From positions 80,329-144,328 of the forward strand of contig JALHQN010000014.1 of the NCBI GenBank assembly GCA_022841915.1: DNA of 64,000 nucleotides. The letters are read 5' to 3'. The position numbers and the translations under genes are program-made. Below the pieces are notes generated by a model. It worked only from the letters and a program-made list of their open reading frames with translations. It ran no database searches and was not told where the DNA came from. This document shows positions 1 through 64,000 of this stretch, piece by piece. Numbering within the stretch: the first letter of the stretch is position 1; every line of letters begins with the position of its first letter. This DNA is from Burkholderiales bacterium (lineage in GTDB: Bacteria; Pseudomonadota; Gammaproteobacteria; Burkholderiales; WYBJ01).

Positions 1-300
1 GCGTGCAGGGCCACGTGAGTGACATTGCCGGTATGCCCTTGCAGCGTCGCCAGACACGTCCCGCGCTCCAGGTCCCACACGCGCAGCGTCTTGTCATCCG
101 ACGCCGAAACCGCCCGCCGACCATCCGCGTGCAAGGCCACGTGAGTGACGCTGCGGGTATGCCCTTTCAGCGTCGCCACGCACGTCCCGCGCTCCAGGTC
201 CCACACGCGCAGCGTCCTGTCCCATGACGCCGACACCGCCCGCCGTCCATCGGCGTGCAGGGCCACATGAGTGACACTGTTGGTATGGCCCTGCATTCGA
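1..300 (-). repeat. WD40-encoding 126-bp tandem repeats, start of array in copy A
   Basis: About two and a half units of the 126-bp (42-codon) repeat are visible before the window ends. Units are close to identical to those in copies B and C. Confidence 0.85.
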
Positions 301-2441
301 CGCACCTCGGCTCCCCCAGGAGAGGTCAAGCTCGCCCGCACCGGCCGTAGCCATTGCCAGTGCGTCCCGTCGTCCACCTTTTGGGTCAGAGGTGCCAACC
401 GCTCGTTGCTCAGCTCGCCCAGCCTGCCCCGTAGCTGGGAAGGCAATGCCGTTGGATCCCTCGACAGAGCGGGAATCGATAGCGTCAGCGCATCGGCAAG
501 GAGCGTGATCGCCTCAGCTGTCGACGGATCCGCTGGGGACATTAGCGGGGCAGCCTGTCTCGCATATTCCGCCAAGTCGTGGATCGGCAACGGTCTCGCG
601 GGATCCTTCGGATCTGCCCCCAGCGCCGCGACCAGGTACTGGTAATCGATCAACATATCGGCAAGCTTCTTTGCCGCCTCGATGTCATTCGCCGCTAGCG
701 CGAGCAGGTGCTGCGGCAAGCCCCTCAACGCCGCCGTGCGACTGTCTCCTTTGAGCTGTCGCCAACGACCGCAGCTCCAGGCCAGCAGCGCGTGCACTTT
801 CTGTTGGATGGCCTCGTCACCTGCGGTCTTGGCCAGTACCGCCAGGATCAACTCCGGTATCCGACTATGCCGAAACACATAGCGCCGCTCCTTGCTCCCC
901 GACTCGACGCACCAGTCCCGTAGCTGCTCCAGGCACGCTTCGATCCCCGCGGTCTTGATGTCTTCTGTGTCCAGCGTTCCGACACTCAACGGTACCGTCG
1001 AATCCCGCTGTCTTGCCGACGCGCGCGCTGATTCGATCAGATCCGTGATCACCTGCCGCGTGGGGTGCGTCCCCTGCTGGTGCCACAGCGCCAGCGCCGT
1101 TGCCAGCACCGGCAGGTATTCGCCCCACTTTTCGTCTTGAAGGATGTTGGCCTTGTGGTCCCAGTCCTTCTTCAACATCTCATCGATGCCGCGCGGCAGC
1201 TTCGCTTCGGCCTTGCACCAGCGCTCGAAGTTCGTCGGTCCAGCAGGATCGTCCTTTCTGTCCAGCGTCTCCTTGCGCGCGAACCACTCCGCCACGAAAA
1301 ACGCCCCTTGGGACGCCTCCACCATCCGTTCGACCAGCGACTGGATCTCGCTCGGGTAGGCGGTTTGTGCTTCGCCATACTCGGTGATTCGACGACTCAG
1401 GTACTTGCCTAGATCTTGGCGGTTCGCTTGGTCAATTGCTGCATCGGCCTCGGAATCGAGCACAAACAGGTCATCGGGATCCCCCAGCGCTCGCAGATGA
1501 TCCCCGGGCCGTGAGGTCAGCAGGATGAATACGCCCGGCGGGAGCTTCTGCGGAAACAGTCGCTGCAGGTACGTCATCTGCCCCCGCTGCTCGACTGGAG
1601 TATTCGCTCCGAACGCTTCATCCAATCCGTCCACCACGATCAACAGCTTACGTTCCGGCGCCGCTTCGAGCTTCTTCGCCGCCTCTTCGAGCACCTGCTT
1701 GAGGACGGTCGGTGCGTTCTGTGGGGTGATCACTTCAGATCGCCCCTCCGACAGCGGCATCAGCAGCCGGTCCCGCAACTGGTACTCGATCTGGCCTGCC
1801 AGCGCGGGCGTCGGCAGCCATCCCGATTGGTTACGCCGGAACACGTGCCAGGCGAGCACCCAGGCCCTACCCAGCAATTGGCCACCGTACGTTTCGATCA
1901 GCTTGAGAACGAACGCCGTCTTCCCGAACCCGGCGCCTGCCTTGAGTACGATCAGGCCCCGATCATGTGAAGCGACGAGATCTTCGATTCGCTTGAACAG
2001 CCACTCGCGCCCCTCGAACAGGGCGACGTCGTATTTCTCCCGACTGAGTTCGTCGGCGAAGCGAAACGGGGCCACCCCGGGGCGCAGGCTCTGCTGCACG
2101 CGCAGATCAGCCACCAAGCCAGCGAACGTCTCCTGGAAGCACAACTGCGGTAGCGCGTGGGCCTTGCGGTGCGCGTCGATCTCCGCGTCCGTAAGCAGCT
2201 CCGTCTGATCCTGGGCGATGCCCACCGCTCGGGGTGGGAACTGCCCCGTGCGGGCACGCACCACGAACGGCGAGTCCCCAAACAGGGCTCCCAGCTTTGC
2301 ATCGATGCCGCCCACCCGGCTCAGCCTGCCGTCTGCGCCGATCTGCGCACTGACCACCACCCGCGAGAGCACATCGCCTTCGGCCAACTCCGCCAGGTGC
2401 TCGATCACCTGCTCCGCGCTCTGTTCTCCAAGCATCGTCAT
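1..2441 (-). CDS. STAND/NACHT-type NTPase with WD40 repeats, copy A (3' part outside window)
   Basis: The frame opening at the ATG at 2441 stays open to the left edge, so the gene is cut at its 3' end and only the N-terminal ~813 residues are visible. They contain the same N-terminal domain as the two complete paralogues, a P-loop (GAGFGKT), a Walker B with DGLDEA, a TSRPG sensor-like motif, a helical region, and then two full WD40 blades and the start of a third (HVALHADG units). STAND NTPases are signal-sensing switches that oligomerise on ligand binding; the propeller would be the sensor. A second in-frame ATG lies 6 bases inside the first; a GGA at suitable distance favours the second slightly. 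N-terminal and NTPase regions resemble copy C (16327-20469) more than copy B. Function is inferred from architecture only. Confidence 0.85.
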   Translation of the reverse strand, partial: MTMLGEQSAEQVIEHLAELAEGDVLSRVVVSAQIGADGRLSRVGGIDAKLGALFGDSPFVVRARTGQFPPRAVGIAQDQTELLTDAEIDAHRKAHALPQLCFQETFAGLVADLRVQQSLRPGVAPFRFADELSREKYDVALFEGREWLFKRIEDLVASHDRGLIVLKAGAGFGKTAFVLKLIETYGGQLLGRAWVLAWHVFRRNQSGWLPTPALAGQIEYQLRDRLLMPLSEGRSEVITPQNAPTVLKQVLEEAAKKLEAAPERKLLIVVDGLDEAFGANTPVEQRGQMTYLQRLFPQKLPPGVFILLTSRPGDHLRALGDPDDLFVLDSEADAAIDQANRQDLGKYLSRRITEYGEAQTAYPSEIQSLVERMVEASQGAFFVAEWFARKETLDRKDDPAGPTNFERWCKAEAKLPRGIDEMLKKDWDHKANILQDEKWGEYLPVLATALALWHQQGTHPTRQVITDLIESARASARQRDSTVPLSVGTLDTEDIKTAGIEACLEQLRDWCVESGSKERRYVFRHSRIPELILAVLAKTAGDEAIQQKVHALLAWSCGRWRQLKGDSRTAALRGLPQHLLALAANDIEAAKKLADMLIDYQYLVAALGADPKDPARPLPIHDLAEYARQAAPLMSPADPSTAEAITLLADALTLSIPALSRDPTALPSQLRGRLGELSNERLAPLTQKVDDGTHWQWLRPVRASLTSPGGAEVRRMQGHTNSVTHVALHADGRRAVSASWDRTLRVWDLERGTCVATLKGHTRSVTHVALHADGRRAVSASDDKTLRVWDLERGTCLATLQGHTGNVTHVALH

Positions 2442-2799
2442 CGATTCCGTCGTCCGAATTGACTAACCCAAGTCCCTGTCATCGCATGCTCACGACATCG
2501 ACAGCGCCGCTTAGCCTTCGGCGCCAATTGATCTTGCATGGCATCCTGCTCATTAGCAAATCCAGGGCTCATACCCGCCCAACGCAGACCAGACCTGCAT
2601 TTTTATCCCCGCACCCCTCAAAAAATCCCCTCACCCCCGCGTTGAGCCCTCAGAGGGGAAAGAAACACGCAGCACGCAGCCCCCCTCGGCGAAGCACCCG
2701 GGTCGGGACAGCGCAGCACGCCTCACTGGACCGACCCGCGGTGAAACGCCAAGACAGACCGACCTTATGTCCACAGCCACCTCATCCAGGAGATCCACC
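2442..2799. promoter_or_regulatory. Conserved divergent intergenic region, copy A
   Basis: This 358-base region separates the STAND gene (leftward) from the 65-residue-protein gene (rightward) and should hold both promoters. About 200 bases are shared with the equivalent regions at 14574-14929 and 20470-20818. Shared parts include a T-run followed by a C-rich stretch near 2600-2640, the small palindrome CCCTCAGAGGG, and a hairpin with arms at 2695-2706 and 2731-2743 (one bulged base) just upstream of the small gene. I found no clear sigma-70 promoter. Confidence 0.6.
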
Positions 2800-2997
2800 A
2801 TGACCCAGACCAAAACCACCTTCCACCGCGACGGCAGCGGCAAACTCACCCGCGTCACCAACGAACGCTACCAGGACGGAAGCAGCAAGACCACCGTCTC
2901 CCGAGGCTCCACGGGGCTCTTCGGCTCCTTCGCCGGCAAGATCACATCCCAGACCCGTACCGACAAGTCCGGCAACTCCTGGACCAAGAAGCGATAG
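2800..2997 (+). CDS. Conserved 65-residue basic protein, copy A
   Basis: ATG at 2800 is preceded by AGGAG at 7-base spacing. The 65-residue product starts MTQTKTTFHRDGSGK and ends DKSGNSWTKKR; it is rich in Thr, Ser, Lys and Arg, has no signal peptide, membrane segment or cysteine, and its alternating polar pattern suggests beta strands. Two nearly identical copies are at 14930 and 20819. Differences are confined to a few positions near residues 13, 19, 38-39, 43, 45 and 47. The gene is always divergent from a STAND-WD40 gene, which suggests a partner, activator, antitoxin-like regulator or sensed decoy, but no function can be assigned. I do not recognise the family. Confidence 0.85.
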   Translation: MTQTKTTFHRDGSGKLTRVTNERYQDGSSKTTVSRGSTGLFGSFAGKITSQTRTDKSGNSWTKKR

Positions 2998-3000
2998 CCA

Positions 3001-3218
3001 CCCCGCTCAAAATCCTGCACCCGTCCGCGTTGAGTAGGCATGCGGAGATCGTCGAGCCACAGGTTTCCTCCTCCCTGCCTCGTGGCGCACCTCTGGCGAT
3101 CTCCGCACTTTTTCAAAGAAAAGAAGCTCAGATGCGAGCCTAGACCACGTCGACCGACTAATCCCGAGATTCTTCCATCAATCCCAAGGGCCTGGCCCTC
3201 CCGATACCCCAACGGGCC
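3001..3218 (+). other. Conserved 3' element with terminator-like hairpin, copy A
   Basis: Directly follows the small gene. It holds an 11-bp stem (3041-3051 with 3097-3107) followed by CTTTTT, with a nested inner stem (3056-3060 with 3082-3086). Further right are a ribosome-binding-like AAAGAA, a three-codon ATG-CGA-GCC-TAG reading frame, and a near-palindrome GGGCCTGGCCC. The whole block recurs after the small gene in copies B and C. Transcription termination is the simplest role; conservation beyond the T-run suggests more. Confidence 0.65.
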
Positions 3219-3249
3219 GACTTCCCCATTTCCTTGAAAGGCACTCGCA

Positions 3250-3798
3250 GTGATCCCATCCACGACATACCAGGCCAGTCCGCACGTCTGCCGCAGTCCT
3301 CGCGTTCAGCGTCTCCTCGGCGCAGCACTTCTCAGTGCGTCACTACTCAGCGTTAGCCCACCGATCGAAGCAGGCTCCCTGGCCGGGTCGGTCGCCAAGG
3401 CAGCGGCGAAGCGCTCAGCCGCCACCCTGGGCGGCCACTCTGCGGCGCGCGCCGGAAAGCCGGCCGACGTCATCATTCATCGCAGCAAGCATCCGCAAAC
3501 CGCGCAGCACATCGAAGAAGCCCAGCGACTCGGCCAACCGAGCGTGCTCACTATTGATCGAAGTGGCGCAGCAGCTCGACGGCGCGATGCCATGGCTCAC
3601 GTCGATCGGCCCAAGGATCATCGCGTCCACGGGCGAGACCGCGATGAATATCCCCCCGCCATGACGCGCGAAGGCGGCGGCAACAGCGACGTTCGCTACG
3701 TCGGCGCCTCCGACAATCGCGGCGCGGGCAAAGCCTTCGGGCATCAGACGCGGCACCTACCCGATGGGAGCCGCGTCAGCGTGCATGTCACGGACTGA
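3250..3798 (+). CDS. Secreted NucA/NucB-type deoxyribonuclease domain protein
   Basis: 182 residues. A hydrophobic segment at about 21-40 ending IEA-GS looks like a signal peptide. The C-terminal ~90 residues match the NucA/NucB nuclease pattern as found in secreted and polymorphic-toxin nucleases: LTIDRSGAAARRRDA at 100-114, RDEYPPA at 131-137, EGG at 141-143, ASDNRGAG at 153-160 and a terminal PDGSRV strand. Members are metal-dependent, non-specific DNases. ATG at 3250 follows a weak ribosome-binding site; a GAAAGG lies further upstream. The gene lies immediately after the 3' element of module A. No recognisable inhibitor gene follows. It could be an exported nutrient or biofilm nuclease, or an antibacterial effector; the sequence does not decide. 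Confidence 0.75.
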   Translation: MIPSTTYQASPHVCRSPRVQRLLGAALLSASLLSVSPPIEAGSLAGSVAKAAAKRSAATLGGHSAARAGKPADVIIHRSKHPQTAQHIEEAQRLGQPSVLTIDRSGAAARRRDAMAHVDRPKDHRVHGRDRDEYPPAMTREGGGNSDVRYVGASDNRGAGKAFGHQTRHLPDGSRVSVHVTD

Positions 3799-3842
3799 CC
3801 AGCCTTCCGATCTCCACCATCGAGGGCGCCCCGGGCAACCGT

Positions 3843-4073
3843 GTGCGCCCTCGCTTCCTATCTCGCAGGACGCATGTCCACTATTCCTGGCTTGTCGGAA
3901 CAGAGTTCGCCCCGATTGAAGCGAGTTCTGCCGGCCGCACAGCGGAAATTCTGAGAGAAGGCATGACCCAGGGCATCGCCGACATTTGCCTTGACCACGA
4001 TCTCGAAAAGCAACCCGTCACGCAAAGTGATCTCGGCCTATCAGGTGCCACTTGCGATAACGCCCTAGCCTAA
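3843..4073 (+). CDS. Uncertain small ORF
   Basis: A 76-codon frame between the nuclease and the convergent RAMP gene, overlapping the end of the latter by 9 bases. It has no recognisable domain or good ribosome-binding site. If the nuclease needs an inhibitor, this is the only downstream candidate, but nothing in its sequence supports that. It may be spurious. Confidence 0.2.
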   Translation: MRPRFLSRRTHVHYSWLVGTEFAPIEASSAGRTAEILREGMTQGIADICLDHDLEKQPVTQSDLGLSGATCDNALA

Positions 4074-4964
4074 CGGACGAAAGCCGAGACGCCAAAATGC
4101 TCGCCCGTACCCCGCCGCCGCCCTGCCCCCGATGTGTAGGTACCGCTCGACCGGAAGTTTACTCAGCGGATCGATGCTCAAACCAACGAGAGTGTCCAAT
4201 CGAGATCGATCGACTGCGACGATTCCCCAGAGCAGGGAATCTGCCGGAAAAATCTCCTCGTACCGGAGCATCCCCTCCTGGAGGCAGCGCCCATCAGGAC
4301 GCACGCCGATGCGGGCGTGCCGCTTCGTCACAGACCCTACAAGAACATGGAGCAGTTTGTCAGGCAGCACCGTGAAGCGTGTCTTGAAGCGTCCGCCCAA
4401 GTGCGATGCCGTCGGAAACACTCGATCCGCAATCCATTCAGCCCAGACGCTCGCCTGCGACTGCAGTTTGGCGTCGGGCTCGGCGATAACTTCCAGATCC
4501 TCCAGGCATGCGACCGTGCCCTGTGCCAGACTGCTGTTACGCGGAAACACTGCGGAATTGTCGCTGGGCACGGGTACGCAGAGGGGGATGCCCAATCCAT
4601 CCGGGCTTACTTCCTGCCAATCGCTTCTGTAGCGATTCATGATCGTCGGGCAAGATGCCCACACGATACCTCCACATGAGGTCCGGACCGGAATACAAAG
4701 AAGGTTCGCATCCCCGACCGCGATTGCACCTGTACACGAGGTTTTCGAAGAACTGGAACCGAACATGGACAACCAGTCCTCGTCATCGGCCTCCAATTCA
4801 TGACGTAGGTCCCTACGCAGCGCCCCCTTTACAGCGCTACCCTTAACAATCGGCCACCTCTGCGTCCCCTCGCATGCCGTTGACAAACCCAGGTCTCCCG
4901 CACGGAATCCCACTTCAACGTCCATCGCCGATAGGAGATGGAGGTGGTAGATTTGACTTTCCAC
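4065..4964 (-). CDS. Orphan Cmr4-like (Cas7-type) RAMP superfamily protein
   Basis: About 299 residues from the GTG at 4964, chosen because GAGG sits 6 bases upstream; the frame also opens at a TTG at 5054, adding 30 unmatched residues. The layout is that of type III-B Cmr4: an N-terminal LHLLSAMDVEVGF strand-loop, PIVKGSAVKGALR at 38-50 (the G-S-x-x-K-G RAMP motif), TGAIAVGDANLLCIPVR then WASCP (78-105), FTVLPDKLLHVLV and RYEEIFPADSLLWG at 197-247, and the glycine-rich loop LHIGGRAAAGYGR at 276-288. Cmr4 forms the RNA-binding, target-cleaving backbone of Cmr complexes; Asp24 lies in the loop where Cmr4 has its catalytic aspartate, but this is tentative. No other cmr, cas or CRISPR sequence is in the window. 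It follows the DUF1615 gene on the same strand with a 90-base gap. Confidence 0.78.
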   Translation of the reverse strand: MESQIYHLHLLSAMDVEVGFRAGDLGLSTACEGTQRWPIVKGSAVKGALRRDLRHELEADDEDWLSMFGSSSSKTSCTGAIAVGDANLLCIPVRTSCGGIVWASCPTIMNRYRSDWQEVSPDGLGIPLCVPVPSDNSAVFPRNSSLAQGTVACLEDLEVIAEPDAKLQSQASVWAEWIADRVFPTASHLGGRFKTRFTVLPDKLLHVLVGSVTKRHARIGVRPDGRCLQEGMLRYEEIFPADSLLWGIVAVDRSRLDTLVGLSIDPLSKLPVERYLHIGGRAAAGYGRAFWRLGFRPLG

Positions 4965-5054
4965 TCGCTCCCTCTTGATTTCCGTGGATGTCTTCGTGCC
5001 AGGAGGACAAAGATGCACATTCCCTCGCATTCTAGGTCCTATCGCTTCAATCAA

Positions 5055-6713
5055 TCACCACCCCGCCATCAGCGCGTTATCCGCATTCTTCCGGGCTTGA
5101 ATCGACTGGGCCTCTGCTCGAGCTAGACAGGCGCGATAGCGCGAATCGACTCTCTCTGCGAACCATTTGGTAGTCAGGTTCCTACGGTGTATTTTGGGAC
5201 CACTGAGTTTGACCTGCGGGATTAGCGCACGGGGCACGGACCGGCCGGCGCGCTGATCCGCCTGCTCGAACACGCGAATGTACAGTGCCGTGCGCCCCAG
5301 GTCCGCTGTTCCGCTCAGTTGCAGATCCCGCAGCATCTGCGCTTGATCCAGTTTCAGTTGCGGTCCCAACGAGAGCGCGGCACGGATGGTCTCGCTGCTG
5401 GGCGTGCCCGAGGCGTCGCGCGGCACCACGATGCCATCGAGTACGAGGGGGATACCGGAAAGTCGGGCAATCGCATTCTGGAGAGCCGCGTTTCGGCTGG
5501 CATATCGTCCAGCGTTGTAGTCGGCGAAGCGGTAGATCGGCGCATCGTACGGCGCGGCGTACGCGAACAGATGGGCCGCCCCAAAGTAAATGCCGCCTCG
5601 ACGGGAGAAACCGATAGCGCGCAAGTTACTATCAGACGGCATGCGCTCAGGATGCTCCTTCGCAAAATTGTCGATGAAATCGACGCTGACTTGCATGGGA
5701 CCCAGCGTGCGCACGGGATTCAAATGCCCGAAGAGGCGTCCGCCCAGCGGAACCTTCTGGATGAAGTCTTCGAAGATGGCGCTGAGCTCACGTTCTGTGC
5801 GTACCGCGTCGATCCGCACCTTGTACGTACGCCCATCAGGGGAGCGCATCGACACGGCAGTCTCGAGAAGAACCGTCGGAACACCATACCGGTCCCGCCG
5901 CCTTTCGATCTCGTCCCAAACGATGCCCGGCAATCCAGGCACGACAGGATCGACCTGAAATCCGGATTCTTGCGCGATCACAGCCATGGTCGCGCAAATG
6001 TATTGCGTCGACGATGGAACTTTCAATGCGTCGAGAACGGAGACGATGTCTGCCGCCCATGCGGCCCGATTTTTCACCCGCTCGGGGAGCAGTCGCTCCG
6101 CAAGCGCACGTGGATCCCTTGCAGGGCCCTCGGGCACGAAGCCTTGGATCGGCGCAGTCGACCGCTGTTCTAATGCCGATGGGGCTTTGGATAAACGCGG
6201 CGAAGGGAGCGCCAGTGGTTCGTCGCTCGGCGCTGCTGACAACGGGTTTTGCCGTGCTGCCCGCTCCGGCACTGGAGGATTCACTCGCGACGCGTCATTC
6301 GTTGCCGGAACGTGCAACTCAGGCCTCGGCGCCTGGGGCGCTGGATATGCCCTCGGCGCCGCACCGACCGGATCAGGTTCCCCCCGCGGTACCGAATCGG
6401 ATGGCATTTGGACTGACGCTACGACTGGCGATCGTGTCCGTGCGCAGCGCCATGTGGTGCGGCCATTCTCCCCCTTGACCGGAACGTAACCTGCGCGAAT
6501 CAGTAGATCGGAGACCTTCGCTGTCTCCGGCCTCGGACCCGGCGGCACCAGACTCTCGAAGGGCGGACAGCCGCCACGCGATGGGAATGGCCGTGGCGAG
6601 TTGGCAGGCACTTCGGTAGTTGGCATCGGTGCCATCACCACGGGGACCGATGTACATCCACCGATCACTTTCGCTAGAGCAACTACCACAACCGAGGATC
6701 GCAACGCCGACAT
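5055..6713 (-). CDS. DUF1615 family lipoprotein
   Basis: 552 residues. The N-terminus has a hydrophobic stretch and a lipobox-like IGGC near residue 20, then a long Pro/Ala-rich low-complexity spacer (about 30-200), then the conserved DUF1615 domain: ICATMAVIAQESGFQ, VDPVVPGLP, MRSPDGRTYKVRIDAVRTE, LFGHLNPVRTLGPMQVS, FSRRGGIYFGAAHL, FADYNAGRYASRNAA and a terminal LTTKWFAERVDSRYRACL. The E-S plus G-P-M-Q-V-S pattern resembles lysozyme-like transglycosylases, but the family has no assigned function. The ATG at 6713 has GGGAG 8 bases upstream. The long spacer is unusual compared with the short N-termini I know for the family. Confidence 0.8.
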   Translation of the reverse strand: MSALRSSVVVVALAKVIGGCTSVPVVMAPMPTTEVPANSPRPFPSRGGCPPFESLVPPGPRPETAKVSDLLIRAGYVPVKGENGRTTWRCARTRSPVVASVQMPSDSVPRGEPDPVGAAPRAYPAPQAPRPELHVPATNDASRVNPPVPERAARQNPLSAAPSDEPLALPSPRLSKAPSALEQRSTAPIQGFVPEGPARDPRALAERLLPERVKNRAAWAADIVSVLDALKVPSSTQYICATMAVIAQESGFQVDPVVPGLPGIVWDEIERRRDRYGVPTVLLETAVSMRSPDGRTYKVRIDAVRTERELSAIFEDFIQKVPLGGRLFGHLNPVRTLGPMQVSVDFIDNFAKEHPERMPSDSNLRAIGFSRRGGIYFGAAHLFAYAAPYDAPIYRFADYNAGRYASRNAALQNAIARLSGIPLVLDGIVVPRDASGTPSSETIRAALSLGPQLKLDQAQMLRDLQLSGTADLGRTALYIRVFEQADQRAGRSVPRALIPQVKLSGPKIHRRNLTTKWFAERVDSRYRACLARAEAQSIQARKNADNALMAGW

Positions 6714-7254
6714 CGTATCGTCTCCCTATCACAATCGATTACTCGAATCCCTTCGGGGGTACAGGATCCGCGCCATGACTTCGCGACGCTCGCCGCATTC
6801 GACGGTGGATAGCTCGCCGTTTGGGTCGCTGGCGGAACGCGCTGGGACCGGGTCGCGCATGGGTTAGTCGACAGCAACGTGGGTATCCCGCCTGGATTGC
6901 GGCAGACTCGATCCCGGCTGTCAGATCGCACTGCATCTCTCCAACAGTGCGCGATGGTGATCCAAGCACGCCCCGATACAGGATCAACGCCGAGTACGTA
7001 GGAATTTTGAGAGGGACGGAACAACCCTTCGCATCAAGTCGAAGGTGTCCGGAGAAGTTCGGTGCGGGTTGACGACGAGATCAAAGGCCCGCGCACTCTG
7101 CATCGAAACCTCAAGGCGGCCCAGGGGGTAGAAGCATGCAGCTCGCTGGACGCAACATCCACACCTGACAGAGCAGCACACCCCTTGGGCGTGAATCCAC
7201 GTGAAGCACGTGACGACGACTCGACGTATTACGAGGAACAATACTGCGTAGAGC
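6714..7254. other. 541-base region without a recognised gene
   Basis: Upstream of the DUF1615 gene. Short frames exist but none has a plausible product. It contains one copy of a roughly 60-base repeated element (6971-7033, listed separately), so it probably carries the promoter for the DUF1615-RAMP pair. Confidence 0.5.
6971..7033. repeat. Intergenic element, copy 1 of 2
   Basis: Begins CCCCGATACAGGA and contains GGAATTTTGAGA exactly 30 bases after the start, then ACGGA and CTTCGC. A second copy with the same 30-base spacing is at 10198-10266. Both lie upstream of minus-strand genes, so a shared promoter or operator is likely. Confidence 0.6.
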
Positions 7255-7596
7255 TCACCGCGTACCCGTCTTGGCGAGTTCCTCCTGCACGGCGCCCATG
7301 AAGTACATCGCCCGTTCGTGTGCCGTCTTCCTGTCCCAAGGCTGCGGCCCCATCGCATAACCCAGGCGCTCGGTGTCCATCACGCCGCGTCGATGGTAGG
7401 TCAATTGATAAGCATGCAGACGCAGCGCCAGCACGGAACCTGCATTCTCCTCGCCGATGACCACGGCGCGCTGTTCGATTCGACCCCATCGCGGCTCCCG
7501 GGGATCGCGACCCGCCAATAGATACCTGTAAGCACCGCGAGTAGCCTCATTGACGATCGGCATCCCTTCCTTAGCCGCCACGCGCCGAACCGTCAC
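7255..7596 (-). CDS. Hypothetical protein
   Basis: Frame of 113 codons from a GTG; an internal ATG at 7563 has AAGGA close upstream and may be the true start (102 residues). The product is mixed hydrophilic with an ALRLHAYQLTYHRRG segment and no signal peptide. It is in the same frame as the upstream fragment ending at 7627, separated from it by one TAG, so it may be the C-terminal part of a broken longer gene. I do not recognise the family. Confidence 0.4.
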   Translation of the reverse strand: MTVRRVAAKEGMPIVNEATRGAYRYLLAGRDPREPRWGRIEQRAVVIGEENAGSVLALRLHAYQLTYHRRGVMDTERLGYAMGPQPWDRKTAHERAMYFMGAVQEELAKTGTR

Positions 7597-7626
7597 GAGG
7601 GTTTGGAGAGCAGTAGCCTGAATCCG

Positions 7627-7979
7627 CTACGTCGAAATGTCGAAGTAGCGGGCATCCGGAAGACGGCTCGTGTACTCCATGAGTACTCTGGCTGCAGGGT
7701 TTGAATTGAGCCCGGGAAGATCCAGAACACAACGGTAGCTCACCCGCAACGCTGGGCTCGATATTCTCGAGAAGCGAAGCGTTGCTTCACTACCATAGTA
7801 GTAATGCGATCCGGCCACGCAGTGGCATCTCGGACAAACCGGCTCCCCGTCGCATCGATCCGTGCGATCAGCGCCCGCTCGCCAAATTCGCCGGAATGCC
7901 ATGGCACGATCCACGTCGCGACCTCAACACGGTCACCGACTTCGGTTCCCTCGTGCGCTACGGCGCCTTACCGGGATGA
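7627..7979 (-). pseudogene. Possible frameshifted continuation of the small lipoprotein gene
   Basis: Protein-like sequence is found in two frames here. One frame reads HEGTEVGDRVEVATW and onwards near 7950-7850; the other reads GSEATLRFSRI to YFDIST near 7790-7630. Joined after the lipoprotein frame ending at 7958 they would give one longer protein with two frameshifts and a TAG before the 7255 frame. This is by-eye reasoning; it could also be two tiny genes. Confidence 0.25.
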
Positions 7980-8191
7980 AGCCCTGCGTTCGGCACGACA
8001 GATACCTGCTCGACCACCTCCACCACTCTATCGTTCGGATAGGTGCTCCACTCCGCAATGACGGAGGGACGACTTGCGCACCCGGTTAGGAAGATCGCGC
8101 TCACCACGACGGCGCGCTTGATCAACGGATTCCCCTTCTCGTCAGGAGAGAACGGCATTTTCATGGCCAAACCGCCGACATATTCCTCCAT
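7958..8191 (-). CDS. Small putative lipoprotein (possibly truncated)
   Basis: 77 codons from the ATG at 8191, with further ATGs at 8164 and 8158 that would give a more typical signal peptide. The lipobox FLTGC follows a short hydrophobic stretch. About 40 residues after the cysteine end at a TAG; the downstream DNA holds more protein-like sequence in other frames, so the gene may be frameshifted. Confidence 0.4.
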   Translation of the reverse strand: MEEYVGGLAMKMPFSPDEKGNPLIKRAVVVSAIFLTGCASRPSVIAEWSTYPNDRVVEVVEQVSVVPNAGLHPGKAP

Positions 8192-8224
8192 CTCCCGTAG
8201 TGGCCAGTCTGATGTCCTCAGAAA

Positions 8225-8431
8225 CTAACTCACTTCCAGGATCGCGCGCCCAGAATCGGAACGAATCATGGTAAGCGCGTCATCCATCGACTTGCACTTG
8301 CCCACCAGCCGCTCCGAGTTGACTATGAGCTTGACTTGGATTTGATAGACCCAGTACCAACCGTCGCTCCAGGACACCTTGTAAAGATTCGCACCTCCGC
8401 CCCTGACAACCACTCGTCTATTCGCCTTCAT
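8225..8431 (-). CDS. Hypothetical 68-residue protein
   Basis: ATG at 8431 preceded at about 10 bases by GAGAGG. The product is basic at the N-terminus, then WSDGWYWVYQIQVKL and a short acidic tail. No signal peptide or known domain. It lies in a run of small minus-strand genes between the CAP-domain gene and the small lipoprotein. Confidence 0.45.
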   Translation of the reverse strand: MKANRRVVVRGGGANLYKVSWSDGWYWVYQIQVKLIVNSERLVGKCKSMDDALTMIRSDSGRAILEVS

Positions 8432-8534
8432 CGAACCACAATCCTCTCTCGCACGTCGATATTGAAATAGGAGTCAGCGGTGGAACGGGCCAACGCGGAT
8501 GGAGCAGGCGGTTTTAGTAGCGCCGCTTCCAATT

Positions 8535-9359
8535 TCAGCGCGGCACCGCGAAGACTTGCGCCCAATACACGCCATAACGGCTCTGCCGGTTAACGGCGAA
8601 TGCGATTCCCATTTCCGTGAACTTGGGCGACATGATGTTCGCGCAGTGGCCAGGGCTCGCGAGCCAACCCTTGACCACGACATCCGCCGTTTTCGGCCCG
8701 GCGGCAACATTTTCGCCGATGCCGCGCCATCGATAGCCAACGCGATCCACACGGTCCTTAGCTTTGCTGCCATCTCGGCCGACGTGCCCCATGTAGTCGA
8801 ATTCCGCCATGCTCCTGGCGTGACCCAGTGCTGCGCGATCGAGAAGTGGGGCACTTGTCAGCGGATGCGTGGGGGCGAACCGCCTTGCGCCGCAGTCCCG
8901 CGGGTGCATGCGTGCCTCGTTCACCAGTTCCAGGACGCGCGCTTCAATGCTCCCGGCACTGGCATCAGCTGGATATACCACCGGAGTCGCGAGGACGATG
9001 GCCAGTCCGCTGCTACCGCGGTGAATGCCTACCTCTCGGAAGGCGGGATCGACAATCGCGGCGCATTGCCGTTCGCTGAGCCGACCCGTGTCCAATCCGT
9101 CATTCGTGTTCCCGCCCGCCGTGATGCCAAAGGCTCTGACGACACGGTAATCTGCGTCACGGAGCGCTCGACCGAGATCACGAACACCCAAGAGTTGCTC
9201 TGCCGCGCGATCCAGCTGCGATACGCGCTTCAACGGCTGCTCGGTGCCAGCCGCTGTACCACATCCCCGGGCACGCAAGGCATTGAGCATGTCGGTCAGA
9301 TCCGCAGCGGAAACCAGGCTCCCGAACGAAGCGCACAGCACAGCGAAGGGCATCCGCAT
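8535..9359 (-). CDS. CAP-domain (SCP/PR-1 family) secreted protein
   Basis: About 274 residues from the ATG at 9359, where an n-region and hydrophobic core ending VSAAD look like a signal peptide; the frame is open further upstream (to 9605), so the start is not certain. The C-terminal ~120 residues carry the CAP pattern: LVNEARMHPRDCG, HARSMAEFDYMGH, GENVAAG and GWLASPGHCANIM, with the conserved His and Glu residues that line the CAP cavity. Bacterial CAP proteins are exported with mostly unknown roles. The N-terminal ~130 residues are unrecognised. Confidence 0.75.
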   Translation of the reverse strand: MRMPFAVLCASFGSLVSAADLTDMLNALRARGCGTAAGTEQPLKRVSQLDRAAEQLLGVRDLGRALRDADYRVVRAFGITAGGNTNDGLDTGRLSERQCAAIVDPAFREVGIHRGSSGLAIVLATPVVYPADASAGSIEARVLELVNEARMHPRDCGARRFAPTHPLTSAPLLDRAALGHARSMAEFDYMGHVGRDGSKAKDRVDRVGYRWRGIGENVAAGPKTADVVVKGWLASPGHCANIMSPKFTEMGIAFAVNRQSRYGVYWAQVFAVPR

Positions 9360-9456
9360 AGCGTGCGCGCTCGACGGACGAACTGCTGCTCGCATCCTTC
9401 GCAGAGATTCCACGATGCGCCGATAGGTGGCAAGCCCCTCTCGCGCCTCTCGTCTT

Positions 9457-9855
9457 CTAGCGTGCATCACGCAACGCTCCCCAACCTTCTTGCGTGTGGC
9501 GGCACTCGCGCAAGTCACTGCGCACCATGCCGTCAGTCTCCTGGGTGCGCCGCACACAGCGGTTGCTCTCCCGGAACTTGCGGTCTGCCTGCGACAGGCG
9601 AACATTCAGTTGCTGGTGAAGGTAGGCACAACGGCGGTCACGAATGCCGGCCCCGCTCTCTGGAAAATACACGCGCGGGTTGGGTTCACGCAGCCGCCAG
9701 GGCTGATTCTTTGCAGCACAACCTTCGGTGAAATACGGATGATCGGCGAAATGCGCGAGATGCGGCGGGAACACGGGACGAGGAGCTGTCGCCGCGCAAG
9801 CGGTGAGGACAACGGGAATGGCCAGTACAAATGCCTTACGGACTAACAGGTTCAT
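9457..9855 (-). CDS. Hypothetical small lipoprotein
   Basis: 132 residues from the ATG at 9855 with AAGGAG 5 bases upstream. A basic n-region, a hydrophobic core and the lipobox VVLTAC indicate an exported lipoprotein. The mature part is Arg-rich with several cysteines. It precedes the CAP-domain gene on the same strand. Family not recognised. Confidence 0.6.
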   Translation of the reverse strand: MNLLVRKAFVLAIPVVLTACAATAPRPVFPPHLAHFADHPYFTEGCAAKNQPWRLREPNPRVYFPESGAGIRDRRCAYLHQQLNVRLSQADRKFRESNRCVRRTQETDGMVRSDLRECRHTQEGWGALRDAR

Positions 9856-9951
9856 TGTTGCTCCTTGCGTTTTCGGCAATTGATTCGAATCGACGCGGCG
9901 AATGGAATGGACGTTGGAGGTGCTGACATGGTGAGGCTCTCCCGTATCTGA

Positions 9952-10161
9952 CTACTTCAATGCGGCGGGTTCGCGGATTTTGAGGACCTCGGCCGCGGGG
10001 TGTTCCTCGGGGACCGAGGCGCCTGCGCCGGAGTAAAGCGTGGCTTGGATGAAGTTCTCTTCGCCGGGGTAGTTCTGCGCCCCGTCGATCCAGCCCACGG
10101 TGCCCGCGTAGCGGGCGTAGCGCCGGACAAGGAAGCCATTCCAGGCGTCGCGGAGTTTCAT
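9952..10161 (-). CDS. Hypothetical 69-residue protein
   Basis: ATG at 10161 preceded by AGGGAGG at 8 bases, a strong ribosome-binding site. The product begins MKLRDAWNGFLVRRYARY and has no signal peptide. Copy 2 of the repeated intergenic element lies 37 bases upstream, so it probably drives this gene. Function unknown. Confidence 0.55.
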   Translation of the reverse strand: MKLRDAWNGFLVRRYARYAGTVGWIDGAQNYPGEENFIQATLYSGAGASVPEEHPAAEVLKIREPAALK

Positions 10162-10197
10162 CGTCGGATCCTCCCTGATCGAGGGGAACTCAACGCT

Positions 10198-10266
10198 CCC
10201 CGATACAGGAGCAACGTGGATCGCGACGGAATTTTGAGAATAAACGGAGGAACGCGCGTTCGCACC
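10198..10266. repeat. Intergenic element, copy 2 of 2
   Basis: Shares CCCCGATACAGGA, CAACG, GGAATTTTGAGA at 30-base spacing, ACGGA and TTCGC with the copy at 6971. Located directly upstream of the 69-residue-protein gene (minus strand). Confidence 0.6.
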
Positions 10267-10406
10267 CCACAGGTGGCAACGCTAGAGATCTTCAGATCGG
10301 GCGGGCGGTCGACTCAAGAACCTCGCCCACTCCGCGTTGACGACTCAGCGGGAAAGGAAACAAGGAGCAAGCAAGCGCTCAGTGCACGTCTCGGGTCGAA
10401 TCACTG

Positions 10407-13400
10407 TTAGTTAGCGAGCCTAAGAAAGTGCACCCGACCAGCCTCGTCGCCCGCAATGATTGTCGCGCGATCTGGCGCGAATTCGCAGACGTACACTGTC
10501 GCGTCCGTCGAGAACACATGCGTCGTCGTTCCAGTATCCAGGTCCCACACGCGCAGCGTCTTGTCCAATGACGCCGACACCACCCGCCGGCCATCCGCGT
10601 GCAGGGCCACGTGAAAGACCCCATCGGTATGCCCCTCGAGCGTCGCTAGGCACGTCCCGCGCTCCAGGTCCCACACGCGCAGCGTCTTGTCATGAGACGC
10701 CGACACCGCCCGCCGGCCATCGGGGTGCAGCGCCACGTTCCGGACGCTGTCGGTATGCCCGTCCAGCGCCGCCACGCACGCCCCGCGCTCCAGATCCCAC
10801 ACGCGCAGCGTATCGTCCCTCGACGCCGACACCGCCCGCCGGCCATCGGCGTGCAGGGCCACGTGCCGGACGCTGTCGGTATGCCCTTCCAGCGCCGCCA
10901 CGCACATCCCGCGCTCCAGGTCCCACACGCGCAGCGTCTTATCCAATGACGCCGACACCGCCCGCCGACCATCGGCGTGCAGGGCCACGTGAGTGACCGC
11001 GCGGGTATGCCCTTCCAGCGCCGCCACGCACATCCCGCGCTCCAGGTCCCACACGCGCAGCGTTCTATCCCGTGACGCCGACACCGCCCGCCGGCCATCG
11101 GCGTGCAGGGCCACATGAAGGACGCTGTTGGCATGCCCTTCCAGGACCGCCAAACACGTCCCGCGCTCCAGGTCCCACACGCGCAGCGTATCGTCCACTG
11201 ACGCCGACACCGCCCGACGGCCATCGGCGTGCAGGGTGACGTGAAGGACGCTGTTGGTATGCCCTTCCAGGACCGCCAAACACGTCCCGCGCTCCAGGTC
11301 CCACACGCGCAGCGTTCTATCCCGTGACGCCGACACCGCCCGCCGGCCATCGGCGTGCAGGGCCATGTGCAAGACCCATTGGGTATGCTCTTCCGGCGCT
11401 GCCACGCACGTCCCGCGCTCCAGGTTCCAAACGCGCAGCGTCCCGTCCTCAGAGGGCGATACCGCCCGCAGTCCGTCAGCGTGCAGGGCCACGTGGCAGC
11501 TCCTGCCGCGGGTATGCCCTACCAGTACTGCCAGACAAGTCCCGCCGTCCAGGTCCCACACGCGCAGCGCCTTGTCCAATGACGCCGACACCGCCCGCTT
11601 GCCATCGGCGTGCAGGGCCACGTGATTGACCCAGTCGGTATGGCCTTCTAGCTTCGCAACGCAGGTCCCGCGCTCCAGGTCCCACACGCGCAGCGTCTTG
11701 TCCAATGACGCCGACACCGCCCGACGGCCATCCGCGTGCAGGGCCACGTGATTGACACCTTTGGTATGCCCCTTCAGCGTCGCTAAACACGTCCCGCGCT
11801 CCAGTTCCCACACGCGCAGCGTCTTGTCCACTGACGCCGACACCGCCCGCCGGCCATCGGCGTGCAGGGCCACGTGAGTGACCCAGTCGGTATGCCCTTC
11901 CAGCGCCGCCACGCACATCCCGCGCTCCAGGTCCCACACGCGCAGCGTGTTGTCCTCAGAAGACGACACCGCCCGCCGTCCATCGGCGTGCAGGGCCACG
12001 TGATTGACCCCGTTGGTATGCCCCTTCAGCGTCGCTAAACACGTCCCGCGCTCCAGGTCCCACACCCTCAGCGTCTTGTCCCAGGACGCCGACACCGCCC
12101 GCCGGCCATCCGCGTGCAGGGCCACGTGATTGACACCTTTGGTATGCCCCTTCAGCGTCGCTAAACACGTCCCGCGCTCCAGGTCCCACACCCTCAGCGT
12201 CTTGTCCCAGGACGCCGACACCGCCCGCCGGCCATCCGCGTGCAGGGCCACGTGAATGACCGCGGCGGTATGGCCTTCCAGTACCGTCACGCACGTCCCG
12301 CGCTCCAGGTCCCACACGCGCAGCGTCTTGTCCCAGGACGCCGACACCGCCCGCTGGCCATCGGCGTGCAGGGCCACGTGATAGACCCAGTCGGTATGGC
12401 CCTCCATTCGACGCACCTCTGCTCCCCCAACAGAGGTCAAGCTCGCCCGCACCGGCCGAAGCCATGCCCAGTGCGTCCCATCGTCTACCTGCTGGGTCAG
12501 CGCTGCCAACCGCTCGTTGTTCAGCTCGCCCAGCCTGCCCCGAAGCTGGGAAGGCAATGCCGTTGGATCCCTAGACAGGGCGGGAATCGATAGCGTCAGC
12601 GCGTCGGCAAGGAGCGTAATTGCTTCTGCTGTCGACGGATCCGCTTGGGATGTCAGGGGATCGGCCTGTCTCGCGTGCTCCGCCAAGTTGGTGATCAGCA
12701 GCGGTCGTGATCGACTTTTCGGATCGGCCCCCAACGCTGCCACGAGGTACTTGTAGTCAAGCAATGTGTCCGCGAGCTGCTTTGCCACCTCCCGCGCGTC
12801 CTTCGCCGTCTCAATCAGGTGTGGCAACAGATTCCTCAACGCCACCGTCCGGCTATCCCCCTGTAGCCGCCCCCATATTGCCGCACTCCAGGCCAACAGC
12901 GCGTGGACCTGCCTCACCAGCCGCGGCCCACCATCCGACGTCACCAGCGTCTCGAGAATCAGCTCGGGGATCCGACTGTGGCGGAACACGTAGGTCGGCT
13001 CCGGGCCACCGTGCACTTCGCACCAGTCGGCCAATTGGCCCAGCACAGCCTCTACGCACTCCGGCGTGATGGCTGAGGTGAGCAGCTTCCCCTCCCGCCG
13101 AGGCACGGTGGGTTCGTGCCGACTCGCCGCGTCCGCCGCGCCATGGATCATGTCCTCGATCAGCGCATCCGTGGGCTTCGTCCCCAGGTCATGCCACAGC
13201 GCCAACACCGTCGCGATCACTGGCAAGTGCGCCTCGTACGCCGCGTGCGCCTCGCGACCCGCCTGTTCCAACCGCCGACGCTTGTACCGCCAGTCCTCGC
13301 CGAGCATCTCGTCAATCCCGCTCGGCAGCTTCGCGCCCGGCTCGCACCAGCGCTCGAAGTTCGTCGGCCCGTTCGAAGGATCCCGTCTGTCGAGCGTCTC

Positions 13401-14573
13401 CTTGCGCCCGAACCACTCCGCCACGAAGAACGCCCCTTCGCACCCCGCCATCATCCGTTCGACGACGGACTGAATCTCCGCCTCGAACGCGGTGTGCGCC
13501 TCCCCGTACTCGGTGATCCGTGTCGTGAGGTACTCGCGTAGATCTTGGCGGTTCGCGTCTCCTAGATCCGTCCGGGCCAAGTTCTCCGGATCGATGATGA
13601 CGAGGTCGGATCGATGCCCGAACTGTTCCAGGTGATCCCCAGGTCGTGAGGTCAGCAGGATGAACACCCCGTCGGGCAGCGGATTCGGAAACAGATCCTG
13701 CAGCATCCAGCGCTGATCGCGATCGTGTACGACCGGCGTGTTACTCCCGAACGCTTCGTCCAAGCCGTCGATCACGACCAGGAGCTTCTGATCCGCCGTC
13801 TTCAGCTTCTCTTTGGCCTCCTCGAGCACCTGACGCAACACGGCCGGGGCGGTCTGCGACGTCACCGCCTTCGACTCACCCGCGGGCAGGGGCATCAAGA
13901 GCCGATCCCGCAGCTGCCACTCAAGCTGGCTCGCGATCGTCGCCGTCGGCAGCCAGTCTCGGTGATCCCGTCTGAGGATGTGCCAGCCCAGCACCCAGGC
14001 CGGGCCGAGTTGGCGCCCCCCGTACTGCCGGATCAATTCGAGCAGGAACGCCGTCTTGCCGAATCCCGGGCCTGCCTCCAGTACGACAAGGCCATTCTTG
14101 CGCGCCTCCAGGATCTCTTGGATATGCTCGAAGAGCCACCGCCGACCTTTGAATCCGTCGGACTTGTACTGGTGCTGCAGTGCCTCGACGAAGCGCTTCG
14201 GGACGAAGCCTTCGCGCTGGCTCTGCTGCACACGCAGATCGGCCACCAGGCCAGCGAACGTCTCCTGGAAGCATAACCGCGGCAAGGACGTCGGCTGACG
14301 GTACGCCTGAATACCGTCGTGGCCGAGCAGATCGGCCTGGTTGTGCGCGATCCCCACCACTCTGGGTGGGAAGTGCCCGGTGCTCGCGAGCACAGCAAAG
14401 GGCGACTCGCCGAACAATGCAGCGAGCTTGGCCTTGATGCCGCCGACTTCACTGAGCCTGCCGTCCGCGTCGATCTGCGCACTGACCACCACCCGCGAGA
14501 GCACATCTCCATCGGCTAACTCCGCCAGGTGCTCGATCACCTGCTCCGCGCTCTGATCACCAAGCATCGTCAT
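10407..14573 (-). CDS. STAND/NACHT-type NTPase with WD40 repeats, copy B
   Basis: 1388 residues. Order: N-terminal domain (1-120) containing IDADGRLSEVGGIKAKL, which resembles the second half of a Lon-type domain; P-loop GPGFGKT at 168-174; Walker B LLVVIDGLDEA at 264-274; LLTSRPG at 306-312; a helical/winged-helix-like middle with YVFRHSRIPELILE; then from about residue 724, 15 complete 42-residue WD40 blades and a degenerate sixteenth (VYVCEFAPDRATIIAG). Architecture is that of a STAND sensor ATPase: propeller binds a ligand, NTPase oligomerises, N-terminal domain signals or executes. An in-frame TAG lies 8 codons upstream, so no larger N-terminal domain is missing. It is divergent from the 65-residue-protein gene. 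Role in defence or self-recognition is inference. Confidence 0.9.
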   Translation of the reverse strand: MTMLGDQSAEQVIEHLAELADGDVLSRVVVSAQIDADGRLSEVGGIKAKLAALFGESPFAVLASTGHFPPRVVGIAHNQADLLGHDGIQAYRQPTSLPRLCFQETFAGLVADLRVQQSQREGFVPKRFVEALQHQYKSDGFKGRRWLFEHIQEILEARKNGLVVLEAGPGFGKTAFLLELIRQYGGRQLGPAWVLGWHILRRDHRDWLPTATIASQLEWQLRDRLLMPLPAGESKAVTSQTAPAVLRQVLEEAKEKLKTADQKLLVVIDGLDEAFGSNTPVVHDRDQRWMLQDLFPNPLPDGVFILLTSRPGDHLEQFGHRSDLVIIDPENLARTDLGDANRQDLREYLTTRITEYGEAHTAFEAEIQSVVERMMAGCEGAFFVAEWFGRKETLDRRDPSNGPTNFERWCEPGAKLPSGIDEMLGEDWRYKRRRLEQAGREAHAAYEAHLPVIATVLALWHDLGTKPTDALIEDMIHGAADAASRHEPTVPRREGKLLTSAITPECVEAVLGQLADWCEVHGGPEPTYVFRHSRIPELILETLVTSDGGPRLVRQVHALLAWSAAIWGRLQGDSRTVALRNLLPHLIETAKDAREVAKQLADTLLDYKYLVAALGADPKSRSRPLLITNLAEHARQADPLTSQADPSTAEAITLLADALTLSIPALSRDPTALPSQLRGRLGELNNERLAALTQQVDDGTHWAWLRPVRASLTSVGGAEVRRMEGHTDWVYHVALHADGQRAVSASWDKTLRVWDLERGTCVTVLEGHTAAVIHVALHADGRRAVSASWDKTLRVWDLERGTCLATLKGHTKGVNHVALHADGRRAVSASWDKTLRVWDLERGTCLATLKGHTNGVNHVALHADGRRAVSSSEDNTLRVWDLERGMCVAALEGHTDWVTHVALHADGRRAVSASVDKTLRVWELERGTCLATLKGHTKGVNHVALHADGRRAVSASLDKTLRVWDLERGTCVAKLEGHTDWVNHVALHADGKRAVSASLDKALRVWDLDGGTCLAVLVGHTRGRSCHVALHADGLRAVSPSEDGTLRVWNLERGTCVAAPEEHTQWVLHMALHADGRRAVSASRDRTLRVWDLERGTCLAVLEGHTNSVLHVTLHADGRRAVSASVDDTLRVWDLERGTCLAVLEGHANSVLHVALHADGRRAVSASRDRTLRVWDLERGMCVAALEGHTRAVTHVALHADGRRAVSASLDKTLRVWDLERGMCVAALEGHTDSVRHVALHADGRRAVSASRDDTLRVWDLERGACVAALDGHTDSVRNVALHPDGRRAVSASHDKTLRVWDLERGTCLATLEGHTDGVFHVALHADGRRVVSASLDKTLRVWDLDTGTTTHVFSTDATVYVCEFAPDRATIIAGDEAGRVHFLRLAN
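10511..12404 (-). repeat. 15-unit, 126-bp WD40-encoding tandem array, copy B
   Basis: Fifteen near-identical units (one two codons longer). Consensus features per unit: HVALHADGRRAVSAS, TLRVWDLERG, LEGHT. Variation is concentrated before the HVALHADG strand, at the two residues around Asp in SASxDx, and just before LEGHT. Confidence 0.92.
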
Positions 14574-14929
14574 CGATTCCGTCGTCCGTATTGACTATCG
14601 CAAGTCTCTATCACCACATGCCTACGACATCGATGGCGCGCGCAGGCGGTGGCGTCAATCTGTTCTGTCCAGCACGCCACTCAGCTGCGGCGCACGGGCT
14701 CGCACCCCGTCAACGCGCGCCCAGCCCCGATTTTTATCCCCCCACCCCTCAAAAACCCCTCCCTCCCCGCGTTGAGCCCTCAGAGGGGAAGGAATCACGC
14801 AGCACGCAGCACCCCTCGGCGAAGCACCCGGGTCGGGACAGCGCTGCACGCTTCACTGGCCCGACCCGCGGGGCAACGCCACGACAGACCGACCCTACGA
14901 CAACAGCCACCTCATCCAGGAGATCCACC
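14574..14929. promoter_or_regulatory. Conserved divergent intergenic region, copy B
   Basis: Equivalent to 2442-2799 and 20470-20818. Contains the C-rich block, the CCCTCAGAGGG palindrome and the bulged hairpin (arms 14825-14837 and 14860-14873). Here the stem gains one more inner G-C pair compared with copies A and C. It should contain promoters for both flanking genes. Confidence 0.6.
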
Positions 14930-15127
14930 ATGACCCAGACCAAAACCACCTTCCACCGCGACGGCACCGGCAAGCTCACCCGCGTCACCAACGAACGCTA
15001 CCAGGACGGCAGCAGCAAGACCACCGTCTCCCGAGGCTCCAAGGATCTGTTCGGCATCTTCTCCGGCAGGATCACCTCCCAGACCCGCACGGACAAGTCC
15101 GGCAACTCCTGGACCAAGAAGCGATAA
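14930..15127 (+). CDS. Conserved 65-residue basic protein, copy B
   Basis: ATG at 14930 with AGGAG 7 bases upstream, identical in context to copies A and C. The product differs from copy C at only three positions (Thr13 for Ser, Val19 for Ile, Arg47 for Lys). Thr/Ser/Lys-rich, soluble, no known domain. Divergent from STAND copy B. Confidence 0.85.
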   Translation: MTQTKTTFHRDGTGKLTRVTNERYQDGSSKTTVSRGSKDLFGIFSGRITSQTRTDKSGNSWTKKR

Positions 15128-15129
15128 CC

Positions 15130-15344
15130 ACCTCACTCAAAATCCTCCACCCGTCCGCGTTGAGTAGGTGTGCGGAGATCGTCGGACCACGGGGTTCCTC
15201 CTCCTGCCTCGTGGCCCACCTCTGGCGATCTCCGCACTTTTTACGAAAGGAAACTCCGATGCAAGCCTAGCACTCGTCGACCGACCCATCCCGAGATTCT
15301 TCCGTCAACACCACGGGCCTGGCCCTCCTGAGAGCAAAACGGGC
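15130..15344 (+). other. Conserved 3' element with terminator-like hairpin, copy B
   Basis: Outer stem 15171-15181 with 15226-15236 (11 bp) followed by a T-run; inner stem 15187-15194 with 15207-15214 (8 bp including one G-T). After it come AAAGGAA, then ATG-CAA-GCC-TAG, and GGGCCTGGCCC. Sequence shared with 3001-3218 and 21019-21240. Confidence 0.65.
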
Positions 15345-15569
15345 TAATCCCTCAACTCTCTCGAACCGCCTTCGGAACGACAAAGCGCATCATCCAACGC
15401 AAGATTCGGTTGTTGCTCTGATGCAGCAAGAAAAATCAACGCTTCATCCATGCAACGCTTCAATGTATGCTGAAACCATACGATTGCAATCGTTTAGACT
15501 GACCAATAGACCGATCGCGATCACTCGGAGCATTCGGGACCCCGACCCCATTGATCACAGGAGCTCGCC
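15345..15569 (+). promoter_or_regulatory. AT-richer leader region of the orphan WD40 gene
   Basis: Not shared with the other modules. It contains a direct repeat CAACGCTTCA at 15437-15446 and 15453-15462 (16-base period) and a perfect 14-base palindrome ACGATTGCAATCGT at 15480-15493. These could be operator sites for the gene starting at 15570. Confidence 0.4.
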
Positions 15570-16097
15570 GTGTTGAATGTCACACCAACAAAAAGCAATA
15601 AAGTCGTAGTGCACGTTTCAGATGACCACTCGATTCGAGTGCTCGACCTAACCGACGGGACGGTGATTTTCGTTCTGTCGGGTCATTTGGGAAATGTACT
15701 GAGCGTTAGCCTGACCCCGGACGAAACAAAGGTGTTATCAGCATCAAGCGACAAGACCCTGCGCGTCTGGGATCTTGATCATGGTCGTTGCCTCGCCGCC
15801 CTCACGGGACATACTGCCGCCGTGAATTGCGTTACAGTACATGCCGATGGGCGCCGCGCGATTTCGGGATCAGATGATCACACGCTACGCGTCTGGGATC
15901 TGGCGCGCGGGACCTGCGTGGCGGTATTGGAAGGGCATACCCACGAGGTCACGCATGTGGCGCTGCACGCCGATGGCCGCCGCATCATCTCGGCTTCGCG
16001 TGATAACGTTCTACGGGCTTGGGATGTCGATAGGGGCCAGTGCTTGCGCGCCTGGGATCTTGCTCCGACGAGCACCTCACAGAATCGTCCGCTTTAG
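15570..16097 (+). CDS. Free-standing four-blade WD40 repeat protein
   Basis: 175 residues from the GTG at 15570, with AGGAG 7 bases upstream. It is essentially only WD40 sequence: a divergent first blade (VVVHVSDDHSIRVLDL) and three blades with the island consensus (TLRVWDLARG, VLEGHTHE, HVALHADGRR). There is no NTPase or effector domain. Four blades cannot close a normal seven-blade propeller, so it must oligomerise, pair with a STAND protein or be a remnant. It lies between module B and the 3' end of STAND copy C and is transcribed convergently with C. It could also act as a recombination donor of blade sequence. Confidence 0.7.
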   Translation: MLNVTPTKSNKVVVHVSDDHSIRVLDLTDGTVIFVLSGHLGNVLSVSLTPDETKVLSASSDKTLRVWDLDHGRCLAALTGHTAAVNCVTVHADGRRAISGSDDHTLRVWDLARGTCVAVLEGHTHEVTHVALHADGRRIISASRDNVLRAWDVDRGQCLRAWDLAPTSTSQNRPL

Positions 16098-16326
16098 TGC
16101 TGAAACCGCTCCCCGGTCACGGGACGCTCAGCGCTGACTCTCTAACCTGGCCGCCCTCCGAAACGACACCGTTTGGCGTTGACGACTCATAGGTGGAGGA
16201 TTTCGGAAACAATCTCCGAGCCGTACATGACAATTCAATTCATCCGTGATATTCACGCCGCAATCGCCTTGATCAGATCTTCCCCAGCGATTCGGCCAGC
16301 CGTTTGCTCGTTGCTGATCTCCCACG
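16098..16326. other. 229-base spacer between convergent WD40 genes
   Basis: No recognised gene. A short GCGTTGACGACTCA stretch is shared with the region downstream of STAND copy B (near 10337). Confidence 0.4.
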
Positions 16327-19300
16327 TCATGTACCGATCGTATTGAGAAAGTGCACCCGACCAGCCTCGTCGCCCGCAATGATTGTCCCGCGATCTGGCG
16401 CGAATTCGCAGACGCACACGGTCGCGTCCGTCGAGAACACATGCGTCGTCGTTCCAGTATCCAGGTTCCACACACGCAGCGTGTGGTCCTCAGACGCCGA
16501 CACCGCCCGACGTCCATCGGCGTGCAGGGCCACGTAAAGGACGCTGTGGGTATGCCCTTCCAGGACCGCCACACACCTCCCGCGCGCCAGGTCCCATACG
16601 CGCAGCGTCTTGTCCGATGACGCCGACACCGCCCGCCGTCCGTCCGGGTGCAGGACCACGTGATAGACCGAGCCGGTATGCCCCGCCAGCGTCGCCACAA
16701 ACCTCCCGCGCTCCAGGTCCCACACGCGCAGCCTCGAGTCCGATGACGACGAGACCGCCCGCCGTCCATCCGCGTGCAGGGCCACGTGAGTGACCCTGTC
16801 GGAGTACCCCCCCAGCCTCTCCACCCACGTCCCGCGCTCCAGGTCCCACACGCGCAGCGTCGAGTCCACGGACGCCGACACCGCCCGCCGTCCATCGGCG
16901 TGCAGGGCCACTTGGGTAACCGCGTTGATGTGCCCCGCCAGCCGCGCCAGACACGTCCCGCGCGCCAGGTCCCACACGCGCAGCGTCCTGTCCCTGGACG
17001 CCGACACCACCCGCCGTCCATCGGCGTGCAGGGCCACGTGAAGGACCGCGTCGGTGTGCCCTTCCAGCGTCGCCAGACATGTCCCGCGCGCCAGGTCCCA
17101 CACGCGCAGCGTCTTGTCCCATGATGCCGACACCGCCCGCCGTCCATCGGCGTGCACGGCCATGTGAGTGACCTCGCGGGTATGCCCTTCCAGTACCGCC
17201 AAGCACGTTCCGCGCTCCAGGTCCCACACCCGCAGCGTGTTGTCCCGGGACGCCGACACCGCCCGCCGACCATCGGCGTACAAGGCCACGTGAAGGACCC
17301 CGCGGGTATGCCGTTCCGGTGCTGCTAGGCACGTTCCGCGCTCCAGGTCCCACACGCGCAGCGTCCTGTCCATAGACGCTGACACCACCCGCCGTCCATC
17401 GGCGTGCAAGGCCACGTGAGTGACATCTGCGGTATGCCCTTCCAGCGTCGCCAGACATGTCCCGCGCTCCAGGTCCCACACCCGCAGCGTCTTGTCCAAT
17501 GACGCCGACACCACCCGCCGACCATCGGCGTGCAGGGCCACGTGAAGGACCCCGCGGGTATGCCCTTCCAGTACCGTCAGACACGTTCCGCGCTCCAGGT
17601 CCCACACGCGCAGCGTATAGTCCCGTGACGCCGACACCGCCCGCCGTCCATCCGCGTGCAGGGCGACGTGAGTGACCTCGTCGGTATGCCCTTCTAGCGT
17701 CGCAACGCAGGTCCCGCGCTCCAGGTCCCACACGCGCAGCGTCTTGTCCCGTGATGCCGACACCGCCCGCCGTCCGTCCGCGCGCAGGACCACGTGAGTG
17801 ACCGTGTCGAGGTGCCCCGCCAGCCGCGCCACGCACGTCCTTCGCTCCAGGTCCCAGACCCGCAGCGTCTTGTCCCTTGACGCTGACACCACCCGCCGTC
17901 CATCGGCGTGCAGGGCCACGTGAGTGACCTTGTCGGTATGCCCTTCCGCCCTCGCCACACACGTCCTGCGCTCCAGGTCCCAGACCCGCAGCGTCTTGTC
18001 CCTTGAAGCTGACACCACCCGCCGTCCATCGGCGTGCAGGGCCACGTGAGTGACCTCGTCGGTATGCCCTTCCAGGACCGCCAGACACGTCCCGCGCTCC
18101 AGGTCCCATACGCGCAGCGTGTCATATTCTGCATACACCACCCGCCGTCCATCGGCGTGCAGGGCCACGTGAGGGACCCCGAAAGTACGCCCTTTTAGCG
18201 TCGCAACGCAGGTCCCGCGCTCCAAGTCCCACACGCACAGCGTGCCGTCCTTTGACGCCGACACCGCCCGCCGTCCATCCGCGTGTAGGGCCACGTGACA
18301 GACGGAGTTGGTATGGCCCTCCATTCGACGCACCTCTGCCCCCCCAGGAGAGGTCAAGCTCGCCCGCACCGGCCGTAACCATTCCCAGTGTGTCCCGTCG
18401 TCCACCTGCTGGGTCAGCGCTGCAAACCGCTCGTTGCTCAGCTCGCCCAGCCTGCCCCGAAGCTGCGAGGGCAACAACGATGGGTTCGTTGACAGAGCGG
18501 AAATCGATAGCGTCAGCACATCGGCAAGGAGCGTGATTGCTTCTGCTGTCGACGGATCCGCTTGGGATGTCAGGGGGACGGCCTGCCTCGCGTACTCCGC
18601 CAAGTCGGTGATCCGCAGCAGTCGTACGGGATCCTTCGGATCCGCCCCCAACGCTGCCACGAGATACTCGTAATCGAGCAGCGTATCGGCAAGCTTCTTT
18701 GCCGCTTCGCTGTCTACCGCCGCGAGTGCGAGCAGGTGCTGCGGCAAGCCCCTCAACGCCGCCGTGCGGCTGTCTCCTTGGAGCTGTCGCCACCGCCCGC
18801 TGCTCCAGGCCAGCAGCGCACGCACCTCCTGTTGGATGGCCTCGTCACGTCCGCTCTTGGCCAGCACCTCCAGGATCAACTCCGGGATCCGGCTATGCCG
18901 AAATACAAAGCGCCGATCCTTGCTCCCCGATTCGACGCACCAGTCCCGCAGCTGCTCCAGGCACGCTTCGATCCCCGCCCGCTTGATCTCTTCCGTGTCC
19001 AGCTTCCCGACACACGCTGGCACTGTCGGATCCCGTTGCCTTGCCGCGTCGCGTGTCGTCTCAATCAAATCGGTGATGATGACCCGTGTGGGCTGCGTCC
19101 CCTGCTGATGCCACAGCGCCAGTGCTGTCGCGATCACCGGCAGGTGGTTACCGTACTTCTCGGACTGAAGTATGTTGTACTTGTGGTACCAGTCGTTCTT
19201 CAACATCTCGTCGATACCACGGGGCAGCTTCGCATCCGGTTCGCGCCAGCGCTCGAAGTTCGTCGGCCCGTCTTCGGATTCTCGCCGGTCGAGCGTCTTC

Positions 19301-20469
19301 TTGCGCGCAAACCACTCCGCCACGAAGAACGCCCCCTCGCACGCCTCCACCATGCGTTCGACCAGCGAATGGATCTCGCTCTCGTAGGCGGTGTGTGCTT
19401 CTCCGTAGTCGGTGATTCGACGCGTCAGGTACTCGCGTAGATCCTGGCGGTTCGCTTGGTCAATTGCTGCATTAGCCCCGGAATCGAGCACAAGCAGGTC
19501 ATCCGGATCCCCCAGCGCCTGCAGATGATCCCCGGGCCGTGAGGTCAGCAGGATGAATACGCCCGCCGGGAGCTTCGGCGGAAACAGTCCTTGCAGGTAC
19601 GCCAGCTGCCCCCGCTGCTCGACTGGAGTATTTGCTCCGAACGCCTCATCCAATCCGTCCACCACGATCAGCAGCTTGCGATCCGGCGCCGCTTCGAGCT
19701 TCTTTGCCGCCGCTTCGAGCACCTGCTTGAGAACGGCCGGTGCGTTCTGTGGGGTGATCCTCTCAGATCGCCCCTCCGACAGCGGCATCAGCAGTCGATC
19801 CCGCAACTGGTACTCGATCTGGCCTGCCAGGGCCGGTGTCGGCAACCAATTCGATTGATTGCGCCGGAACACGTGCCAGGCCAGCACCCAGGCCCCGCCC
19901 AGCAACTGGCCACCGTAGGTTTCGATCAGCTTGAGAACGAACGCCGTCTTCCCGAACCCCGCACCGGCCTTCAGCACGATCAGCCCCTGATCATGGGAAG
20001 CAACGAGCTCTTCGATCCGCTCGAACAGCCACTCGCGCCCTTCGAACAGGGCAACGTCGTAATTCTCCTGACTGAGCTCCTCGGCGAAGCGAAACGGAGC
20101 CACTCCGGGGCGCGTGCTCTGCTGCACACGCAGATCAGCCACCAAGCCAGCGAACGTCTCCTGGAAGCACAACCGTGGTAGCGCGTGAGCCTTGCGGTGC
20201 GCTTCGATGTCCGCGTCCGCCAGCAGTTCCGCCTGATCCTGGGCGATGCCCACCGCGCGGGGCGGAAACTGCCCTGTGCGGGCACGCACCGCGAACGGGG
20301 ATTCCCCGAACAGGGCGGCCAGCTTCGCGTCGATGCCGCCGACCTTGCTCAGCCTGCCATCCGCGTCGATCTGCGCACTGACCACCACCCGCGACAGCGC
20401 ATCACCGTCTGCTAATTCCGCCAGATGATTGATCACCTGCTCCGCGCTCTGTGCTCCAAGCATCGTCAT
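16327..20469 (-). CDS. STAND/NACHT-type NTPase with WD40 repeats, copy C
   Basis: 1380 residues with the same order as copy B: N-terminal domain with IDADGRLSKVGGIDAKL (1-120), P-loop GAGFGKT at 169-175, Walker B LLIVVDGLDEA, LLTSRPG, a helical middle with FVFRHSRIPELILE, then 15 WD40 blades and a degenerate sixteenth. Blade 2 is one residue short (VVYAEYDTLRVW). The last coding residues differ from copy B (FLNTIGT against FLRLAN), and homology between the two copies starts just inside the stop codon. The N-terminal half resembles copy A more than B. Sensor role of the propeller is known for the class; the ligand and output are unknown. Confidence 0.9.
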   Translation of the reverse strand: MTMLGAQSAEQVINHLAELADGDALSRVVVSAQIDADGRLSKVGGIDAKLAALFGESPFAVRARTGQFPPRAVGIAQDQAELLADADIEAHRKAHALPRLCFQETFAGLVADLRVQQSTRPGVAPFRFAEELSQENYDVALFEGREWLFERIEELVASHDQGLIVLKAGAGFGKTAFVLKLIETYGGQLLGGAWVLAWHVFRRNQSNWLPTPALAGQIEYQLRDRLLMPLSEGRSERITPQNAPAVLKQVLEAAAKKLEAAPDRKLLIVVDGLDEAFGANTPVEQRGQLAYLQGLFPPKLPAGVFILLTSRPGDHLQALGDPDDLLVLDSGANAAIDQANRQDLREYLTRRITDYGEAHTAYESEIHSLVERMVEACEGAFFVAEWFARKKTLDRRESEDGPTNFERWREPDAKLPRGIDEMLKNDWYHKYNILQSEKYGNHLPVIATALALWHQQGTQPTRVIITDLIETTRDAARQRDPTVPACVGKLDTEEIKRAGIEACLEQLRDWCVESGSKDRRFVFRHSRIPELILEVLAKSGRDEAIQQEVRALLAWSSGRWRQLQGDSRTAALRGLPQHLLALAAVDSEAAKKLADTLLDYEYLVAALGADPKDPVRLLRITDLAEYARQAVPLTSQADPSTAEAITLLADVLTLSISALSTNPSLLPSQLRGRLGELSNERFAALTQQVDDGTHWEWLRPVRASLTSPGGAEVRRMEGHTNSVCHVALHADGRRAVSASKDGTLCVWDLERGTCVATLKGRTFGVPHVALHADGRRVVYAEYDTLRVWDLERGTCLAVLEGHTDEVTHVALHADGRRVVSASRDKTLRVWDLERRTCVARAEGHTDKVTHVALHADGRRVVSASRDKTLRVWDLERRTCVARLAGHLDTVTHVVLRADGRRAVSASRDKTLRVWDLERGTCVATLEGHTDEVTHVALHADGRRAVSASRDYTLRVWDLERGTCLTVLEGHTRGVLHVALHADGRRVVSASLDKTLRVWDLERGTCLATLEGHTADVTHVALHADGRRVVSASMDRTLRVWDLERGTCLAAPERHTRGVLHVALYADGRRAVSASRDNTLRVWDLERGTCLAVLEGHTREVTHMAVHADGRRAVSASWDKTLRVWDLARGTCLATLEGHTDAVLHVALHADGRRVVSASRDRTLRVWDLARGTCLARLAGHINAVTQVALHADGRRAVSASVDSTLRVWDLERGTWVERLGGYSDRVTHVALHADGRRAVSSSSDSRLRVWDLERGRFVATLAGHTGSVYHVVLHPDGRRAVSASSDKTLRVWDLARGRCVAVLEGHTHSVLYVALHADGRRAVSASEDHTLRVWNLDTGTTTHVFSTDATVCVCEFAPDRGTIIAGDEAGRVHFLNTIGT
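16435..18327 (-). repeat. 15-unit, 126-bp WD40-encoding tandem array, copy C
   Basis: Fifteen near-identical 126-bp units, one a codon shorter. The same variable positions as in copy B. No spacers and full protein coding, so not a CRISPR array. Confidence 0.92.
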
Positions 20470-20818
20470 CGATTCCGTCTTCCGTATTGACTATCGCAAG
20501 TCTCTATCACCACATGCCTACGACATCGATGGCGCGAGCAGGCGGTGGCGTCTCTCTGTTCTATCCAGCACGCCACTCAGCTGCGGCGCACGGGCTCTCA
20601 CCCCGTCAACGCGCGGCCAGCCCCGATTTTTATCCCCGCACCCCTCAAAAACCCCCTCACCCCCGCGTTGAGCCCTCAGAGGGGAAGGAATCACGTAGCA
20701 CCCCTCGGCGAAGCACCCGGGTCGGCACAGCGCAGCACTCTTCACTGGACCGACCCGCGGTGCAACGCCACGACAGACCAACCCTACGACCAGCGCCACC
20801 TCATCCAGGAGATCCACC
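20470..20818. promoter_or_regulatory. Conserved divergent intergenic region, copy C
   Basis: Equivalent to the regions in copies A and B, with the C-rich block, the CCCTCAGAGGG palindrome and the bulged hairpin (arms 20714-20725 and 20750-20762). A stretch of about 9 bases present in the other copies before the hairpin is missing here. Confidence 0.6.
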
Positions 20819-21016
20819 ATGACTCAGACCAAAACCACCTTCCACCGCGACGGCAGCGGCAAACTCACCCGCATCACCAACGAACGCTACCAGGACGGCA
20901 GCAGCAAGACCACCGTCTCCCGTGGCTCCAAGGATCTGTTCGGCATCTTCTCCGGCAAGATCACCTCCCAGACCCGCACAGACAAGTCCGGCAACTCCTG
21001 GACCAAGAAGCGATAG
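20819..21016 (+). CDS. Conserved 65-residue basic protein, copy C
   Basis: ATG at 20819, AGGAG at 7-base spacing. Same length and near-identical sequence to copies A and B; Ile replaces Val at residue 19. Soluble, basic, no known domain. Divergent from STAND copy C and followed by the 3' element. Confidence 0.85.
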   Translation: MTQTKTTFHRDGSGKLTRITNERYQDGSSKTTVSRGSKDLFGIFSGKITSQTRTDKSGNSWTKKR

Positions 21017-21018
21017 CA

Positions 21019-21240
21019 AACCCAATCAAAATCCTCTCCCCGTCCGCGTTGAGTCGGCATGCGGAGATCGTCGGGCCAGGGGGGATCCTCCCTTTTCATG
21101 GCCGTGATGCAGTACCGGCGATCTCCCCACCTTTTCGAAGAAAGGAAACTCCGATGCAAGCCTAGAACTCGTCGACCGACCCATCCCGAGATTCTTCCAC
21201 CAAACCCAAGGGCCTGGCCCTCCCGATACCCAAACGGGCC
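21019..21240 (+). other. Conserved 3' element with terminator-like hairpin, copy C
   Basis: Outer stem GGAGATCG/CGATCTCC (21063-21070 with 21119-21126), shorter than in A and B because the outermost pairs are lost. The loop sequence is largely different, yet an inner stem is retained (21074-21078 with 21099-21103). Then AAAGGAA, ATG-CAA-GCC-TAG and GGGCCTGGCCC follow as in the other copies. Confidence 0.65.
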
Positions 21241-21332
21241 TCCAGTTTCAGAATTTCCCTAACCCACCATCGCCACTTTCTACTCGCCGACTTCCTCCCC
21301 AAGATCAACCCACATCACACGAGCCTGCCCAC

Positions 21333-23738
21333 TTGAACATGCGCGAACCATCCTACATTCACGGTTCCGGCCCGGCGGAACACCTCGATCGACAATCTCG
21401 CGACATTTCCTGCTACGAGAATGAGGGAGCCGACGCGCTATCCGGTCCTGTCCCACATATCGAACGACTGGAGGACACGTACCTCGCAAAGTTCAGGCTC
21501 AAGCTCGCCGGAGAGTTCAGGGCCGATCGGAAGAAAGCACCTACGTCATCAGAGGAAGACACCTTTCTTATCGAGCACAGCCTCGCTGCCCTCAAGGAGC
21601 ATCAGAGGCTCGCGTTCTTGATTCGCAGGAATGCGCAGGGGCAGGGCAATCCTGCCGCTGAACTCTTTGTCGAAGGTTCAGAAGAGGCTGGGGCCTCCGA
21701 TGAAGCCGAGCACGGCGCCCGTGGGCTTGGTGCGAGCGTGGTGAGGTTGTTGTCGTTGCGAAACGACCTCTCATTCGAAGAAGTGGAACCCTCACAAGAT
21801 GTCGACCAGCGAACCTACTGCGTCGAGCCTTGCGGCGTGCTGGTCACGACGGAGGCTCGTCCTCAGTCGCAAACAGCTCATCAAGGGGTGATTCTTCCGG
21901 CCCCGAGCTATCTCGAACATCGGGTCGACTTCTGGGAAACCCTACTGCGCAGCGATTACTCCTTTGAGGTGGAAGTCTCATTTTCACGACTTGAGCTCAA
22001 TGCCACTACGTTGCAGTCGATCGCAGACGTCTATTCGGAACTGAATTCAACGAAGCTTCGCTGCCAGTTGCTCCCGGCTGGGGAGTGGTTGAATCGGGAG
22101 CAGGTCAGTCTCGTGAGGGCGAACATAGAGTCGCACCTCACGCGCTGGCTCACGGTTCCACGGGGGCTTGCCGTGAGCATCACGTTTCGTACCGCCACCG
22201 CTGAAAGCACCGATGCTATGCGCGCGATCGCTCAGACGATCCTACCGATGAGACGCATGGAGGTTGTTCCATCGAGCAGTCGAGGTACCGTCCAAGGCAA
22301 TGCGATCGACCTTCGTCATCTGTTGAATGAAGCGAGGATCGTCCCTGCATTGCTTCCGGGGCCGCACATAGTTGATCGTCTCGACCTTGGCCTAAGGTTT
22401 CGGCCACCTCGCACTCGAATGGCCTCAGGCGGCCTCCTGCTCGGGCGAGCCGGGGAGCAAAAGGTGTTCTTTCCGGATCAGGATCGTGATCGCCACTGCT
22501 ACATCGTTGGTGCCACGGGCAGCGGGAAGTCCACGCTATTGCTCAACATGATCCGCCAGGACGTGCAGGCGGGCCAAGGGCTCGCCGTTATTTGCCCACA
22601 CGGCGACCTGTACCGTGACGTGCTGGCTTCGATTCCAAGGTCACGGGCCGACGACGTCGTGCTGTTCGACCCGACTGACCTGCGTCATGCTGCAGGGATC
22701 AACTATCTCGAGGTCCCAGGCGACAACCCGCGTTTCGAGCACAACTTCGTGGTCAATGAACTCATGAAGATCTTCGATCGTCTTTACGATCTGAAGAGTG
22801 GCTGCGGCGGCCCGATGTTCGAACAGTACATGCGGAATGCACTGCTTCTACTCTGCGAATCTTCCCTGCCCGGAATGACGCTCACGGAAGTTCCGCTACT
22901 TTTCGAGAGCTCGGAATTCCGAAAGGTGCTAGTCCGACATTGCACGAGCCCGGCCGTGAAACGGTTCTGGACTCACCAGGCAGAAAAGGCCCGGGGAGAT
23001 GGTTCGCTCGAGAACCTTGCCCCCTACATCACGAGCAAACTCAACCAGTTCACACACAACTATCTCGTACGTACGATCATCGGCCAATCACGTTCGACGA
23101 TCGACTTCCAGAATGTGATGAACGAAAAGAAGATCCTGCTCGTCAACCTATCCAGGGGTGTTCTGGGGGAATACGACTCGGCTCTGCTCGGCATGCTTGT
23201 GATTTCCAAGTTGTTCTTGGCGGCTTTGGCCCGCGCAAAGCTACCCACGGAGAAGCGCCCCGCCTTCAACTTGTTCGTCGATGAATTTCAACTTTTCACA
23301 ACCGATACGGTGGCGCAATTGCTCAGTGAAGCCAGAAAGTTCAACTTGCGCTGCGTATTCTCGAATCAATTTCTTCGCCAAGTCGACACCGGGGCAGGCG
23401 CCGGCAACATACTGAGATCGATTCTCGGGAACGTGGCGACGATTCTCGCGATGCGCATCAGTGGCTACGACGCGGAGGTGCTGGACGGCATATTGGGTCG
23501 GCACATTTCATCGGCGACACTCCAGAATCTGCCCGACTTCCACGCGGCCGCTCGCATGATGCAGCATGGTCGACCGATCGACCCGTTCGTTTTCGAAACG
23601 CTTCCTCCACGCCCACTGGAAGCAGACCCTGAAGCACAACGAATCATCTACAAGAACTACCTGAACAAGTACACCGTGCCTTCATCGGCGGTCGAGACTC
23701 AGATCGCAGAGCGTGCGGACCTCGCAAGCAATCTTTAG
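21333..23738 (+). CDS. TraG/TraD- or HerA-like P-loop ATPase
   Basis: 801 residues from a TTG at 21333; an ATG two codons later (21339) is an equally possible start. The N-terminal ~360 residues are unrecognised. The C-terminal part is a pumping ATPase of the VirD4/TraD-HerA type: Walker A IVGATGSGKSTLL, GLAVICPHGDLYRDVL, a VVLFDPTD strand, ILLVNLSRG, Walker B FNLFVDEFQLF, and CVFSNQF followed by LRSILGNVATILAMRISG. These proteins move DNA or protein through membranes or act on DNA ends. No relaxase or mating-pair genes are near, so this is not an ordinary conjugation locus. The PP2C gene follows on the same strand, 124 bases away. Confidence 0.75.
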   Translation: MNMREPSYIHGSGPAEHLDRQSRDISCYENEGADALSGPVPHIERLEDTYLAKFRLKLAGEFRADRKKAPTSSEEDTFLIEHSLAALKEHQRLAFLIRRNAQGQGNPAAELFVEGSEEAGASDEAEHGARGLGASVVRLLSLRNDLSFEEVEPSQDVDQRTYCVEPCGVLVTTEARPQSQTAHQGVILPAPSYLEHRVDFWETLLRSDYSFEVEVSFSRLELNATTLQSIADVYSELNSTKLRCQLLPAGEWLNREQVSLVRANIESHLTRWLTVPRGLAVSITFRTATAESTDAMRAIAQTILPMRRMEVVPSSSRGTVQGNAIDLRHLLNEARIVPALLPGPHIVDRLDLGLRFRPPRTRMASGGLLLGRAGEQKVFFPDQDRDRHCYIVGATGSGKSTLLLNMIRQDVQAGQGLAVICPHGDLYRDVLASIPRSRADDVVLFDPTDLRHAAGINYLEVPGDNPRFEHNFVVNELMKIFDRLYDLKSGCGGPMFEQYMRNALLLLCESSLPGMTLTEVPLLFESSEFRKVLVRHCTSPAVKRFWTHQAEKARGDGSLENLAPYITSKLNQFTHNYLVRTIIGQSRSTIDFQNVMNEKKILLVNLSRGVLGEYDSALLGMLVISKLFLAALARAKLPTEKRPAFNLFVDEFQLFTTDTVAQLLSEARKFNLRCVFSNQFLRQVDTGAGAGNILRSILGNVATILAMRISGYDAEVLDGILGRHISSATLQNLPDFHAAARMMQHGRPIDPFVFETLPPRPLEADPEAQRIIYKNYLNKYTVPSSAVETQIAERADLASNL

Positions 23739-23862
23739 CCGTTAGGCCGAGTTCGGGCATACTCGGACACCGTGTTCGTCCGTTACTGCTCTCGACTTCG
23801 ATCTCGATCACAACGCCGGGGGTGACAAATGAACCTGCGGCGAACCGACTCGGACTTCTTTC

Positions 23863-24579
23863 ATGCCTCCGTTTCACATCGATGAACGGCTCTCGTCCTC
23901 CGTACTTTGGATGAAGGGGCCTCGACACCAGCATTACGAGGATCGATTTCGGATGCTCAGTGTTGACGTGCCCATCGTTGAGCAGGCCGGAATCGGTGAG
24001 ATCTTCGCTGTAGCTGACGGTGTTGGAAGTGCGCCCAGGGGAATGGCGGCGGCTCAATACCTCTGCGACCGACTCACTGGGCTGTACAGAACGCCAACGT
24101 CGACAGGCTCGATTGAAAGTGTGAACGAACTCCTCAGGATCGTGAACGAGGAGATCAATGGGTGGGGAACCATCGAGGGTACTGATCGTCCCGAGGGGGC
24201 ATGTGCCGCGACGGTACTCTTGATCAATCCCGAGAGGGTGAAGTGCACTGTCTTCCACGCCGGGGACACCCGAGCAGGCCTCATTAAAGATGGCATCTGC
24301 CAGATCCTGACGCCACTCGATCAAGATCCGGGGGGAGCGCTCCTGAACTATTTTGGGCGCCACATTCCGTCGATAACTTCGACGTCGATCAGCTTAGAGC
24401 TGGGTGATCGGCTGCTTTTGTGTTCCGACGGAGCGACGAAGTGCTACTCGATGGCTGAAATGGCGGAGATTCTCGAACGTAACGGAAAACGTCGCAGCGG
24501 ACTTTTGGAACTCGCGACTGGATGCGCTCGGAATCCGTCCGGTGACGACGTTACTGTGATGGTCGTGGACATCGAGTAA
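23863..24579 (+). CDS. PP2C-type (PPM family) serine/threonine phosphatase
   Basis: 238 residues. PP2C landmarks in order: HYEDRFRML, IFAVADGVGSAPRG (metal-binding Asp-Gly), CAATVLLI, FHAGDTRAGLI, LLLCSDGATK and the terminal GDDVTVMVV. The metal-coordinating aspartates are present, so activity is expected. There is no membrane segment. The start ATG at 23863 lacks an obvious ribosome-binding site. Pairing with the upstream ATPase suggests phosphorylation control of that ATPase or of the neighbouring STAND proteins, but no kinase gene is visible. Confidence 0.8.
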   Translation: MPPFHIDERLSSSVLWMKGPRHQHYEDRFRMLSVDVPIVEQAGIGEIFAVADGVGSAPRGMAAAQYLCDRLTGLYRTPTSTGSIESVNELLRIVNEEINGWGTIEGTDRPEGACAATVLLINPERVKCTVFHAGDTRAGLIKDGICQILTPLDQDPGGALLNYFGRHIPSITSTSISLELGDRLLLCSDGATKCYSMAEMAEILERNGKRRSGLLELATGCARNPSGDDVTVMVVDIE

Positions 24580-24795
24580 CGCCGGATTCCGAATAAGGCG
24601 GGCGTCAACGCGGCCCACTGCCGTATGAGGCGAGCCGGCTTCGCGTTCACGCTTGCTCAGTGGCCCGTGCAAATGGACAGTTCGTCGAATCTAACGGACA
24701 GTTCCAGATCCTGTCCTTTACAAGGTCATCAATAATTCAATAACTTACTTAGTATCCGGAGTATTCGCCCGGGTGTTCAAGTCGGGCTATTCAGC

Positions 24796-26448
24796 CTATT
24801 GTCCTTTAGGCACGTCCTCCCTCACCCGATACCTGCGCCAGCGCCGCTCGCCCGAATAGATCACGTGCCCATCCTTGACCAACTGGTCCAGCGCACGCTT
24901 CACCGTTTTTGCCGATATCTCCCCGCCGATCCGGCGATTCAGTTCGGACGACGACGATTCGGGGTAACGCTCCAAGTCTTCTAGGATCAGCGCCTGCAGC
25001 CTGTGCGGCGGAATCCGGACTAGTGTCGTCTTTCGATCGAGCTGGGCGAGCCGCAACGAATCCGGTGCAACGAAGTAGCGCTTTCCTGACGTCCTGCCGC
25101 TGGCTTGGATCAACCCAAGGGCGAGCAGTCGACCGATCCATGGTGTCAGGGCCTCCGCCCCGGTGGATTCCAGTGCATCGGCAAGCTCACGGGCGGTCAT
25201 GCCTTCCGTCTGCCCCAGGATGCCCAGAGCAATCCGCTCTCTCTGTGTAAGCTGGTAGCGCGCATCGGCTTCGGCAATCAGTCGCATGACTTCGGGCTTG
25301 GCGATGCGCCTCTCGATCGTCACCCGCACACAGTCCGGCCCCTCTTCCGGCACCGGAGCAGGCCGCCCCTGCGAGAGTAGCCGGTCGTACATCAGATCGA
25401 ACCCGCTTCCCTCTCGTTCCATCAGACCAAGATCGTGAAAGACCCGCGCCAACCCTTCGTTACGGCGACGACTTGCATGCAGGATGTTCTGAGGGGTAAC
25501 GCCCAAAGGCAGTCGCCCGGGATTCACAACCTCCATCCGGTCCGGATAAAGGTTGAGATAGATATCGCCATGCTGCGTGTACGGCCGATGTACCAGAGCA
25601 TTGACGAGCAGTTCTCGCACCACCTTCTCGTCATAGGCTGGGACGCTGCGACGATACATGCCCTCAGCGATCTCGTAGCTCTCCCGAAAGTCCGGTACTT
25701 CGCGCCAGACGGCATCCACCAATTCGACCGGCGACAAGGTGTGGTCGTCCCAGACCCACTTGTTGATCTTCTGCCCACGCTCGTCGAATTTGATTGCCTG
25801 AATGATTGGCGCCGTACCAAGCGCTGCACGATCCTGCCTGCGGCCAAAAAGCAGGACGCCAAGCCGCAACAACGCGCCGCCCTGAGCCACCCCATAGTGC
25901 GCCATCAGCTCATCGGCATTCTTCTCCTTGACTGAGTCCTTCACGCGGTCCGACGCACGAATCGCCACCAGCCAAGCGCCCACCTTGCCTGCATCCGCGT
26001 TCCCTTGAGGCACGCCTGCATCCATCGCCTCCCATGCCCGCCCAGGACGCTCGCTCGCCAGCCGGAGAACGTCGTCGCCGCGCACAGGCACGCAAGTGTC
26101 TGCTATCCGCATGAAGTAGCGCCCGTCCGAAGTCGAGGCTACATTGGGGGAGCGCTCTACGACGACCTCGACGAACTCGCCACCATTAACCGCCCGCTGC
26201 AAGCTCGGAAGCGCGTGTACGTTAACGGTCAGTTCGGCGATACGCTTGCGAATACGCTCGGGCAGATCACCCGGAACGTGTTGCTCGGTTGGTGGTAGCA
26301 ACTCGCCATCCTCAATGCCGATCAATAGCCGTCCGCCGGCCCCGTTCGCAAAGCCGACACAAGCACGAGCGACGTCGTCCCAGTCGGGCGACTTCCCGGT
26401 GACGATACGAAGCGACTTGCGTTCGGTCGACTGATCTTCAAGGCTCAC
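24796..26448 (-). CDS. ATP-binding AlbA_2/Schlafen-domain transcriptional regulator-like protein
   Basis: 550 residues from a GTG at 26448. N-terminal AlbA_2 domain (FANGAGGRLLIGIEDG, YFMRIADTCVPV), then a GHKL-type ATP-binding-like domain of the kind in RecG-C-like proteins (VVRELLVNALVHRPYTQHGD, VVNPGRLPLGVT, NEGLARVFHDLGLMEREGSG), then a winged-helix C-terminus (LTQRERIALGILGQTEGMTARELADAL). Such proteins often occur inside type I restriction-modification operons between hsdM and hsdS. Here a start of hsdM overlaps its first codons, which fits that origin. Its exact role in those operons is not established. Confidence 0.8.
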   Translation of the reverse strand: MSLEDQSTERKSLRIVTGKSPDWDDVARACVGFANGAGGRLLIGIEDGELLPPTEQHVPGDLPERIRKRIAELTVNVHALPSLQRAVNGGEFVEVVVERSPNVASTSDGRYFMRIADTCVPVRGDDVLRLASERPGRAWEAMDAGVPQGNADAGKVGAWLVAIRASDRVKDSVKEKNADELMAHYGVAQGGALLRLGVLLFGRRQDRAALGTAPIIQAIKFDERGQKINKWVWDDHTLSPVELVDAVWREVPDFRESYEIAEGMYRRSVPAYDEKVVRELLVNALVHRPYTQHGDIYLNLYPDRMEVVNPGRLPLGVTPQNILHASRRRNEGLARVFHDLGLMEREGSGFDLMYDRLLSQGRPAPVPEEGPDCVRVTIERRIAKPEVMRLIAEADARYQLTQRERIALGILGQTEGMTARELADALESTGAEALTPWIGRLLALGLIQASGRTSGKRYFVAPDSLRLAQLDRKTTLVRIPPHRLQALILEDLERYPESSSSELNRRIGGEISAKTVKRALDQLVKDGHVIYSGERRWRRYRVREDVPKGQ

Positions 26449-26533
26449 GAGCTGGTATCCATCGTCGTTTGTACGTAGTCTCCCCGAGGTCCGCCTCCAG
26501 CGTCTCGATGTCTTTGTATGCGTCCGTGGTCAT
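26438..26533 (-). pseudogene. hsdM: hsdM remnant (type I restriction methylase N-terminus)
   Basis: ATG at 26533 starts MTTDAYKDIETLEADLG, the characteristic N-terminus of many HsdM proteins, which normally continue with W-x-A-A-D-x-L-R. Here it switches to unrelated ETTYKRRW and stops after 31 codons, overlapping the start of the next gene by 11 bases. A deletion has removed essentially the whole methylase. hsdS and hsdR are also absent. Confidence 0.65.
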
Positions 26534-27924
26534 TGTGCTGCGCTGATTGTTGTTAGGATTGCGGCAGGAGTCGGAACGACAGCGGATCGACCGCAGCTGG
26601 GCCAGTTCTCCCTTCAACGGGGATCGTACCTCCCCACCTCTCAGCCGGCAAACCATTCGATCGTCTACGGCGTAGATGGCCGACGACGTTCGCACTGCTA
26701 ACACCAGCATGCCACCGCAGCGGCGATCGGGACGCGGTCGGACTGCGCCAACGACGACTCGATATGACGCAGCCTGCGCCAACCACGCATCGTTACTGGC
26801 CAGCGGAGCTGCCAGTGACGATGCGCTGGAACCCGCACCAGTCAATCATCTTCAGGGAGTTGGCGCAGTGACCATCGCCGGAATCACCAGTGACGAATCG
26901 CTGGCGCAAGGACCGGGAACAGTGCGGCGGCGTTCTTCGCTGTACTCGCCCGCGACACGCTGAATGGCGCATGGCGCAACGAAAGCCGCACACAACGCCT
27001 CGTATAAATCTCACTGACATCGAGAAGTGTGAAGTCTGTCAGATTGCGGCTTTCCCACTTACTGACGAACTTCACAGACGAGATCGTCCAACGAGGTCTA
27101 TTCTATTCCAATCGCATCGTTTGGTTTGAAATCACGGAACTCGGATCACAGCACACAGTCACATCGGCAAATGTATTTTGCATGCCAGTGAGTTCTCAGC
27201 ATTGAACTTCGCCTTCAACTCACCTACGGAACTATCGGTGGCTCCGCAAGCCCGCTTGATGCACGTAACGCATCGCCCTTAGCTCGAAAGAGCGCCCAAC
27301 CGACGAGCTTCTGAGAAGTCGGCGCCGAAACGGCGGAAGCACCGCAGCACTAGGCTGTCCATCGAAGTTATGAGGACGGCACAGGACGTCGGGACCGCTC
27401 CCACGCTCTTGACTGCACCACGCGAGGCGCACGCGGCGCCACCTCCACCAGCGGCAGCAACACACCTCGATGCCGAGTTGAGCATGGCTTCAACGCTCAC
27501 CTCGGCATGCGAGCACGTCACTCGACGAGCGTCTGCATTCAGGCGCCGCCGCTGACTTGCTCAACGAGGTATGGCAACACCCGAGCCGCTCGGGCGTACT
27601 GCTTCAACGTACGCCTTTCTGGTACCGCGTCGGTGCAATGCCGATCGCCGAATGATCCCCGTTACGGATCGGATGTATCCGCATCTTCGGATGCCCGATT
27701 GGCCCTCGGCAATGGGCTGTCGGACGAGTCTCTCGTCCGACGCCGACCAAGCGGCGTGCAGCGCCGGCAAGCACTACCCACTGCACGAAACGGAAGTGGT
27801 GTCTTCCGTGCCCCTTCGAGTTCTCGCTCTGCTGCCGCAGGCGAGACGGGCAGAAACACTGACCAAGGGTTTCGACACCGAAGAAGCACAACGACATGTG
27901 AGTTCACTTTCAGGAGGAGTAGCA
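26534..27924. other. 1.39-kb region without a recognised gene
   Basis: Between the hsdM remnant and the first recombinase. Frames up to about 120 codons exist, but none has a plausible start and recognisable product. The left part is probably the old hsdM promoter; the rest is likely eroded island DNA. A long open frame runs into the recombinase from 27571 but the added residues look non-coding. Confidence 0.4.
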
Positions 27925-28791
27925 GTGCGAGATTTCAACTACGAGTTAAAGAACCTCTGCCGCCGCAATCGAGACGGCAGTTTCGCAACCCGTGCGGATC
28001 GAGAGCGCATCCTCGATCACATCGCGAATCAACTGCACGACATGGGCTTTCGCCACATGCAGGCATCCAGCCTTAAACCGAAGCACATCGAGGCATTGGT
28101 TCAACGATGGCACGCGGAGGCGATCGCGCCGGGGACCTTCAAGAACCGCATGGCGACGCTGCGCTGGCTGGTCGAAAAAATCGCCAAGCAGAACATCATG
28201 GCGCGGACGAACGCCTACTATCAGATTCCGAGCCGCGTCTTCGTGAGCAACGTGTCCAAGGCCAAGGTGCTCGATCTCGAGTTGCTGGAGCGAGTCACCG
28301 ATCCCTACACCGCTGCCTCGCTGAGACTTCAATCGGCGTTCGGCTTGCGGCGTGCTGAGTCCATCAAGATCCAGCCCGGCTGGGCAGACCGCGGAGAGAC
28401 GCTGGCGCTCAAGGACACCTGGACCAAAGGAGGCCGTGCCCGCGAGGTCCCGATCCGCACTGCGGAGCAGCGCGCAGCCCTCGATCACGCGAAGGCACTC
28501 GCCGGCTCGGGCAGCCTGATTCCGAACGCGCTCAACTACGTCAACCAACTGCAGCGCTTCAAGGCGCAATGTCAGCTGGCCGGCATTGACCACGTTCACG
28601 GGATTCGCCACCACTACGCGCAGTCTCGCTTCCAGGAGCTGACGGGCTGGGCGTGTCCGGCGCAGGGAGGCCCGCCAGGCAAGGCGCTCCTGCCCGAGCA
28701 GCGAGCGACTGATCTGGAAGCGAGACTCACGATTTCCGCCGAGCTTGGACACGATCGTGCCCAGGTCACGGCGATCTACCTCGGGCGGTAG
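27925..28791 (+). CDS. Tyrosine recombinase (phage integrase family, island type)
   Basis: 288 residues from the GTG at 27925, chosen for the GGAGGA 7 bases upstream. An N-terminal helical core-binding domain (LCRRNRDGSFATRADRERIL, FKNRMATLRWLVEKI) precedes the catalytic domain: Arg in SAFGLRRAESIKI, Lys in TWTKGGRAREVP, HGIRHHYAQSRF (His-x-x-Arg) and a terminal ISAELGHDRAQVTAIYLGR with the Tyr nucleophile. All five catalytic positions are present. It is followed 2 bases later by the HTH gene, forming a three-gene run ending at the tRNA. Confidence 0.8.
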   Translation: MRDFNYELKNLCRRNRDGSFATRADRERILDHIANQLHDMGFRHMQASSLKPKHIEALVQRWHAEAIAPGTFKNRMATLRWLVEKIAKQNIMARTNAYYQIPSRVFVSNVSKAKVLDLELLERVTDPYTAASLRLQSAFGLRRAESIKIQPGWADRGETLALKDTWTKGGRAREVPIRTAEQRAALDHAKALAGSGSLIPNALNYVNQLQRFKAQCQLAGIDHVHGIRHHYAQSRFQELTGWACPAQGGPPGKALLPEQRATDLEARLTISAELGHDRAQVTAIYLGR

Positions 28792-28793
28792 CC

Positions 28794-29174
28794 ATGACCT
28801 CACCGGATGCTGCCTCCGAGACCCCGGAGGAAGACCGCCCCGAACCGCGGCCTGCGCTGCCGCTGCCCATGCGCCGCTGCCTGACTAAGGAGCAGGCCGC
28901 GGACTATCTCGCCATCGGGGTCACGCTGCTGCTGCATATCGGCCCGCGCCCCATCAAGTTCGGCCGCCGCTCGGTCTGGGATCTGGTTGACCTCGACGCC
29001 TGGCTTGACCAATATAAGGGCCGAGGGCGGGCCGGAAAGGAGGTTGTGCAATGGCCCGTGCAAGAGGAATCTACCGCCGGAGTGACTCCGCTTACTGGTG
29101 GATCGATCTCATCCTACCGAATGGCGTCCGAATACGCCGAAGCGCTCAAACCGCGAACAAAGACGAAGCCCTAG
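28794..29174 (+). CDS. Excisionase/AlpA-like small HTH protein
   Basis: 126 residues. The middle contains CLTKEQAADYLAIGV and RRSVWDLVDLDAWLDQYKGRG, the winged-helix pattern of MerR-like excisionases that recognise att arms. A proline-rich N-terminal tail precedes it. Its last 124 bases overlap the next integrase gene in another frame. A role in directing excision or controlling the neighbouring recombinases is inferred. Confidence 0.65.
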   Translation: MTSPDAASETPEEDRPEPRPALPLPMRRCLTKEQAADYLAIGVTLLLHIGPRPIKFGRRSVWDLVDLDAWLDQYKGRGRAGKEVVQWPVQEESTAGVTPLTGGSISSYRMASEYAEALKPRTKTKP

Positions 29175-30196
29175 CCCTGGCCGCCCGGCTGCGTGCCGAA
29201 GCGTTCAAGGAGAAGCACCTCGGGGTTAAGCGTCGGCGGACGTGGCAGGAAGCCGTCGTTCGGTACCTTGCTTTGAAGTCGCAGCTGCGAAGCATCGAGG
29301 ACGCGCGGCGCATCTGCCGCAAGCTCGATGCCGAACTCGGCAAGCTGACGCTCGATCGGATCAACGGCGATGTCATCTGCCGGGTGATCGAGACTAAGCT
29401 CGCCGAAGGCCGGAAGCCTGCCACGGTGAACCGGTATCTCGCGCTGATCCGCTGCCTGCTCCGCACTGCGCGGGACGAATGGCAGTGGATCGACAAGATG
29501 CCGAAGATCCGCATGCTTCACGGCGAAGTCGAGCGGGACCGATGGTTGACGCAGGATGAGGCAAAGCGGCTCGTCGCCGCCTGTCCGGCTCATCTCGCGG
29601 CGATCGTACGGTTTGCCTTGGCGACCGGCTGCAGAGCAAGAGAGATCGTAGGCTTGGAATGGAACCGGGTCGACCTGACGCGCAGGACGGCTTGGCTGGA
29701 CCAAACCAAGAATGGCACGCCGAGAGGCGTTCCGCTGAACCGCGACGCAGTCGACGTACTGGAGTCGCAGGTAGCAAAGCATCCGCAGTACTGCTTCACG
29801 TACTACGGACGGCCGATACGTTACGAGTTGACCAACTCCGCTTGGAAGACCGCGTGCGAAACGGCCAAGCTCACGAACCTGCGGTTCCACGACTTGCGGC
29901 ATACCTGGGCATCCTGGCATCGGCAGGCCGGTACGAGCTGCGACGAGCTGAAGGACCTGGGCGGCTGGAAGTCCCGCGTGATGGTGGACCGCTATGCGAA
30001 GTTCGGAACCGAGCACCTTGCTGCCGCGGCAGCAAGGATCGAAGCAAGACCCCTCGACTCCGGACCCAGCGGCAACGCCACCGAAGCCAAGCCGGCTGCA
30101 TCGCAAGAAGAGAAGGCAGTACTAAAGGTCGAGGGCAACGTGATTTTCATGTCACGTTTTCCCCACGGTGCCAAAACAAAAGGGGCCAGCACCTAG
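29051..30196 (+). CDS. Tyrosine-type integrase of the tRNA-Lys island
   Basis: 381 residues; ATG at 29051 has AAAGGAGG 7 bases upstream. N-terminal arm/core-binding region, then the catalytic domain: Arg in ATGCRAREIVGL, Lys in QTKNGTPRGVP, HDLRHTWASWH and LGGWKSRVMVDRYAKF with the Tyr nucleophile. It ends 17 bases before the 3' end of tRNA-Lys, the typical position of an integrase that uses that tRNA 3' end as attB. The C-terminal ~60 residues (after AAARIEARP) are low in similarity to the family and probably flexible. Confidence 0.88.
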   Translation: MARARGIYRRSDSAYWWIDLILPNGVRIRRSAQTANKDEALALAARLRAEAFKEKHLGVKRRRTWQEAVVRYLALKSQLRSIEDARRICRKLDAELGKLTLDRINGDVICRVIETKLAEGRKPATVNRYLALIRCLLRTARDEWQWIDKMPKIRMLHGEVERDRWLTQDEAKRLVAACPAHLAAIVRFALATGCRAREIVGLEWNRVDLTRRTAWLDQTKNGTPRGVPLNRDAVDVLESQVAKHPQYCFTYYGRPIRYELTNSAWKTACETAKLTNLRFHDLRHTWASWHRQAGTSCDELKDLGGWKSRVMVDRYAKFGTEHLAAAAARIEARPLDSGPSGNATEAKPAASQEEKAVLKVEGNVIFMSRFPHGAKTKGAST

Positions 30197-30213
30197 CTAA
30201 CCCCTTGATTCTT

Positions 30214-30289
30214 TGGTAGGCCGTGCTGGGCTCGAACCAGCGACCAACGGATTAAAAGTCCGCTGCTCTACCAACTGAGCTAACGACCC
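30214..30289 (-). tRNA. tRNA-Lys (anticodon UUU)
   Basis: 76 bases with CCA encoded. Anticodon loop CTTTTAA gives UUU. T stem GCTGG/CCAGC with loop TTCGAGC. The acceptor stem GGGTCGT/ACGGCCT pairs fully but with two G-U pairs (1-72 and 4-69), whereas the usual bacterial partner strand would be ACGACCC. The 3' end faces the integrase, so the 3' part may have been supplied by the integrated element. Confidence 0.95.
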
Positions 30290-30355
30290 AAAGAGGCCGG
30301 GATTATAGGCAGCGAGCCGCGATCCGACAACCCTAATGCGCGACGACGACGAAAA

Positions 30356-31483
30356 TCATCCCTCTTCGCGCAGCATGCGCCAGTATTCGTACTTCATCGT
30401 CGCGACCGACCCGGCAACGATCGCAGCGAAGGTGAGGAAGGATCCGAGTGCCAGCGTGGACACGCCGCTGATCGCTTGACCGATGGTGCACCCCATCGCC
30501 AGCACACCTCCGATCCCCATCAGCACCGCGCCCGCCGCATGTCTGGCAAAATCAACTGCGCTGACAAACCACTCGATCCGGAAACTGCGGCTGACGATCG
30601 CATACATGAAGGAACCGGCAAGCACGCCCGTGAGCGCCATGATGCCGAAGTTGACCAGATCGAGGTTGCTCGGCGCCATGAGGTAGCGCAGCCCATCGGC
30701 CATCGGACTGATGAACGTGAATGACTGCACCTCGACACGCGAGGGCGGCAGGGCCGACATATCGGCCCATTCTTTCCAGGACACGCCGATGCTGCCTGCG
30801 GTCAGATACCACCCCGCTGCGACGGCTGCGCCGACCACAGCGCCGCCGAGGAGGTTGTCGAAGCTGCCGCGAAAGTCCTTCGACGCGAATGCGAACGCGG
30901 TCATCGCCGCGACGAGCGTCCAGCCCAGCCACACGTTGTAGCGCGCGCCTTCCCCCCCGATCCAGCCCGCCAGCACGTCGCCCAGCGCCTGGCTCTGCAT
31001 GCCATGGCGCTGCAGGTCGACCACCGTCGGCGCGACCCAGGCCTGGAACGCAAGGGCGTAGAACTCCGTCCAGATCATGAGGTACGCGAATACCGCGGCG
31101 AGCAGGAGCACCACGACCGACTTCAGATTGCCGCTGCCAGCACGCAGCAGCGTCTTGTTTCCGCACCCTGAAGCGAGCGTCATGCCGACGCCGAACATCA
31201 GGCCGCCGAGGATGTACCGCAGCCAGGCGAAGTTGGGCGTCCGGTAAGGCGGGAAGGTCGTGTTGCCGATGCTTGCCAGGCCGCTCGCCTGCAGGGCGAG
31301 CACACCGGCGAGGGCAACGGCCATCGCGAATATCCATGCCCGCATGCGGCCGGTATTGCCGATGTTCATCCAATCGGATACCGCGCCCAGCGTGCAGAAA
31401 TGAGTCTTGTTGGCCACCGCGCCAAAGACGGCGGCGATCAGGAAAGCGACTAGTAGGACGAGATGGTGGGGACTGAATTCCAT
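30356..31483 (-). CDS. YeeE/YedE family (DUF395) sulfur-compound transporter
   Basis: 375 residues, about nine or ten hydrophobic helices. Three conserved cysteine motifs are present: THFCTLGA near 27-34, ASGCGNKT near 104-111 and MGCTIGQ near 330-336, which in YeeE/TsuA relay thiosulfate through the membrane. The ATG at 31483 is the natural start. It is the first backbone gene beside the tRNA and lies downstream of cpoB on the same strand. Confidence 0.85.
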   Translation of the reverse strand: MEFSPHHLVLLVAFLIAAVFGAVANKTHFCTLGAVSDWMNIGNTGRMRAWIFAMAVALAGVLALQASGLASIGNTTFPPYRTPNFAWLRYILGGLMFGVGMTLASGCGNKTLLRAGSGNLKSVVVLLLAAVFAYLMIWTEFYALAFQAWVAPTVVDLQRHGMQSQALGDVLAGWIGGEGARYNVWLGWTLVAAMTAFAFASKDFRGSFDNLLGGAVVGAAVAAGWYLTAGSIGVSWKEWADMSALPPSRVEVQSFTFISPMADGLRYLMAPSNLDLVNFGIMALTGVLAGSFMYAIVSRSFRIEWFVSAVDFARHAAGAVLMGIGGVLAMGCTIGQAISGVSTLALGSFLTFAAIVAGSVATMKYEYWRMLREEG

Positions 31484-31606
31484 GGCCGCCGGTATGGCTC
31501 GTGTGCTCGGTCACGAGCGCATACTAGCAAGACCGGGTTCGACGCGCTCGACGCAAAGTCGCTTTTCGGCGCGCGATGCTCGGCGCACCCCGGTTCGTTG
31601 GCGACG

Positions 31607-32527
31607 TCAGCGCAGATTGGCCAGCCTGCGCTTCGCTTTGTCTGCCGCTTCGCTTCCCGGATGCTTGGCGAGAATCTCGTCCAGGCTCTTGCGTGCTGCC
31701 GCGGTATCGCCCATTTCCAGCTGCGCGCTGGCGATGTTCAGCAGCGCGTCAGGCACCTTTGCGCTGTCGGGATAAGTCGCGAGCAGGAGCCGCTGGCTGG
31801 TGATCGCGGTTCGAAAATCCTTCATGTTGAAGAACGAATCGCCGATCCAGTACTGAGCGCCCGACGCGAGCGGGCTTTTCGGATACTGCTTGATGAAGCT
31901 CTGGAAGCTGAGGATCGCGCCTTGATAGTTGCCGATCCGCCGAAGGTTCTGAGCCGCCTCGTAGGCGCGCATCTCCGCACTGCTCGCCGCTCCTGTCGGC
32001 TGCGCCCCAACCGGACCAGGCTTGGCCCCTGTCGGGCTGCCCGGCGCTCCCGCCCCGGGCTCGGGCACAACCGCGCCTACGGGCGGCACCGGAGCACTTT
32101 CGAGCCGGCGCAAGCGCGTGTCGAGGTCGACGTAGAAATCCTGCTGACGCTTCTGTGCGGTTTCGATGCCATTGTTGAGCACCTCGATCTGCCCGCGCAT
32201 CCTGGCCAGATCCGCCCTCAGGTTTTCGATCTCCCGGAAAAGATCGAGCACCGCCTGGTTCTTGCCGATGGATTCCTCGATCTTGCCGATGCGCGACGAG
32301 ATCGTATCGAGTTGCTGACTTTGAGCGTTGATGCGCGCCGATGCGTCGTCGAGCCGTTGGCGCTCCACCACGATCTGGCGCCTCGCTTCGTTGTCGCCGA
32401 ACAAGGCGGCGTAGGCGGGCACCTGCACTGCCGCCATCGATGCGACAGCGCCCAGGGCAAGCACAGCGCGCAGCGACCGGCCACGAGGAAACCTGGGCCG
32501 GGCGTTTGGCGTTTCGATGGATTTCAT
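31607..32527 (-). CDS. cpoB: Cell division coordinator CpoB (tol-pal system protein YbgF)
   Basis: 306 residues. Signal peptide near 20-40 ending AYA, a coiled-coil trimerisation region (RQRLDDASARINAQSQQLD to about 135), a Pro/Gly-rich linker and C-terminal TPR repeats (YEAAQNLRRIGNYQGAILSF onwards). CpoB is a periplasmic protein that binds TolA and links PBP1B activity to Tol-driven outer-membrane constriction. It closes the tolQRAB-pal-cpoB operon. Confidence 0.92.
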   Translation of the reverse strand: MKSIETPNARPRFPRGRSLRAVLALGAVASMAAVQVPAYAALFGDNEARRQIVVERQRLDDASARINAQSQQLDTISSRIGKIEESIGKNQAVLDLFREIENLRADLARMRGQIEVLNNGIETAQKRQQDFYVDLDTRLRRLESAPVPPVGAVVPEPGAGAPGSPTGAKPGPVGAQPTGAASSAEMRAYEAAQNLRRIGNYQGAILSFQSFIKQYPKSPLASGAQYWIGDSFFNMKDFRTAITSQRLLLATYPDSAKVPDALLNIASAQLEMGDTAAARKSLDEILAKHPGSEAADKAKRRLANLR

Positions 32528-32581
32528 GCGGGCAGATCAGGATGTGCATCGGCCTGCATTAGCCGGCCGATGCGGGCGATG

Positions 32582-33139
32582 CTACTCGCCATCGTAGACG
32601 ATTTCAGCGCGCCGGTTCTTGGAGAAGGCGGCGTCGTCCGTCCCCATCACCGCAGGCTTTTCTTCCCCGAAGCTGACGGACTCGATCTGACTGTCGGTCG
32701 CCCCCAACAACATCATCATCTTTTTGACGCTGTCGGCACGGCGCTGTCCCAATGCCAGGTTGTACTCGCGACTGCCGCGCTCGTCGGTATTGCCCTGGAT
32801 GGTGACTTTGCGTCCGCGATTGTCGGTAAGGAACTTGGCGTGCGCGGAGATGACCGGTTTGAATTCTTCCTTCACCGCCGAGCTGTCGTAATCGAAATAG
32901 ATCGTTCTCTGCGACAGAATACTGCCCGGGTCTTTGAGCGGGTTCGCGCTGACGGGCTTACTTTCGACTTGCTTCACCACCGGCCCCGTCGGCTGCTTCG
33001 GCGGCGCGGGCTTCGTGGTCGGCGCCGTCACGACGTCCGGCTTGCGATCCTCGACCGGTGCGCCTTCATCCTTAACATCCGTGCTGGCACAGCCGGCCAG
33101 CACACTCGCAACCAAAACACTCAACAGGACTCTTCTCAT
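32582..33139 (-). CDS. pal: Peptidoglycan-associated lipoprotein Pal
   Basis: 185 residues from the ATG at 33139 (GAGGA 8 bases upstream); a GTG one codon earlier is less well placed. Lipobox VLAGC near residue 17, a Pro/Lys-rich linker, then an OmpA-like domain with IYFDYDSS and the diaminopimelate-binding NTDERGSREYNLALGQRRA pattern. It anchors the outer membrane to peptidoglycan and binds TolB. Confidence 0.95.
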   Translation of the reverse strand: MRRVLLSVLVASVLAGCASTDVKDEGAPVEDRKPDVVTAPTTKPAPPKQPTGPVVKQVESKPVSANPLKDPGSILSQRTIYFDYDSSAVKEEFKPVISAHAKFLTDNRGRKVTIQGNTDERGSREYNLALGQRRADSVKKMMMLLGATDSQIESVSFGEEKPAVMGTDDAAFSKNRRAEIVYDGE

Positions 33140-33232
33140 CACCCGTTCCTCTTATTGAAATATTCTTTGAATGGACCGGCGACTCGGGGCTTCGTTCCGC
33201 GCTCGATCGGATCCAACATTGCGGCTGTCCGG

Positions 33233-34570
33233 TCAGAATCCCTTTTGCATCGGTCCCCATGCAGGCTCGCGCACGTCGCCCGACTGAATCGTGATGCGCT
33301 GCTTGACGCGCCCGTCGCTGGAGACCGCGGCTAATATACCACGCCCCCCCTGCTGCGAAGCGTAGAGGATCATGCGCCCGTTGGGCGCGAAACTGGGCGA
33401 CTCGTCGACGAGACCATCGGTGAGCGGGATGGTCTGGCGCGAAGCGAATTCCCTGCGCATCAGGTTGAAGCGTCCGCCGCTGCGTTGCACGTAAACGAAG
33501 CTCTTGCCGTCCGGACTGTAGCGCGGCGACACGTTGTAGGTGCCGTCGAAGGTCAGGCGCTCGGGCGCGCCGCCGCTCGCGGGCATGCGGTAGATCTGGG
33601 GGCTGCCGCCGCGATCCGAGGTGAACAGAATCCATTGCCCGTCGGGCGAGAAGTTCGGCTCGGTATCGATGCTGCTGCTGTTGGAGAGCCTCGTCGCGGC
33701 ACCGCCCTCGGCAGAGATCGAGTAGATCTGGGAGCTGCCGTCGCGCGTCAGCACGACCGCGAGCCGCCGGCCATCGGGCGCCCATGCCGGCGAGCTGTTC
33801 GAGCCGCGAAAATTCGCCAGCACGCGTCGCTGCCCGGTGGAGAGCGTCTGGATGTAGACGATGGGTTTTCGCTGCTCGAACGAGACGTAGGCGATACGAT
33901 TGCCCTCGGGCGACCACGTGGGCGAGATGATCGGCTCGTCGGACGACACGACAGTCTGCGCTCCGAAGCCGTCCGCATCCGCGACTTGCAATTCATACCG
34001 CGTTCCGCGCTTGACGACATACGTGATGCGCGTGGCGAAGGCGCCCGGCACGCCGATCAATTTCTCGTAGATCACGTCCGCGATGCGATGGGCCGTGTTG
34101 CGTGCCTGAGCCGGAGCGATCGTATAGCTGAAGCCGGCGAGCTGAACCTGCTTGGCCACGTCCATGAGTCGGAAGCGCACTTCGAACCGACCATCCGCGC
34201 CCGGCGTGACCGAACCGATGACGAGCGCCTCGGCGCCGCGCGAACTCCAATCCCCATAGCGCACTTCGCCAGGTTCTGACGGCATGGGCATGACACCCCC
34301 TGGGTCGACCATGCGGAACAAGCCCGCGCGGGTCAGGTCAGCGGCGACGATCTCGGAGATCCTGTGCGGCAGGCGCGCCTCGCCTTGCATCGGAGCGACC
34401 GCAACGGGAAGCTGTCGATCCCCGGCACCGATGATGTCTATGGTCAGGGCAGCCCGTGCAGGCACGATGGTGCACCAGCCAAGGATGATGGCAAGCAACA
34501 GCCACACCGACGCTCGGTAAGCTCGTTGTAAGTGACCTGCATCGCTCGTTCGAGTCTTCACTGGGCTCAT
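33233..34570 (-). CDS. tolB: Tol-Pal system protein TolB
   Basis: 445 residues. Signal peptide region near 18-40 ending ARA. N-terminal D1 domain (LPVAVAPM, ISEIVAADLTRAGLF), then a six-blade TolB propeller with repeated SPTWSPEGNRIAYVSF, PAWAPDGRRLAVVLT, NFSPDGQWILFTSDRGG and SPRYSPDGKSFVYVQ units. It is periplasmic and binds Pal and TolA. Placed between tolA and pal as expected. Confidence 0.95.
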   Translation of the reverse strand: MSPVKTRTSDAGHLQRAYRASVWLLLAIILGWCTIVPARAALTIDIIGAGDRQLPVAVAPMQGEARLPHRISEIVAADLTRAGLFRMVDPGGVMPMPSEPGEVRYGDWSSRGAEALVIGSVTPGADGRFEVRFRLMDVAKQVQLAGFSYTIAPAQARNTAHRIADVIYEKLIGVPGAFATRITYVVKRGTRYELQVADADGFGAQTVVSSDEPIISPTWSPEGNRIAYVSFEQRKPIVYIQTLSTGQRRVLANFRGSNSSPAWAPDGRRLAVVLTRDGSSQIYSISAEGGAATRLSNSSSIDTEPNFSPDGQWILFTSDRGGSPQIYRMPASGGAPERLTFDGTYNVSPRYSPDGKSFVYVQRSGGRFNLMRREFASRQTIPLTDGLVDESPSFAPNGRMILYASQQGGRGILAAVSSDGRVKQRITIQSGDVREPAWGPMQKGF

Positions 34571-34624
34571 GGGTGAATGGATCGCTCTGTCGTGAATTGG
34601 GAGGCCGCGGGCAGCATCGTGCGG

Positions 34625-35503
34625 CTAGTCGTTAGGCTTGAATCTCAGATTCAGGTTCATGAACTGGCTGAGCATCGGGTGCCCGGGCGGCGGCAGCGGC
34701 AGCGGCTGCGCCAGAATCGCCGCACGGCGCACGGCATCGTCGCAGACCGAACTACCGCTGGACTTGCGTACCACCGGCTCACCGATCATGTTGCCGTCCG
34801 GAAAGAACTTCATCTCGAGCACGATCTCCGGATCGGCAAGTGCCGCGCACGGCGCCTTGACCACGAAGCGCTTGATCTTCTCCTGAACCTTGGTTCTGAA
34901 CCCGTCGAACTCCTTGTTCTGCGCCGCAGCCTGCATTTGCTGCAAGCGCTGGGCCGCATCGTTCTGCTCTTTCTCCAGGCGCACACGTTCGGCCTCTTTC
35001 GCGGCGCGCTCCTTCTCGAGCGCAGCGAGCTTCTGCTTCTCGACCGCCTCGCGCTTGGCCGCCTCGGCCTTCTCGCGCTCTTCACGCTTTCGCTGTTCGG
35101 CCTGGGCCTCTTCCCGCTTCTTCAGTTCAGCCTTCTCTTTCTCTTCCCGCTCGCGGCGCGCCTTCTCCTGCTTTTCCTTCTCGATCGCAATATCGGGCTT
35201 GGGCGCCGGCTTGGGCTCGGGCACCGGTTTGGGCGGCATCGCCTTGGGCTCGGGCTTGGCCACCGGGGGTGGGGGCGGAGGCGGCTTCGCTTCGGGCTTG
35301 GGCGGCGGAGGCGCTGGGGCCGGCGACTTCACCGCAGGCACCGGCGGCAGATTGTTCCAAAGGTCGACCATCACCACCTCCGGAGGCTGCTGCTGCCAGG
35401 CGGCTCCGAAGACCAGCAACGCGAGGAAGGCGACATGCACCACCACCGCCAGCACACCGGAAGCGAGTTTCCCCGGTTCGTCGCGATCCACGGCAGGATT
35501 CAT
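34625..35503 (-). CDS. tolA: Cell envelope integrity protein TolA
   Basis: 292 residues. One N-terminal membrane helix (VLAVVVHVAFLALLVFGA), a Pro-rich then long Lys/Glu/Ala-rich helical domain (about 90-190) and a C-terminal domain with GNMIGEPVVRKSSG and a conserved Cys pair. It spans the periplasm, driven by TolQR, and contacts Pal and TolB. The start ATG overlaps the tolR stop by 1 base. Confidence 0.93.
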   Translation of the reverse strand: MNPAVDRDEPGKLASGVLAVVVHVAFLALLVFGAAWQQQPPEVVMVDLWNNLPPVPAVKSPAPAPPPPKPEAKPPPPPPPVAKPEPKAMPPKPVPEPKPAPKPDIAIEKEKQEKARREREEKEKAELKKREEAQAEQRKREEREKAEAAKREAVEKQKLAALEKERAAKEAERVRLEKEQNDAAQRLQQMQAAAQNKEFDGFRTKVQEKIKRFVVKAPCAALADPEIVLEMKFFPDGNMIGEPVVRKSSGSSVCDDAVRRAAILAQPLPLPPPGHPMLSQFMNLNLRFKPND

Positions 35504-35922
35504 CAGCGCGGCTTGGCGAGCAGTCCGACCTTGGTCACCTGATTCTGTTGCAGCATGTCCATCACATCGAGCACCGCCTCGTAACGCACGCTTTTGTCCC
35601 CGGCGATCACGACCGGCTGATCGGGATTCTTCTGCTGCTTCTCTTTGATCGCCGCCACCAGGGTGGCGCGATCGACGCGGACTTCCTTGCCCGGACCGCT
35701 GCGGTCACGCAGCCACAAGGATTCATCCGCGCGTACGCTCACTTCCATAGGCGCAATCGCAGCCTGACTCGTCTTGCCCACCGAGGGCAGATCGACCTGC
35801 CCGGGATTCACCAGCGGCGCGGTCACCATGAAGATCACCAGCAGGACCAGCATGACGTCGATGTAGGGCACGACGTTGATCTGGTTCATGAGCCTGCGGT
35901 TGTTTCGCCGTTCGAGAAGCAT
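35503..35922 (-). CDS. tolR: Biopolymer transport protein TolR (ExbD family)
   Basis: 139 residues. N-terminal membrane helix VVPYIDVMLVLLVIFMVTAP with the proton-relay Asp, followed by a periplasmic domain ending MDMLQQNQVTKVGLL. It works with TolQ as the proton-motive-force-driven stator. It lies between tolQ (16-base gap) and tolA. Confidence 0.95.
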   Translation of the reverse strand: MLLERRNNRRLMNQINVVPYIDVMLVLLVIFMVTAPLVNPGQVDLPSVGKTSQAAIAPMEVSVRADESLWLRDRSGPGKEVRVDRATLVAAIKEKQQKNPDQPVVIAGDKSVRYEAVLDVMDMLQQNQVTKVGLLAKPR

Positions 35923-35938
35923 CGGACGTGCTCGGGCC

Positions 35939-36625
35939 TCAGACGTTCGCTTGACGCTGGAGAATGTTGGAGAACTCTTCCATGAAACTGTCGAACCGGG
36001 TGGCCAGCCGATTCACATCGCCGGCGAACCGGTTGTAGGCCACGACCGCGGGAATGGCAGCGAACAAACCGATCGCCGTCGCGATCAGTGCTTCCGCGAT
36101 CCCCGGGGCGACTTGCGCCAGCGTAGCCTGCGCCACGTTGGCCAGCCCACGGAACGCATTCATGATGCCCCACACTGTGCCGAACAAACCGACGTAAGGA
36201 CTGACCGAACCCACCGATGCGAGAAACGACAGATGGGACTCGAGGAACTCGAGCTCGCGTTGATAGGTGGCACGCATCGCGCGGCGGGTACCATCCATCA
36301 CCGCCGCCATGTCTTGCCCGGGCTGACGGCGCAACTTCGTGAACTCCCGATAGCCGGCTTCGAAGATGCGCTCCATGCTGCCCGAGCTGTGGCGGGAATT
36401 GACGACACCCTGATACAACTCGTTGAGATCACCGCCCGACCAGAAATCCTTCTCGAACAGATCGCACTGCTGGTTGGCGCGACGAATGCCGAGGTACTTG
36501 CGGAAGATGTAATACCAGGAAACCAGCGAAGCGAGCAGCAGGCCGAGCATGACCAACTGAACGAGCACGCTCGCATCCGCGATCAGGCTGAGTATTGAAA
36601 GATCCTGCGTGACTGCGACGTTCAT
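35939..36625 (-). CDS. tolQ: Biopolymer transport protein TolQ (ExbB family)
   Basis: 228 residues, three membrane segments: LVMLGLLLASLVSWYYIF at the N-terminus, VSPYVGLFGTVWGIM near 138-152 and IATAIGLFAAIPAVVAY near 170-190. The Thr and Pro/Gly positions of ExbB/TolQ are kept. It starts directly after ybgC (no gap), in the same transcription unit. Confidence 0.95.
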   Translation of the reverse strand: MNVAVTQDLSILSLIADASVLVQLVMLGLLLASLVSWYYIFRKYLGIRRANQQCDLFEKDFWSGGDLNELYQGVVNSRHSSGSMERIFEAGYREFTKLRRQPGQDMAAVMDGTRRAMRATYQRELEFLESHLSFLASVGSVSPYVGLFGTVWGIMNAFRGLANVAQATLAQVAPGIAEALIATAIGLFAAIPAVVAYNRFAGDVNRLATRFDSFMEEFSNILQRQANV

Positions 36626-37060
36626 TCAGTTTTTTTGATTGTCGAAAATTGGACGCAGATACAGGGGGATACGGGTCGGCTGGAAGGTCGCGATTCTAAC
36701 ACACGCCAATTTGACGTCGGCGCACACTATACGTTCATTCTCGCGTTCGATGTACTGTCTCAGCAGCACGACGCTTGCGCCCGCTGCGGCGGTCGCGATG
36801 CTGGCTACGATTTCGTCGTCTAACCGGGCTGGCCGCATGAAGTCGATGTTGACCGATCGCACGACGAAGACGACGCCCTCGCCTTGCGCGAGTGCGTTTT
36901 GATCGTACCCGAGCGAGCGAAGCCATTCGGTGCGGGCCCGCTCGAGAAACTTAAGGTAATTGGCATAGTAGACGACGCCCCCCGCGTCGGTATCCTCCCA
37001 GTAGACGCGCTGCCTCCACTGAAAGAGCGGGGTGCCGTCGGACGGCGGATCGGGAATCAT
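36626..37060 (-). CDS. ybgC: Tol-Pal associated acyl-CoA thioesterase YbgC
   Basis: 144 residues with the hot-dog fold signature RVYWEDTDAGGVVYYANYLKF, including the catalytic Asp, and the helix LERARTEWLRSLG. It hydrolyses short-chain or malonyl acyl-CoA and interacts with ACP. First gene of the tol-pal operon, downstream of ruvB by 117 bases. Confidence 0.93.
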   Translation of the reverse strand: MIPDPPSDGTPLFQWRQRVYWEDTDAGGVVYYANYLKFLERARTEWLRSLGYDQNALAQGEGVVFVVRSVNIDFMRPARLDDEIVASIATAAAGASVVLLRQYIERENERIVCADVKLACVRIATFQPTRIPLYLRPIFDNQKN

Positions 37061-37177
37061 GGCGTGTGCATAGAATAGGTCATGGGCTGCGGCGTCGGCG
37101 CGTCGGACATCGACTCTAACGCACCAAGCTTGCGGACGGGTTGATTGCCGCGCGAATACCTGCGACAGCGTGCACGA

Positions 37178-38224
37178 TCAGCGTGCGGCCTCGTCCCACA
37201 GATCGGGCGTGCCGTTCGAGCGCGGCATGACAACGCCGAAGTGGCGGTAGGCGCTCGGCGTCGCGATACGGCCACGAGGCGTGCGCTGGAGATACCCCTG
37301 CTGAATGAGGTAGGGCTCGATCACGTCTTCGATGGTATCGCGCTCCTCGCCGATCGCCGCGGCAAGATTGTCCAAGCCGACCGGCCCGCCCGAGAAGCGC
37401 TCGATCACGGCCAGCAGAAGATTGCGGTCCATCAGGTCGAACCCCAGCGCGTCGACGTCGAGCATGCGCAGGGCGGCGTCGGCGACATCGCGAGTCACGA
37501 TGCCTTGCGCCTTCACCTGCGCGAAGTCCCGCACGCGGCGAAGCAGACGATTCGCGATCCGTGGCGTGCCGCGCGACCGTCGCGCGATCTCCGCGGCGCC
37601 GGCGGCCTCGGTCTGCACCTCCAGCAGTCCTGCGGAGCGCTGCACGATGACGCACAACTCCGCCTCGGTGTAGAACTCGAGTCGGGCGACGATGCCGAAG
37701 CGGTCACGCAGAGGATTGGTCAGCATGCCCGCCCGGGTAGTCGCCCCCACCAGCGTGAATGGCGGCAGATCGAGCTTCACCGAGCGGGCGGCCGGCCCTT
37801 CTCCGATCATGATGTCGATCTGGTAGTCCTCGAGTGCCGGATAGAGGATTTCCTCCACCACGGGCGACAGCCGATGGATCTCGTCGATGAAGAGCACGTC
37901 CATCGGCTCGAGATTGGTCAACAGCGCGGCCAGGTCCCCAGCCCGCTCCAGCACCGGACCGGAGGTCTGGCGCAGGTTGACGCCCATCTCCCGTGCGACG
38001 ATGTGCGCCAGCGTCGTCTTGCCCAAGCCGGGCGGACCGAACAGCAACACATGGTCGAGCGGCTCTTTGCGCCGCCGCGCCGCTTCGATGAATATGCTCA
38101 GCTGCTCGCGGACTTTCTGTTGCCCGACGTAGTCCGTCAGAGAGCGCGGACGCAGCGCCCGCTCGAGGGCCTCTTCCTGTGAGGTGAGCTTTGCGGCGGA
38201 AACGAGGCGGTCGGATTCGATCAT
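37178..38224 (-). CDS. ruvB: Holliday junction branch migration ATPase RuvB
   Basis: 348 residues. Walker [11 protein letters not shown], Walker [11 protein letters not shown], sensor-1 [11 protein letters not shown], arginine finger region [14 protein letters not shown] and a C-terminal winged helix ([13 protein letters not shown]). RuvB forms hexameric rings that drive branch migration with RuvA. Follows ruvA by 52 bases. Confidence 0.97.
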
Positions 38225-38276
38225 GGCGAGGCATTGTAGGATGCGGCCGCAGCGGCGACCAGCGCCGAGGTTGCCA

Positions 38277-38855
38277 TCAAGCCTTCGACAGCAGTTTGAG
38301 GCTCTGGCGAATCGCCTCGGATACGGACAATGCGGGATCGAGCTGCTTCACCGCCCAGGCGGCTTCCTTGTCGTTGTAGCCGAGCGAGAGCAACGCGTTC
38401 AACACATCCCCGCTCGACGAATCCACCGGCCCGACTGACGCGCCCTTGCCCCCCGCATCGAGTTTGTCGCGCAGTTCGAGCAGCAGTCGCTCGGCCGTCT
38501 TTTTGCCTATGCCCGGAGTCTTCACCAGCCGCCCGGCATCCTGAGCAGCCACGGCATGCTGAAGATCGGCGACCGACAGCCCTGAGAGTACCGCCAGCGC
38601 CGTCCGTGCACCGATCCCGCTGATGCGCAGCAACTGGCGGAAAGCCCGACGCTCGGCTTCGGTGCCGAAGCCATAGAGCAGATGCGCGTCCTCCCGCACC
38701 AGCAGATGGGTGTGCAGCGTGACCGGCAAACCCGTTTGCGGCAAGTTGTAAAAGGTGCTCATCGGGACGTCGACTTCGTAGGCCACCCCACCCACGTCGA
38801 CGAGAATCTGCGGGGGATTCTTCTCTACCAACACACCACTCAATCGTCCGATCAC
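38277..38855 (-). CDS. ruvA: Holliday junction DNA helicase subunit RuvA
   Basis: 192 residues: OB-fold N-terminus ([15 protein letters not shown]), two helix-hairpin-helix motifs ([36 protein letters not shown]) and a C-terminal domain III ([15 protein letters not shown]) that activates RuvB. Length is typical. Confidence 0.96.
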
Positions 38856-38879
38856 GCTGATCTCGCTTCCTTGGCAGGC

Positions 38880-39404
38880 TCACACCAAACGGCCGCGCCG
38901 GACGCGATAGCCCGTCGTCTGAAACCGCCCCAGCCCTTGTCCACCGTGAGCATGACAGATGGCGCAGGCCAATGCATCCGCGGCATCCGAGCCTGGAGCG
39001 GCCGCGAGCCCAAGCAGACGCTTGACCATCTCCTGCACCTGCCCCTTCTCGGCATGCCCCCTGCCGACGACGGCCTGCTTGATCTGCAGCGCGGTGTACT
39101 CCGCAATCGGCAGGCCACCGAGCACGGCTGCACATATCGCCGTGCCGCGCGCCTGGCCGAGCAGCAGCGTCGAGTGCGGGTTCACGTTCACGAAGACTTG
39201 TTCGATGGCCACCTGGTGGGGGGCATGCAGCGCGATGACCTCGCTCAAACCCTCGAGAATGATCTTCAGGCGTGCGGGCAGTTCGGTGCCTTCGGCGCGC
39301 ACGCAGCCGCTTGCCACGTAAGCGAGCTGACTACCGTCACGGTCGATCACCCCGAAACCGGTCGAGCGCAGGCCCGGGTCGATGCCGAGAATCCGGATGC
39401 TCAC
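38880..39404 (-). CDS. ruvC: Crossover junction endodeoxyribonuclease RuvC
   Basis: 174 residues from a GTG at 39404. Catalytic acids are in place: Asp in [13 protein letters not shown], Glu in VAIEQVFVN and Asp pairs in [14 protein letters not shown]. It resolves the junctions held by RuvAB. The GTG overlaps the stop of a small upstream frame (GTGA). Confidence 0.96.
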
Positions 39405-39607
39405 GGACCTGGCGCCCGACCGCGCGATGCTGGCGGTGGCATTCGCATCGCCAACATCGAACCTAGGAGAGTCATGATCATGCCCAGCAGGAAGTAACGC
39501 CGTGAGGTCTCATCGACCCCTTGGATACGCAATGATACTGGCAAGCACCTCCACCCACGACAGTGCAGCCGCCGCGCAACCGGTCGACGCATTCGCACCA
39601 ACTCCAA
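39401..39607 (-). CDS. Uncertain small membrane-protein ORF upstream of ruvC
   Basis: The last ~40 codons read [22 protein letters not shown], a plausible membrane helix with positive flank, and the stop overlaps the ruvC start, as in translational coupling. The upstream part looks non-coding, so the real start may be a TTG near 39525. No family recognised. The rest of the 39405-39717 interval shows nothing else. Confidence 0.25.
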
Positions 39608-39717
39608 CCCGGGGGACGTGCCGCCCTATCTCGAGCAAAAAAGGATCGGGGGTAGCGAGCGCCATCCGCCGATCGGGTCGGCCTCAATAGCATGCCAAAC
39701 AGACTGTCGCCTGGCGA

Positions 39718-40443
39718 CTACTCATCGATCACGGCGGTCGTGTAGACATCCTGGACATCGTCCAGGCCTTCGAGCGCGTCGATCAGCCGTTGCATCTTGG
39801 CGGCGTCGTCACCCGTCATCGCCGCTTCGTTGACGGGTTTCATCGTGATCTCGGCCAAGTCCGCCTTGAAGCCCGCCTTTTCGAGCGCCGACTGAACGCT
39901 GATGAAATCCGGTGGCGCGCTGATGACCTCGACGCTGCCGTCTTCATGGGAGAGGACGTCTTCGGCCCCCGCTTCCAGCGCCGCCTCCATCAACTTGTCT
40001 TCGTCGGTGCCGGGCGCGAAGATGAACTGACCGCAGTGCTTGAACAAGAAGGCGACCGAGCCATCGGTACCGAGGTTGCCGCCGTGCTTGGTGAACGCAT
40101 GCCGCACTTCGGCCACGGTTCGAGCGCGGTTGTCGGTCAGGCAATCGACGATCACCGCGGCCCCGGCCGTGCCGTAGCCCTCGTAGCGGATCTCTTCGTA
40201 GTTCACGCCCTCGAGGTCGCCCGTGCCGCGCTTGATCGCGCGTTCGATGTTGTCTTTGGGCATGTTCTGCTCTTGGGCTTTGTCGACGGCCATGCGCAGA
40301 CGCGGGTTGGCACCGATGTCGGCACCACCAAGGCGGGCGGCGACCGTGATTTCCTTGATGAGGCGCGTGAATACCTTTCCGCGCTTGGCATCCGCCGCCG
40401 CCTTCTTATGCTTGATGTTGGCCCATTTGCTATGACCTGCCAT
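39718..40443 (-). CDS. yebC: YebC/TACO1-family transcriptional/translational regulator
   Basis: 241 residues from the ATG at 40443, where the family N-terminus [16 protein letters not shown] begins; the longer frame upstream is not conserved. Further landmarks: [47 protein letters not shown] and [14 protein letters not shown]. YebC-type proteins bind DNA or, as shown for TACO1 and some bacterial members, aid translation of proline-rich stretches. Commonly next to ruvC. Confidence 0.95.
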
Positions 40444-40527
40444 GACATATCCCAAAAGAATGACCCGACACGCAGGGCTCCCGCCAAAAAACTGAGGGCC
40501 GCCGCCAGCGCGTGTATAGTCGATTGA

Positions 40528-40533
40528 TATAAT
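40528..40533 (+). promoter_or_regulatory. Probable -10 box of the yjgR-EamA unit
   Basis: A perfect TATAAT 26 bases before the start at 40559. The -35 position at 17-base spacing does not resemble TTGACA. Confidence 0.45.
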
Positions 40534-40558
40534 GAAAATTTTAACACGGGGAACGGCT

Positions 40559-42067
40559 ATGCCAGAACCAATGTTGGTCGGCAAGGGAGATGCGGAGATC
40601 CATCTGTTGCCTGCGCTCGCAAACCGTCACGGCTTGATCGCCGGGGCGACCGGGACGGGCAAGACGGTCACGCTGCAACGCATCGCCGAATCGTTCAGCA
40701 ACATCGGGGTGCCGGTGTTCATGGCCGACGTCAAAGGCGACCTCTCCGGCATCGGGGCGAAAGGCTCGGATCACCCCAAGATCACCCAGCGCATGGAGTT
40801 GCTGGGAATGCCGCCCTTGGAGTTCCGTGCCTGCCCGGTCATGTTCTGGGATGTCTTCGGCGAGCAGGGGCACCCGGTACGCGCGACGGTATCCGAGATG
40901 GGGCCGCTGCTCTTCTCGCGCTTGCTCAATTTGAACGCGACGCAGCAGGGCGTGCTCACCGCCACCTTCAAGATCGCGGACGACCACGGCCTGCTGCTGA
41001 TCGATCTGAAGGACTTGCGCGCCATGCTCAAGTTCGTGGGCGACAACGCCAGCCAATTCACGACCCAATACGGCAACATATCGGCGGCCAGCATCGGCGC
41101 AATTCAGCGTGGCCTGTTGGAACTCGAACACCAGGGCGGCGAGAAATTTTTCGGCGAACCCGAGCTCAATATCGCAGACCTCATGCAGACCGGCGCCGAC
41201 GGACGCGGCATGATCAATATTCTCGCCGCCGACAAGCTGCTCAATTCGCCCAAGATCTATGCGACCTTCCTGCTCTGGCTGCTCTCGGAGATGTTCGAGA
41301 ACCTGCCGGAAAAGGGCGATCTCGACAAACCCGAGATGGTGTTCTTCTTCGATGAAGCGCACCTGCTGTTCAACGATGCCCCGCCGTCGCTGCTCGAGAA
41401 GATCGAGCAGGTGGTGCGGCTGATCCGCTCGAAAGGCGTCGGGGTCTATTTCGTCACCCAGAACCCCCTCGACATTCCGGACACCGTGCTGGGGCAGCTG
41501 GGCAATCGGGTGCAGCATGCGTTGCGAGCGTTCACCCCGCGGGATCAGAAGGCGGTGAAGACCGCAGCCACCACACTGCGCGCGAACCCGAAACTCGACG
41601 TGGAAAAGGCGATCACCGAAATGGGCGTGGGCGAAGCACTCGTCTCCTTTCTCGACCCGAAAGGCAGCCCGACCATCGTCGAGCGTGCGCTCATCGTGCC
41701 GCCCGCGAGCCGGATCGGGCCCTTGACCGCCCAGGAGCGCAGCAGCTTGATCGCGGCCTCCCCGATCGCCGGCCACTACGAGGCTGCAGTCGATCGCGAA
41801 TCGGCCTACGAGCAATTGGGGGCGCGCCAGGCATCCGCCAGCCCGCCGGGCGGACCGGCGGGCGCCGCTGCGCCTACGGAGGGCTCGCTGCTCGACAAGC
41901 TCGGCGGGCTGTTCGGCGGCGGCAAGCCCGCCGCTGGCGCACGCACTCGCGAAAGCGTCCTGGAGACTGCCGCCAAGAGCGCCGCTCGAGCCATGGGATC
42001 GGAGGTGGGCCGACAGATCCTGCGTGGTGTCCTGGGATCCATCCTCGGCGGTGGCCGCCGCCGCTGA
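40559..42067 (+). CDS. yjgR: DUF853 / YjgR HerA-like ATPase
   Basis: 502 residues from the ATG at 40559 (GGGGA 7 bases upstream). Walker [24 protein letters not shown], Walker [16 protein letters not shown], sensor [19 protein letters not shown] and [16 protein letters not shown] Gly/Ala/Pro-rich C-terminal tail ends [12 protein letters not shown] widespread chromosomal HerA relative of uncertain function. Overlaps the next gene by 1 base. Confidence 0.9.
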
Positions 42068-42975
42068 TGCCCGATCAGGCAGCCCGTCAGGCCCGCGCCG
42101 ATCTGATCGGCGTCGGGCTGGTCCTCATCTCGTCGATCGGGTTCTCCGGCCGGGGCATCCTCATCAAGCTGGCCTATCCCTACGGGGTGGATGCCGTCAC
42201 GCTGATGATGCTGCGTATGACGTTCTCTTTGCCCTTCTTCGTCATCATGGGGTGGGTCGCGAGCCGCTCCGCACAGCCGCTGACCCGCCCGGACTGGATA
42301 CTCATCCTGGGACTCGGATTCATCGGCTACTACCTGTCGAGCCTGCTCTCTTTCCTCGGGCTGCTGTACGTCCCCGCATCGCTGGAGCGGCTGCTGCTCT
42401 ATCTGACCCCGACGATCGTGGTGCTGCTGTCCGCGCTGATGTTCCGCCAGCGTGTTCAGCGCATTCACATGATGGCGTTGGCATTGACCTACGGCGGGAT
42501 TGCGCTCGTTATGGCCGATTCGCTCATCATCAGCGACGACCCCATGGCCCTGACGATCGGCGGCTTGCTGGTACTGTGCAGTACGTTGACCTTGGCGGTG
42601 TACCTGCTGGGAAGCGGCACGATGATCCCCAGGATCGGCGCGGCTCGCTTCACGGCCTACGCCTCGGGGGCGGCAAGCGTGTTCGTGATCGTGCAGTTCT
42701 TGCTCGTGCGCGATTTATCCGCGCTCGATCTGCCGATGCCCGTCTACGCCTATGGGGCCACCATGGCGATCCTCTGCACCGTGCTGCCGACCTGGGGCAT
42801 GGCGGAGGGCATGCGCCGCATCGGCACCAACCGCGCCTCGATCACGAGCTCGATCGGGCCGGTATCGACCATCGTGCTGGCTGCGCTGATCTTGGGGGAA
42901 CCGGTCACTGCGATTCAGACTGCTGGCGCAGCCTTGGTGCTCGCAGGGGTGTGGCTGGTGGGCAAGAAGCGCTGA
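42067..42975 (+). CDS. EamA-family (DMT superfamily) transporter
   Basis: 302 residues with ten predicted hydrophobic helices in two EamA halves (VDAVTLMMLRMTFSLPFFVIM; GTNRASITSSIGPVSTIVLAALILGEPVT). The family exports metabolites such as amino acids; the substrate is not predictable. Start ATG overlaps the yjgR stop. Confidence 0.85.
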   Translation: MPDQAARQARADLIGVGLVLISSIGFSGRGILIKLAYPYGVDAVTLMMLRMTFSLPFFVIMGWVASRSAQPLTRPDWILILGLGFIGYYLSSLLSFLGLLYVPASLERLLLYLTPTIVVLLSALMFRQRVQRIHMMALALTYGGIALVMADSLIISDDPMALTIGGLLVLCSTLTLAVYLLGSGTMIPRIGAARFTAYASGAASVFVIVQFLLVRDLSALDLPMPVYAYGATMAILCTVLPTWGMAEGMRRIGTNRASITSSIGPVSTIVLAALILGEPVTAIQTAGAALVLAGVWLVGKKR

Positions 42976-43010
42976 TCGCTCGCACGGCGCCGACTGCAGC
43001 CAGCGACGCG

Positions 43011-43033
43011 GGCCGCCCCGCGCGAGGGCGGCC
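43011..43033. terminator. Hairpin between convergent EamA and bTHX genes
   Basis: GGCCGCCC and GGGCGGCC form an 8-bp stem with a 7-base loop midway between two convergent genes. Followed by TTTT at 43050 on the plus strand only after 16 bases, so termination is possible but not ideal. Confidence 0.4.
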
Positions 43034-43051
43034 TGTGCCCATGCGGGACTT

Positions 43052-43207
43052 TTACGCGCTTCTGCGAGCCGGCGCTGACTTCGCCGCGGCTGCCTTGGCC
43101 GCGGCCTCCTTGGCTGCAGCTTCCTTCTTGGTTCCGCGCGGCCGTGTCTTGCCGTAGCTACCCTTGAAAATCTTGCCCTTGCGTGTGCGTTTGTCGCCTC
43201 GTCCCAT
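43052..43207 (-). CDS. 30S ribosomal protein bTHX
   Basis: 51 residues: starts MGRGDKRTRKGKIFKGSYGK, the Thx signature, then a Lys/Ala/Arg-rich tail. ATG at 43207 has GGAG 5 bases upstream. Thx is a tiny basic protein in the 30S head. It is too short for most ORF filters. The Ala/Lys tail is longer than in Thermus Thx but normal for proteobacterial homologues. Confidence 0.85.
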   Translation of the reverse strand: MGRGDKRTRKGKIFKGSYGKTRPRGTKKEAAAKEAAAKAAAAKSAPARRSA

Positions 43208-43419
43208 GATATCTCCGTGCCTGCTGTTTCGATGACCGCATCCGTGCCCGAATGACGGCCCCTGACGGGGCGACTGCGCGGCGCGGCCTGCTGCGGAACC
43301 CGCCGATAATATTCAGCTTATGGGCTTGTGTCGACTCGAACCCGCGCGCGGGTACGCATGATCAGCGTTCGAGTGCGTTACGGCACGGGGTAAGGGGCCT
43401 CCCCGGGCTGGCGTGACCG

Positions 43420-44640
43420 CTATAAATGCTCGACGTCGAATCCGGACACATCCGGGTCGCGGATGCCCAGATAGATGGGATTCGCGTCGCGGCGATGAAT
43501 ATTGATCTTGGCGTTGTACATACGCCGATAAGCGCCGTGTTTATCAGTCGCGCCGTAACGAGAAATGCCGAAGCGGCCGTCGTCGCGCCGTGGGCCCGTG
43601 AGATAGCAGCGGATTTCCCGCACGTACTCACCCGCCAAGCGGATACCCGCGAAGTCGTTTACCGCTTGCTGCATGCGTTCGACGAATCGCGGCGCAGAGG
43701 CGATCGCATCCGTGGTCTCCGCGGCGGCAGCGGCCGCACCGAAATCGCCGATGAGAATCTGCCCCGGCATGGCGTGGCCCAGCATGCGAGCCAGATCGAT
43801 GGTGACTTCACCCACGAGATAGCTCGTCAACGAAGGCGACAAGCCTTCGGGCTGATAGAACTCGTAGTGCGCACCCACATGGAACCCGGAGCGAAGCTCG
43901 GGCACCGCACGCGTCCGCGCCTTGGCGCGCGCCATCGCGTTGTCGGCCAGCAGAAGCAGCATGAGCTTGTAGAGCTCGACATTGCCCTGTCCGTCGGCGG
44001 CCCGGTTCCAGATGTAGAAGCCGTCACCGGTTGGGCTGCGTGCGAACTGTATTCGCGGATCGCCGCCCGCCAGCTTGTCGTAGGCGGAATTGATCGAGTA
44101 GGAAAGGCTGTTGAGGAGCGTCGCCTGCTCGATCGGCTCGTAAGTCGAGAAACCCACGATATCGAGCAGCACGACCGCCCGATCCCGGAACAAGGAGACG
44201 CTGTAGCGGCGCAGCAGCGCGTCGACCAGTTCCGGACCAAGATCGACAACGGGGTCGAACGGCAATTCCAGCATCACGGGCTCGATGCCGAGCTTGCGCG
44301 CGATGTCTTCGAACGCGACGAAGTCGACCAGCTTCGGGCCGGACACGATACCGTCGATGAACCGGGCGGGATCGGTTTCAGCAGCCACCGGCCTGACACC
44401 GGACACGTATTCGGCCAGGGCGAAATGCGGCAACCCGATCAACGAGATGTTGGATCCCCGACTGGAGCACAGAGCGATGACCCGCTCTCCCAAGCGCCAA
44501 TAGGTGTAGAGCAGCTGGTCGAGATGGGCTAGTCGAGTTCGCGCGTCGTTCGCACTGACGCCGGGCGCCGAGCGATAGCGCGAAAACGCATCGAGCCAGG
44601 ATTCACGCTGCAATGTCGCTTGCCGCATCTCTTTGGCCAT
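43420..44640 (-). CDS. Class III nucleotidyl cyclase-like domain protein
   Basis: 406 residues. A central VVLLDIVGFSTYEPIEQ resembles the first metal-binding Asp segment of class III adenylate/guanylate cyclases, and FARSPTGDGFYIWN resembles the second (G-D-G). The N-terminal ~130 residues and the C-terminal ~90 (ending HRRDANPIYLGIRD) are unrecognised. The substrate-specifying Lys/Asp and the transition-state Asn/Arg are not evident to me, so activity is uncertain. Soluble, single gene upstream-flanked by ychF. Confidence 0.6.
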   Translation of the reverse strand: MAKEMRQATLQRESWLDAFSRYRSAPGVSANDARTRLAHLDQLLYTYWRLGERVIALCSSRGSNISLIGLPHFALAEYVSGVRPVAAETDPARFIDGIVSGPKLVDFVAFEDIARKLGIEPVMLELPFDPVVDLGPELVDALLRRYSVSLFRDRAVVLLDIVGFSTYEPIEQATLLNSLSYSINSAYDKLAGGDPRIQFARSPTGDGFYIWNRAADGQGNVELYKLMLLLLADNAMARAKARTRAVPELRSGFHVGAHYEFYQPEGLSPSLTSYLVGEVTIDLARMLGHAMPGQILIGDFGAAAAAAETTDAIASAPRFVERMQQAVNDFAGIRLAGEYVREIRCYLTGPRRDDGRFGISRYGATDKHGAYRRMYNAKINIHRRDANPIYLGIRDPDVSGFDVEHL

Positions 44641-44695
44641 GGACTCTATCGTCCGCCGGAATCGAGGGCTGGGCAGATACGATCAGCCCGCCCGC

Positions 44696-45790
44696 TCAGA
44701 CATTGAAGCGGAAATGGATGACGTCGCCATCGCGCACGACGTACTCCTTGCCTTCGAGCCTCATCTTGCCGGCCTCCTTCGCGCCTTGCTCGCCGTTGCA
44801 GGCGATATAGTCGTCGAAGCCGATGACCTCGGCACGAATGAAACCGCGCTCGAAGTCAGTGTGAATGACCCCGGCCGCTTGCGGAGCCGTCGCGCCGACC
44901 TTGATCGTCCAGGCGCGGACTTCTTTCGGCCCTGCCGTGAAGTAGCTCTGCAAACCCAATAGCGAGAAACCGGCTCGAATCACCCGATCCAGACCGGGCT
45001 CGTCCATGCCCATGTCGGCCAGAAACACTGCCTTGTCCTCGTCGGGCATGTCGGCGATCTCGGCTTCGATGGCAGCACAGACGGCCACCACGGGGGCGCC
45101 CTCGGCCTTGGCATGCGCCCGCACAGCCTCCAGCAAGGGATTGCCGTCGAAGCCGCCCTCCTTCACGTTCGCCACGTACATCGCCGGTTTGGCCGTGATG
45201 AGGCAAAGCGGTTTCAGGATCGCGCGCTCCTCGTCGTACAGATCGAGAGCACGCACCGGCTTGGCTTGATCGAGCTGTGCACGACACTTCTCGAGCACAG
45301 CGACCAGCCGCTGCGCTTCCTTGTCGCCGCCCGCCTTCGCGAGCTTGCCATAGCGCGAGAGCTGCTTCTCCACGGTGGCGAGGTCGGCCAGCGCAAGCTC
45401 GGTGTCGATGGTCTCGATATCGGCGACCGGGTCGATGCGGTTCGAGACGTGAATGACATTGGGATCTTCGAAGCAGCGCACGACGTGGGCGATCGCGTCG
45501 GTTTCGCGAATGTTGGCAAGGAACTGGTTGCCCAGCCCTTCGCCCTTGGAAGCACCGGCAACGAGCCCGGCGATATCGACGAACTCGACCACCGCCGGCA
45601 GGAGCTTCTCCGGCTTTGCGATGGCAGCGAGCTTCACCAGGCGCGCATCGGGAACTTCCACGATACCCACGTTGGGCTCGATTGTGCAGAAGGGATAGTT
45701 CTCGGCTGCAATGCCAGCCTTGGTCAGTGCGTTGAACAACGTCGACTTGCCCACGTTCGGCAGTCCGACGATCCCGCATTTGAGGCTCAT
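44696..45790 (-). CDS. ychF: Redox-regulated ribosome-associated ATPase YchF
   Basis: 364 residues from the ATG at 45790, matching the family N-terminus [19 protein letters not shown]; a longer frame upstream overlaps pth and is discarded. Obg-family P-loop, the [21 protein letters not shown] switch, and the TGS domain at the C-terminus ([32 protein letters not shown]). The start overlaps the pth stop by 4 bases. Confidence 0.96.
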
Positions 45791-46368
45791 GCCACCGGTC
45801 CCTTCGTCGTATGTAGCTTGTGCATCGCTGTCTCCATCTTGCTCTCTGCCATCAGCGGCCAGATCTCGAGGCTGCGCTCGATCGCATCGTCGATCGCACG
45901 GCGTTCTTCGGCACGCGGCGCGCACAATACGTAATCGATGACTTCATCGCGCACGCCCGGATGACCGATGCCGATACGCAGACGCCAGAAATCCTTGGTC
46001 CCGAGCTGTGAGGCAATGTCGCTCACGCCGTTGTGACCGCCTGCTCCGCCGCCCTTCTTGAGCTTCACGGCGCCAGGCGGAAGATCCAATTCGTCGTGCA
46101 CCACCAGGATGTCCGTCGGCTGGATGCGGTAGAAGGACGCCAGGGCAGCCACCGCACGGCCGCTATGGTTCATGAATGTTTCCGGGAGCAGCAACCAGGT
46201 ATTCCCGTTCGGCGGCGACAGCCGCCCGGCCAAGCCTTGGAATCGTCCCTCGGCCCGCAAGCCCACGCCTACCCGTTCGGCCAGCCGTTCGACCCACCAA
46301 AACCCTGCGTTATGGCGTGTCGCCTGATACTTGCGCCCCGGATTGCCTAGCCCAACGACGAGTTTCAT
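45787..46368 (-). CDS. pth: Peptidyl-tRNA hydrolase
   Basis: 193 residues. [22 protein letters not shown] holds the catalytic His and Asn; [18 protein letters not shown] and GGHNGVSDI are the other signatures. It recycles peptidyl-tRNA. The usual rplY-pth-ychF order is kept, but a terminator lies between rplY and pth. Confidence 0.97.
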
Positions 46369-46477
46369 GGCTTTCGAGTATCACAGGAAGCGGCGCTGTC
46401 GACCATCGCGCTCGACGCGCCCCAGGTTTGCAGTCGAACTTGCCGGCATGCGTCGACGGTACGGGCGATGCCCAATG

Positions 46478-46508
46478 AAAAAGCCCGCCACGACTAAGCC
46501 TGGCGGGC
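46478..46508 (-). terminator. Rho-independent terminator downstream of rplY
   Basis: On the minus strand an 8-bp stem GCCCGCCA/TGGCGGGC with a 10-base loop is followed by TTTTT. It lies between rplY and pth. Confidence 0.8.
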
Positions 46509-46555
46509 CAGGGCAGCGCAGGCAACCAGGGCCGCGCCACCAACCTGCTTGTTGA

Positions 46556-47209
46556 TTACTTCTTGTCCTTGTCGGCAGCCGCATCGGGCTTTTCAGCGCC
46601 GGCCGCAGCTGTGGCCGCCGTGGCCGCAGCCTCTTCGATGAGCGCTCGCGGCACCGACAGGGTGACGACGACCTGATTCTCCTGTTTGAGACGGGCAACC
46701 AGCTCGACGCCACTGGGAATCGCGAGTTCGTTGACGTGAATCGAATGGCCGAGATCCAGCTTGGAGACATCGACTTCGATGTACTCGGGCAGGTCGCCGG
46801 GCAGACACTGGACATCGACGTCGTTCATCACGTGGCTGACCACGCCGCCTTCCTTGACCCCGGGGCACAGTTCGGCATTGACGAAGTGCAACGGCACCTT
46901 CATGTGGATCTTGCGATCGGCGGCCACGCGTTGGAAGTCCACGTGCAGCACCTCGGCCTTCCAGGGATGCATCTGCACATCGCGCAGCAAGACCTTGTGC
47001 TGGCTGCCGTCGACCGTCATGTCGAGAATCGAAGCGTGGAAAGACTCCTGCTTCAAGTGGCGCGCGAGGGCGTTGTGATCGAGCTCGATCGCCTGCGAAT
47101 CCTTGCCCGCGCCGTAGACCACGCCCGGCACACGGCCCGTGCGCCGCATGCGCCGGCTCGGCCCGGTGCCATTGGTGTTGCGAGGAAAGGCGGTAAATTC
47201 GATCTTCAT
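46556..47209 (-). CDS. rplY: 50S ribosomal protein L25 (CTC form)
   Basis: 217 residues: L25 domain (TGRVPGVVYGAGK, HASILDMTVDGSQHKVLLRDVQMHPWK) plus the CTC C-terminal domain and an Ala/Lys-rich tail. It binds 5S rRNA. The long form is normal outside enterobacteria. Follows prs by 48 bases. Confidence 0.96.
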   Translation of the reverse strand: MKIEFTAFPRNTNGTGPSRRMRRTGRVPGVVYGAGKDSQAIELDHNALARHLKQESFHASILDMTVDGSQHKVLLRDVQMHPWKAEVLHVDFQRVAADRKIHMKVPLHFVNAELCPGVKEGGVVSHVMNDVDVQCLPGDLPEYIEVDVSKLDLGHSIHVNELAIPSGVELVARLKQENQVVVTLSVPRALIEEAAATAATAAAGAEKPDAAADKDKK

Positions 47210-47257
47210 CCTACTTCTCCAAAAAGTCCGCTGTGCCGGCTTGCCGACCTGCCTAGG

Positions 47258-48220
47258 TCATTCAGCAAACAACGAGCTGACAGAATTCTCGCTGCTGATT
47301 CGCAGCATTGTCTCGGCCAACAATTCCGCTATGCCAAGAGCGCGTATTCGACCGCATGCTTTGGCGGGCTCGCTCAAAGGTATGGTGTCGCAAACAACCA
47401 ACTCGTCCAGTACGGAGGCACTGATGCGCTGAACGGCCTGCCCCGACAGCACCGGATGCGTACAGTACGCGACCACTCGCAGCGCGCCCGCTTCCTTCAA
47501 TGCCCGAGCCGCCTCGCACAGCGTATTGGCGGTATCGACCATGTCGTCGACGATCACGCAAGAGCGCCCCTGCACTTCGCCGATGATGTTCATCACGGTG
47601 GCCACGTTCGGGCGTGGCCGCCGCTTGTCGATGATGGCCAGATCGGACTCGAGCCGCTTCGCCATGGCGCGGGCCCGCACCACACCGCCCACATCCGGCG
47701 ACACCACGACGAGATCCTGATAGTTCTTCTTCCACAGATCGCCGAGCAGCATCGGCGTTGCGTACACGTTGTCGACCGGAATATCGAAAAAACCCTGGAT
47801 CTGATCGGCGTGCAGATCCATCGTCAAGACCCGATCGACGCCCACGCTTTGCAGCATATTGGCCACGACTTTGGCGGTGATGGGCACGCGGGCCGATCGC
47901 GGCCGCCTGTCCTGGCGCGCGTAGCCGAAATACGGGATGGCGGCGGTTACCCGACCGGCCGACGAACGCTTGAGCGCATCGACCATGATGATCAGTTCCA
48001 TCAAGTGATCGTTCGTCGGCGTGCAGGTCGATTGCAGCACGAAGACGTCTTTGCCGCGGACGTTCTCCAGGATCTCGACCATGACTTCCCCGTCGGAGAA
48101 GCGACCGACCGTCGCCCGCCCCAGCGGGATGTTCAGCGAACGCACGACCTGCTCGGCCAAGCTCGGGCTGGCATTGCCGGTGAACACCATCAGGCGCTCG
48201 TAAGCGGCGGTGCCGGCCAT
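47258..48220 (-). CDS. prs: Ribose-phosphate pyrophosphokinase
   Basis: 320 residues from the ATG at 48220 ([16 protein letters not shown]), which gives the usual family length; an in-frame TTG at 48274 would add 18 residues. Signatures: [31 protein letters not shown] and the PRPP loop [15 protein letters not shown]. It makes PRPP from ribose 5-phosphate and ATP. tRNA-Gln lies just upstream. Confidence 0.95.
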
Positions 48221-48299
48221 GTTGCGAAGCTGGGCACTGGAGAGGAAACTGCTTCCCACGGGATGCTTTCTCAATGCGTTGACGCTTCCGAACTACGTT

Positions 48300-48317
48300 G
48301 GGCACCTTGAGGTGCCC
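48300..48317. terminator. Hairpin immediately 3' of tRNA-Gln
   Basis: GGGCACC/GGTGCCC with loop TTGA, between tRNA-Gln and prs. No T-run, so it may be a processing hairpin rather than a terminator. Confidence 0.4.
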
Positions 48318-48328
48318 TCGGCTCGACG

Positions 48329-48405
48329 TGGCTGGGGAGGAAGGATTCGAACCTTCGCATGCCGGAATCAAAATCCGGTGCCTTAACCAGCTTGGCGACT
48401 CCCCA
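48329..48405 (-). tRNA. tRNA-Gln (anticodon UUG)
   Basis: 77 bases with encoded CCA. Anticodon loop TTTTGAT gives UUG. T arm AGG TTCGAAT CCT, acceptor TGGGGAG paired with CTCCCCA. The end of ispE overlaps its 5' part. Confidence 0.95.
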
Positions 48406-49264
48406 AAATCATTTCTCGCAGGGGGTGATGGTCCAACCCCCGAGCAACGAATCCCTGCATGTGCGGCGGCCTTGCGGCGAAAACTTGGCGGGCCTCGAGT
48501 TCTTGGCTAAAGGAGGCGAAAACACATGCCCCGCTCCCCGTAAGCCACGCAGGCCCGTGCCGCCGCAGCCAATCCAAATGGTCTTTTATTGCCGGGTACA
48601 AGCGACAGACGACCGGTTCAAGATCGTTACGCAGGCCCCCCGCGAAAAAGGCCGACATTGTCATTCGATTCGAGTCACGTGTCAATTGCGGGTCGCCGAA
48701 GATGCTTGCCGTCGGGACTGCGACGGGCGGAATCAGCACGACATACCAGGCCGGCGGGAGCTCGATCGGCGTGAGCTTTTCGCCGATCCCCTCGCCGAAC
48801 GCGTTCTCACCGCAAACGAACACGGGCACATCGGCGCCGAGTTCCACAGCCAGAGGCGCCAACGCCGACACCGGCAAGTCCAGGCCCCAGAGTCGATTCA
48901 GGACGATCAGTACCGTTGCCGCATCGGAGCTGCCGCCACCCAAGCCGCCCCCCATGGGCAAACGTTTTTCGAGGCAGATCTCCGCACCGGCCTTCACCCC
49001 ATACCGCGCGCGCAGAAGCTGTGCCGCGCGAATAGTGAGATCGTCCGCGGCCGGCAAGCCAGGAACATCGTTGCCGCGCACGATCCGGCTGTCCGGACGC
49101 ACTCGTATCCGCAAACGATCGCCATGATCGATGAAGCGGAATACCGTCTGCAGTTCGTGATAGCCATCGGGCCTGCGGCCAACCACGTGCAAGAACAGAT
49201 TGAGCTTGGCCGGCGCGGGATACCAGCGCTGAAGTTCGGTGTCATCACTCACGGGGTCGGCCAC
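48383..49264 (-). CDS. ispE: 4-diphosphocytidyl-2-C-methyl-D-erythritol kinase
   Basis: 293 residues. GHMP-kinase motifs: PAPAKLNLFLHVVGRRPDGYHEL, LPMGGGLGGGSSDAATVL and LTGSGACVFASF. Fourth step of the MEP isoprenoid pathway. Its stop codon lies inside the tRNA-Gln sequence, an overlap of 23 bases. Located downstream of lolB as is common in betaproteobacteria. Confidence 0.95.
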   Translation of the reverse strand: MADPVSDDTELQRWYPAPAKLNLFLHVVGRRPDGYHELQTVFRFIDHGDRLRIRVRPDSRIVRGNDVPGLPAADDLTIRAAQLLRARYGVKAGAEICLEKRLPMGGGLGGGSSDAATVLIVLNRLWGLDLPVSALAPLAVELGADVPVFVCGENAFGEGIGEKLTPIELPPAWYVVLIPPVAVPTASIFGDPQLTRDSNRMTMSAFFAGGLRNDLEPVVCRLYPAIKDHLDWLRRHGPAWLTGSGACVFASFSQELEARQVFAARPPHMQGFVARGLDHHPLREMILGSRQAG

Positions 49265-49291
49265 TGTTGCGGATCCGCCTGCGCATCACGA

Positions 49292-49870
49292 TCAGTCGGG
49301 CCGCTGCAATTGATCGATGACGAGTCGAATCTCCACGTCTTCCTTGCGCAGATCCAGGCGCAGGATGGCGGGCCCCGGAGCAGCCGCTTCTCGCCGCGTC
49401 CATCGCACGACCCAGCCCTCGCGCTCCAGACGCGTCATGTGCCCGGCGCCGTCACGCTCTGCCGCGCTGCTCGCGCCGGGAGGCACCTCGCCCAGCACGT
49501 AGTAGCTGAGGTCCGCAAGCGGCAGACTCCAACCCAGGCCGTCTTTCGTCAAGGACTCGATGCTCATCGACTGATACGTCTGCTGGTCGGCCGTGGTCAA
49601 TGTGGCGCCGGTCGAATCACGCACGATGTGCGCGGCCGTCTGCCCCAAGGGCCCTCCCAGCCAAACCTCGTCCGCCGAATCGTCGTGGCGCCAGCGCAAG
49701 GACCCTGAGAATGCCTGCGGCCCGAACCGCACGTACACCCGGCCGAGCATTTCGAAGGACACCGGACTGCCTTGACTGCGTCCCTGGCCTACGAAAGGCA
49801 GCTGGGCACAACCGCTCAGCACCAACGCGAAAACAAGACAGGGGAACGCGCGAAAAATACCGGAACTCAT
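49292..49870 (-). CDS. lolB: Outer-membrane lipoprotein insertion protein LolB
   Basis: 192 residues. Lipobox VLSGC near residue 21, then a LolB-type beta sheet (FSGSLRWRHDDSADEVWLGGPLGQTAA, YQSMSIESLTKDGLGWSLPL, MTRLEREGWVVRW). It receives lipoproteins from LolA. Starts directly after the TPR gene. Confidence 0.9.
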   Translation of the reverse strand: MSSGIFRAFPCLVFALVLSGCAQLPFVGQGRSQGSPVSFEMLGRVYVRFGPQAFSGSLRWRHDDSADEVWLGGPLGQTAAHIVRDSTGATLTTADQQTYQSMSIESLTKDGLGWSLPLADLSYYVLGEVPPGASSAAERDGAGHMTRLEREGWVVRWTRREAAAPGPAILRLDLRKEDVEIRLVIDQLQRPD

Positions 49871-51637
49871 CTACTGCAGAAACTTCTTGAGGACCGCCCG
49901 CAGCACTTCGTTCTCGGGATGCTCGGCCAGTGCCCCCTTCCAGATGCGTCGAGCCTCGTCGTGCTGCCCCTGCACCCAAAGCACTTCGCCCAGATGAGCG
50001 GCGATTTCCGGATCGGGTCTGCGATCGAATGCCTTTTGCAGATAAGCCTGCGCCTCCGGAAGGCGACCGAGCCGATACAACACCCAACCCATGCTGTCCT
50101 GGATGAAGGGGTCATCGGGCGCCAGCTTCAACGCCTGGTCGATGAGTACGAGCGCTTCCTGGAAGCGATCGGTGCGGTCCGCCAAGGTATAGCCCAGCGC
50201 ATTGTAGGCGTGGGCGTGGTCGGGACGCAGTTCGATCAGTCTGCGCAGGCTGGTCTCGACGACGTCGAGCCTGTCCACCTTTTCGGCCGCCATCGCATAG
50301 TCGTAAAGCAGTTCGGGCGTATCCGGCAGCTTCTGCAGCGCCTGCGCCAGCAGATCGAAGGCTTCCTTGTGGGCCTTGGTGTCCCGAAGAATCGCAGCTT
50401 CGAACTGCGTGAGCTGAACCCTCTGTGCGAGATTATCCGGCTGCTGCCCCTGCAGCAGGGCGCGCGCCTCGGCCACCTTCCCCTGCTTGGCCAGAAGGTT
50501 CGCAATGCGCCCCTGGGCGGGCAGGTACTGCTCGCCCGGCATTACCGACCGGTACCATTGCAGCGCTTCGTCGGCTCTCTTCTGCTCTTCGCTCACCTGA
50601 CCGAGATAGAACCGCACCGTGTCCGCGCTGTTGCCGGCAGGATCCAGATCGAGTACCCGCTTCAGATGCGTTTCGGCAAGCGGCCATTCGGTCATCTGCA
50701 CTGCCAGCAGGCCGACGGTCAAGGCAACCGCCGCATCCTCGGGATGCGCCTTCACGAGCGCCTGAATCTCGCGCCGAGCCTCGTTCTTTTTCTGATCGGC
50801 GACCAGCAAGCGGACCAAATTGAGCCGGATGTCCTTGGCCCCCGGGTGGCTCCTCAAATAGCTGCGCCCGAAGGTAGCGGCCTCGGTACTGGATCGCTGC
50901 TGCAGCACCTGCATGCGAAACAAGGCTGCCAGTTCCCAATCGGGGCGCAGCTTGAGCGCTTCGGCCGCGCCGGCCAGCGCACCGTCCGGTTGCCCGGCGT
51001 TCCATGCCGCCTGGGCCACCGCCAAATGAGCCTCGGGCACCGTGGGATGCAGCGCAGCCAATTCTTTGATCAACCCCGCCACCGCTGCCTTGTCGGCATG
51101 GTGAGCAAGCAGGTTGTTCATCTGCAGGAAGATCTGGGCGGTCTGCGCCGGATCCGCCGTAAGCAACATCTCCAGATGGGGGCGAACGTCCTGGAGCGCC
51201 CCGCTGCTGATCAGGATCGACGCCAGGGTTTGCCGCGCTTGCAGCGATGTCGGATCGGCCTGCAGCCAGATCGTCGCCGCCTCGACGGCCCATGCGCCCT
51301 GCCTTGCCTGCACGGCAACGGCAGTCGCGCGCCTGGCGATGCGCGGATCACGGGTCTTGCGCGCCAGCTCGACATAGACCTTCGCGGCCAACCCGATCTC
51401 TTGCCGGCTCAAGGCCATCTCGGCGAGGAGATACTCGTACAGGAGTTGCGGGGTCAGATCCTGGGGCGGCAGCGCTGGACCGGACTTCGTTTCAGGCTTG
51501 GGCTTGGGCGCGGGCTCGACCTGCGAGGCGCTCGCAGCCTGGGGAGGCGATTCTTTCGCAGGCACTTGCGCGCAACCGCTTTGAAGCGCGGCGAGGGCGC
51601 AAGCCAAGATGCAGACGAGGGCTCTGGACAAAGTCAT
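49871..51637 (-). CDS. TPR-repeat lipoprotein
   Basis: 588 residues. Signal with lipobox LQSGC near residue 22, a Pro/Lys-rich linker, then many TPR units through to the C-terminus (AYNALGYTLADRTDRFQEAL, FIQDSMGWVLYRLGRLPEAQAYL, HLGEVLWVQGQHDEARRIW). Such proteins precede lolB in many betaproteobacteria; a role in envelope assembly is likely but unproven. Confidence 0.88.
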   Translation of the reverse strand: MTLSRALVCILACALAALQSGCAQVPAKESPPQAASASQVEPAPKPKPETKSGPALPPQDLTPQLLYEYLLAEMALSRQEIGLAAKVYVELARKTRDPRIARRATAVAVQARQGAWAVEAATIWLQADPTSLQARQTLASILISSGALQDVRPHLEMLLTADPAQTAQIFLQMNNLLAHHADKAAVAGLIKELAALHPTVPEAHLAVAQAAWNAGQPDGALAGAAEALKLRPDWELAALFRMQVLQQRSSTEAATFGRSYLRSHPGAKDIRLNLVRLLVADQKKNEARREIQALVKAHPEDAAVALTVGLLAVQMTEWPLAETHLKRVLDLDPAGNSADTVRFYLGQVSEEQKRADEALQWYRSVMPGEQYLPAQGRIANLLAKQGKVAEARALLQGQQPDNLAQRVQLTQFEAAILRDTKAHKEAFDLLAQALQKLPDTPELLYDYAMAAEKVDRLDVVETSLRRLIELRPDHAHAYNALGYTLADRTDRFQEALVLIDQALKLAPDDPFIQDSMGWVLYRLGRLPEAQAYLQKAFDRRPDPEIAAHLGEVLWVQGQHDEARRIWKGALAEHPENEVLRAVLKKFLQ

Positions 51638-51677
51638 ATCTTCAATGTTTCCGACAGTTTAGGTTATATTCGCGCGC

Positions 51678-52649
51678 TTGAACAAGCGCGCTCTTGAAGG
51701 ATCGGTCATCGAGCCCAGTGCAAAGACTACCGTCAACGCCCGACAGATCTCGCGCAGATTTGGCGCGTACGAGGCGGTTCGCGAAATCGATTTGACCTTG
51801 CGTCGCGGCGAAGTTCTTGGCCTGCTCGGTCCGAACGGTGCCGGCAAGACCACGACCATGCAGATGCTCACCGGCAATCTTGCCCCGAGCGCAGGGACGA
51901 TCCAGATCTGCGGGATCGACCTCCTTGCTCAACCGCTGCAGGCCAAGCGTCATATCGGTTATCTGCCCGAGCATCCCCCGCTTTACCGCGAATTCACCGT
52001 GGACGAGTTCTTGCGCCTGGCCGGGAAGCTGCACCGGATGTCGCCGGCGGCAATGACGCCGGGCCTCGATGCCGTGAAGGCCCGCTGCGGGCTAGACGGT
52101 ATCGGCAAGCGTCTGCTCGGTTCACTGTCGAAAGGCTATCAGCAACGCGTCGGCATCGCCCAAGCGATTCTGCACAACCCCGATGTGATCGTGCTCGATG
52201 AACCGACCGTCGGCCTGGATCCGATCCAGATCCGCGAGATCCGCAGCCTCATCCGGACGCTGGGCGAGGAGCGCTCGGTCATACTCTCGACCCATATCCT
52301 GTCCGAGGTCGAGGCCGTGTGCGACCGCGTCGAAATTCTCCACCAGGGACGGGTCGTCTTCAGCGACACGATTGCTGCGCTCGATGAGTTCACGCACGGC
52401 CGCGCACTGCAAGTCGCGTTTCGACATCCACCCGCCCAGGCAACGCTCGCCGCCTTGCCCGGCGTCAGTCGCGTAGAACGATTGAATGAACACCAATTCC
52501 TGCTCGGCCGCGAGTCCAAATTCGATCCGACGGATGTGCTCGTCGCTCGCTCGGTCGACCAAGGCTGGGGGCTCTACCAACTGGGTCCGGCCCACAGCCG
52601 CCTGGAGGACGTCTTCGTGCATCTGACTCGCGACGAGCCGCAAACATGA
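51678..52649 (+). CDS. Gld-type ABC transporter ATP-binding protein
   Basis: 323 residues from a TTG at 51678, the only canonical start before the conserved core. Walker A LLGPNGAGKTTT, Q-loop YLPEHPPLY, signature LSKGYQQRVGIAQAI, Walker B VIVLDEPTVGLDP and H-loop LSTHIL. A C-terminal ~90-residue domain is typical of this subgroup. A TATATT -10-like box ends only 8 bases before the TTG. First gene of a four-gene run. Confidence 0.88.
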   Translation: MNKRALEGSVIEPSAKTTVNARQISRRFGAYEAVREIDLTLRRGEVLGLLGPNGAGKTTTMQMLTGNLAPSAGTIQICGIDLLAQPLQAKRHIGYLPEHPPLYREFTVDEFLRLAGKLHRMSPAAMTPGLDAVKARCGLDGIGKRLLGSLSKGYQQRVGIAQAILHNPDVIVLDEPTVGLDPIQIREIRSLIRTLGEERSVILSTHILSEVEAVCDRVEILHQGRVVFSDTIAALDEFTHGRALQVAFRHPPAQATLAALPGVSRVERLNEHQFLLGRESKFDPTDVLVARSVDQGWGLYQLGPAHSRLEDVFVHLTRDEPQT

Positions 52650-53398
52650 TTCGCGCGCTTGCCGGCAAGGAACTGCGCAGTCTCTTCGTCTCCCCGCTTG
52701 CCTGGGTGTTGCTCGCGGTGGTGCAAATCGTCATGGCGTGGGTCTATCTCATGCGACTCGATGCCTTCATGGAGCTGCAGCCGCGCCTGGCCCAGTTGGC
52801 GAACGCGCCCGGAGCGACCGAGCTCATCGTGGCGCCCGTCTTCTCTGCCGCCGCGGTGGTGCTGATGATGACCGTCCCGCTGCTGAGCATGCGACTGATC
52901 GCCGAGGAGCGGCGCAACCGCACCATGACCTTGCTCATATCGGCGCCGCTGTCGATGACCCAGATCGTCCTCGGCAAGTTCGTCGGCCTCGTGGCGTTCC
53001 TGCTGCTCCCGGTGGCGATGGTGACACTCATGGGCTTGACGCTCGGCGCAGGTGCGGACGTCGACACGGGACTGATCGCGGCGAACACCTTGGGGCTCGC
53101 GCTCCTGCTTTGCACCTTCGCCGCCGTCGGCTTGTTCGCATCCAGCCTGACACGACAGCCGATCGTCGCCGCCGTCGTGGCGCTAGGCTTGCTGCTCGCC
53201 TCGTGGCTGGCCAGTCTTGCCGACCCCGATCCGTCGTCCGTACTGCAGATGATATCGATGACTCGACGCTTCGAGAGCTTCAATGCGGGCCTGGTGGACA
53301 GCGCCGACCTCGTCTGGCATGTGCTCGTGATCGCTGCCTTCCTGGTGCTGACGATCCGCCAGCTCGATCGCGACCGCCTCGTCGGGCAAGCCGTATGA
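52646..53398 (+). CDS. ABC transporter permease (GldF-like)
   Basis: 250 residues, six hydrophobic helices (LAWVLLAVVQIVMAWVYLM; GKFVGLVAFLLLPVAMVTLM; VLVIAAFLVLTIRQLD). ABC2 membrane subunit partnering the preceding ATPase; overlaps it by 4 bases (ATGA). Confidence 0.88.
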   Translation: MIRALAGKELRSLFVSPLAWVLLAVVQIVMAWVYLMRLDAFMELQPRLAQLANAPGATELIVAPVFSAAAVVLMMTVPLLSMRLIAEERRNRTMTLLISAPLSMTQIVLGKFVGLVAFLLLPVAMVTLMGLTLGAGADVDTGLIAANTLGLALLLCTFAAVGLFASSLTRQPIVAAVVALGLLLASWLASLADPDPSSVLQMISMTRRFESFNAGLVDSADLVWHVLVIAAFLVLTIRQLDRDRLVGQAV

Positions 53399-54753
53399 CC
53401 CCCGCACGCAAGATGAGGCTGCGCCTGGCGGCACAAAACGGCCTGTTCGTGATCCTGGTCGTCGCGCTGACTGCGCTGCTCGTTGTCATCGCTCAACGTC
53501 ACAGCATGCAATGGGATCTGACGAGCAGCGGCCGCAATACCTTGTCCGCAGCTTCCATCGATGTCCTGCGCAAGCTCGAGGGGCCGGTGGTCGTGACCGC
53601 CTATGCGACACCTCAGGACCCGCGCCTGGGCGAGCTGCGCAAGCATATCCGCGACTTCCTCGCTCGTTATCAACGCGCCAAGCCGGACATAGAACTGCGG
53701 TTCATCGATCCGCGGGAGCAGCCCAAGGCCGCAGCCCGAGCCGGGGTACAGGTCAACGGCGAGCTGGTGATCGCGTACGGCGAGCGCAGCGAGCGTCTGA
53801 CGGCGCTCTCCGAGCTCGATTTCACCAATGTGCTGATCCGGCTTTCGCGTTCCGAGCAAAGACTCGTCATGTCCCTCGATGGCCATGGCGAACGCAGTCT
53901 GGTCGGTAGCGCGAACCACGATCTGGGCGATTTCGGCAAGCAGCTCGCGACCAAGGGCATCGAAGTCAGCACGCTCAACCTCAGCATCGCACCCGAGGTT
54001 CCAGCCAACACGGCCGTCCTCGTCATCGCCAGCCCGCAAGTCGCACTGTTGCCCGCGGAAATCGATAAGCTCCTGCGGTACGTCGAGCGCGGCGGCAATC
54101 TTCTGTGGCTGATCGACCAGGAACCGCTGCAGGGTCTCGACGAGCTGGCCGAGAACATCGGTCTCGTGCTCAGCCCCGGCGTGGTGGTCGATCCCGACGC
54201 GATCGAGCGCGGCGGGCGCCCGGTCATGTCCGTGGCTGCACCCGGCGCCTACAGCGGGCACCCCATCATGCACAACATGCGCGTCAACACCCTGTTCCCC
54301 TTCGCGCGAGCGGTGACAGCGTCGCCGGTCGAGGGCTGGAGCGCCGTGCCGCTGATCGAAGTCGCGCAGCGCGGCTGGATCGAAACCGACGATCTGAACG
54401 GCCGTATCGTCTTCGATCGTGCGCGCGACATCGCCGGGCCGGTGCAGATCGCCGTGGCACTCGAGCGCATGCGGGAGGAGAAAGTGCAGCGGATCGTCGT
54501 GGTCGGCAGCGGTCACTTCCTGGCCAACATGTACCTCGGCAATGGCGGCAATCTCGATCTGGGCATCAATATCGTCAATTGGCTGGCCGGCGACGAGCGA
54601 TTGATCGCCATTCAGCCGCGCAGCGCGCCGGATGTGACGCTGACCTTGTCTAAGACTTGGTTGCTCAGTCTGGTCATCGCCTTCCTGATCGCGCTGCCTG
54701 TGGCGCTGCTAAGCGCGGGCGCATGGATCTGGTGGCGGCGCCGTCGGGCGTGA
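53395..54753 (+). CDS. GldG-like ABC-associated protein
   Basis: 452 residues from the ATG at 53395, overlapping the permease stop by 4 bases; a longer frame upstream is an artefact within the permease gene. N-terminal membrane helix (NGLFVILVVALTALLVVIA), a large extracytoplasmic ABC_transp_aux/GldG domain (LRFIDPREQPKAA, MSLDGHGERSL, LRYVERGGNLLWLID) and a C-terminal helix. In gliding Bacteroidetes GldAFG forms an ABC complex; the proteobacterial role is unclear. Confidence 0.88.
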   Translation: MTPARKMRLRLAAQNGLFVILVVALTALLVVIAQRHSMQWDLTSSGRNTLSAASIDVLRKLEGPVVVTAYATPQDPRLGELRKHIRDFLARYQRAKPDIELRFIDPREQPKAAARAGVQVNGELVIAYGERSERLTALSELDFTNVLIRLSRSEQRLVMSLDGHGERSLVGSANHDLGDFGKQLATKGIEVSTLNLSIAPEVPANTAVLVIASPQVALLPAEIDKLLRYVERGGNLLWLIDQEPLQGLDELAENIGLVLSPGVVVDPDAIERGGRPVMSVAAPGAYSGHPIMHNMRVNTLFPFARAVTASPVEGWSAVPLIEVAQRGWIETDDLNGRIVFDRARDIAGPVQIAVALERMREEKVQRIVVVGSGHFLANMYLGNGGNLDLGINIVNWLAGDERLIAIQPRSAPDVTLTLSKTWLLSLVIAFLIALPVALLSAGAWIWWRRRRA

Positions 54754-54763
54754 CCGAGTCGAC

Positions 54764-55618
54764 ATGCTCAGGATGACGCCCCGCGCGCTGGTCAACATCG
54801 GATTGCTCGTCGCTGTTCTGGGCGCCGGCGTGGCGGTGTTTCACGAGCCCGAACCTGTAACCGACGTGAACGACAATGTCATCACCGTACCCGGCGCAAC
54901 GCTGCAAGAGATCGAGATTCACCGCGCGCCCAATCCACCCATCCTCCTCCAGCGCAAGGCCTCGCAGTGGACCATGGCCGCGCCTGTTCGAGCAAGACTG
55001 GACGAGACGGCGCTGGGACGGCTGCTGGATCTCACGCGCATCGAGGCGTCGGCCAGACTGCCCGACGCCGACCTCGTCCGCTACGGTCTGGACAAACCGT
55101 GGGCGCGCGTACGCTTCGGGTCGCAAACGCTCGAATTCGGCACGACCAACCCCATCACGCAAGAGTTGTACGTCCGCACCGATCAGGCCGTCTTTACGAT
55201 CCCTGCCCGCCAGGCCGGCGGCGTGCCCTCCACACCCGCCAAGCTGCTGGCTCATCGAATGTTCGGGGCCGACGACGCGCCCATTCGATTCGACTTGCCC
55301 GGCTTCAGCTTGCGGCACGACGGCACCCGATGGCAACTCGAGCCGACCGCTCCGGGCCTGTCCCAGGATGATCTGATTCGCTGGGTGGATCAATGGCGGC
55401 TTGCGAGCAGCGTGATCACCCAGCCCGGGAAATCGACAGCCGCTGCGCAGGTCACGGTCGAACTGCGCGACGGGCGCAAACTCGAGTTCGGCGTCAAGGC
55501 ACTCACACCCGATCTCGTGCTGCATCGCGCGGACGAGGGACTCGACTACCACTTGCCGGCTGGCATGGCAGGGCAGCTGCTCGCCTCACCCGTCGCCACC
55601 ACCAGCGAACGGCACTGA
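54764..55618 (+). CDS. DUF4340 domain protein
   Basis: 284 residues: N-terminal helix (LVNIGLLVAVLGAGVAVF), then DUF4340 beta repeats (IEIHRAPNPPILLQRKASQW, DLVRYGLDKPWARVRFG). It is a regular partner of the GldG-like protein in this four-gene cluster and probably binds it outside the membrane. Confidence 0.85.
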   Translation: MLRMTPRALVNIGLLVAVLGAGVAVFHEPEPVTDVNDNVITVPGATLQEIEIHRAPNPPILLQRKASQWTMAAPVRARLDETALGRLLDLTRIEASARLPDADLVRYGLDKPWARVRFGSQTLEFGTTNPITQELYVRTDQAVFTIPARQAGGVPSTPAKLLAHRMFGADDAPIRFDLPGFSLRHDGTRWQLEPTAPGLSQDDLIRWVDQWRLASSVITQPGKSTAAAQVTVELRDGRKLEFGVKALTPDLVLHRADEGLDYHLPAGMAGQLLASPVATTSERH

Positions 55619-55624
55619 GCTGCG

Positions 55625-56443
55625 ATGCCCGAGTTGCCGGAAGTCGAAACCACGCGGCGGGGCCTAGAACCGCATCTTCTGGGCCGACGCATCACCGGCG
55701 TGATCGTTCGCGAGCCGCGCTTGCGATGGCCGGTGCCTTCGGATTTCGCCGCCAGCTTGCTCGGCCAACGCATCGTCGCCTTGGGCCGACGCGCCAAGTA
55801 TCTGCTCATGACCTTGGAACATGGCACCGTCATTGTTCATCTCGGCATGTCGGGAGCGCTCTGCATGGTGGCAGCGAACACCTCGGCGGCGAAGCATGAT
55901 CACGTGGATGTGGAGGTGGACGACGGCAAGGTCCTGCGGCTCACCGACCCGCGCCGCTTCGGCTCGCTGCATTTCGTCTCAGACGATCCGCACACGCACC
56001 TTCTCCTGGCGACACTCGGACCGGAGCCGCTCGGCGAAGAATTCAGCGGCGCCTACCTTCATGCCGCGACACGCGGCCGGCGTTCAAGCATCAAGGAGAC
56101 CTTGATGAACGCTCGCATCGTGGTCGGCGTGGGCAACATCTATGCGAGCGAAGCGCTGTTTCGCGCCGGCATCGATCCGCGCACGCGCGCCGGGGGCGTC
56201 AGCCTGCGGCGCTGCACGACGCTGGCAACAGCCGTCAAGCAGACCTTGGCCGATGCCTTGCAGGCCGGCGGCAGCAGCTTGCGCGACTGGCATCATGCCG
56301 ATGGCAGCCTGGGCTATTTCCAGCAGCAGTATTTCGTCTACGGCCGCGCAGGAGAACGCTGCCGTCGATGTGCGCAAGCCGTGCGAGCGATACGCCAAGG
56401 ACAACGGGCGACCTACTTCTGCCCCGGTTGCCAGAAGCGCTGA
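55625..56443 (+). CDS. mutM: Formamidopyrimidine-DNA glycosylase
   Basis: 272 residues. N-terminal PELPEVE places the catalytic Pro after Met removal and Glu; RRAKYLL; a middle NIYASEALFRAGIDP; C-terminal zinc finger C-x2-C-x16-C-x2-C (CRRCAQ ... CPGCQ). Removes 8-oxoguanine. Convergent with and directly abutting the ferredoxin gene. Confidence 0.96.
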   Translation: MPELPEVETTRRGLEPHLLGRRITGVIVREPRLRWPVPSDFAASLLGQRIVALGRRAKYLLMTLEHGTVIVHLGMSGALCMVAANTSAAKHDHVDVEVDDGKVLRLTDPRRFGSLHFVSDDPHTHLLLATLGPEPLGEEFSGAYLHAATRGRRSSIKETLMNARIVVGVGNIYASEALFRAGIDPRTRAGGVSLRRCTTLATAVKQTLADALQAGGSSLRDWHHADGSLGYFQQQYFVYGRAGERCRRCAQAVRAIRQGQRATYFCPGCQKR

Positions 56444-57757
<1,314 letters not shown>

Positions 57758-57761
<4 letters not shown>

Positions 57762-59125
57762 GGCTGAGCGGTCGGCTCTACGCCACCGCCGACGACAACC
57801 GTCACCAGGCGTTCGGGCTGGATACGCCTTTCGAAGGCAGCCTTGATGTCGTTCACCGAGACCTTGCGGATGTTCTCGACAAACCGGTCGAGATAGTCGA
57901 GCGGCAGGTCGTAGAACCCGATCGTGGCCAGATACTCGTGGATCTTTCGATTCGAATCGATCCGCATCGGAAACCCGCCAATGAGATTGTTTTTCGCCTC
58001 TTCCAATTCCTGCTCGCTGGGACCGCTAGTGACGAACGTGCTCAACGTTTCGCGCACGATCTTCAGGGCGGCCTGCGCCTGATCGCCGCGCGTCTGCAGT
58101 CCGATCTGGAACGGCCCTTCGCGCAGCAGGGGAACGAACGCACTGTATACACTGTAGGCAAGGCCGCGCTTTTGCCTTACCTCCTCGTTGAGCCGCGAGG
58201 CGAAACCGCCACCGCCCAGAATGTAGTTGCCGACGAAGATGGGAAAGTAATCCGGGTCGCTGCGACGAATGCCCGGTCCACCGACGAGGATATGGGCCTG
58301 CGATGCCGGATGGGACAGCACCGAGGACTGAGGACGCTCCAGCGCCCGCACGCTTGGCATCGATGCTTGAGCATCGCCGCCGCGCGGCAATTTCGAGGTG
58401 AGCAGTTCGGCAATGCGCTCGGCCTCGACGCGAGTGATATCACCCATGATCGAGACGACGGCACGGTCGGCCACGTAGTGACGCCGATAGAAATCAAGCA
58501 GATCGGCGCGCGTCAATGCAGAAACGGTCTCCACCTCGCCGGCGGCACGCCGCCCATACGGATGATCGCCGAACACCAGGCGCCGAAAGGCTCGACTGGC
58601 GATGGTGTCGGGCCTCGTGTCGGCCTCTTTCAGACCGGCAATGCCGCGAGCCTTCTCACGAGCGAGTGCTTCCGCGGGAAACTCCGGCTGCAGCAAGACG
58701 CGCGTCATGACGTCGAGCGCGCGGTCACGCTCTTTCGTGCTGGAAAGCGTTCTCAAGTACAGGCCCGCGCGATCTGCGGTGAAACGCCCCGACAACTGGG
58801 CGCCAACGTCGGCGGTGCGTTGAGAGATCTCGTTTTCGCTCAAGCCGCCTGCGCCCAGTTTCAAGAGATGATTGGTATAGCTGGCGAGCCCCGCCTTGTC
58901 CGGCGCATCGAAACCCGATCCTGCGGGAAAGTCGACGCTGACATCGAGCATGGGCAGGTCGTTGTTGACGACCAGCAAGACACGGGCACCCGAGGCGGTC
59001 TTCCAATCCTGGATAGGCAGCAGGGCATAGGCCTTGCCGGCGATCGAGGCGACAAGCAGCAGGCAAAGCCAGGCGACACCACGTACGATTCGTTCGTACG
59101 CACCGAAAGAGCGGCGAGCAGTCAT
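57758..59125 (-). CDS. M16 peptidase family protein, zinc site lost
   Basis: 455 residues from the ATG at 59125, which gives a clean signal peptide (WLCLLLVASIAGKAYA). It has both M16 domains, with YGRRAAGEVETVSAL and RNEEVRQKRGLAYSVYSAF-type segments, but the H-x-x-E-H motif is replaced by SYTNHLLKLGAG. It is therefore the non-catalytic partner of the active paralogue next to it, as in other bacterial M16 pairs. Confidence 0.9.
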
Positions 59126-59189
59126 CGGCGGCCATCCATTGTCGGGGACTTGTCCGTTGCGTGGCGGATCGTCCGATCTTGCGGAACCA

Positions 59190-60575
59190 TCAATGGCGCG
59201 CACCGGCAGGCGGCGCAGCTCGCCGCTTCTGGGACAGGGGCTGCGGGTCGAGCACGGCCACGGTGAGCGCCTCGTCTCCGAAGTAGCGGGCGGCAACCTC
59301 CTGGACTTGTTCCGGGGTGACTTCCCGGATCCGGTCGACCATGATGTCGATCGTCCGGTGCGACAAGCCTATGCTTTCCAGCGCCCCCATCTGACTGGCT
59401 TGGGCGAACATGGAGTCGCGGGCGAAGACTTGCGCCGCCACCACCTGCGCCTTGACGCGATCGAGTTCTTCGCGACCGACGCCCTCCTCGGCTATCCGTC
59501 TGACCTCCGCCCGTAGGGCGGCCTCCAATTCGGCGACCGTCTTGCCCTCGGAAGGCGTGCCGGTAAGCAGGAAGAACCCCGGCCCTCGCCCAGTGCCCTG
59601 GTAACCGGCACCCGCCGATGCGGCCAGGCGTGACCCGCGCACCAAACTCGCCGTAAGCCGCGCGCCCTCGTGGCCGCTTAGCACACCTTCGAGCACATCG
59701 AGTGCGTAGGGCTCCCAGTCCTTCTCGGGATCACGCAACTTGGGCACGCGGAAAGCCAGATACACACTGGGTAGCTCGGACGGCGCCTTCACGACCACCC
59801 GCCGCATGCCTCGCTGATCGGGCTCGAGCTGCGGTTTACGCTCGGGCAAGGCGCGTGGCGGAATGGCGCCGAAGTATTCGCGTGCCAGTCGGTGGACTTC
59901 GTCCCCGGTCACATTCCCCACCACCACGAGAATGGCGTTGTTGGGCGCATACCATCTCTGATACCAATCACGCGCATCCTCCACGCGCATGTTCTGCAGA
60001 TCGTTCATCCAGCCGATCACCGGTTGCCGATAGGGATGCGCCTTCAGCGCCGTAGCCATGAGCGCCTCGTACAACAAGGCGGTCGGCCTATCGTCCGTAC
60101 GCCAGCGACGCTCCTCCATGACCACTTGAATCTCTTTCTCGAACTCCTCCTTGGTAAGGAGCAAGTTCGTCATGCGGTCTGCCTCCAGTTCGAGCGCAAG
60201 CGGCAGACGGTCGCGATGCAGGGTTTGGAAGTAGGCGGTGTAATCCCGGCTGGTGAACGCGTTGTCCCGACCGCCGGCGCGTGCGATCTTGCGTGAGAAC
60301 TCGCCCATCGGGACTTTGGGCGTGCCCTTGAACATCATGTGTTCGAGCACGTGGGCAACACCGGTCGTACCATTGAACTCATCCATGCTGCCGGCGCCAT
60401 ACCAGACCATGGAGACAGCCACGGGCGCCCGATGGTCTTCCTTCACGAGGATACGCATGCCGTTGTCGAGCCGATACTCGTGAACCGCCGACGAACCAGC
60501 GGCCCAAGTTTCTCCCGGCGCCGAGAACCACCCGAGGCTCAACGCGGTCAACCAGATGAGTACGAAAACACGCAT
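59190..60575 (-). CDS. M16 family zinc metallopeptidase
   Basis: 461 residues. Signal peptide (FVLIWLTALSLGWFSAPGETWA), zinc-binding HVLEH at 75-79 and the downstream Glu in NAFTSRDYTAYFQ...ELEADRM context. Periplasmic processing peptidase, subunit partner of the following gene. Divergent from ftsY with a 47-base gap. Confidence 0.92.
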   Translation of the reverse strand: MRVFVLIWLTALSLGWFSAPGETWAAGSSAVHEYRLDNGMRILVKEDHRAPVAVSMVWYGAGSMDEFNGTTGVAHVLEHMMFKGTPKVPMGEFSRKIARAGGRDNAFTSRDYTAYFQTLHRDRLPLALELEADRMTNLLLTKEEFEKEIQVVMEERRWRTDDRPTALLYEALMATALKAHPYRQPVIGWMNDLQNMRVEDARDWYQRWYAPNNAILVVVGNVTGDEVHRLAREYFGAIPPRALPERKPQLEPDQRGMRRVVVKAPSELPSVYLAFRVPKLRDPEKDWEPYALDVLEGVLSGHEGARLTASLVRGSRLAASAGAGYQGTGRGPGFFLLTGTPSEGKTVAELEAALRAEVRRIAEEGVGREELDRVKAQVVAAQVFARDSMFAQASQMGALESIGLSHRTIDIMVDRIREVTPEQVQEVAARYFGDEALTVAVLDPQPLSQKRRAAPPAGARH

Positions 60576-60622
60576 GCTAGAATTTACACCGCATTAGCAA
60601 CTTCCTCTGACACTCTATCACC

Positions 60623-61615
60623 ATGTTCGGTTTCCTGAAATCCAAGAGCAAAGAGGAAGGCGCCGCCGATCGCAAGGCGGAAAGCGGGGGTTGGGCCGCG
60701 CGGCTCAAGCAGGGACTTCAGCGCACCCGCGAAGTCCTCAACACCGATCTCACCGAGCTGTTCGCTCGGCACCCGACGATCGACGAAGCGCTGTACGAGG
60801 AACTCGAAACGCTCTTGATCACGAGTGACGTCGGGGTGCCGGCAACCGCTCATATCATCGCGGCTTTACGCGCCAAAGCCAAGAAGGAGCGTTTGGCCGA
60901 CGCCGGTCAATTGCGGTCGGCGTTGAAAGAGGTGCTCTACGAATTGATTGCGCCGCTCGCCGTGCCGCTCGAAATCGACGAGCAGAAACCCTTCGTGATC
61001 ATGATGGTCGGGGTCAACGGCACAGGCAAGACGACCTCGATCGGCAAACTAGCGAAACATTGCCAGACGAGTTCCCTGTCCGTGCTGCTTGCCGCCGGCG
61101 ATACGTTTCGCGCGGCGGCACGCGAGCAACTCGCGGTCTGGGGCGAGAGAAACAACGTCGCGGTGATCTCCCAGCGAGGCGGCGATTCCGCCGCAGTGAT
61201 CTTCGATGCGGTTCAAGCCGCACGCGCGCGCAACTCCGACGTGCTCATCGCCGACACGGCTGGACGACTGCCCACGCAACTGCACCTGATGGAGGAGATT
61301 CGCAAGGTCAAGCGCGTCATCGATCGTGCGCTGCCTGGCGCACCGCATGAAATCATGCTGGTGCTCGATGCCAACACCGGCCAGAACGCGCTGGCGCAGT
61401 TGAAGGCTTTCGACGAAGCGTTGGGCGTGACGGGGCTGATCATGACCAAGCTGGACGGCACTGCCAAAGGCGGGGTGATCGCTGCGATCGCCCATACCCG
61501 ATCGGCCGCCGCCAAGGATCGCCCGATTCCCCTGCGCTTCATCGGCGTAGGCGAAGGCATGGACGATCTGCAGCCGTTCGACGCCCGGGCGTTCGTCGAC
61601 GCCTTGTTCGATTGA
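60623..61615 (+). CDS. ftsY: Signal recognition particle receptor FtsY
   Basis: 330 residues. N and G domains: P-loop GVNGTGKTTSIGKLA, AGDTFRAAAREQL, DTAGRLPTQLHLMEE, TKLDGTAKGG and FIGVGEGMDDLQPFD. The acidic N-terminal region is short. First of ftsY-ftsE-ftsX-rpoH, the standard order. Confidence 0.97.
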   Translation: MFGFLKSKSKEEGAADRKAESGGWAARLKQGLQRTREVLNTDLTELFARHPTIDEALYEELETLLITSDVGVPATAHIIAALRAKAKKERLADAGQLRSALKEVLYELIAPLAVPLEIDEQKPFVIMMVGVNGTGKTTSIGKLAKHCQTSSLSVLLAAGDTFRAAAREQLAVWGERNNVAVISQRGGDSAAVIFDAVQAARARNSDVLIADTAGRLPTQLHLMEEIRKVKRVIDRALPGAPHEIMLVLDANTGQNALAQLKAFDEALGVTGLIMTKLDGTAKGGVIAAIAHTRSAAAKDRPIPLRFIGVGEGMDDLQPFDARAFVDALFD

Positions 61616-61674
61616 TCGAGCGTTCCCCCGCGATTGCGAGTAACGAGACAGGCTCGCGTGCTGCCTTGGAAGCG

Positions 61675-62337
61675 ATGATTCGGTTCGAGAACGTAGACAA
61701 GCGCTATCCGGGCGGGATCACTGCGCTGCAGAACGTCAGCCTGCGCATAGACAAGGGTGAACTTGTCGTGATCGCCGGCCCCTCAGGCGCCGGCAAAAGC
61801 ACCCTGCTCAATCTGATGGCAGCCATCGAGCACCCGAGCGCCGGACGCGTGTGCGTCAACGGAGAAGTGCTGCAGGATCTGCGCGCCCGATCATTGCCTT
61901 ACCTGCGCCGCCAGTTCGGCTTGGTCTTCCAGGACCATCGACTGCTCTTCGACCGCAACGTGTTCGACAATGTGGCGTTGCCGCTGCGCATCGCATTGTT
62001 TTCGCGGGGCGATATCCCGCAACGGGTACGGGCGGCGCTGGACAAGGTCGGGCTGCTCGGGCGCGAGCGGACGATGCCCATCGCCCTATCGGGGGGCGAG
62101 CAGCAGCGGCTGTGCATCGCCCGCGCGATCGTGCATCGGCCGGCGATCCTGCTCGCCGACGAGCCGACCGGCAATCTGGATCCGGACTACGCCGTCACCA
62201 TCGCGGACCTCTTCAAATCCTTCAATCAAGTCGGCGTCACGGTCGTGATGGCCACCCACGACCGGGCGGTCATCGACCGCTTGCAGCCGAGGGTTCTGCG
62301 ACTTCGGGACGGGCAGATTCTGGAGCAGTCCGCTTGA
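61675..62337 (+). CDS. ftsE: Cell division ATP-binding protein FtsE
   Basis: 220 residues from the ATG at 61675 (MIRFENVDKRYPGG), the family start; an upstream TTG overlapping ftsY would add 21 residues. Walker A AGPSGAGKSTLL, signature LSGGEQQRLCIARAI, Walker B ILLADEPTGNLDP. Works with FtsX at the septum. Confidence 0.95.
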   Translation: MIRFENVDKRYPGGITALQNVSLRIDKGELVVIAGPSGAGKSTLLNLMAAIEHPSAGRVCVNGEVLQDLRARSLPYLRRQFGLVFQDHRLLFDRNVFDNVALPLRIALFSRGDIPQRVRAALDKVGLLGRERTMPIALSGGEQQRLCIARAIVHRPAILLADEPTGNLDPDYAVTIADLFKSFNQVGVTVVMATHDRAVIDRLQPRVLRLRDGQILEQSA

Positions 62338-63242
62338 AGAACTGGATCACCGCCCACGGCGCTGCGCTGTCGAGCGCGCTGCGGCGGCTGGTTCGGCGGC
62401 CGTTTGCCTCCCTCTTCGAAATATTCGTTCTCGGACTTGCGCTCGCGTTGCCAGCAGGCCTTTACGTCACGGTGGAGAGCGTGCGGGGTTTCGCCAATCA
62501 ACACCCTTCGGATCCGGAGGTTTCGGTTTTCCTGAGCCTGGGAGTCACGTCGCAGGACGTCGCGATCGTGCGAGAACGGCTGGAAGCGTTGGCCGACGTT
62601 CAGCAGGCCGTTTTCATCCCGCGCCAGGAAGCCGCGAAATCGCTGCGGCAGTCGCCCGGGCTGGCGGAAGTGCTGGACGCATTGCCCGAGAATCCTTTGC
62701 CAGATGCGTTTGTTTTGCGTTTGGGTACGCAAGACCCCTCGCGGATCGATGCCCTGCGCGGTGAAGTGGGCGGATGGCCTAAGGTTGCGCTGGTACAGGC
62801 AGATTCGGGCTGGACGCGCAAAGTGAACGCAGGGGTCCGGATCGCCCAGACGGTTGCCCTGCTTCTGGGCCTCATGTTCGGCGTCGCAGCGCTGGCAATT
62901 ACCTTCAACACGATTCGGCTTCAAATGCTCGACCGCCGGGGCGAAATCGAACTATCGCGCCTGATCGGCGCAACAGACGGCTATATCCGCAGGCCTTACC
63001 TTTACCTGGGCGGTCTGCAAGGCCTCCTGGGCGGGGTCGTCGCCGTGGCGATCATCTTGGCAGGCACTCGAGCACTGGACAAGGCGCTCTCCGACTTCTC
63101 GGTCGCCTACGGGACTCAAGTCAAGATCTCAGCTGTCCCATGGGAATACGCTGCAGGTTTTCTGGGCGTAAGCGCTCTGCTCGGGGGCATGGCTGCCTGG
63201 CTCGCTTCGAGCCGGCATCTCTGGGCGCGGCCGTTGCGATAG
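62334..63242 (+). CDS. ftsX: Cell division protein FtsX
   Basis: 302 residues from a TTG at 62334 that overlaps the ftsE stop by 4 bases, giving the family N-terminus MKNWITAHG. Four membrane helices with an extracytoplasmic loop after the first; C-terminal FtsX domain with RRGEIELSRLIGATDGYIRRPYL. FtsEX regulates septal cell-wall hydrolases. Confidence 0.94.
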   Translation: MKNWITAHGAALSSALRRLVRRPFASLFEIFVLGLALALPAGLYVTVESVRGFANQHPSDPEVSVFLSLGVTSQDVAIVRERLEALADVQQAVFIPRQEAAKSLRQSPGLAEVLDALPENPLPDAFVLRLGTQDPSRIDALRGEVGGWPKVALVQADSGWTRKVNAGVRIAQTVALLLGLMFGVAALAITFNTIRLQMLDRRGEIELSRLIGATDGYIRRPYLYLGGLQGLLGGVVAVAIILAGTRALDKALSDFSVAYGTQVKISAVPWEYAAGFLGVSALLGGMAAWLASSRHLWARPLR

Positions 63243-63279
63243 CTTCGATACCCTCAGCTCGTGCGAACTTTTGCCGTTG

Positions 63280-63306
63280 TTGGCACTCTCTTGAGTAGAG
63301 TGCTAA
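63280..63306 (+). promoter_or_regulatory. CIRCE element (HrcA operator) upstream of rpoH
   Basis: TTGGCACTC, nine bases, GAGTGCTAA: one mismatch from the CIRCE consensus TTAGCACTC-N9-GAGTGCTAA. It lies 29 bases before the rpoH start, so HrcA should repress rpoH. Confidence 0.9.
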
Positions 63307-63335
63307 CATCATCCTGGCAGACAAGGAGCAAAGCG

Positions 63336-64000
<665 letters not shown>

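Follow-up and report, generated by a model that had tools for sequence, protein, structure and literature searches.

Among described systems, the nearest counterparts of the large proteins encoded at this locus include the HNWD receptors of the fungus Podospora (HET-D, HET-E and HET-R), in which a NACHT domain is joined to closely similar 42-residue WD40 repeats that differ at a few positions. The part of the fungal study drawn on here lists seven variable positions in the repeat (10, 11, 12, 14, 30, 32 and 39), mentions four in its introduction, and states that such repeat arrays could not be reconstructed from Illumina assemblies (PMC12222747). The proteins described below share this architecture but are bacterial, lie in an integrative element and have a divergent 65-codon gene beside them; no HET effector domain was recognised in them with Pfam, although a divergent one is possible. 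Bacterial NACHT and Avs defence proteins likewise pair a NACHT P-loop ATPase with C-terminal sensor repeats. Against PADLOC, however, the copy 2 protein scored only 13.3 bits to Avs1b (E 0.0023) and 10.7 bits to typeIV_DinG outside its WD40 part, and the best stretch of its 121.3-bit match to HEAT-ARM_XIII falls within the WD40 repeats. Highly repetitive prokaryotic WD40 proteins are similar in their recent arrays, conserved scaffold and variable interaction sites; unlike for the locus studied here, the portion of that work consulted mentions no divergent small gene or element-wide motif for them (PMC5587647). The module as a whole is not described in the literature found, judged by titles and the openings of abstracts.

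The window is the complete 64,000-nt stretch of DNA that was analysed; coordinates are those of the window or, where prefixed C14, of the contig that contains it. Open reading frames and alignments agree with the first-pass annotation that the same four parts recur in three modules, in the same order and orientation in each: a NACHT-WD40 (STAND) gene that runs leftward, the divergent region ahead of it, a 65-codon gene that runs rightward, and a hairpin. The start codons of the two divergent genes are 349–358 nt apart. Similarity between modules stops about 90 nt past the hairpin (by eye), about where the module ends had been placed, and the cargo behind each module is different, as had also been claimed.

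1–2441, minus strand: module 1 STAND gene, N-terminal part, start at 2441; continues left of the window
2800–2997, plus strand: module 1 65-codon gene
3041–3107, plus strand: module 1 hairpin
3250–3798, plus strand: module 1 cargo, NucA/NucB-type nuclease (PF14040, 31.8 bits, cut-off 23.8)
10407–14573, minus strand: module 2 STAND gene, 1388 aa, with N-terminus (residues ~1–118), NACHT and 15 WD40 repeats
14574–14929: module 2 divergent region, holding a motif copy at 14749–14774 (plus strand)
14930–15127, plus strand: module 2 65-codon gene
15170–15237, plus strand: module 2 hairpin; behind it come a T-run, a stretch of GGAAA and then ATG-CAA-GCC-TAG
15570–16097, plus strand: module 2 cargo, short WD40 ORF
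16327–20469, minus strand: module 3 STAND gene, 1380 aa, with NACHT and 15 WD40 repeats
20819–21016, plus strand: module 3 65-codon gene
21057–21131, plus strand: module 3 hairpin, weak, with one stem mismatch and approximate ends
21333–23738, plus strand: module 3 cargo, TrwB/HerA-like ATPase

One extent given earlier needs correcting: copy 1 had been placed as starting at base 1 and does not begin there. Immediately to the left of the window, inside the module 1 WD40 array, the assembly has a 10-N gap, and the ORF extends across it to C14:76092, giving a protein of 2225 aa with two WD40 arrays that, by eye, includes an in-frame fused second partial NACHT/STAND. None of the three module copies contains stops. 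Searched within its own genome, the DNA of the hairpin and that of the divergent region each match all three modules; the remaining matches are short and weak, and one of them is a motif copy at C14:75208. Against plasmids, module 2 DNA (14560–15344) gave one 40-bp match only, in Novosphingobium (E 5e-3).

All three modules sit in an integrative element of about 44 kb, since a 48-bp direct repeat lies at both of its ends and two tyrosine recombinases lie at its tRNA side; the att direct repeat and the integrase together identify it as an element integrated at a tRNA gene. It also encodes a reverse transcriptase, a HipA-like protein, a Cmr4-like protein, a PP2C-type phosphatase and a Schlafen-type protein.

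C14:66610–66657: attL, exact recurrence of the 48 bp, partner of attR at C14:110539
5055–6713: DUF1615 ORF, with a motif copy 271 nt upstream at 6985–7010 (minus strand)
27571–28791, plus strand: tyrosine recombinase (PF12834, PF12835)
29051–30196, plus strand: tyrosine recombinase adjoining tRNA-Lys (PF00589)
30211–30258, no strand assigned: attR, 48-bp repeat, 3' part of tRNA-Lys(TTT)

The large genes had been called giant sensor ATPases, and this part of the annotation stands. In copy 3, NACHT (PF05729) scores 36.8 bits, over its curated cut-off of 26.7, and NPHP3_N scores 28.7 bits (cut-off 24.8); the profile was scored on copy 3 only, and the domain in copies 1 and 2 follows from their alignment to it, at 85% and 67% identity. 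A C-terminal repeat sensor is present, with 15 WD40 repeats each in copies 2 and 3. The N-terminus of about 118 residues is an orphan: with copy 3 as query, no Pfam family exceeded its cut-off, another member gave DUF3509 at E 0.13, and the AF2 model is of low confidence (pLDDT 46). A Lon (S16) peptidase suggested there by eye is not claimed; the hhalign local match is marginal (28 columns at 2.6% probability, equalled by 2 of 200 column shuffles), Pfam gave none, and the first half of the domain is absent by eye.

Relatives of these proteins were sought widely, in many cases with short exact peptides or few scored candidates, a design that can miss distant ones. The N-terminal 713 positions had no homologue at E 1e-20 in 300 relatives or 398 genomes of the phylum, counts that include the genome itself and rest on at most two to three scored candidates per genome. 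The N-terminal 120 residues had no convincing relative in 298 other genomes; single matches in six foreign genomes (E 9e-4 to 8e-3, 43–93 residues) were taken as chance. Phages held no such STAND protein, plasmids gave one 23% match only, in the NACHT part, and the stretches searched in viral contigs had no homologue.

In the WD40 arrays, 56 anchors yielded 54 repeats of 42 residues (two were dropped for an X or an end position), and the 50 that carry at least 26 of the 42 consensus residues were kept. Within each of the four big arrays, mean DNA identity is 0.78–0.84. A new observation is that the repeats are alike except mainly at five positions with an excess of amino-acid change: at positions 8, 9, 11, 27 and 29 pN/pS is 1.67 (bootstrap 1.29–2.14) against 0.36 at the other 37, and by gene it is 1.51 (S1), 1.31 (S2) and 2.76 (S3), values that are a guide rather than a formal test because the repeats are mutually non-independent. 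Since the five positions were picked from the same data as the ratio, we also used the seven published fungal positions. Shifted by three residues, these give a pN/pS of 1.88 (1.54–2.44), and the remaining positions 0.34; among the eight shifts from 0 to 7 this is the maximum, the others giving 0.38–1.24. The register was inferred from the conserved V and W and not taken from the fungal study. After the shift, five of the seven coincide with variable positions here; the other two (7 and 36 here) do not vary, but positions 2 and 4, which the published set lacks, do. One of the arrays also holds an assembly gap, and the fungal study's warning about Illumina assemblies concerns arrays of this kind. 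If the register is right, the five positions thus coincide with five of the seven in the HET-D/E set, and the WD40 proteins are probably NLR-like recognition sensors.

The annotation had named a recent private duplication as an outcome that would count against a functional module, and half of this applies: private the copies are, as far as searched; recent they are not. The modules are mosaic, and they are not recent because synonymous divergence in the STAND genes is 0.22–0.57. Between copies 2 and 3, pS is 0.54–0.57 over STAND residues 1–600 and 0.27 over residues 601–722, against 0.09 in the 65-codon gene; the corresponding values are 0.38–0.55 against 0.14 for copies 1 and 2, and 0.22–0.33 against 0.16 for copies 1 and 3. 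In the STAND genes pN is below pS (ratio 0.19–0.54), and in the 65-codon gene pN is 0.02–0.05 and pS 0.09–0.16, with few changes. On the STAND side, the intergenic sequences of copies 2 and 3 share 95% identity, and copy 1 is 63–66% identical to them. The lower divergence of the 65-codon gene suggests recombination between modules; for the well-kept small-gene block as a whole, recombination or selection can each explain the pattern. STAND and the 65-codon gene may not share one history, which weakens the claim that they form one unit.

Copies 2 and 1 of the 65-codon gene are 95% and 92% identical to copy 3. From an alignment of all three, AF2 modelled the module 3 copy as a five-stranded antiparallel β-meander (pLDDT 93). 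Foldseek returned no match to it at E 0.001 or better, and the best VIA hit (Z 7.1, 1.9 Å over 54 residues) is the single-layer sheet of OspA, within the range of common arrangements; with scores of that kind only, we concluded no family from fold comparison. Nothing in Pfam, NCBIfam, PADLOC or PHROGs exceeded its cut-off, an RHS/YD-repeat profile reaching only about 14 bits. A genome search with this protein had been proposed beforehand, to see whether its neighbour is always a divergent STAND gene. It was absent from 199 relatives and 368 other genomes of the class (sets that may overlap) and was not found in phages, plasmids or viral contigs, so that the constant STAND neighbour, and likewise the claimed co-conservation of the tiny protein with the sensor, is an association among three paralogues only. 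A search of genome contigs gave 12 stretches matching the pattern, of which one was confirmed; it was rejected as a homologue, being a 27-residue stretch inside a 350-aa ORF.

Behind each 65-codon gene lies a stem, TGCGGAGATCG...CGATCTCCGCA, with one mismatch in copy 3. The conserved hairpin of the annotation thus stands as a stem in all three copies, but its fold is strong in copies 1 and 2 only. For copies 1, 2 and 3, folding z-scores are -4.7, -8.1 and -1.45 for the hairpin alone, the last being why we call the third hairpin weak, and -1.9, -2.4 and +0.3 with flanks (220–232 nt). The hairpin is treated as non-coding because copies 1 and 2 differ in the frame that runs through the stem, owing to compensating indels (by eye), and it was accordingly rejected as a coding tail of the small gene; past it, each of the three copies has a re-opened frame, ATG-CRA-GCC-TAG. 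Terminators were sought in module 2 with a simple scan that permits loops of 3–8 only, and none was found; over the whole window only two tRNAs exceeded the Rfam gathering score, with no match at the hairpins.

Ahead of each hairpin stands a 26-bp motif, TCAAAA-N16-GTTG, that recurs elsewhere in the element. Each module has two copies (one of them with a longer spacer), and the search pattern TCAAAANNC-N12-CRTTG matches ten times in the 6.21-Mb genome, all ten within the 44-kb element; the motif was defined from element copies, and the element count is therefore post hoc. An eleventh copy has one extra spacer base.

2618–2644, plus strand: motif with 17-base spacer, upstream of the module 1 65-codon gene; missed by the 26-bp pattern
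3007–3032, plus strand: motif upstream of the module 1 hairpin
6985–7010, minus strand: motif 271 nt ahead of the DUF1615 ORF; an 82-codon GTG ORF begins 53 nt after it
9952–10161, minus strand: 69-aa gene (MKLRDAW...); its other copy is at C14:74952–75158
9958–9983, minus strand: motif at the 3' end of the 69-aa gene, ahead of the next ORF
10212–10237, minus strand: motif preceding the 69-aa gene, with a short inverted repeat behind it
14749–14774, plus strand: motif in the module 2 divergent region
15137–15162, plus strand: motif TCAAAA-N16-GTTG upstream of the module 2 hairpin
20645–20670, plus strand: motif upstream of the module 3 65-codon gene
21026–21051, plus strand: motif upstream of the module 3 hairpin

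Three congeneric genomes contain no match to the pattern; a reversed-pattern control matched once in this genome and once in one relative, and Markov-1 simulations of the element gave a mean of 0.005 matches (maximum 1 in 200). A stricter pattern hit eight stretches in viral contigs, one match each, which were taken as background. With duplicates counted once, the motif occurs in five contexts: it precedes the 65-codon gene, the module hairpin, the 69-aa gene and DUF1615, and it also lies at the end of the 69-aa gene, before the next ORF. The motif points to the following ORF or leader in all five, and in four a start codon with a ribosome-site-like stretch lies within 160 nt past it; the start codon behind the module hairpin opens ATG-CRA-GCC-TAG only. 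Within this genome, then, a motif confined to the element stands upstream of genes or leaders, which is also new. The first-pass annotation had placed the hairpin element in one unit with the sensor; the motif ahead of the hairpin is not peculiar to STAND, since it also precedes other element genes.

A second small gene, likewise newly recognised here, is bracketed by the motif in both of its copies and is then followed by different sequence. The two 69-aa copies form a 342-bp block of 82% identity with the motif at both sides, a pattern that resembles the well-kept small-gene block of the modules. Homology ends a few bases past a shared start codon, beyond which one copy has a 328-codon ORF and the other a 25-codon ORF and then a lipoprotein-like ORF. 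The two copies lie 3' of STAND genes 1 and 2. The 69-residue protein had no homologue in 389 genomes (its own included), plasmids or viral contigs. In the modules and in the 69-aa leaders alike, inverted repeats begin 8–10 nt past the motif; for those of the 69-aa leaders, 45 and 27 of 200 shuffles folded as well, so a shared leader structure is not established.

That the motif is a promoter is a reading we lean towards slightly, and less firmly since shuffled sequences proved to fold as well as the hairpins that precede the 69-aa gene. ECF sigma promoters are similar in having two short blocks at similar spacing (16–17 here) with a cGTTga-type second block, and differ in that their first block is GGAA rather than TCAAAA; the C. 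glutamicum SigH promoter, for example, is given as GGAAt-N17-19-GTT in the part of the source drawn on (PMC10012870). Set against an ECF-type -35 GGAA and -10 GTT, the second block fits and the first does not. The distances, 148–156 nt to the 65-codon starts and 271 nt to DUF1615, are far for a core promoter. A sigma-70 scan of 14500–15600 found nothing, and the scanned proteins of the element, a subset of its ORFs, included no recognised sigma factor.

As the overall explanation, we propose that each of the three modules is an NLR-like sensor locus on an integrative element, a view for which we judge the arguments to be evenly balanced. Its parts are of unequal strength. The sensor is, with good confidence, of NLR type. 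A role in defence or in competition between elements, suggested by the protein family and the surroundings, is somewhat probable, and action of the 65-residue protein on the neighbouring STAND protein is a tentative proposal, less likely than not. In such a system, the WD40 propellers would bind varying ligands on a hypervariable face, ligand binding would open the NACHT ATPase and lead to oligomerisation, and the N-terminus would carry out or recruit the response, for example growth arrest or cell death. The 65-residue sheet protein would serve as an accessory or regulator of the sensor, and the hairpin as a 5' leader or attenuator of the downstream cargo rather than as part of the sensor. 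If TCAAAA-N16-GTTG marked promoters of one ECF-like class, the 65-codon gene would switch on together with other genes of the element and with the hairpin leader and the cargo behind it. A bolder version, in which the element's own NLR-type receptors, with WD40 variation in the style of allorecognition, belong to a portable, jointly regulated recognition system, with one element-private promoter class controlling them and also driving conserved small-protein front ends that carry exchangeable cargo, and with the 65-residue protein as obligate partner of the receptor, is rather unlikely.

It is possible that the 65-residue protein, the hairpin and the sensor are one functional unit, an idea drawn from three paralogues. 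Because the motif is element-wide and a second small gene is bracketed by it, a shared element front end is a serious rival: the 65-codon gene, motif and hairpin would be a recurring block to which different genes are attached, its link to STAND an accident of duplication. The two copies of the 69-aa gene, each with different sequence behind, the lower divergence of the 65-codon gene and the change of cargo after each module all speak for this. The 65-codon gene is nevertheless divergent from STAND in three of three copies, and with the 69-aa copies too lying 3' of STAND genes 1 and 2, it may be that both blocks move together with STAND; we consider the accidental link somewhat unlikely. The same constant divergent position, of a small gene beside a large putative effector, would also suit a toxin-antitoxin-like pair, in which the 65-residue protein, with its compact and confident model, holds off a harmful STAND N-terminus. 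That protein is without a family match over cut-off in the four databases searched, however, and no toxic domain was recognised in the N-terminus, which leaves such a pair distinctly unlikely.

Integron core sites read GTTRRRY, and the motif could be an integron-like site-specific recombination site for cassette exchange rather than a promoter, given that same-direction copies bracket the small genes, the sequence that follows is swapped, and the element has two tyrosine recombinases. Yet its left end (CTCAA) is better kept than its right, and the integron core, which a cassette array would keep at every junction, is broken in four of the eleven copies. The copies face both ways, and the points where homology breaks lie outside the motif, either just past a start codon or some 90 nt behind the hairpin. 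We regard a recombination site as quite improbable. Finally, the modules might be ordinary decaying paralogues of a genomic island with no joint function and an incidental 65-codon ORF, as the lack of homologues found outside, the fused second partial STAND of module 1 and the short WD40 ORF in cargo 2 could indicate. This is very unlikely in view of pN below pS in both genes (few changes in the smaller), three copies free of stops, the confident AF2 model and the WD40 signal.

Since the motif is confined to the element, the joint regulation that we propose for the NLR-like sensor loci and other element genes is directly testable. If the reading of these loci is true, bacteria would share, on a mobile element, the trick of the fungal incompatibility receptors, with blades alike except at a few selected positions, and ligand recognition by a bacterial NLR would be open to study by blade swapping.

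The STAND (NACHT-WD40 sensor) gene of module 1 consists of a whole NACHT-WD40 fused in frame to a second NACHT, which is only partial and has a separate WD40 array, and the fusion may have originated from unequal recombination or from mis-assembly. Its position is listed with those of other features of the contig (C14, contig coordinates; L009 and L033, stretches of the contig):

L009:5764-12441, minus strand, module 1 STAND, in-frame fusion
L009:2066-2620, minus strand, OGFr_N domain protein inside the integrative element (PF04664, 78.9 bits, cut-off 22)
window 4065-5054, minus strand, Cmr4-like RAMP protein (PADLOC, 99.8 bits)
window 15570-16097, plus strand, short WD40 ORF
window 21333-24579, plus strand, TrwB/HerA-like ATPase, then SpoIIE/PP2C-type phosphatase
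L033:10079-11602 (C14:70079-71602), plus strand, reverse transcriptase ORF (PADLOC)

The short WD40 ORF lies on the strand opposite to the large STAND genes, and its repeats share only ~64% DNA identity with theirs. Besides the Cmr4-like gene, no type III CRISPR genes were identified among the neighbouring proteins scanned, which were part of the neighbours. The TrwB/HerA-like ATPase matches mad8 (55 bits).

For the reverse transcriptase, the top PADLOC match is a general RT (146.6 bits), followed by UG17 (110.5). The start of this ORF is overlapped by the second copy of a perfect 120-bp direct repeat (C14:69716-69835 and C14:70050-70169).
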